Shown: in pieces, positions 1 to 64,000 of the stretch
Layout: every line of letters begins with the position of its first letter
How positions within the stretch are numbered: position 1 is the first letter of the stretch
Notes under the pieces: model-generated
Told to the model about the DNA's origin: nothing
Seen by the model: only the letters and a program-made list of their open reading frames with translations
The model's database searches: none
Source of the DNA: Chaetoderma sp. LZ-2023a
Taxonomy: Eukaryota > Mollusca > Caudofoveata > Chaetodermatida > Chaetodermatidae
Assembly: GCA_034401795.1 (NCBI GenBank)
Contig: CM067366.1
Span: 78,173,470 to 78,237,469 of the forward strand
DNA: 64,000 nt
Reading direction: 5' to 3'
Program-made: the position numbers and the translations under genes

Positions 1-784
1 TAGAGTGCTGAGCGTGGGGTGTCTTTATTGGACATTCCTCTAGTGTTCCTGACTCCTCAGTTTGAAGTCTTTTTTTGTTTCCCTTACATATATGTTAGTA
101 GGGGGATGGGCCAAGGTACTTATCATCCCCCTTCCTGGGCTACTTCTTCTGTAAGAAGAATTAGCTTTGAGATGGAGGGCAGGAATATCTTTGGCTGGAA
201 ATTGTCTCCTGCCATATTTTGCTGATTAATTTAAACTGATAAAACGTAATAAGCCATGGCGCTGAGGTATACCTAACCTCAGCGTTGTGGCTAATCACGT
301 GTTACCAGGAACAAAATTTTTGATGGCCACTAAAATAATTGACGACTCAGATTGAAAGGTGACAAATTGCTATTCAGCAATCGTATTCAGCAAAACAGTG
401 TTTTAACAAATAAACTCTGCATATATTTACCCACGGTCGCACCATTCGTTGCATCAATACAGTATGCATAATTTGTCTACGTTTGATAACTTATAACAAG
501 TGAGAAACTCACCTTGGCTGGCTAGTTGATTTGCTTCGAGGACTGAGCTAGACTCTACAGAGAAAATTAAACAGTAATGAACAAATCAATCAGATTTGGA
601 GCTTTAATGCAATACTTCAATTCAATAACACATATACATATACATTATATAATAAGAAAGGAAATGTAGTTATAATGTAAACATGAAGTTGGTCTATTTT
701 ATATAATTATACGTATGAGGATTATTAGCAGACGGTTAACTTACATTTACTGTTACAAACTCATAATGAGCTGCAGACATATAC
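1..784. other. No gene seen (downstream of the kinase gene)
   Basis: AT-rich sequence with no recognisable coding region; the open frames here are short and have no family signature. A small hairpin at 262-288 (stem CGCTGAGGT / ACCTCAGCG) is visible. A repeat arm begins at about 785. Confidence 0.5.
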
Positions 785-1310
785 ATATATAATATATACT
801 ATTTAATAAACATGCTGTTGAATATTTTGAAACTAATTTGACTGGACGCAGCGCTCAGTCAAATTAGTTCCAAAATATTCAACAGCTTACCTGTATAGTT
901 AAGTTGTATAGTTTTCTGGAAATTAATTGTCATGGAGTTCAGAGATCGATCAATCCCAACATGAGTGAGGTGTGGGTGGAGCTTAGCTAGAGATGGGCAG
1001 GGAATAGCTAAATATATTATAGCTAAGCTCCACCCACACCTCACTCATGTTGGGATCGATCGATCTCTGAACTCCCTGACAATTAATTTCCAGAAAACTA
1101 TACAGGTAAGCTATTGGATATTTTGGAACTAATTAGTTTCAAAATATTCAACAGCATGTTTATTAAATAGTAGAGACATACAATTCGTACACCGTGTCGG
1201 AGTATTAAGAGGCAAGGACTGGCCAAATAGACTCATTTATGACGTAATGATTATGACATCATCCTACACACAACTTAGCTGATTATGATGTCATATGGAA
1301 AGGTGAATTG
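785..1310. repeat. Large palindrome made of two inverted MITE copies
   Basis: About 220 bases from 790 to 1010 are repeated in inverse order from 1020 to about 1175. Shared blocks include the hairpin arm TGTTGAATATTTTGAAAC, a GGAAATTAATTGTCA block, a GATCGATC block and AGCTCCACCCACACCTCACT. Inside the left arm is a second, smaller hairpin (815-888). The flank to 1310 carries the family's TGACGTAATGATTATGACATC tail in reverse orientation. This is a non-autonomous DNA element (or two copies head to head), seen again at 7085, 20128, 30640 and 31175. Confidence 0.75.
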
Positions 1311-1486
1311 ACAGATGGATGGACAGAAACATTATAATTATAACTAATAGCTTAACAATAGAGTACAAGCTACCCATTTACATGCCTCACACCAGCTTAA
1401 TACATACCATAATATTGGCTTTTAGCTCGCTTTTCTCTGCTTATAAAACCACCTGTGCCAGTTTGTGGTTGAGGTGGCGAGTCCAC

Positions 1487-1768
1487 CATGACATTCACAT
1501 TAGAACCACCTACTGATCCAGCCTCTGAAACAACCTGTAATAATATATACATCATAGCGCACCATGACATTCACATTAGAACCACCTACTGAACCAGCCT
1601 CTGAAACAACCTGTAATAATATATACATCATAGCGCACAATGACATTCACATTAGAACCACCTACTGAACCAGCCTCTGAAACAACCTGTAATAATATAT
1701 ACATCATAGCGCACCATGACATTCACATTAGAAACCCCTACTGAACCACCCTCTGAAACAACCTGTAA
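1487..1768. repeat. Tandem repeat, 76-bp unit, about 3.7 copies
   Basis: Units start near 1487, 1563, 1639 and 1715 with CATGACATTCACATTAGAA and end with ATACATCATAGCGCAC. The last unit stops after CCTGTAA at 1768 and resumes with TAATATATACATCATAGC at 3217, so the element at 1769-3216 is inserted inside the array. Confidence 0.9.
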
Positions 1769-3216
1769 CAGGAGGCCCAAGGGCCTGTGGCACTCACCTG
1801 GACCATTGGCCATTTGCATTTAAATAGACATGATGGATGATTTTCGGAAAACCCAAGATGGCCATCAAAAAATGGACCAATCAAGATTCTCGTTTAATAT
1901 GTTGATGCCTACCATCAGAGGATCGTTCCACCCAAGTTTTGTTGAAATCTGCCTATTGACTGAAGGAGTACTGTTTTTAAATGTGTCCGGAAAACTTTCA
2001 GAAAATCAGATATGGCTGCCAAAACATTGACCTATCAAAATTCTGAATAGAAGTTCTAGAGGCTACAACAATAGCACCCTTTCAGTAAAATTTGGTTGAA
2101 ATTGCCCAAGCGATTAATTAGTAGAATTTTATACAAATCCCATTTTTCGGAAAATCCAAGATGGCCACCATCTACATGTTCTGAAGCGTACCAGCCTAGG
2201 GTTCTTCCAGCTGAGTTTAGTTGAAATCGGTTAATGATAAGTAGCTATTTAACTGATTTCCCAAAATCTTCAGAAAATCCAAGACGGCCGCCGGAAGAAT
2301 TGACCAATCAAAATTCTGTATACAAGTTCTGAAGACTACTGCCCTAGGCTCGTTCCAACCAGTCTGGTTGAAATCGTCCAAGCAGTTAATGAGAAGTAGC
2401 GTTTTAAACAATTTTCAGGCATTTTTTGGAAAATTCAAGATGGTCACCGAACAAATTGACCAATAACAGCTCTGAAGCCTATCACTTTAGGGTCCTTCCA
2501 GTCAAGTTAATGAGTAGTAGCCTTTTAACTGATTTACAAATATTTTCAGAAAATCCAAGATGATCGCCTGAAAAATTGACCAATCAAAATTCTGTATACA
2601 AGTTCTGAAACCTACCAGCCTAGTATCCTTCAAGCCACGTCTGGTTGAAATTGCTTAAGCAGTTAATGAGTAGTAGCGTTTTAAACGATTTGACCCATTT
2701 TTCCGAAATTTCAAGATGGGCGCTGAAAAAATGGACAATAAAAAATTCTGTATACAAGATCTGAACCATACTATGGTAGGGTTCTTCCATATGAGTTTGA
2801 TTGAAATCGACCCAGTGATTCTCGAGTAGGTTTTTAAGTGATTTCCAGAAATTTTAAGAAATTCCAAGATGGCCACCGGAAAAATTGACCAATCAAAATT
2901 GTGTATATAAGTTCTGAAGCCTACTGCCCTAGAGTCCTTTCAGCTAAGTCTGGTTGAAATTGCCCAAACGGTTAATGAGGAGTAGCATTTTAAACGATTT
3001 TCCGCCATTTTTTGGAAAATTCAAGATGCCCGGCGAAAAAATTGACTAATCAAAAATCTGTATACAAGTTCTAAAGCCTACCCCCATAGGATCCTTCATG
3101 CAAAATTAATTTGAAATCTGCCAAGCAGTTAATGAGTAGTATTTTTAAGCAAAAGTTGACGGATGGACGGTCGCCATGCCATAAGCTCACTTGGCCATTC
3201 TGGCCAGGTGAGCTAA
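1769..3216. mobile_element. Helentron-like non-autonomous element with tandem core
   Basis: The boundaries are exact because the element interrupts a unit of the flanking 76-bp array. It starts CAGGAGGCCCAAGGGCCTG and ends with a hairpin (3184-3213, GCTCACTTGGCC / GGCCAGGTGAGC) followed by CTAA. An inverted CTCACCTGG motif lies near both ends. The interior is made of diverged units of about 155 bp, each with an AAGATGG-like block and, in most, TTGACCAATCAAAATTCTG; they are seen near 1855, 2155, 2277, 2436, 2553, 2710, 2863 and 3021. Subterminal inverted repeats, a 3' hairpin with a CTRR end, A/T target and tandem core fit Helitron/Helentron-derived elements of invertebrates. No replicase or helicase frame is present. 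The class is inferred; the boundaries are seen. Confidence 0.65.
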
Positions 3217-3284
3217 TAATATATACATCATAGCAAACATTGAGAAAGTTTTGAAGCCTTGAAATTCCAGTATCCCAATTTCAA

Positions 3285-3355
3285 GACAACTATATTGATT
3301 ATTTTAAAACTAATTTGACTGGAACCTGTTAGCGGCATATTATATATTCAACAGG
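3285..3355. repeat. Fragment of the TTGAATATTTTG hairpin family
   Basis: Contains TTTAAAACTAATTTGACTGGA followed by a short tail ending in TTCAACAG; a degraded single copy of the family seen intact at 31175. Confidence 0.5.
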
Positions 3356-3477
3356 ATATTCTGTCCCAAACATCATAAATAATTTGCTGTTTCGGGTTCA
3401 CCAATTATCATGCACAATGTATATTTTCAGACCAAGAGAACAATGTTTTTGAAAATTAAAGCGAATGCCAAGCGATC

Positions 3478-3514
3478 GTGTGTGTGTGTGTGTGCGTGCG
3501 TGTGTGTGTGCGTG
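3478..3514. repeat. (TG)n microsatellite
   Basis: Interrupted TGTG/CGTG dinucleotide run lying in the region expected to be the 3' UTR or downstream flank of the kinase gene. Confidence 0.9.
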
Positions 3515-3715
3515 TTGAAAAATGCTACCATTCTATCTAATTCTTGGATGTCATACACCAGGACATCGAATGCCCATTACCCACATCACTAGTGCTAAAC
3601 AACAATATTTCATGTCAACAAAATTTGAAATAATAATATAAGGTTGATGAACTATGACTTATTACAGAAAATGGTTTCTAAGTCTGAAGGTTAATTCTTG
3701 GCCATATACTGTTTA

Positions 3716-29554
<25,839 letters not shown>

Positions 29555-29624
29555 TTGTTCCGCATAGTTGTGATCATTCTAGCTTGAACAGCATCCTGTC
29601 CTAACATCACCGATGCAGAAATAT

Positions 29625-30340
29625 CTGGAAGTGAAGCACACAATTTAGAATTAATTATCTTAAAAACAAATAACTTACTATATGATTTTAATTCATACTG
29701 ATTAGTTTGTATATAATTAGACTGAAAGGTATAGCGAAATGATGTTCAGTCAAACGGTTTTCAAAATATTCAACATGTTTGATTCATACAATTATTGGTT
29801 TCTTGAAATCCACAATGAAAATATGTAACCCTTTCAACCTTAAAAGCCATATTAGTAATATTAAATCCTTGACATTACAAGAAATGCTCTGTTGAATGTA
29901 ATAAAACTAATTTTACTAAAAATCATTGCTGTACATGACTTTGAAATCAGCCATATTAACTGGCTTACATTATGGTCACATTGCATTGATCCTGATACAT
30001 ACCGAAATTCCAGGGTTGAAAGTGTTAGATCAAAATAGTGTTTATTAGCAAATAACCGACACATAAAATTCAAAGGCACAGTATATGTTTTCGCTGACAC
30101 TGACATAATGGTCTAAAAGCCACATAGCCTTCAGCGTTGTGTATCAAACAGTGATCCGTCTCATATGGCTACAATCAATAAGTAATAAGATGCAAAGAAA
30201 ATCAATAAAACGCTGTAAATGTTATCACGGTACAGGCATAAATACAAATCATTATACAATATATTTAAACCGGTTACAACGTGAAATTATAATATTGTTG
30301 TATAATTATTATGTGAGATAATATAAATTTAATACCAAAG
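29625..30340. other. Region 5' of the first recognised kinase exon; no promoter identified
   Basis: AT-rich, with a decayed hairpin-family remnant at 29730-29780 (TTCAGTCAAACGGTTTTCAA). The kinase gene's 5' UTR and promoter may lie here or farther right. Confidence 0.4.
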
Positions 30341-30344
30341 TTGT

Positions 30345-30585
30345 TTTAACTCTATCTCTCAAATTTGTTCAAGAAAATTAGAATTTTCTCATAGAAAATG
30401 TCCAATATGCAGACCAAGAGAAGGCTATTTCTTAAATTTTACCACTGGAATGACTGGCTCTGTTATAGAGCCAGTCATTCCGGTGCTAAATTTTCAAAAA
30501 TACTCTTCTCTTGGTCTGCAAATGGACATCTAAGACCACTGCAGAAGCCATTTTTGGCTGATATGAGTGTTAAAGGGTTAATACA
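30345..30585. repeat. Family 1 MITE, well preserved
   Basis: TTAACTCTATCTCTCAAATT at the left, TGAGTGTTAAAGGGTTAA at the right, core palindrome TGACTGGCTCTGTTATAGAGCC. Orientation opposite to the copy at 20487. Confidence 0.88.
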
Positions 30586-30639
30586 ACAAAAAGAGACTGG
30601 AAATTGCTTACGCCCAGGGCTTGAAATAAACCAAGACAA

Positions 30640-30860
30640 CTAAGGTAATAAAGATGTCCATTTCTAGCTATGCCACACCCATTTTTAGCCAAGCTCCTCT
30701 GTCCACTGTTAACCTGCATTGGAATCGATTTATATACTTGGAATCTGAATTCTCATAATCCCATTTTCAAGGCAACCGTAATGTCTATGGCAGCAACAGC
30801 GCCCAGTCAAGTTAGTTTCAAAATATTAAACAGAATGTTTATTAGTACTAAATCTCGCAA
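30640..30860. repeat. TTGAATATTTTG-family MITE, degraded
   Basis: AGCTATGCCACACCCATTTT, ATCGATTTATATACTTGGAA, GCAGCAACAGCGCCCAGTCA and AGAATGTTTATTAGTA. Confidence 0.65.
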
Positions 30861-31174
30861 GGCATTACAATTTGTACACTTAACGGACTATCAATGTTCG
30901 TTATTCATTATGCATTTTGATTGTGGCTAAGCCTACTTTTAATGTAATTGACTATGACGTCATACACTTGAGCGAGAAAAAGAAATCCCTTCTCTGAATA
31001 GCTGCAGGCAAACTAAAAATTAAGAATCTCTTTGAATGAAGTCAAAATAGAGTTCACCAAATAGAGCTATAGACAAAGCTTGAAACTAAAGAAAACGAAG
31101 AACCACTTAATGGCGGTGAGCCATGGGATGAAAGTAAAATCCTGGGCTTACTGCTCTGCAGTACAACCCATAAC

Positions 31175-31510
31175 TCCATTTCCTCAGTCAATCAGCTGAT
31201 GTCATAATCAACTAAGTGACGTGTAGGATGACATCATAATCATTACATCATTACTCCATTTAGTCCGTCTTAAATGTTTAATAGTCTGTCAGGTTATATG
31301 AATTGTATGTCTTTACTATTTAATAAACATGCAGTTGAATATTTTGAAACTAATTTGACTGGGCCCTGTTGCTGCCATTGGCAGCAACAGCACCCAGTTA
31401 AATTAGTTTCAAAATATTCAACATCTTACCTGTAGAGTTTTCTAGAAATTGATAGTCAGGGAGTTCAATCAATCTAGCTTAACTAGGGATGGGAGGGGGA
31501 TGGCTAAAAT
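31175..31510. repeat. TTGAATATTTTG-family MITE, fullest copy
   Basis: CAGTCAATCAGCTGATGTCA, GTAGGATGACATCATAATCA, TATTTAATAAACATGC, a complete hairpin (31332-31425; CTGTTGCTGCC / GGCAGCAACAG loop) and the GGGAGTTCAATCAATC tail. Confidence 0.85.
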
Positions 31511-31589
31511 TGGAAAGGGCCATATATTATGCTGCACATATTAATTTTGAGCCTTTTGTTTGATAGATTGGCAACTGGCATGTATAAAT

Positions 31590-31825
31590 ATTAACCCTTT
31601 TATGATCAAGATTGGTGAACAAAATTTAAATTTCTATCTCAGTGAATGTCTGCCTGCAGGCCAATACTTTTTTTTTAACTTATCACTGGAATGGCTGGCT
31701 TGGTCATCAATCCAGCGATAAATTATCAAAGAATACTGTTTACTGGTACTTGGTCTGCACATGGATATTCCTCAAGGTCATTGCAGAGGACAGCTTGGGC
31801 CGGTTTGACCATTAAAGGGTTACGC
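31590..31825. repeat. Family 1 MITE, degraded
   Basis: TTAACCCTTTTATGATCAAG at the left and GACCATTAAAGGGTTA at the right keep the inverted ends; the centre TGGCTGGCTTGGTCATC is decayed. Confidence 0.75.
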
Positions 31826-31994
31826 ATGCATGTATAAGAACATTTTGACATTGTTTGATGTCAATTCATCATGTGATAAGATCATGTGCCAGCATTCTTG
31901 ACAGTTCTCAAACAGGTGAATGATCATCTCTCTATTGCAGTTGACAGACACATACATCCACTGTCATAAAAAGGACACAACCCATGTTTAATGG

Positions 31995-32285
31995 GATCCT
32001 TACTGAATGTTCATTTGCAGACTAAATGGAGTTGATTTTAAAGAAGTTACTACGAAAATGATTGACTCGGCCATCGAGCCAGTGATTCCCGGGGTAAATT
32101 TTCCAGTCCTCTCCAGCGGCGCTGAAATAAAATGTTGGTTGGATGTCACAATGGGGGGGGGGGGGGGGGGGGGGGAAGGGAGGGAAGGAGGAGGTGTGTT
32201 CTCCTGTCAACCCTCTTCTAGAACCTATGATCTTAGCCCAGACATGGACATTTAATAAGGTCACCACAAAAAACTGTTTTCTGGC
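31995..32285. repeat. Family 1-like MITE remnant with poly-G run
   Basis: TGACTCGGCCATCGAGCCAG is the core; a G homopolymer of about 23 bases lies at 32153-32175. Confidence 0.55.
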
Positions 32286-32545
32286 TTGACTCTTAACTCT
32301 TTAACCCCCGAATTTGTTCAAGAAAATTCCAATTTTCTCAAAGAAAAGGTCCTTTTGCATGCCAAGAGAAGAATATTTTTTTTAATTTACCACTGGAATG
32401 ACTGGCTTAGTTATCGAACCAGTCATTCTAGTGGTAAATTAAAAAAAAATACTCTTGACTTGGTCTGCAAATGGACATTTCCCAAGACAACTGCAGAAGC
32501 CATTTTTTGGCTGATATGAGTCTTCAAGAGATAAAGCGTTAATAA
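32286..32545. repeat. Family 1 MITE, well preserved
   Basis: TTAACTCTTTAACCCCCGAA start, core CACTGGAATGACTGGCTTAG, arms TTTGCATGCCAAGAGAAG and CTTGGTCTGCAAATGGACAT, end near GCGTTAA. Confidence 0.85.
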
Positions 32546-32794
32546 CTGTTACAAGGCCTCCATATATAAAGCTGATATTTTATGACATGTTTATCTACAA
32601 TATTATCTTATAACAAAGTTAGTAACTGAGAAAGCTTTGATGCATTGTTAATATTTAATAACCGGCAAACACTATGCTACAGTATCACTTGTCATTCCAT
32701 CACGTACTACAAGCACCACACAGTGTACATTCAAATGTCAAGTTACTTTTGCGTGTATAAATAATCACATGATGTTTACATACATTCTCAATAT

Positions 32795-33025
32795 ACACTC
32801 ATATCACCCAAAAACGGTTTCTGCAGTCATATTGAGAAATGTCCATTTGCAGACCAAGAGAAGACTATTTTTTTTAATTTACCACTGGATTGACTGGCTC
32901 ATTAACCGAGCCAGGCATTCCAGTGGTAAATTTTCAAAAATATACTTCTCTTGATCTGCAAATTAACATTTGCTATGAAAAAATAGAAATTTTCTTGAAC
33001 AAATTTGTGGGATAAAGGGTTAAAT
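32795..33025. repeat. Family 1 MITE, well preserved
   Basis: ACTCATATCACCCAAAAACG, TCCATTTGCAGACCAAGAGA, core GACTGGCTCATTAACCGAGC, end TTTGTGGGATAAAGGGTTAA. Confidence 0.85.
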
Positions 33026-33117
33026 ATGTCACAGCATGTGGCTAGCACAGTGCCAATAATCATAAACACTCATATTAACATAGAATACTTGAAGATTAAC
33101 TCTATATTGTTAACACG

Positions 33118-33352
33118 TTAACCCTTCAATGGCTGAGATTGGATAGGTAAATCAGAATTCTTGCTTATTGAATGTTGATTGACAGGCCAAGAAGACTATT
33201 TTTGAAAATTTACCACTGCAATAACTGGTTTGGTTAATTAACCAGTCATTCCAGCAGTAAATTTACAAAAAAAGTCTTCACTTAGCCGGCAAATGGTCAT
33301 TTCTCAAGACCACTGTAGAAGTTGTTTTGGCCAGCTTAAATAACTTCTTGAT
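33118..33352. repeat. Family 1 MITE, moderately degraded
   Basis: TTAACCCTTCAATGGCTGAG start, TTGACAGGCCAAGAAGAC, TTACCACTGCAATAACTGG, GCCGGCAAATGGTCATTTC. Confidence 0.75.
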
Positions 33353-34189
33353 TTAATATTATTAGTCAACTTAATTTCTGTGCGCTAATAACTGCATGCT
33401 ATTCATATAAAAAACAGCACTAACTACTGTAAACTGCTGCTTTCTATAGATAGCAACAGCTTTCAGCTACAATGTTGTCCAAAATGACTCCGTCGAATGG
33501 TCACGCTTTCTTAGACCGGCAAGCTACTTGTAAAAAATCTTAAATGTTCAATAAATTGAGCACAGTAGTATAAGGCTGGTCTTCGGACTAAGATTGTTGT
33601 GAACAACAAGTCAGAGCATGACTTAATTTAAGCATGCTAGACACTGTCCTTATGAAGACTTGTGCAGAGCACAATAGAACAGTAACTGAAGTACAATTGA
33701 CTAGAAGAAAGATATCAGTCACTTAATAAATACTACCTATATATCAATGACACGTTAGTATTTGTTCACTGAAGAACAAATACAACCCCACACCCCCACC
33801 AACAATACATCTGTCAGGATTGCCACCACCATCAAATAAGCAAGGAATATATACAATTAACTCTTACCACTCTGATGTCAATATTCTATCTTTTACCATG
33901 TCAATAGCAAAGATTCTGATGTACATTTTTCAACAATTTTGGTGGACGATGTTGCCCGCCCTAAGCAATCCGTGCTACAGTTTATCGCTACCAGTCTCCA
34001 GTATTGTCACTTCATTTGATGGCTAACTAGTTTTGTGAATCGAACATGATCCCAATGTTACTGGCAGTAGTGTGCCAGTTACATGACAACCCCACAAGAG
34101 GTATGAAATAGCGTCTGTCGCAGTGCACAAAAGAGGAGATGTGCAAATAGTTAACAATCTCCTCTGGACGTGTCTCCATAACTAATCAA
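33353..34189. other. Intergenic, no feature recognised
   Basis: AT-rich DNA without coding signatures. Confidence 0.45.
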
Positions 34190-34620
34190 GAAGATCAACA
34201 GAAGAGCTCATCAAGCATATCAGACATGATCACACGCCTGAAATGGCAAACTCTGCAAAGAAGACGACCAGATGCTAGACTCTGTATACTGTACAAGGCT
34301 CTGCAGAACCAAGTAGCATTCAAAACTGAGGGAAAACCTCTCAAATCAAATTGCAGATCTCGTAGCTCACAAGAATACTCCTTCCACATTCTGTGTTGTC
34401 ATACAGAGGCACGCAAAATGTCATTCTTCCCGACGACTGTTTGTGATTGGAATGCCCTACCATATGATATCACCGCCGCAGGCACCTTTAGCATATTTAA
34501 AGCCAAGGTGTCTGCCAAAGTGTAAGTGATTAGGGTGTTGAAATCTGTAAATAATGTATCATGGTCTTTTATATCCTTGCGCTACAGTAGTTATGACAAT
34601 TGATACCACAATAAAATTAA
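34190..34620 (+). pseudogene. 3' end of a LINE (non-LTR retrotransposon) reverse transcriptase
   Basis: The plus frame to the stop at 34525 reads LKWQTLQRRRPDARLCILYK, then KMSFFPTTVCDWNALPYDIT and FKAKVS. This is the characteristic C-terminal tail of CR1/Jockey-group LINE polymerases (W..L..RR...RL..LYK; SFFPRT...WN.LP). The catalytic part is absent, so this is a 5'-truncated copy. About 95 bases of 3' UTR follow, ending in an A-rich stretch. Confidence 0.8.
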
Positions 34621-36099
34621 TTAATCTTCCACGATTGAAATGTTGCTGGGATTTGAATGTCTGAGTCCTACAGTTTCCCCTTAAATAGAATCAAATCTTG
34701 TGCAGAGGCAAGTTTTTATATCACCTCTGGTGAACAACTGAAGGTAGATGGTCATATTTCAGTGAGGGTAACCATATTCTCACGGTTAACAAAGAGCATT
34801 ATCTACACAGGGTTCTGTCCAGGATGAAATTAGTGGCAGATATTTTTAGTCAGTACAATCGAGACGTGTGAGTTACTCAAGCTTTTCATAAAATGTTGAA
34901 CTTTTGATACCATAGAGTAGCATCTGAAGCATTATCTAGCCTATTTCACTGCTATTTCCTTGAAAAACTAATTTTAAATAATTTCAAAACTTAACTCCAG
35001 AAAATAGGTGAAAAAAGTTGTGGTTGGAAAAGATAGTTTAGTTTTTCGCAGTACTCAGAGTTTTTGAATGGTGGCCAAACCATCCAGCGCCGACCAGTGT
35101 GAACAGAGACCGGCTACGGTGCGCCGACGTACTCAAAACACATCTTCAACAAGATACTATTATCTATTTGAAAAGTGGTTAAAATCTTGATTCTCTCATA
35201 CAGTATGCAGGTCTTGCCATAGTCTGTTCATAAGACGCATGATTGGGGAGCCCCTAAAATTATTACATGATAACGTGTAATGATGTAGCGACTTTCTAAG
35301 TTTATTATAAATGGTGACCCTTATCTTTTCCATACACTTTAATCATCCAAGAGTCACTGATCACATGACTTGATGATGTTGCTGATGTAAATAAATTAGT
35401 GGATGATGTGTTTCAGGCAGCTAGAAATTATATATATATTAGATTTTTGTGAGTTAGTGATGCATTTTGGAAGTAGACCTTTTTTTGTAATGTACATTGT
35501 AGCTTTCTATTTTATTCACTAATAAACGGAACATTTTTGGACAAAAGTTGTTTGCGATCATCTTTGACTTCATAACTAGTTAGGGTTGCCATGGCAAACA
35601 GCCAGCATGGGCGTTGTATTTTTACTTACAGCAAAAAACTATATTGGCGCGACAATATGGAACCTGCGAGAATATGAGACGGGAGTATATATAGCTCTAT
35701 CCATTAATGATAATCTGTCACCCAAACACTGATTGGTCGAGAATAGCATGATCGGAAATCTCGGGGTGCAAAGGAATGTGGGATTCATTGAGATAAACAA
35801 ATGCACATGGTCACTGGTAAATCTAGCATGTATGTGTATCATATAAATTGTTAATGAATATATATTTTATGCCTATATGTCTCTAGCGTGTTTGTATGCC
35901 GATGCCATATTGCATGGTTTTATTGCAATAAATTAAATTGAAATACAATATGCAATATCCCTGACGTGCCGTTTCAGCAACCATGTCAAATGTTTGAAAT
36001 AATAATGAATCTGAAAAACAAATGACAATAACAGGCTACGCACAGAAATTGTATCATAGAATTTATGTTGTAATGGTAAATTTGTAATCAAAGAAACAG
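34621..36099. other. Intergenic, no feature recognised
   Basis: Short frames only, none with a family signature. Confidence 0.45.
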
Positions 36100-36205
36100 T
36101 GGGTGAGTGAGTGAGTGAGTGAGTGAGTGAGTGAGTGAGTGAGTGAGTGAGTGAGTGAGTGAGTGAGAGTGAGTGAGTGAGTGAGTGAGTGAGTGAGTGT
36201 GTGTG
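36100..36205. repeat. (GTGA)n microsatellite
   Basis: About 100 bp of GTGA/GAGT tetranucleotides with one interruption, ending in TGTGTGTG. Confidence 0.97.
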
Positions 36206-36815
36206 TGGATGAGTGAGTGGGAGGGTGGCATTGATTGAATGGTTGGCACTAGCTTAACTTAGGGCATGTGGGGAGTGGGGAGCCATCATTTACATTATCC
36301 TATTCTGGTGTCATAACAGTAGTAATGTGTTTATATAAAATTTTGAATATTGAATTGAAAATTGGTTCCAATCGCATGACTAAAAATATCCTGTTCCCGT
36401 GTTGGAAAATTGATGGGTTGAAATAAGAATTTGGTTCTGCAACAATAGTGTGCAGGTAACATTGATGTTTTATCTGCATTCCAGATAATATACATCCTTC
36501 AGCAGCAGCCAGCCAGCAGCAGCACTATGACTCTGTTTCTCCTTATTTCATTGCTTTTTATGGCAGGCTAAGAATAACCAGTATAAGTGGCATATTTAGA
36601 CAAGTCCAAGTTCTTGACTCCGCCCTATGCCGATTCTGATATGGCCGGGTGAGAACGGAATCAGAAAACTCAGACTAACATAAATATCCATTTTCAACAA
36701 ATTTGAAATTAAATGGTCTGTGTCAATCATGGAATTAAAAATTTTATTCATTTTAAAGTCTGTTAATTTAAAGATGTTTTAATATGTCAGAAGTGGAATG
36801 CAAACAAACTTAATT

Positions 36816-37680
36816 CAAGAGGGTTAACAGCTCTTGACACACATAAGCCTGAGAATGAGCATGAATATATAAGATGAATGAACATGATATATAAACAGTA
36901 TACAAAAAAAAAAGCCAAACTTGGATTACCTTATGACTTTTTGATTCCAGACAAGACACCGCAACCTGCCACACCATGGCTCATATGACTTTACTGGTTG
37001 GTATCCTCTCGCTGACCATATCTGTCTATCTCTAAATTAGCGCTTTGCTACTAAGAAGAACGATCAGTGTGGTCGATTATCTAGCATTCAAAATTGCTAC
37101 GGTGAGACATCACTGTAAAGGGCAGTCGAGGCGGCTATTCCTCTGATGTCATGAACCCTGGCACCCTGCACCTGGTGACCAGTTGCAATTTCATGGGTGG
37201 TGTTAATACACTAAACTACCCAACGAGATATAGTATCCATGGATGCTGCACCATAAGGCTTTTTATGGCAGATCCACAGACGTCTATCATCTGTCCATAG
37301 AGAGTCTGTTCCATTTCTTGTACTTAGTCAAAGCATGGACCGGACACCAGGCACTGGTATCATGATCATACTGTGTAAGTTTCGGTAAAAAGGTCGGTTT
37401 GCCGGGATATCTCAAAGATTGATTCTTTGACATAAATTCTGCTCTTGGAAGCCGTCGCAGACCTTCTCCAGAGACAATAAATCAGTCCTTCTCTGCTGAA
37501 AGCGTGTGGTTCTCACTGTGTCTTCTGGCTGAGGAAGCTGCCAATAGAAAGACTGCCTTCAGAGTCAGATGCTTTACACTAACCGAACCCATGGGTTCGT
37601 AATGGTGCTTGGTTAGCACATTAAGCACCAAAGATAGACTCCAGGCTGGAATAACTACTGGTTGTCTTGGTCGGAGATTG
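36816..37680 (-). pseudogene. DIRS fragment D, tyrosine recombinase 3' part (left of insertion A)
   Basis: Aligns with 38255-39220 of element A. On the minus strand it carries the recombinase C-terminal region, including VHDIRGIAA, the HxxR motif with its histidine intact, but with stops and frameshifts. It ends at CGGAGATTG where element A begins; the rest resumes at 44791. This is an older relative, visibly more diverged than A, B or C. Confidence 0.8.
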
Positions 37681-37862
37681 CAGGAAATGTCAATTTCCCT
37701 TTCTCCGAGATCTAACAATACTCACCATTCTGTTACTTCTGATATACAGCTGGCCCTGACAGCGGCTCTAGGATTATAGACTTAGAAAGCTTTACCGACT
37801 CCTGGGAACCGGGTACTCGGCTCCCAACTGCCGAGTACCCGTTTACCATAGAGCTCATATTG
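37681..37862. repeat. Element A left (3') inverted terminal repeat
   Basis: From about 37712 it matches the reverse complement of 44637-44775. The outer 30 bases (CAGGAAATGTCAATTTCCC..) are unique to the left end, as DIRS termini differ. It includes a perfect hairpin CGGGTACTCGG / CCGAGTACCCG. Confidence 0.92.
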
Positions 37863-37929
37863 TTTGCATAGCCACCAAACAAGAGAAAACTATGGCTTGC
37901 CTCCGTGGGGCTGGGAGGCTGGGTCCGTA

Positions 37930-38029
37930 ACAGAATGGTGAGTATTGTTAGATCTCGGAGAAAGGGAAATTGACATTTCCTGCATTCTCCTTCGATCAAT
38001 ACTCACCATTCTGTTACTTCTGATATACA
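37930..38029. repeat. Element A internal complementary region (circle-junction copy)
   Basis: Reverse complement of the right end joined to the left end: ...GACATTTCCTGCA meets TTCTCCTTCGATC at 37983/37984. In DIRS elements this region templates completion of the circular DNA intermediate. Confidence 0.93.
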
Positions 38030-38527
38030 CCAGATTTGAGCAGTAACCTGGTGGGAAGGGGCAAGCCATAAATGCTAATTTTGCCCCTTGGAGAAAGATT
38101 TTAGACTTCAAACTTGACTAACGGAGACCTAAAAGGACCGTCAAGTTCACGGAACCGAATCACATTCGCGTCACAGTCCTCCCCCCTTTTTCCTCCTAAG
38201 AAAAGGGAGAGAACTAACGAACATGTATCTCGCCTGAAAACACAAATATGCCAAGAGGGTTAACTGCTCCCTGCATACTCCATGTATTAGCCTGGGAATG
38301 AGCATGAATATATAAGATGAATGAACATGATACATATCCATAATACAAAAAACTCTCACTATTGAATTACCTTATGATAATTGGACTTCAGACGTACCGC
38401 CTCCAACCATTCACCGGTTCGGCCATCAGTGACACAATCTGGTTGACATCCTCTCGCCTGACCATGCCTGCTTTAGGTTCTTTTCTTACCGAAGTGAGAA
38501 AAGGGTGAAAAGCAGTGTGGTCACTAA

Positions 38528-39560
38528 CTATCGTTTCAAAACAGCTAAAGCGAGTGGATTGGCTGAGTCTGACACATCCCTCATATAGTAATCCGTGAAT
38601 GAGGACTCACAGTGCCATTGTGCAACGGCCATGATGTCCTATAACGGAACACCATTGTAAAGGGCGGTCGAGGCGGCTATTCCTCTGACATTGTCTGCCC
38701 TTACGCCTTGCACCTGGTGCCCAGTCGCCATCTCCTGAGTAGTCTGAATGCATTCGACCACCCAACGAGAGATAGTATCCATGGATGCGGCGCCATAAGA
38801 CTTTTTATGGCAGATCCACAGATGTCTATTGTTCGACCGTAACGAGTCAGTCCGTTTCTTGTACTTAGTCAAAGCACGGACCGGGCACCAGACACTGGCA
38901 TCACGATCAAACCTAGTTAACTTCGGTATAATGATCGGTTTGCCGGGATATCTCAAAGATTGGTTCTTTGACATAACCTCTGCTCTTGGCAGAAGACGCA
39001 GACCTTCTCCAGAAACAATAAATCGGTTCCTCTCTGCCGAAAGCGCATGGATCTTACTGCGCCTTCTAGCTGAGGAAGCTGCCAATAGAAAGACCGCCTT
39101 TAGAGTCAAATGCTTTAGACTAGCCGAACGCAACGGTTCGAAAGGGTGCTTGGCCAGTACATTAAGCACTAAAGATAGACTCCAGGCTGGAATGACTACC
39201 GGTTGTCTCGGTCGGAGATTGCTCATTCCCTTCAACATCACATTTAACTGGGCCACCTTTGGACTATCCCTGTTGGCTAGACAAGGGATAACTGATGCCA
39301 AAGCTGACTTGTATCCAGCAACTGTGACGGGAGCTAATCCTCAAAAGAACAGCTCACAGAGAAAGTCTGCTATTTGCTGATAGTGGATTGAAAGGTATCA
39401 ATACCCTTTTCTTCACACCAGTCTGCAAATCTGTTAACCTTGTTGTTATATGACTTGAAGGTTGACCTCCTTCTCGCAGCCGCGATGAAATCAGCAGCCT
39501 GTCGAGAAAAGCCTTCCGACGTGGAACGTTGTTTGATAACATCCACGCAGTCATTGAACA
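38528..39560 (-). pseudogene. Element A tyrosine recombinase, inactivated
   Basis: The N-terminal SAM-like part (FIAAARRRSTFKSYNNKVNR) is followed by a one-base deletion at about 39380, where the sister copy B reads STIQQIADF. The catalytic domain shows box I Arg in LAASSARRRSKIHAL. The HxxR motif reads ADNVRG, so the His is lost; fragment D keeps HDIR. A TAG lies just before DIMAVAQWHCESSFTDYYMRD, which holds the expected nucleophile Tyr. These lesions, all shared with C, make activity very unlikely. Confidence 0.9.
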
Positions 39561-41463
39561 TTTCGGGACACTCGTGTAGGAAGCGTCCCTTGGCCTGGGA
39601 GATTATGTTCGGAATCTCGGGCAACTGCACAGGATTTTCCACCAGCAGATCTAGAAGATCCGTGAACCACGCCCTGCTCGGCCAATACGGCGCTATTAGC
39701 AGGACCAGACACGGTTCCTCCCTGATCTTCACCAAAACCTTCGGTAGAAGAATGGTGGGTGGGTACGCGTAAGCGTGCATCCCTCTCCAGCTTATCGCCA
39801 GAGCGTCTGTATCGACGGCATTTGGATCTGTAATCGGCGAGACATATGTCATGATTTGAGCATTTTCCTTTGTGGCGAACAAGTCCACGTTGGGTTTGCC
39901 CCAATGCTCGAAGATCCGTCGCAGAACTGGAGGGTTGAGGGACCATTCTGTTGGCAGGATTCTCTGTCTGCGAGACAAAGCATCCGCCAGAATGTTCAAT
40001 CGGCCAGGAATACGAGCTGCTTTCAAAACAACTGAGTAATTCCTGCACCATTGAATCAAGTGCCACACCCTGATACACAGAGTGGGCGACCTGGTCCCGC
40101 CTTGGCGATTTATATATGATACTACTGTCGAATCGACCGACCGTATCAATATCACCCTGCCCCTGATCATCGGAAGGAACTCTTCCAACGCCAGTTCCAC
40201 TCCCATCATTTCCAACAGATTGATATGCAGCTGACTCTCCGGGAGAGTCCATGTGCCCGAGACCTGGTTCTCCCAGGCAGGCACCCCACCCTTCCAGCGA
40301 TGCATCCGTGTAGACGGACAGCTGGAGGCGGGGTAGGTGCAGCGAAACCCCTAATAGGAGATTCTGACGCTGTTTCCACCATAGAAGATGCGATATTATC
40401 GGCTCCAAAACTGGCAACAGTTTTGACAGGGGTTCTGTTCTCTGTTTCCACAGAGACATCAGATACAACTGGATAGGCCTTCGCATTAGAGCATCGTACG
40501 GGATAACCTGCTCCATGGAGACCATCATGCCCAGCATCTGAAGGAACCGCCTCGCCTTGAATGTGGTTTCCCACTCGAAAACTCTTGAGGATGGCTAACA
40601 GAGACACCACTCTGGGCTCTGATGGGTAAACCCTGCCCTCCTCGAGGTCGAATCGCATCCCCAAATAAACGAAACGTTGAGTGGGCGTCAACTCGGATTT
40701 CTCCTCGTTGACTATGCAGCGTAGATCTGAAAGTAACTTCAGAGTCAGAGCAGTATCCACGTTCAACCTGGCTGCCGAGTCTGCCTTAAGCAACCAGTCG
40801 TCTATGTAGGTGTGTAGCGCCACGTTCTCTTTTCTGAGAAACGCTGTCACCGCAAGGACCACTCTTGTGAAAACCCTCGGAGCTGTCGACAGGCCAAACG
40901 GGAGACTGTAAACTCCCATACTTGATTTTGAAACGCAAATCTCAGAAACCTGTGCCAACTCCGATTCATAGGAATGTGGAAATATGCATTTTTCAGATCG
41001 ATCGATACACACCACATTCCTTTCCTCAATCCTGCATTACCGACCTCGGCATTTCCATCTGGAACCGAGGCGTATGGCTAAACCAATTTAATGGCCTGAG
41101 ATTGAGTATGGGTCTCCATCCCCCTGTGCTCTTGGGGACAAGGAACATGTTTGAATAGAAGCCTGGAGTGTTTCGATTTGCTGGTTTTATTGCTCCCTTC
41201 AGAAGCAAACCCGACACTTCCTTTTGAACGGCTTCTAACTTGTCTGGCTCCCTTGGTACGGGTGTCCAGACAGGTGCCAAAGACAGATTTTGTGGTGGAA
41301 AGTCCCACCACTCAGGCATGTAACCCTGGGATAACCATCCCAGGACCAGACTGTCTGACGTCACACCTTGCCAGGCCTCGACGAAACGCATGAGCCTTCC
41401 ACCCACCATAGACGCCTCGACGTCTAACGGGGTTGTCCGGCTCGCAGTCCGCCCCCCCCCCAC
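39370..41463 (-). pseudogene. Element A reverse transcriptase / RNase H / downstream domain
   Basis: Reads EVSGLLLKGAIKP, FLVPKSTGGWRPILNLRPLN, SIDLKNAYFHIPM, LPFGLSTAPRVFTRV and the active-site YIDDW (about 40805), then FVYLGMRFD. RNase H follows: YTDASLEGWGACLG, the LEMMGVELAL helix, SVDSTVVSYINRQGG and NILADALSR. After it, DLFATKEN...YAYPP...LIAPYWPSRAWF matches the domain after RNase H in DIRS elements, reported as methyltransferase-related. Frameshifts occur near 40915, near 40570 and near 40290, so no intact polyprotein is present. Confidence 0.9.
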
Positions 41464-41582
41464 TCTTTCTTAACGAGAGAGAGAGAGAACCATTTCGTTC
41501 TAGGCACGACGGGTATAACTGGCACCGCTGTTCCTGTCACACAGGCGCGGTCCAGGCGGATATGAAGGGAGCTTTCGTACCC

Positions 41583-43715
41583 TCAGGTACGCTTCGGCCC
41601 CTTCTGTCCGCCCTTTGAGGCCTTACCCTTACCCTTCCCCTTCCCACCTCTAGGGCGGTCAGGAGCAACATTGGGGAGGGTAGGCGCCTCTACAACCTTC
41701 CTGGGCTTCTTCGCCGGCGGCGGCTCTGAAACCCCAGCTGAAGCAGAAGTCGCAACAGGCCTAGCTTTCGCCTTGCCCTTATGCTTCTTCTGCTCCTTTG
41801 AAGGTTGTCCCGTTAGCGGTTTCCCCACAGGCCCTAGTGCATGCGCTTGTCGCACTAGCTCTAGCTGTAGGTTTACCGCTAACCGATTCTGCGCGATACT
41901 GGCGGTATCCTCTAAGATGGCCCACGCTTGGCCACCGAAGATGCTAGGCCCTGTCAGGGGTGTCCCAAGGAGACGCTCCCTGACTGCCGTAGCCGGACGC
42001 ATATGGTCAATGACCATTTGCCTCCTGGATTTCGTCACACGCGCTTGCACCCTTGCCAATGCGTCCATCGACAGCACCAGGCCGTCATTGACACATGAAA
42101 GCACCACAGGTGGCACAGGGTGGCCTGCCCCGCTTCAGCCCACACCGACTGAAGGAGACGATAAGAGTGGTTGACAGCGCTCATCGCTGCCCTCACACCC
42201 TCATCGCATAGGGACAGGACTTCTTCCTGGTGTACCTGAGACTTGTCCACAAGTGCCGGACCGGGGTGACCCGGCACGGCACTCTGGACGCCCAGTACCC
42301 ATCGGTCATCCTCCGTGACCGACGGGACTACACCATACCTGTCGTATTCCCCCCGCGGAATACGACATCTTGCCCGCACCTCCCTGGAGGCCGCAGGGAG
42401 CTGACCCTTGGTCATCAGTTGTTTGCTATAAATAGCATCCAACCATTCTATGAACCGTGGATCCAGTCCCACTGACTGGATCCGGGCCGCGGGCAAAATC
42501 CCCGTCCTGATCGACGCAACCGACGGACGGGGCGCATCTTCATCGGCCGTGGCCGAAACCACAGACGGGTCAACCCTGGCTAGCCACGCCAGAGCATCTG
42601 ACCAATCTACCTCCAATGAAGACACCCCCGCAAACACGTCACCCGTTGACGTGCTCACGGGTCTGCCAGCCACGGCCTCCCAGCAAGGAGCCACGGCTGA
42701 CACGCCAGGCACTCCGGTACCACACGGTTCCGCCGCCACCCCATGAATCACTCCGGTCCATGGGGTAGGTCCACACGGAAAACCGTACGGACCCGTAGCA
42801 GTCGCGGAACCATAGCCGAACACGGGCGCCCACGGCACCCCACGTCCGACTGCCGGACCAGGCGAGATAGGTGAGTACCACGCCCGGCCCGGCACACCCG
42901 TTCCCGTGACGGCTGGTGCCAAACCAAGCCGCACGGAACCGGTGCACGGTAACGGATTTGCCTCAGCCACAGGCGGAGCCGCTGACCTGGCTTGCGCCAA
43001 ACCAGACAAATGGAGGCCGGTTCCGTCTAGGACGGAATCAACCTCCATATTCTCCACCTGCGGCTTCACGGGCCGCAGAAACCTCTCCTCCTCGGCCTCC
43101 TCGTCTTCAGACTCCGAAGAGTCGTCACTAGACGAGTCAACCGTGGAACCGTCCTGGCGGACGGCTCCCACACCTGACGGACCGGCCACCGCTACTGGAC
43201 CACCCGGAGGTGGCCGCAGAGAAACAGAAACCCGTCTGGCCGAAGCCAGACGGGACTGCCAGGGGGCCGTACGAGACGGCCCCCTCGGTAACCAGTCCAG
43301 AATCCTGTCCGAGGACAGGATCCGTACCAGGCATGGGGAGAAACTGTCCCCCAACCTTTGGTAGCAGGGACGACACCAGCGTGGTCAGAACGCTATGCAG
43401 AAAAACCCTGCAGAGCCGGACCAAACCACGCCGGCGGTGCCATCTCCGCCACCTCCAGCTGGGGACGTGGAGCACCCCAACTGGCCGAACCGGGCGCTCC
43501 ACGATTTACTCTCGGACCGCCTGACCCCGCGTCAGACCCAGCCAAGTCCTTCTGGGAAAGGAACTTAACCATCGTTTCGACGGACCACACTGCACAAACA
43601 TTACACCTATGATCTATATTACACAGGGCACACATAAAACAGACATGGTCCTTGAACATTACACGGACAAACTTATGGCAGTCGTCACATGATGGCGGGG
43701 CTGGCTTGGCCTATA
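41583..43715 (-). pseudogene. Element A gag-like ORF1, frameshifted
   Basis: The N-terminus has a Cys-rich zinc-binding pattern (CDDCHKFV then CFMCALCNIDHRCNVC), just after TTATTTTATAG, which could be a splice acceptor. A central acidic tract (SSSDDSSESEDEEAEEE), a conserved LDAIYSKQLMTKGQLPAA region and a Lys/Gly-rich basic tail (GGKGKGKGKASKGGQKGPKR) follow. Frame changes occur near 43390 and near 42115; the second is shared with C. The role as nucleocapsid protein is inferred from position and composition. Confidence 0.7.
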
Positions 43716-44217
43716 AAATAAGCACAAACCTACAATAAACAAGCGGAACGAGACCCGGATGGAAGGCAGACAATTAATTTTCAAATAATTTGACTCATAA
43801 ATTAACCGTAACCTCCCCGCACCCCACCCCGCCACGTTACAACAACGATCGCATTGATTATGACGACAAGTACGCGGCGGGCACAACACACCCATAATAG
43901 ATCCTCCAGGATGTGTAACGGCTCCAGGAATCATATCGCATAGCATTCAGGGTATATTTACTAATCAATATAAATTATACTCCTAACGAACGCAGCACGA
44001 TATGTGAAGAAAACAACAAAATGTATAACAAAACTGCTGTCTCACACGGTAAAACCGCAGACCACACATCTACTCAAGAATTTTGAAACCACCGATCATT
44101 GCAAACCGATCGTGATCACACGTAAACTTGATCATTCTAAAGTTTCCGGTACCATTTTTAGTACGCAGCACCCAGAATAAGATGCGCGAATTAATGAAAA
44201 ATTTTTCTTCACATAAA

Positions 44218-44273
44218 CATCCGAGCGACCGGGTGTGACGTCACCCGCTCGGATTCTACGGAGAACGACGTCA
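44218..44273. promoter_or_regulatory. CRE-like palindrome in the element A 5' untranslated region
   Basis: TCCGAGCG and CGCTCGGA flank GGGTGTGACGTCACCC, giving a perfect TGACGTCA (44236-44243), the ATF/CREB consensus. A second GACGTCA follows at 44267. The same sites occur in C (60059-60066), while B has lost the core. Position upstream of gag suggests a promoter element; function not shown. Confidence 0.45.
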
Positions 44274-44636
44274 GCCGATATTCGTGTTAGAAATACCGTA
44301 GCAAACACCTATTTTCATATCTGCCGATCGCCTGTTGGGGTTTAAAGAAGGCGATCGTCTGGCATATATCGTTGTTAGCACACGTCCCAGATTCTATGGG
44401 GACAGAAATTGGAACATGCGACACAACGAAATTTAGAGACCTAAGTCTTTTAACTATGGATAATAAAGAACAATACAACCTGGTTGTCTTGGGCGGTATT
44501 CTCCATAGTCCTTAGTTAATCCTTTCAGAACACACAAACTATCACTGATTAAAGACTTAGATTATTTTAAAACACTAAAATCCTTAATGCAAAAAGCATG
44601 TATTGCTCTTGTCGCTATGCAAACAAGAATGAGCTC

Positions 44637-44790
44637 TATGGTAAACGGGTACTCGGCAGTTGGGAGCCGAGTACCCGGTTCCCAGGAGTCGGTAAAGCTT
44701 TCTAAGTCTATAATCCTAGAGCCGCTGTCAGCGTCAGGGCCAGCTGTATATCAGAAGTAACAGAATGGTGAGTATTGATCGAAGGAGAAT
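44637..44790. repeat. Element A right (5') inverted terminal repeat
   Basis: Complement of the left repeat, ending GTGAGTATTGATCGAAGGAG A at 44789. The last 14 bases differ from the left terminus and are the part copied into the internal complementary region. Confidence 0.92.
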
Positions 44791-45010
44791 GCTCATTCCC
44801 TTCACCAACACATTTAACTGGGCCACCTCTGGACTATCCCTGTACGCTAGACAAGGGACAAGTGATGCCAAAGCTGACTTGTATCCAGCAATAGTGACAG
44901 GAGCTAATCCTGTAAAGAATAGCTTACAGAGCAGATCTGCTATTTGCTGAATAGTGGATTGAAAGGGATTGAGATCCTTTTTTCTACACCATTCTGCAAA
45001 TTTGTTAACC
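44791..45010 (-). pseudogene. DIRS fragment D continued (right of insertion A)
   Basis: Resumes at CTCATTCCCTTCACCAACAC exactly where 37680 stopped and runs through recombinase N-terminal sequence (TTTGCTGAATAGTGGATTG, undeleted, unlike A and C). It is cut off at GTTAACC by the next repeat. Confidence 0.85.
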
Positions 45011-46432
45011 CCACACTTTTCAAAGAAAAGATGGGGATTATGTGATGCGACCCATGTGTGTGGCGGCCATCTGTGCACTTATCGATTGTAACGCATCTCC
45101 TTCTAGACCATTTCAGATAGAAACTTGAAACTTTGGAAATGATTGCTCATATGAACAGGGATGTGTATAACACATTTGGAATTTTGGCATGACCCCCAGG
45201 GGCACAGCCCTGGGGTGGGGAATGTGGGGTCAGGTCAAAAATTAAATTTGTCCAAATGTTGTCATGTTACATATCAATTTCAAGCCAATGATTAGTAGTC
45301 TACAGTACAAGGAATTATTTTGATCTTGGGTCAAACTGAGGGTAGGGGTCGGGGTCAAAAGTGGGTACCAATCGATTATAATGCAACTCCTCCTAGACCA
45401 TTTCAGATAGAAACTAGAAACTTTGGGGATAATTGCACATATGGCCAGCGATGTGCATGATACTTTTGAAATTTTAGTATGACCTCAGGGGTACGGCCCT
45501 GGGGGTGGGAAATGTGGGGTAAAAAAATACAATTTTTCCAAAGGTTGTTATGTTGCATATCATTTTCAATCCAATGATGAGTAGACTACAGCAAGGAATT
45601 ATTTTGATCTTGGGTCAAACTGAGGGTAGGGGGCGGGGTCAAAAGTGGGCACCAATCGATTGTAACGCAACTCCTCCTAGACCATTTCACATAGAAACTT
45701 GAAGCTTTGGGTATGATTACACATACGGCCAGGGATGTGCATGGCACTTTTGACATTTTGTTCCGACCCCCAGGGGTGGGGGCTCAGGGGCTTTGGACCG
45801 TGGGTCAAAAATTAAATTTATCCACAGGTTGTCATGTCACATATCATTTCGAAGCCCATGAGTAGTAGACTACAGTACAAGAAATTATTTTGATCGTGGG
45901 CCATACTGAGTGTAGGGGCAGGTCAAAAGGGGGCAACAATCCATTGTATCGCAACTCTTCGCACACCATTTCAGATAGACATTTGAAACTTTTGGGATAA
46001 TTACACCAATGGGCAAGGATGTGCATGACACATTGGAATTTTGATGTCACCCCCAGGGGTAGGGGTGGGAGAAATGGTGGGCAAAAAATAGATATTATCA
46101 AATGTAGTCATGTCACATATCATTTTAAAGCTTGTAGTTAGTAGACTACAGTACAACAAATTATTTTGTTCTTGAGTCAATCTGAGGGCAGTGGCCAGGG
46201 GTCAAATGGGCAAATTGGGCATCAGAAAATTGTAGTGGAACTACACACACACCATCTCAGATAGAAACTTCAAATGGGGATCATTGCATTTTATTTTGAA
46301 ACCACTTACCCATTGAAACTACATTTCAACGAATTTATTGTGTTTTGGATCAAAGTGAGGGTAAAGCTCGAAGTTGTGAATGCATGAGGATTTGCGATGG
46401 CATGCCATCGACTGCGCATTCTAGTTAATTTT
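45011..46432. mobile_element. Tandem-core repeat, five units of about 285 bp, 3' hairpin and CTAG end
   Basis: The word ACCATTTCAGATAGAAACTT recurs at about 45107, 45402, 45686, 45967 and 46252. Units also share GACCCCCAGGGG, GTCATGT.ACATATCATTT and TTATTTTGATCTTGGGTCAA. The right end folds (GCGATGGCATGCCATCG, inside GAATGC / GCATTC) and is followed by CTAG then T, as in Helitron 3' ends. No coding region; class inferred. Confidence 0.6.
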
Positions 46433-46509
46433 TTTTCAGATGAAGAACACGGGAACACTAACGTAATAAAGTTGATGAAGACAATTAACAAGTGGCGCCG
46501 TAACCATTT

Positions 46510-46742
46510 AATGACTAAATTTGTTTAAAAGATTTAAGTATGTGCTCATTGAATGGCCATTTGCAGGCTAACAGAAAATATTTTTGACAATTTACCATTG
46601 GAATGACTGGCTCGGTTATCGAGCCAGTAATTCCAATGGTAAAATTTTCAAAAATAGTCTTATCTTGGCTTGCAAATGGACATTCCTCAAGAACACTACA
46701 GAGGGAGGCTTTTTCGGGCTTCATCTTCAAAGGGTTAAAAAG
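46510..46742. repeat. Family 1 MITE, well preserved
   Basis: TTTAATGACTAAATTTGTTT start, core TTGGAATGACTGGCTCGGTT and complement, arms GGCCATTTGCAGGCTAACAG / GGCTTGCAAATGGACATTCC, end TCTTCAAAGGGTTAA. Confidence 0.85.
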
Positions 46743-47793
46743 AATTTGACAAACCAACCTAATCAACTGAAAGACAGAAATGAAAAATTGGTATATTCTA
46801 TACTAAACAAACTCGTTTTATTGATTTATGTGCGTGATTTGCGTGCTATAATTTCTCGCTGTTAGATATCGTTTTAAAAAACTATAAGATCTTAAATGGT
46901 AGATTACTAATCCGTCCCTCCATTCATCCATCCACTCATGGATCCATCTGTCCATCTGTTCATCTCATCTCCGACAGAGCTTCCTAAATTGCAGCTATAA
47001 ATGGTAAGCTACAAATTACGACACTTTCGTCCACTCATCCGACTGACAATTCTTTCATCCGTACGTCTCATTTCCGACATAGCTGTCTACGTAGCAGCTA
47101 TATATTTATGGTGGCTTACTTGTTTTAAAGTCTTTTAGGACAGTTGTTGCAGTGCATAATTGACTAACAACATTCAGCTTCATTGTTTTCAAAATGTATG
47201 AATAATCATGTCTGAGCTAATAATATGTCTAATCAAATTGAAGACTTGCATGAATTTTACTATAAATAATTTGAATAACCTCTATCGCCGTCTTCAGTTG
47301 AAAAAGCAATTGATTAATCAGTGGCTTTGATCAGTGCGTGAGCATGTGTGCCGACACGCGCGCATCTGTGTGCACATGATAATTACTCAACGGTCCATAC
47401 ACAATAATTGTAGGCCTACTCTGATCTTGATAAAAATGCAATGTTTGATGGATGGATGGATGGGCAGATGGATGGAAACTGATGTACGGGATGCATAGAA
47501 CGAACACGAGTCATTAATTAGAAATTGTTATGGAAATAAAAGAAACGAGATCAGAGTGTATCAAATGAATGAGTAAACGTGATGGAGGGATGGATGCAGA
47601 CACCTGTACAGCCCCAATGAGCACAGCACACAACATCAACTCAGTGCATGCAACAACAACTCAGCGCAACAGCCACACAGCGCAAAAGCAACTCAATAGA
47701 CTTGACTGTAAATATATAGCAATTGTAAATTATTCATGTAAATATGTATGATGTATGATTACTGTATTCTGCGGCTGTAGTAGTAGAAACATG
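46743..47793. other. Intergenic, no gene recognised
   Basis: Contains CATCCATCCA/GGATGGAT-type simple repeats (46918-46950, 47447-47475) and nothing coding that I recognise. Confidence 0.5.
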
Positions 47794-48830
47794 CTACAGA
47801 TGCAATCCATCCTTCTTCGCTTTTGCCCACTGTGTCTTGTCCTCAGCCGAAATCCTTAGCTTCCTCAGGTCCATTCTTGACTTGAGTGTACCGAGTCCTG
47901 CTTTCTTGAGATCACCTTGTAGCATGCTTAGCAGATTTATGCAATGACGTCCTCTCCTGGCTTTGTATTTGCTGGCTCCAAGTAGGGCAAATTCTAAGGC
48001 TCTCTGTGCTGATGTCTCTTCTGGCATCCTTAGCACACGACCAAACATGGACCATCTTTGCTGGGCGACTTTTACAGACAGCGGCGACATATTACACATC
48101 TTGTATAGAGCATCGTTGGAAATTATGCTGTCTGGCCATCGGTGTCCAGTGATGGTGCGTAGGTGTTTGCGGTGGCAGGCATCGAGTTTGTCTAGAGATG
48201 CCTTTGGAGCTGCCCAGCTATTACAGTTATACAGCATCAAGGATATGCAGGTTGCATTGAATAAATGTAGCCTCTTTATCTGGGGCATCTGATCTACGAA
48301 TCCATAGCTTCCAGAAGGACTGGAAAGCTATGTTCCCCATGATGGTGCGTGCAGAAATATCAGCAGTACTGCAAAGCAGTGAGTCCAGGATTTTACTTTT
48401 CCTTCATGGTTCGCCGCCACGAAGTGGGTCATCATCTTCTATAGTTTCATGCTTTGTCAATAGGTTTATGTGGGTGAACTCTGTTTTGGATTCATTCATA
48501 AAGAGATTCTCAATTTTTAGTTTGCTTGCAGCTATTGGAAGAAGTTCGTCAAGGGGTTTCTTTTCATCGTCTATGAAGTCCACATCGTTGGCATATTCCA
48601 TCTCTAGCGGCATGCCCAGTATTGACACTGGGGGGGGGGTTTGGTCTTGTGGAACTTTCCTGCACAGATTTCAATGCTGCGGCAGTAAGGTAGCAGGTGA
48701 AAAGCACCGGAGATAGACCATCTCCCTGTGGGGAGCCGATTGATGTCTCAAACTCTACAGCCTTCACTGACTTGACTCGTACTCTCAGCTTGGTGTCTGC
48801 AAGCAGTAGTCTCACTAGTCAAAAGAAATT
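47794..48830 (-). pseudogene. LINE reverse transcriptase, C-terminal half, broken
   Basis: Three frames must be joined: SIGSPQGDGLSPVLFTCYL; then LEMEYANDVDFIDDE, where the polymerase YADD reads YAND, so a catalytic Asp is lost; then AFQSFWKLW, LMLYNCNSWA, LDKLDACHRKHLRTITGHRW and RWSMFGRVLRM. This is the thumb and C-terminal region of a non-LTR retrotransposon polymerase. A G-run at 48631-48639 marks one frameshift. The 5' part is absent. It is not a host gene. Confidence 0.85.
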
Positions 48831-48967
48831 TTTTAAAGCTATCCGACACTGCCAATTGCTTATAGTGAAGCCATCGCGAACGAAGTGAGCGTATATAGAT
48901 AACATGTATGTACGTGTAATGAGGAAAAATCAACAGAAAATGAGACAGGGAACCAGGCTAAAATACA

Positions 48968-50065
48968 TACCGTAATTTCTCGACTAAAGGCCGCCCTCGA
49001 ATATAGGACGCTGTCCCAAATTTGACCAAAATCCGCCCAAAAAACTCTTATAATCAAGTATAAGACGCTGTTAAATTTAGAAAAAATGTACCCTTAAAAA
49101 ATCGAAAATTGGTATCAAAAATAACCATCACTCAGCGCTTTGTTCAATGCATGATTAAAATTATCATGGTGGAAGAGAAATCATTAAATAGGACCGCCTA
49201 AATATCGTGTATCTTCAATAAAGATTGTTTATTACATCAAAATCAATCTAATTTTGGCATAAAATGTCTCCTTGAAAACATACAAATCGCGTGATAGAAA
49301 CAGATTGTTATGGCTCTTTTGCATTTGGAGGTGCTGTGTGATCTTATGCGCTAACAGGAGTTGGTTATCTGGCTCTTTTGTGATTGGAGGCGCTGTGTAA
49401 TCTTAAGCATTAACGGGAGTTGGTTCTAAAACGGGTATGGGAATATTCAGATGGTCACTAGTTGTAATGACTCTTTTGCGTTTGGAGGCGCTGTGTGATC
49501 TTATGCGCTAACGGGAGTTGGTTATCTGGCTCTTTTGTGATTGGAGGCGCTGTGTAATCTTATGCGCTAACGGGAGTTGGTTATCAAACGGGTACGGGAA
49601 CATTCAGTTCCTATTGCGCAATGATAATATATAGCAACTTCCGAGTCCAGAATATTTAGATCCGAGTACTCGCTCTAATTAGAATAAAGATCTTTTGCGA
49701 TTTGAGGCGAATCACGTGATTTATACACGTATCTTTTCTCGACGCCATTTTATGTCAAATTCTGGATTAATTTTGATGTAATAAGTGATATGTATTAAAG
49801 AATAAGCAATATTTAGGCGCCCCAATTTAATAATTTTACTTCCGCTTGGTGTTTTTTTAGTATACATTAAACATAGTCGTCAGGCGGCGCGAATTGTCCA
49901 GGGTAACATTTAGTTCAATTTCCGTGGTATAATCTGTGAATCTTTAAGAAAAATTTCGACCCAAAAATGTGCGTAAGGAATGTTCTCGATTATAGGACAC
50001 ACACCCCTTTCTAGAAGATGTATTTTGACAAAAAAACTGCGTCCTTTAGTCAAATTTTTACGGTA
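48968..50065. mobile_element. Non-autonomous element with terminal inverted repeats (TACCGTAA)
   Basis: Left end TACCGTAATTTCTCGACTAA and right end complement TACCGTAAAAATTTGACTAA give imperfect inverted repeats of about 28 bp. TATAAGACGCTGTT/GACGCTGTCC words recur inside the ends. TA at each border may be target or terminus. No transposase frame; superfamily not assigned. Confidence 0.65.
49314..49608. repeat. Higher-order tandem repeat inside the TIR element
   Basis: Units of about 60 bp start CTCTTTTG and contain TTGGAGGCGCTGTGT and GCTAACGGGAGTTGGTT. They alternate as a/b types, and the a-b pair is repeated with a period of 157 bp. Confidence 0.85.
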
Positions 50066-50082
50066 TACCATGCGACTGAGAA

Positions 50083-50275
50083 TGAAGGAAATTTCAATTT
50101 CCCTTTCTCGGAGATCTAACAAAACTCACCATTCTATTACTTCTGATATACAGCTGGCCCTGACAGCTGGCTTTAGGACTATAGACTTAGAAAGCTTTAC
50201 CGACTCCTTGGAACCGGGTACTCGGCTCCCAACTGCCGAGTACCCGTCTACCATGAAGCTCATATTGTTTGCATA
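50083..50275. repeat. Element B left inverted terminal repeat
   Basis: Complement of 62455-62600, with the same CGGGTACTCGG hairpin. Confidence 0.9.
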
Positions 50276-50334
50276 GCCACCAAACAAGAGAAATTCATGG
50301 CATGCCTCCGTGGGGCTGGGAGGCTGGGTCCGTA

Positions 50335-50434
50335 ATAGAATGGTGAGTATTGATAGATCTCGGAGAAAGGGAAATTGAAATTTCCTTCATTCTCCTTCGA
50401 TCAATACTCACCATTCTATTACTTCTGATATACA
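50335..50434. repeat. Element B internal complementary region
   Basis: GAAATTTCCTTCA meets TTCTCCTTCGATC near 50389. It matches B's own left end (TGAAGG), not that of A or C (TGCAGG). Confidence 0.92.
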
Positions 50435-50906
50435 CCAGATTTGGTCAGTAACCTGGTGGGAAGGGGCAAGCCATAACTGCTACTTTTGCCCCTTGGAGAA
50501 AGAGTTAGACTTAAACTTGACTAATGGAGACCTAAAAGGACCATCAAGTTAACGGAACCGAATCACATTCGCATCTTGCCCCCCCCCACCACCTTTTTTC
50601 TCCTAAGAAAAGGGAGAGAACTAACGAACATGCATCTCGCCTGAAAACACAAATATGCCAAGAGGGTTAACTGCTCTTTGCATATATTAGCCTGGGAATG
50701 AGCATGAATATATAGACATAATACAAAACACTCTCAATCCTGAATTACCTCATGATATTTGGATTTCAGACCTGGAGCCTGCAACCATTCACTTGTCCGG
50801 CCATCAGTGACATAATCTGGTTGATATCCTCTCGCTCAACCATGTCTGCTTCTTAATTCTTCCTTACAAATGCCAAAAAATGAAGAAGAGCAGTGTGGTC
50901 ATATAC

Positions 50907-52030
50907 CTATCGTCTCAAAACAGCTAAAGCGAGTGGAATGGCGAAGTCTGACACATCCCTCATATAGTAATCCGTGAAAGAGGACTCACAGTGCCATTGT
51001 GCAACAGCCATGATGTCCTTAAACGGAACACCATTGTAAAAGGGCGGAAGAGGCGGCTATTCTTCTAACATCGTGCCCTTGCGCATTGCGCTTGGTGCCC
51101 AGTCGTAATCTCACGGGTAGTCTGAATGCATTCGACTACCCAACAAGAGATAGAATCCATGGATGCGGCGCCATATGGCTCCTTATGGCAGATCCACAGT
51201 TGTCTATCACTCGACCGTAATGAGTCTGTCCGTTTTGTACTTAGTCAAAGCACGGACTGGGCACCAGACACTGGCATCACGATCAAACCTACTTAGTTTC
51301 GGTATAACGATCGGTTTGCCGGGATATCTCAAAGATTGAATCTTTGACATAAACTCTGCTCTTGGCAGTAGATGCAGACCCTCTCTGGAGACAATAAATC
51401 GGTCCCTCTCTGCTGAAAGTGCATGGATCACACTGCACCTTCTAGCTGAGGAACCTGCCAATAGAAAGACTGCCTTTAGAGTCAAATGCTTTAGACTAGC
51501 CGAACGCAACAGTTCGAAAGGGTGCTTGGCAGTACATTAAGCACTAAAGATAGACTCCAGGCTGGAATGACCACCGGTTGTCTCGGTCGGAGATTGCTCA
51601 TTCCCTTCACCATCACACTCAACTGGGCCACCTCTGGACTATCCCTGTTGGCTAGACAATGGATAACTGATGCCAAAGCTGACTTGTATCCAGCAATTGT
51701 GACAGGAGCTAGTCCTGAAAAGAACAGCTCACAGAGAAAGTCTGCTATTTGCTGAATAGTGGATTGAAAGGTATCAATACCCTTTTCTTCACACCAGTCT
51801 GCAAATCTGTTAACCTTGTTGTTATATGACTTGAAGGTTGACCTCCCTCTCGCAGCTGCGATGAAATCTGCAGCATGTCGAGAAAAGCCCTCCGATTTGG
51901 AACGTTGTTTGACAACAACCACGCAGTCAATAACATTTCGGGACGCTCGTGTAGGAAGCGTCCCTTGGCCTGGGAGATTATGTTCGGAATCTCGGGTAAC
52001 TGCACTGGATTTTCCACCCGCAGACCTCGT
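50907..52030 (-). pseudogene. Element B tyrosine recombinase, frameshifted
   Basis: Retains STIQQIADFLCELFFSGLA, which A and C have lost, and GVPFKDIMAVAQWH with no stop before the Tyr region. It has a frameshift after LSLVLNVL (about 51530) and a two-base loss in the HxxR box near 51070: the sequence CGATGTTAGAAGAATAGCC is what remains of an expected HDVRRIA. Confidence 0.85.
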
Positions 52031-52051
52031 AGATCCGTGAACCAAATGGCG

Positions 52052-53620
52052 CTATAGCAGGACCAGGCACGGTTCCTCCCTGATCTTCACCAATATCTTC
52101 GGTAGAAGAATGGTGGGTGGGTACGCGTAAGCGTGCATCCCTCTCAAGCTTAACACCAGAGCGTCTGTATCGATGGCATTAGGATCTGTAATCGGCGAGA
52201 CATAAGTCATGATTTGAGTATTTTCCCTTGTGGCGAACAAGTCCACGTTGGGTTTGCCCCAATGCTCGAAGATCCTGTGAAGAACTGGAGGGTTGAGAGA
52301 CCATTCTGTTGGCAGAATTCTCTGTCTGCAAGACAAAGCATCCGCCAGAATGTTCAATCGCCCAGGAATATTAGCTGCTTTAAAAACAACCGAGTAATTC
52401 CTGCACCATTGAATCAAGTGCCACACTTAAATACATAGTGTGGGTGACTTGGTCTCGCCTTGGCGATTTCTGTATGATACTACTGTCGAGTTGTCCGACC
52501 GTATCAATATCGCCTTGCCCCTGACTTTTGGAAGAAACCTTTTCCAATGCCAGTTCCACTACCATCATATCTAACAGATTGATATGCAGCTGGCTCTCTT
52601 GGAGAGTCGATGTGCCCGAGACCTGGTGTTCTCCCAGGTAGGGCCCCCATCCCCCCAGCGATGCATCCGTGTACACGGACAGCTGGGGGTGGGGTAGGTG
52701 CAGCGAAAACTCCTACTAGGAGATTCTGACGCTTTTTCCCACAATACAAGATGCGACATTATTGGCTCCAAAACTGGCACCAGTTTTGACAGGGGTTCTA
52801 TTCTCTGTTTCCACAGAGACATCAGATACAACTGGATATGTCTTCGCATCCGAGCAGTGTACGGGTATACCTGCTACATGGAGACCATCATGCCCAGCAT
52901 CTGAAGAAACCGCCTCACCTAAATGTGGTTTCCCAATCGAAAACTCTTGAGGATGGCTAACAGAGACACCACTCTTGGCTCTGACGGGTAAAAAACCCTG
53001 CCCTCCTCGAGATCGAATCGCATCCTTAAATAAACGAAATGTTGAGTGGTGTGTCAACTCAGATTTCTCCTTGTTGACTATCTAGCCTAGATCTGAAAGC
53101 AACTTCAGAGTCAGAGCAGTATCCACCTCTAACCTGGCTGATGATCAGCCAATCGTCTATGTAGGTGTGAAGCGCCACGTTCTCTTTTGTGAGAAACGCT
53201 GTCACCACAAGGACCACTCTGGTGAAAACCCCTTGGAGCTGTCGACAGGCCGAATGGGAGGATTTAAACTCCCATACTAGATTCTGAAATGCAACTCTCA
53301 GAAACCTGTGACAACTCCCGTTCATAGGAATGTGGGAACATGCATCTCTCAGATCGATGGATACACACCACACACCCTTCCTCAATCCTGCCATTACCGA
53401 CCTCGGAGTTTCCATCTGAAACCGAGGCGTATGGATAAACCAATTCAATGGCCTGAGACTGAGTACGGGTCTCCATCCCCCTGTGCTCTTGGGGACAAGG
53501 AACATGTTTGAATAGAAGCCTGGAGTGTTCCGGTTTGCTGGTTTATTGCTCCCTTCAGAAGCAAACCTGACACTTCGTTTTTAATAGCTTCTAACTTGTC
53601 TGGTCCCATTGAACGGGTGA
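52052..53620 (-). pseudogene. Element B reverse transcriptase / RNase H, frameshifted
   Basis: FLVPKSTGGWRPVLSLRPLN, SIDLRDACSHIPM, YIDDWLI, YTDASLGGWGPYLG, GRLNILADALS and NVDLFATRENTQIMTYVSPI are all recognisable but spread over several frames; small deletions near 52035 and 53120 remove parts. Confidence 0.85.
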
Positions 53621-53779
53621 CCAGACAGGTGCCAAAGACAGATTCTGTGGTGGAAAGTCCCACCACTCTGGCATGTACCCCTGGGATAACCATCCCAGGA
53701 CCAGACTGTCTGACGTCACACCTCTCCAAACCTCGACGAAAACGCATGAGCGTTCCACCCACTATAGACGCCTCAACGC

Positions 53780-54497
53780 CTAATGGGGGTGTCTGGCTCG
53801 CGTATATCTGCTTCCCCCCCCTCTCTTGACGAGAGAGAGAGAACCATATTGGTCTTGGCTTGGCCGGTCTAACGGGCACCGCTGTTCCTGTCGCACAGGT
53901 GCAGTCCAGGCAGATGCGAAGGGAGCCCTCGTACCCTCGGGTACGATCCGCTCCCTTCTGTCCGCCATTTGAGGACTTACCTCTCCCCTTCCCGCCTCTC
54001 GGGCGATCAGGAGAAATATTGGGGAGGGTAGAGGCCCCCACAACCTTCTTGGCTTTCATCCTCGGTGACCGACGGGACAACACCATCCTGTCGTATTTCC
54101 CCCCGTGGAATACGACCCCTCGCCCGCACCTCCATGGAGGCCGCAAGAAGCTGGCCCTTGTTCATGCGTTGTTTGCTATAAATAGCATCAAGCAACACCA
54201 TAAACCATGGATTCAGTCCAACAGACTGGATCAGGGCTGCGGGCAAGATCCCCGTCCTAATCGATGCACCGATGGACGGGGTAGATCCTCCTCGGCCGTG
54301 GTCGAAACCACAGACGGGTCCACCCTGGCAAGCCAAGCCAGAGCCTCAGACCAATCTGTCTCCGAGGAGGACACTCCCGTGAACACGTCACCCATTGACA
54401 TGTTCACGGCTCTACCAGCAACGGCCTCCCGGCTAGGAGCCATTGCTGATATGTCAGGAACTCCGGTACTGTACGGTTCCGCCGCCACCCCATAGAA
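53780..54497 (-). pseudogene. Element B gag, C-terminal part
   Basis: LDAIYSKQRMNKGQLLAAS and the basic tail GGKGRGKSSNGGQKG identify it; truncated at the right by insertion C. Confidence 0.7.
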
Positions 54498-54690
54498 TGC
54501 AGGAAATGTCAATTTCCCTTTCTCCGAGATCTAACAATACTCACCATTCTGTTACTTCTGATATACAGCTGGCTCTGACAGCGGCTCTAGGACTATAGAC
54601 TTAGAAAGCTTTACCGACTCCTGGGAACCGGGTACTCGGCTCCCAACTGCCGAGTACCCGTTTACCATAGAGCTCATATTGTTTGCATAG
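54498..54690. repeat. Element C left inverted terminal repeat
   Basis: Practically identical to 37679-37870 of A; complement of 60455-60600. Confidence 0.92.
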
Positions 54691-54749
54691 CCACCAAACA
54701 AGAGAAAACTATGGCTTGCCTCCGTGGGGCTGGGAGGCTGGGTCCGTAA

Positions 54750-54847
54750 CAGAATGGTGAGTATTGTTAGATCTCGGAGAAAGGGAAATTGACATTTCCT
54801 GCATTCTCCTTCGATCAATACTCACCATTCTGTTACTTCTGATATAC
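54750..54847. repeat. Element C internal complementary region
   Basis: CCTGCA meets TTCTCC at 54803/54804, copying C's own circle junction. Confidence 0.92.
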
Positions 54848-55348
54848 ACCAGATTTGATCAGTAACCTGGTGGGAAGGGGCAAGCCATACATGCTAATTT
54901 TGCCCCTTGGAGAAAGATTTTAGACTTCAAACTTGACTAACGGAGACCTAAAAAGGACCGTCAAGTTTACGGAACCGAATCACATTCGCGTCACAGCTCC
55001 CCCCCCTTTTTCCTCCTAAGAAAAGGGAGAGAACTAACGAACATGTATCTCGCCTGAAAACACCAATATGCCAAGAGGGTTAACTACTCCCTGCATATCG
55101 CTTGTATTAGCCTGGGAATGAGCATGAATATATACGATGAATGAACATGATACATATACATAATACAAAAAACTCTCACTTGTTGAATTACCTTATGATA
55201 ACAGGACTTCAGACGTACCGCCTACAACCATTCACCGGTTCGGCCATCAGTGACACAATCTGGTTGACATCCTCTCGCCTGACCATGCCTGCTTTAGGTT
55301 CTTTTCTTACCGAAGTGAGAAAAGGGGAAAAGCAGTGTGGTCACTAAC

Positions 55349-56380
55349 TATCGTTTCAAAACAGCTAAAGCGAGTGGATTGGCTGAGTCTGACACATCCC
55401 TCATATAGTAATCCGTGAATGAGGACTCACAGTGCCATTGTGCAACGGCCATGATGTCCTATAACGGAACACCATTGTAAAGGGCGGTCGAGGCGGCTAT
55501 TCCTCTGACATTGTCTGCCCTTACGCCTTGCACCTGGTGCCCAGTCGCCATCTCGTGAGTAGTCTGAATGCATTCGACCACCCAACGAGAGATAGTATCC
55601 ATGGATGCGGCGCCATAAGACTTTTTATGGCAGATCCACAGATGTCTATCGTTCGACCGTAACGAGTCAGTCCGTTTCTTGTACTTAGTCAAAGCACGGA
55701 CCGGGCACCAGACACTGGCATCACGATCAAACCTAGTTAACTTCGGTATAATGATCGGTTTGCCGGGATATCTCAAAGATTGGTTCTTTGACATAACCTC
55801 TGCTCTTGGCAGAAGACGCAGACCTTCTCCAGAAACAATAAATCGGTTCCTCTCTGCCGAAAGCGCATGGATCTCACTGCGCCTTTTAGCTGAGGAAGCT
55901 GCCAATAGAAAAACCGCCTTTAGAGTCAAATGCTTTAGACTAGCCGAACGCAACGGTTCGAAAGGGTGCTTGGCCAGTACATTAAGCACTAAAGATAGAC
56001 TCCAGGCTGGAATGACTACCGGTTGTCTCGGTCGGAGATTGCTCATTCCCTCAACATCACATTTAACTGGGCCACCTCTGGACTATCCCTGTTGGCTAGA
56101 CAAGGGATAAATGATGCCAAAGCTGACTTGTATCCAGCAACTGTGACGGGAGCTAGTCCTCAAAAGAACAGCTCACAGAGAAAGTCTGCTATTTGCTGAT
56201 AGTGGATTGAAAGGTATCAATACCCTTTTCTTCACACCAGTCTGCAAATCTGTTAACCTTGTTGTTATATGACTTGAAGGTTGACCTACTTCTCGCAGCC
56301 GCGATGAAATCAGCAGCCTGTCGAGAAAAGCCTTCCGACGTGGAACGTTGTTTGATAACATCCACGCAGTCATTGAACAT
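55349..56380 (-). pseudogene. Element C tyrosine recombinase, inactivated as in A
   Basis: Same one-base deletion at TTTGCTGATAGTGGATTG (about 56200), same ADNVRG in place of HxxR, same TAG after GVPL (about 55460). It has one additional base lost near 56050 (ATTCCCTCAACATCAC against A's ATTCCCTTCAACATCAC). Confidence 0.9.
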
Positions 56381-57356
56381 CTCGGGACGCTCGTGTAGGA
56401 AGCGTCCCTTGGCCTGGGAGATTATGTTCGGAATCTCGGGCAACTGCACAGGATTTTCCACCAGCAGATCTAGAAGATCCGTGAACCACGCCCTGCTCGG
56501 CCAATACGGCGCTATTAGCAGGACCAGACACGGTTCCTCCCTGACCTTCACCAAAACCTTCGGTAGAAGAATGGTGGGTGGGTACGCGTAAGCGTGCATC
56601 CCTCTCCAGCTTATCGCCAGAGCGTCTGTATCGACGGCATTTGGATCTGTAATCGGCGAGACATATGTCATGATTTGAGCATTTTCCTTTGTGGCGAACA
56701 AGTCCACGTTGGGTTTGCCCCAATGCTCGAAGATCCGTCGCAGAACTGGAGGGTTGAGGGACCATTCTGTTGGCAGGATTCTCTGTCTGCGAGACAAAGC
56801 ATCCGCCAGAATGTTCAATCGGCCAGGAATACGAGCTGCTTTCAAAACAACCGAGTAATTCCTGCACCATTGAATCAAGTGCCACACCCTGATACACAGA
56901 GTGGGCGACCTGGTCCCGCCTTGGCGATTTATATATGATACTACTGTCGAATTGACCGACCGTATCAATATCACCTTGCCCCTGATCATCGGAAGGAACT
57001 CTTCCAACGCCAGTTCCACTGCCATCATTTCCAACAGATTGATATGCAGCTGACTCTCCGGGAGAGTCCATGTGCCCGAGACCTGGTTCTCCCAGGCAGG
57101 CACCCCACCCTTCCAGCGATGCATCCGTGTAAACGGACAGCTGGGGTTGGGGTAGGTGCAGCGAAACCCCTATTAGGAGATTCTGACGCTGTTTCCACCA
57201 TAGCAGATGCGATATTATCGGCTCCAAAACTGGCACCAGTTTTGACAGGGGTTCTGTTCTCTGTTTCCACAGAGACATCAGATACAACTGGATAGGTCTT
57301 CGCATTAGAGCATCGTACGGGATAACCTGCTCCATGGAGACCATTATGCCCAGCAT
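56189..57356 (-). pseudogene. Element C RNase H and downstream domain
   Basis: YTDASLEGWGACLG in one frame and LEMMAVELALEEF, NRQGGTRSP, NILADALSR, NVDLFATKEN and LIAPYWPSRAWF in another. The frameshift in LGEPGLG is shared with A. Confidence 0.88.
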
Positions 57357-57389
57357 CTGAAGGAACCGCCTCGCCTTGAATGTGGTTTC

Positions 57390-57942
57390 CCACTCGAAAA
57401 CTCTTGAGGATGGCTAACAGAGACACCACTCTGGGCTCTGATGGGTAAACCCTGCCCTCCTCAAGGTCGAATCGCATCCCCAAATAAACGAAACGTTGAG
57501 TAGGCGCCTCTACAACCTTCCTGGGCTTCTTCGCCGGCGGCGGCTCTGAAATCCCAGCTGAAGCAGAAGTCGCAACAGGCCTAGCTTTCGCCTTGCCCTT
57601 ATGCTTCTTCTGCTCCTTTGAAGGTTGTCCCGTTAGCGGTTTCCCCACAGGCCCTAGTGCATGCGCTTGTCGCACTAGCTCTAGCTCTAGCTGTAGGTTT
57701 ACCGCTAACCGATTCTGCGCGATACTGGCGGTATCCTCTAAGATGGCCCACGCTTGGCCACCGAAGATGCTAGGCCCTGTCAGGGGTGTCCCAAGGAGAC
57801 GCTCCCTGACTGCCGTAGCCGGACGCATATGGTCAATGACCATTTGCCTCCTGGATTTCGTCACACGCGCTTGCACCCTTGCCAATGCGTCCATCGACAG
57901 CACCAGGCCGTCATTGACACATGAAAGCGCCACAGGTGGCAC
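57390..57942 (-). pseudogene. Element C gag-RT fusion across the 999-bp deletion
   Basis: One open frame runs from gag (CVNDGLVLSMDALARVQARV) through KKPRKVVEAPT directly into RT (QRFVYLGMRFDLEEG). The deletion is a multiple of three, so the fusion stays open until the older frameshift near 57390. Confidence 0.88.
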
Positions 57943-59540
57943 AGGGTGGCCTGCCCCGCTTCAGCCCACACCGACTGAAGGAGACGATAAGAGTGGTTGA
58001 CAGCGCTCATCGCTGCCCTCACACCCTCATCGCTAGGGACAGGACTTCTTCCTGGTGTACCTGAGACTTGTCCACAAGTGCCGGACCGGGGTGACCCGGC
58101 ACGGCACTCTGGACGCCCAGTACCCATCGGTCACTCCGTGACCGACGGGACTACACCATACCTGTCGTATTCCCCCCGCGGAATACGACATCTTGCCCGC
58201 ACCTCCCTGGAGGCCGCAGGGAGCTGACCCTTGGTCATCAGTTGTTTGCTATAAATAGCATCCAACCATTCTATGAACCGTGGATCCAGTCCCACTGACT
58301 GGATCCGGGCCGCGGGCAAAATCCCCGTCCTGATCGACGCAACCGACGGACGGGGCGCATCTTCATCGGCCGTGGCCGAAACCACAGACGGGTCAACCCT
58401 GGCTAGCCACGCCAGAGCATCTGACCAATCTACCTCCGATGAAGACACCCCCGCAAACACGTCACCCGTTGACGTGCTCACGGGTCTGCCAGCCACGGCC
58501 TCCCAGCAAGGAGCCACGGCTGACACGCCAGGCACTCCGGTACCACACGGTTCCGCCGCCACCCCATGAAACACTCCGGTCCATGGGGTAGGTCCACACG
58601 GAAAACCGTACGGACCCGTAGCAGTCGCGGAACCATAGCCGGACACGGGCGCCCACGGCACCCCACGTCCGACTGCCGGACCAGGCGAGATAGGTGAGTA
58701 CAACGCCCGGCTCGGCACACCCGTTCCCGTGACGGCTGGTGCCAAACCAAGCCGCACGGAACCGGTGCACGGTAACGGATTTGCCTCAGCCACAGGCGGA
58801 GCCGCTGACCTGGCTTGCGCCAAACCAGACAAATGGAGGCCGGATCCGTCTAGGACGGAATCAACCTCCATATTCTCCACCTGCGGCTTCACGGGCCGCA
58901 GCAACCTCTCCTCCTCGGCCTCCTCGTCTTCAGACTCCGAAGAGTCGTCACTAGACGAGTCAACCGTGGAACCGTCCTGGTGGACGGCTCCCACACCTGA
59001 CGGACCGGCCACCGCTACTGGACCACCCGGAGGTGGCCGCAGAGAAACAGAAACCCGTCTGGCCGAAGCCAGACGGGACTGCCAGGGGGCCGTACGAGAC
59101 GGCCCCCTCGGTAACCAGTCCAGAATCCTGTCCGAGGACAGGATCCGTACCAGGCATGGGGAGAAACTGTCCCCCAACCTTTGGTAGCAGGGACGACACC
59201 AGCGTGGTCAGAACGCTATGCAGAAAAACCCTGCAGAGCCGGACCAAACCACGCCGGCGGTGCCATCTCCGCCACCTCCAGCTGGGGACGTGGAGCACCC
59301 GCACCGGCCGAACCGGGCGCTCCACGATTTACTCTCGGACCGCCTGACCCCGCGTCAGACCCAGCCAAGTCCTTCTGGGAAAGGAACTTAACCATCGTTT
59401 CGACGGACCACACTGCACAAACATTACACCTATGATCTATATTACACAGGGCACACATAAAACAGACATGGTCCTTGAACATTACACGGACAAACTTATG
59501 GCAGTCGTCACATGATGGCGGGGCTGGCTTGGCCTATAAA
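57861..59540 (-). pseudogene. Element C gag, N-terminal and central parts
   Basis: Same order as in A: zinc-binding Cys cluster (about 59430-59520), acidic SSSDDSSESEDEEAEEE, LDAIYSKQLMTKGQLPAA. There is one extra frameshift near 58130 (GTCACTCCGTG against A's GTCATCCTCCGTG), plus the shared one near 57940. Confidence 0.75.
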
Positions 59541-60454
59541 ATAAGCACAAACCTACAATAAACAAGCGGAACGAGACCCGGATGGAAGGCAGACAATTAA
59601 TTTTCAAATAATTTGACTCATAAATTAACCGTAACCTCCCCGCACCCCACCCCGCCACGTTACAACAACGATCGCATTGATTATGACGACAAGTACGCGG
59701 CGGGCACAACACACCCATAATAGATCCTCCAGGATGTGTAACGGCTCCAGGAATCATATCGCATAGCATTCAGGGTATATTTACTAATCAATATAAATTA
59801 TACTCCTAACGAACGCAGCACGATATGTGAAGAAAACAACAAAATGTATAACAAAACTGCTGTCTCACACGGTAAAACTGCAGACCACACATCTACTCAA
59901 GAATTTTGAAACCACCGATCATTGCAAACCGATCGTGATCACACGTAAACTTGATCATTCTAAAGTTTCCGGTACCATTTTTAGTACGCAGCACCCAGAA
60001 TAAGATGCGCGAATTAATGAAAAATTTTTCTTCACATAAACATCCGAGCGACCGGGTGTGACGTCACCCGCTCGGATTCTACGGAGAACGACGTCAGCCG
60101 ATATTCGTGTTAGAAATACCGTAGCAAACACCTATTTTCATATCTGCCGATCGCCTGTTGGGGTTTAAAGAAGGCGATCGTCTGGCATATATCGTTGTTA
60201 GCACACGTCCCAGATTCTATGGGGACAGAAATTGGAACATGCGACACAACGAAATTTAGAGACCTAAGTCTTTTAACTATGGATAATAAAGAACAATACA
60301 ACCTGGTTTTCTTGGGCGGTATTCTCCATAGTCCTTAGTTAATCCTTTCAGAACACACAAACTATCACTGATTAAAGACTTAGATTATTTTAAAACACTA
60401 AAATCCTTAATGCAAAAAGCTTGTACTGCTCTTGTCGCTATGCAAACAAGAATG

Positions 60455-60606
60455 AGCTCTATGGTAAACGGGTACTCGGCAGTTGGGAGCCGAGTACCCG
60501 GTTCCCAGGAGTCGGTAAAGCTTTCTAAGTCTATAGTCCTAGAGCCGCTGTCAGAGCCAGCTGTATATCAGAAGTAACAGAATGGTGAGTATTGATCGAA
60601 GGAGAA
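60455..60606. repeat. Element C right inverted terminal repeat
   Basis: Complement of C's left repeat, ending GATCGAAGGAGAA. Confidence 0.92.
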
Positions 60607-62616
60607 CACACCAGTCCATGGAGTAGGCCTGCACTGAAAACCGTGCGGACCCGTAGCGGTTGAGGAACCGTGGCCAAACACGGGCGCCAATGGCACCCCA
60701 TGTCTGACCGCCGGAGCAGGCGAGATAGGTGAGTACCATGCCTGGCCGGCCACACCCGTCACCATGTTGGTTGGCGGCAAACCAGCCATCACGGGACCGG
60801 TGCCCGGTACCGGAGTGGCCTCAACCACGGGCGGAGCCGCTGCCCTGGCTTGCGCCAGGCCAGACAGATGGAGGACGGTTCCGTCAGGACGGAATCGACC
60901 TCCATGCTCTCCACCCGCGGCATCACAGGCCGCACCACCCTCTCCTCCTCATCTTCAGACCCTGAAGAGTCGTCACTAGACAAGGAAAACCGTGGAGCCG
61001 TCCTGGCGGACGGCTCCCATGCCTGACGGACCGGCCACCGCTACTGGACCACCCGGAGGTGGCCGCGGAGAGACAGAACCCATCAGGCCGGAGCCTGATG
61101 GGACTGCCAGGGGGGGTGTACGAAACGGCTCCCTCGGTGGCCAGTCTAGAACCCTGTCCAAGGACAGGGTCCAAATCAAACATGGGGAGAGACTGCCCTA
61201 CAACTTTTGGCATCAGGGACGACACCAGCGTGGGCAGAACGCTATGCAAGACACCTTGCCTAGCCGGACCAAACCACGCCGGCGGTGCCATCTCCGGTTG
61301 CAGACATGGAACGCCCCCACGGGCCGAAACGGACGCTCCACGATTTACTTTCGGACCGCCTGACCCCGCGTCAGACCCTGCCTAGTCCTTCTGGCAAGGA
61401 ACTTAAGCATCATATCGACCGACCACACAGCGCAAACGTTACACCTACTGTCAAGACTACACTTAATACAGTGGAACCAGACATGGTCCTTGCATAGAAC
61501 CCGTACGATATGTGGCACTCGACACATGATGACGGGGCTGGCTTGGCCTATAAAAAAACAAACCTACAATAAGCCAGCGGAACGAAACAAAAATGGAAGG
61601 CAGACAATTAATTTTCAAATATTTTGACCCAAAATTAACTGTCACCCTCCCGCACCCCACCCTGCAACTTTACAGCAAAGATCACATTGATTATGACGAC
61701 AAGAACGAAGCGGGCAATAATACACCCATACACTGATCCTCAAGGATGTATAACGGAACCAGGAATCACATCGCATAGCATTTGGGGTATATTTACTAAT
61801 AAATATAAATTATACTCCTAACGAAGGCCAAAACGATATGTGAAGAAACAACAAAATGTAAACAAACTGCTGTAGCACACAGTAAAACCGCAGACCACAC
61901 ATCTAAATCAAGAATTTTGAAACCACTGATCATTGCAAACAGATCGTGATGACACGCAAAACTTGAAAAAATTTTCTGGTACCAATTAAAGTACGCAGCA
62001 CCCAGATTCAGATGCGCGAATTAATGAAACATTTTCTTCACATAAACATCTGAGAAACACGGGCGTGACGACACCCGCTCGGATCTTGCGGAGAACGACA
62101 TCAGCCGATAATCGTCTTAAAACACTGATAAGCCAACACCTAATTTCATATCTGCCGATCGCCTGTTGGGGATTTAAAGGAAGGCGATCATCTGGCATAT
62201 TTCGTTGTTAACACACGTCCCAGATTCTTTGGGGTTAGAAATTGGAACATGCGACACAGACAAAATTTTAGAGACCTAAGTCTTTTAACCATGGAATAAC
62301 ATGGAAATATACGACCTGGTTATCATCGGAAGCGTCCATATTAATCCAAAATATCCTTTTGAGAACACACAAGCTATCACAACTAATCACAGTAAAAAGA
62401 CTTAGGCTTAAACAATCTTAAGACTTTCCAACTGCAAAAAGCATGTATTCTCTTGTCGCTATGAGCTTCATGGTAGACGGGTACTCGGCAGTTGTGAGCC
62501 GAGTACCCGGTTCCAAGGAGTCGGTAAAGCTTTCTAAGTCTATAGTCCTAGAGCCAACTGTCAGGGCCAGCTGTATATCAGAAGTAATAGAATGGTGAGT
62601 ATTGATCGAAGGAGAA
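60607..62616 (-). mobile_element. DIRS element B, right (5') part
   Basis: Resumes at CACACCAGTCCATGGAGTAG, continuing gag upstream (VLHSVLPTLVSSLMPKVVGQ and the Cys-rich HVWFHCIKCSLDSRCNVC at about 61430-61500). It then runs through the untranslated leader to the right terminal repeat (62455-62616) ending GATCGAAGGAGAA. The leader resembles that of A and C, but the CRE core is mutated (GTGACGACACCC). Confidence 0.9.
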
Positions 62617-63405
62617 AGCTTCGTTTCCGGTCATGAGCTTTTTTTTGCTTCTGGTTTCGGCTTATTATATAGCTTTTGTGGTTTCTTCATGGGCCCCTGT
62701 TGCATTATGGGATATGGTTCTTCATTATGCGTATGTTCCCTAGTTATTTAAGGGCAACCCACTGCGCATTTTCAATGTCCAAAATTTGTGTGATATTGTT
62801 ATCACGAAATAGCGTCCATTTACTTCGGAATGTAAAACGGTTAAATCATCTGATGCAGACCAGATACAAGCTTTATTTATTCCTATTTATGCATTTGTAA
62901 ATGCAATATGTTTGGTTGACTGTCTCGTATTATTTTTAATGCTCACGGCCATGGAAAGTCGTTGTTGTCAATGTCGTATGTATTTAGCGCTAATAGCAGG
63001 AAATTTAAGGCCGGGTACCATGAGATTCGCACCCGGATGGAATGTACATTCATGTATTTACTCGCAGACATGCATTAATTCCGTTTTTTGTAGCGTATAA
63101 ATACGATCTAAAAATTCTAGCGGACAACATTTCATTATGACATCATAGTTACTATGGACTTGTTTGTATTGCCCCAAATATCGAGGAGAACGATCTCGGG
63201 TAATAAAGGCCACCGGTAAAAAAGACCGCCATTATGTCAAAAAAGGCTGCCGGTGTATATTTGGCTTTAAAGGCTGCCAGGGTCTGTATTATGCATTATG
63301 CATAACGTGTTATATTTGATGGATGTATTATCCATGATTGTTTGTTTATTACAATTAAGTACGCTATGAATTATTAATGTTGTGTGCTTGCGTGAAATAG
63401 TATAT
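62617..63405. other. No gene recognised
   Basis: AT-rich sequence; a few AAGGC(C/T)GCC.GG words between 63208 and 63282 suggest an old repeat. Confidence 0.5.
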
Positions 63406-64000
63406 ATACACCTGTGCAAAAGTTAAGCACCCCCCTATTTTTACGCACATGCGAGGGTATATTCATGTGCTATGAAGAAAGCAATAGCATAAACATTTAT
63501 GTACCCATCCATCTTAGTGCAAGAGGTAATAATGCAACTAGAGGAATGCTGATTATGATGGTGGGGAAACACTGTATGTTTTTGTTTGAACTTGAAAACG
63601 AGGCCTGAATATGGTTACGTTGACACAACTGACAACTATTGCCCTACAGTTGACACACGTGGCTAGATTGTCATTAATGGTGTCTGAAAACGAAGTTTAA
63701 CATCTGTGCACGAGTTTGAGACTGTCATTATTAATACCGGGTATATCCACCTTGTGCCTGGATGACGACCTGGACACGACGTCTCATGCTGGTCACCAAC
63801 CGACTGATACGCCATTGTGGTATTCGTTGCCATTCAAGATGGAGTGCGTCTGTTAATTCCTGTAGGTTCTGCACAGGAGGATCCCTCCTTCTCACCATGT
63901 TTCCCAGAATGTCCCAGATATGCTCAATAGGGTTCATGTCAGGGCTCCTTGCTGGCCATGGTAGGGTTTCGATGGCATTCTGGCGGAGGTATTCATGCAC
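63406..64000 (-). mobile_element. Tc1/mariner-type DNA transposon, 3' portion (runs off the window)
   Basis: Ends at a TA-rich site followed by the terminal-repeat-like CACCTGTGCAAAAGTTAAGC, typical of Tc1/mariner elements. The transposase C-terminus lies at 63731-64000. Confidence 0.8.
63731..64000 (-). CDS. Tc1-like transposase, C-terminal 89 residues (partial)
   Basis: Reads LPWPARSPDMNPIEHIWDIL, the end of the DDE catalytic domain with the second Asp and the Glu (SPDMNPIE spacing typical of the family), then a helical tail to a stop. The frame is open to the window edge, so the first Met seen is not the true start. Whether the whole gene is intact cannot be judged here. Confidence 0.88.
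   Translation of the reverse strand: MHEYLRQNAIETLPWPARSPDMNPIEHIWDILGNMVRRRDPPVQNLQELTDALHLEWQRIPQWRISRLVTSMRRRVQVVIQAQGGYTRY

Follow-up and report, generated by a model that had tools for sequence, protein, structure and literature searches.

A non-autonomous lineage of DIRS1-like retrotransposons in Chaetoderma, very probably multiplied in trans by intact sisters

Introduction

How can a retrotransposon whose recombinase is broken come to stand, almost unchanged, at two different places? The question is raised by a stretch of 64,000 nucleotides (the window) on contig CM067366.1 of the Chaetoderma sp. LZ-2023a assembly (GCA_034401795.1), in which two closely similar DIRS copies, A and C, have the same damage in the gene for their tyrosine recombinase (YR). 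An earlier note on this DNA had called that recombinase triple-dead and had argued that A and C must have been mobilised by the recombinase of another element. Here we compare the four DIRS copies of the window with their relatives across the genome, and we consider it very probable that A and C are products of a non-autonomous DIRS1-like lineage, in which the RNA of a dead master would be copied and integrated by the proteins of intact sisters.

Results

Four DIRS1-like copies in two nests

Self-comparison of the window yields four DIRS-like copies, every one on the minus strand (Table 1). A is inserted in the old copy D and C in B: once joined, the flanks of A align without a gap over 292 nt to DIRS YR sequence that has no insertion, and the flanks of C align over 299 nt, with 2 gaps, to DIRS sequence likewise free of an insertion. 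Identity is 98.3-98.9% between A and C (two long matches), 83-89% between A and B, and ~84% between D and A over their longest stretch. C is without ~1 kb of A (A positions 40687-41680), and the junction of this deletion occurs at one place genome-wide. Neither the nesting nor the deletion appeared in the earlier note.

The copies match the description of DIRS1-like elements (DIRS-1 of Dictyostelium) in the part of PMC3266345 that we draw on. They have inverted terminal repeats with a right extension, an internal complementary region in which the circle junction unites the complements of the two ends, insertion without target-site duplication (at 21 insertions, below), and nesting in their own kind; A, B and C each hold the joined sequence of their own ends in that region, B with a few mismatches. 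The genes are likewise those of the same source, with gag, an overlapping pol (RT, RNase H, a weak Dam match) and YR. In contrast to the elements described there, the window copies are unable to encode these proteins, and their 3-bp target core may differ from the circle junction.

Table 1. Features of the DIRS copies in the window (positions in the window).
Feature	Positions	Strand	Remark
Element A, full-length DIRS1-like copy	37679..44789	-	dead lineage, 7111 bp
Element C	54498..60606	-	dead lineage as A, 6109 bp, nested in B
Element B, right part	50083..54497	-	host of C
Element B, left part	60607..62616	-	continues beyond C
Old copy D, 3' part of YR gene and downstream	36760..37678	-	host of A; outer limit approximate
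Old copy D, YR gene upstream of the A insertion	44790..45010	-	outer limit approximate
A, left inverted terminal repeat	44611..44789	-	includes left terminus
A, right inverted terminal repeat	37679..37875	-	includes right extension
A, internal complementary region	37927..38028	-	with circle-junction sequence
A, longest surviving gag-region frame	42035..43354	-	439 aa; inherited frameshifts interrupt gag
A, ORF in reverse transcriptase region of broken pol	40206..41015	-	piece of frame matches RVT_1, 1.5e-10
A, ORF from RNase H / methyltransferase region into YR N-terminal domain	39370..40305	-	ends at the 1-base gap
A, 1-base gap in SAM-like N-terminal domain of YR	39380..39381	-	common to A and C; base present in B and D
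A, TGA stop in YR	39341..39343	-	common to A and C
A, HxxR box reading D-N-V-R	38684..38695	-	likewise in C; H-D-V-R in B, H-D-I-R in D
A, TAG stop ahead of catalytic tyrosine region	38639..38641	-	likewise in C; sense codon in B; deleted in D
C, junction of private ~1 kb deletion	57500..57506	.	gag end to RT

The recombinase damage shared by A and C

Alignment of A, B, C and D, from which the lesions were called, reveals four shared ones in the catalytic and SAM-like part of the YR of A and C (Table 1), to which comparison with the open sister described below adds a 2-base gap farther upstream in the YR frame, shared by 22 dead-type rows. Three of the four had been described before, and the alignment agrees: the one-base deletion in the N-terminal domain, the change at the HxxR box (given as 'ADN instead of HDx', which is right in substance), and the TAG before the tyrosine region. 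The fragment D keeps its histidine, also as described. The epithet triple-dead is accurate for these lesions but falls short of the damage, which extends to the TGA, the upstream gap and a broken gag and pol; the statement that B reads open at the other two places holds locally, B's YR being broken by other inherited indels. The TGA at 39343-39341 had been overlooked.

The gap and the TGA map inside the stretch of the sister that Phage_int_SAM_1 matches (below cut-off), and the sister's H-D-V-R (residues 927-930) lies inside the stretch matched by the integrase profile phrog_1. What we take to be the HxxR box and the catalytic tyrosine of these YRs are named by motif. With E up to 1, neither Pfam nor PDB has a match to the YR piece of A, and a single-sequence AlphaFold model of A's 233-aa frame was poor (mean pLDDT 43) and was left unused.

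The lesions are inherited and widespread

A search of the 2.44-Gb genome (2753 contigs) with A's YR region gave 1240 candidates; 40 scored matches, A included, were all at 100% (rounded), and 20 of the other 39 were taken, best first. All four lesions are present in 20/20 of these further copies, a result that is partly one of selection by similarity to A, as the query itself contains the lesions. Both ends were found in 19 of them (6.9-7.2 kb; pairwise difference 0.07-2.4%), the left end of L013 being missing and that copy being excluded from full-length and junction counts.

The unselected evidence for inheritance is the allele count and a linkage sample. The gap+TGA allele occurs at 1330 places (pattern count, up to 2 mismatches), D-N-V-R at 1379 (up to 1 mismatch) and TAG at 1003 (exact), and the open alleles at the same three sites at 7232, 6944 and 5104 places, figures that are not strictly comparable, since the number of mismatches allowed was not the same throughout and B-type copies can be among the 7232; reversed-pattern controls gave 0. 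The 1330 are allele places rather than counted full-length copies, the dead-type copies read beyond A and C numbering 20 only. Among 26 gap+TGA copies (exact matches in the first 60 Mb of contig C1), 16 carry both D-N-V-R and TAG, 2 carry D-N-V-R with the TAG site unmatched, 4 carry TAG with the HxxR site unmatched, 3 have an intact histidine (one with the open state matched at the TAG site), and 1 is matched at neither site. The loss of coding capacity is common by descent to many copies, as befits a non-autonomous lineage. Assembly error in the frameshift and stop, which had been named as a possible refutation, fails to account for the same lesions in 20/20 separately placed, similarity-chosen copies and for an allele at 1330 places.

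Separate insertions of A, C and their relatives

When the 400-bp flanks of A, C and the 20 others were compared (L013 at its right end), no two of the 22 copies had the same sequence, in register, on both sides. In three pairs the flanks are similar out of register, each member having landed in DIRS sequence. A and L021 interrupt different DIRS YR genes and have their right-hand target point in common. A and C lie at different points of two host elements, so the earlier claim of separate insertions with different flanks is borne out; the lesions, common to A, C and 20/20 further copies at different sites, predate both insertions, as had been proposed.

Of 6105 positions, 65 distinguish A from C; A has the minority state at 18 and C at 47, 12 of these being shared with L025. 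Since none of the 18 minority states of A is found in C, and 12 of those of C recur in L025, neither of the two is the parent of the other. Concerted variants, found in both terminal repeats of one copy, occur in C (two substitutions, which L025 has in its left repeat only), L018 and L012; they are the minority, with 7 repeat substitution cells in one repeat only against 3 in both, in a table without four rows (L014 right, L017 right, L028 both). The repeat core of A and C has no left-right substitution, where ~3 would be expected if all divergence were post-insertion (P 0.04), which makes a weak dating argument. A private base in both terminal repeats of A was considered and rejected, since the base is the one that prevails in the family.

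An open sister with the same ends, and broken gag and pol

For potential partners we turned to the places on C1 where the HxxR pattern is intact and took the copies at the first ten listed. A single frame is open from before the gap site past the tyrosine in 5/10, and in 3 of those 5 it is open already from the start of the 3-kb locus. Two of the 3 were analysed whole: L052 has an open YR and a broken gag, and L051, which is 96.7% identical to A and has the same ends, has all frames open (758, 738 and 981 aa). L051 has gag, pol with RT and RNase H (RVT_1 8.5e-23, RT_RNaseH 2.6e-5) and an overlapping YR in another frame, all of which are broken in A and C; its gag frame has no Pfam match, and the Dam match that would point to a methyltransferase domain in pol is weak, below the Pfam cut-off. 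That the third frame is a tyrosine recombinase is indicated by the phrog_1 integrase match (3.6e-8, residues 667-949, PHROGs); Phage_int_SAM_1 matches at 7.1e-4, below cut-off, Pfam gives no match to a catalytic domain, the YR piece has no PDB match up to E 10, and NCBIfam gives weak XerC/XerD matches only. The intact sister with identical termini and HxxR that had been proposed as a check was found, and L051 is, by its reading frames, a coding-competent candidate partner in the same genome.

Measured against this sister, the 21 dead-type rows have near-fixed (at least 19 of 21 rows) frame-breaking indels, 3 in gag and 6 in pol/YR, one of the gag indels being present also in the open-YR copy L052. 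As gag, pol and YR are all broken, the dead lineage needs help in trans for every protein. The claim of mobilisation by another element's recombinase is a strong inference, worded too firmly with 'must' and too narrowly, as help is needed for all proteins.

When the lesion sites are masked, the tree sets A, C and the 20 copies apart by a branch of low support (0.50), and this group adjoins L053 and then the open copies; the tree leaves out L047 and L050 (the same places as L051 and L052) and D1. Codon-position changes on the A/C branch number 8, 5 and 15, of which 8 sites are without D to polarise them, a hint (p 0.06) that part of this branch may have been under selection.

A second dead lineage

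From 39 other B-like matches 12 were taken, likewise for their similarity to B, and together with B all of them have the same gaps when compared with A and C (13/13). Compared with the open sister, at least 12 of the 13 B-type copies share an extra base and four gaps in pol/YR, two of 1 base and two of 2 bases, together with an in-frame 3-base gap. The genome has 844 places with the B-type allele of the HxxR site, and codon-position changes on the B branch number 9, 11 and 12, as without constraint. To judge from these indels, B is a member of a second YR-dead lineage and unfit as a functional reference.

Mosaic copies

L021 and L026 combine a diverged gag region, with a frame of 705-709 aa, with a dead-type YR. 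L053-L055 have the gap and TGA with open states at the HxxR and TAG sites, and L056 has the TAG alone of the dead-type lesions. All four combinations are present in some pairs of the 11 marker columns, and because L053-L056 thereby break the four-gamete rule, recombination is needed; stepwise decay, with gap+TGA copies of intact histidine as intermediates, was set aside for the same reason. Going by the markers, the dead lineage is reticulate, L053-L056 holding only patches of dead-type states. Such mosaics would be explicable by template switching between co-packaged RNAs and equally by gene conversion; we infer the former.

Integration sites

Junctions were read at 21 insertions, 19 copies plus A and C. 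The left 3 bp are TTC in all 21, and although the first left-end pattern required TTC, a search without this requirement agrees in 19/19. On the right, T stands in the middle (+2) in 21/21, with T, A or G first and C, T or A last, so that TTC occurs in 6/21 only. The published DIRS integration model, in the part of PMC3266345 used here, has a 3-bp target identical to the circle junction; the insertions do not follow this rule, the T at +2 alone being invariant on the right. The exchange looks like one at a point 5' of the core, for which only the central T would be needed.

Insertion was precisely inside another DIRS copy in 4/19 (counted as precisely spanned empty sites; a looser count, DIRS in a flank, gives 8/20), as against 1/40 among random 400-bp samples, where a match of any kind to the DIRS copies of the window was counted (p 0.03). 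Including A and C the count is 6/21 (p 0.005), with the proviso that A and C drew attention by being in the window.

Discussion

The lesions of A and C are inherited, their sites differ, their ends are those of a sister with open frames, they lack a target duplication, and mosaics with open-type copies occur. From the shared inherited lesions in YR, gag and pol, set against a sister with the same ends, it follows that the master had died before either A or C was inserted; the two copies are best explained by replication in trans. A master copy would have lost gag, pol and YR function through inherited frameshifts, stops and loss of the HxxR histidine; its inverted terminal repeats, its internal complementary region and the circle-junction sequence would have survived. 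Proteins of intact sisters with the same ends would then have reverse transcribed, circularised and integrated the RNA of this master, and the dead allele may in this way have reached ~1300 places. The route from RNA to circle is presumed by analogy with the published DIRS model. The proposal of a non-autonomous DIRS lineage thus stands, with inherited lesions in 20/20 further copies and an open sister with the same ends.

Among the alternatives, gene conversion after insertion (or homogenisation in assembly) could have carried the lesions into copies that had been intact at the time of insertion. The patchwork of dead-type and open-type states in L053-L056, L021 and L026 testifies that exchange occurs. 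However, 20 near relatives have all four lesions and near-identity over ~7 kb (L021 and L026 excepted in gag), lesions lie in gag and pol too, and conversion would need to have reached more than a thousand scattered places and passed over thousands that have open alleles, so that we regard it as very unlikely. Still less probable is a recombinase that is alive, whether frameshifting, stop readthrough or splicing yields a working protein and the aspartate replaces the histidine. A 233-aa frame over most of the catalytic domain is indeed open in A and 19/19 full-length relatives, but it is only 207 aa in C and an open frame is expected by default in such young copies; a frameshift, two readthroughs and a changed catalytic residue would have to be overcome, gag and pol rescued besides, and open alleles are kept at thousands of places. 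Multiplication of one dead copy at the DNA level, by segmental duplication or extrachromosomal circles, would account for copies that are mostly full length and very similar, but it is largely refuted, and so is the shared-flank duplication that the earlier note had offered as a refutation, by the lack of both-flank sharing in register in 22 copies, by precise ends with a T-centred target core and no target duplication, and by the variants in both terminal repeats of C, L018 and L012.

Non-autonomous retrotransposon lineages are already known, and in a limited literature search, by title or passage, we found no description of a DIRS1-like one. For Dasheng/RIRE2 and SNRE, non-autonomous LTR partners, the consulted part of PMC3701649 suggests amplification by the enzymes of the autonomous partner; those are LTR elements, whereas the lineage of A and C consists of a full-length pseudogenised DIRS copy, 96.7% identical to its open sister. 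SIRE, like A and C a non-autonomous relative of a YR retrotransposon, is in the pertinent part of PMC6681497 a short, truncated derivative of VIPER whose mobility is left open there; the copies read here are full length and recently multiplied.

The probable replication in trans by intact sisters suggests that the DIRS1-like class, little studied, is open to parasitism by its own dead relatives. With a dead family, an open sister and apparent recombinants, this genome offers a natural system for asking whether DIRS proteins act in trans, and the precise junctions make the target rule of a YR retrotransposon readable from natural insertions. Annotation by similarity would count the gene-broken copies as DIRS elements. 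A wider reading, for and against which we see about equal weight, is that DIRS elements here have little or no cis preference; that at least two lineages (A-type at ~1300 and B-type at ~800 places) lost YR by different inherited lesions, the A-type having lost gag and pol as well and trading segments with the open lineage; and that integration is a one-point exchange for which the central T of the 3-bp core is enough, with a preference for DIRS targets. As to the last, DIRS-1 is said, going by the title of a 1984 paper of Cappello, to have a preference for DIRS-1.

Insertion junctions

Junctions were compared in 21 dead-lineage copies, namely A, C and those genome copies chosen by similarity to A (L009-L028, with L013 left out). 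The left 3 bp read TTC at all 21 junctions; the central T of the right 3 bp is likewise invariant, yet the whole triplet is TTC in only 6 of the 21. Judged from these junction sequences, the exchange looks asymmetric, unlike the identical-core model, and single-strand exchange might fit such an arrangement.

A and one of these copies, L021, have an identical right-hand target point. It lies in the tyrosine recombinase (YR) gene of the host element, a different DIRS copy in each case, and the host sequence at this point is similar to the element's own circle junction. The left flank of L021 is non-DIRS.

Lineages and mixed copies

Dead-type segments, of the lineage of A and C with its inherited YR lesions, are combined with open-type segments in L021 and L026 (gag region) and in L053-L056. 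Of the differences between C and L018, 16 are bunched within one 300-column stretch (alignment columns 6600-6900, 3' part), perhaps reflecting exchange with another lineage. A short direct match marks the site where C has lost ~1 kb reaching from the end of gag into RT; this deletion junction occurs once in the genome.

The B-type copies (B and L029-L040) form a second DIRS lineage with its own YR frameshifts, common to at least 12 of the 13 copies read, and one B-type lesion allele is found at 844 places in the genome. Because the small contigs C110 and C1580 each carry two B-type copies at equal spacing, they may be duplicate assembly pieces.

Other repeats in the window

The short repeats tabulated below perhaps constitute a MITE-like family.

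Features of the window by position
Feature	Position	Strand	Remarks
Target point of A	37678/44790		
Deletion junction in C	57500-57506		
B-type copy B	50083-62616		
Tandem array	45072-46212		units ~290 bp, 63-88% alike to reference unit; just past older DIRS copy D
Short repeats	4028-4207, 12689-12907, 16272-16688, 20486-20726, 30353-30583, 32293-33331, 46501-46703	both	mutual matches ~75-91%
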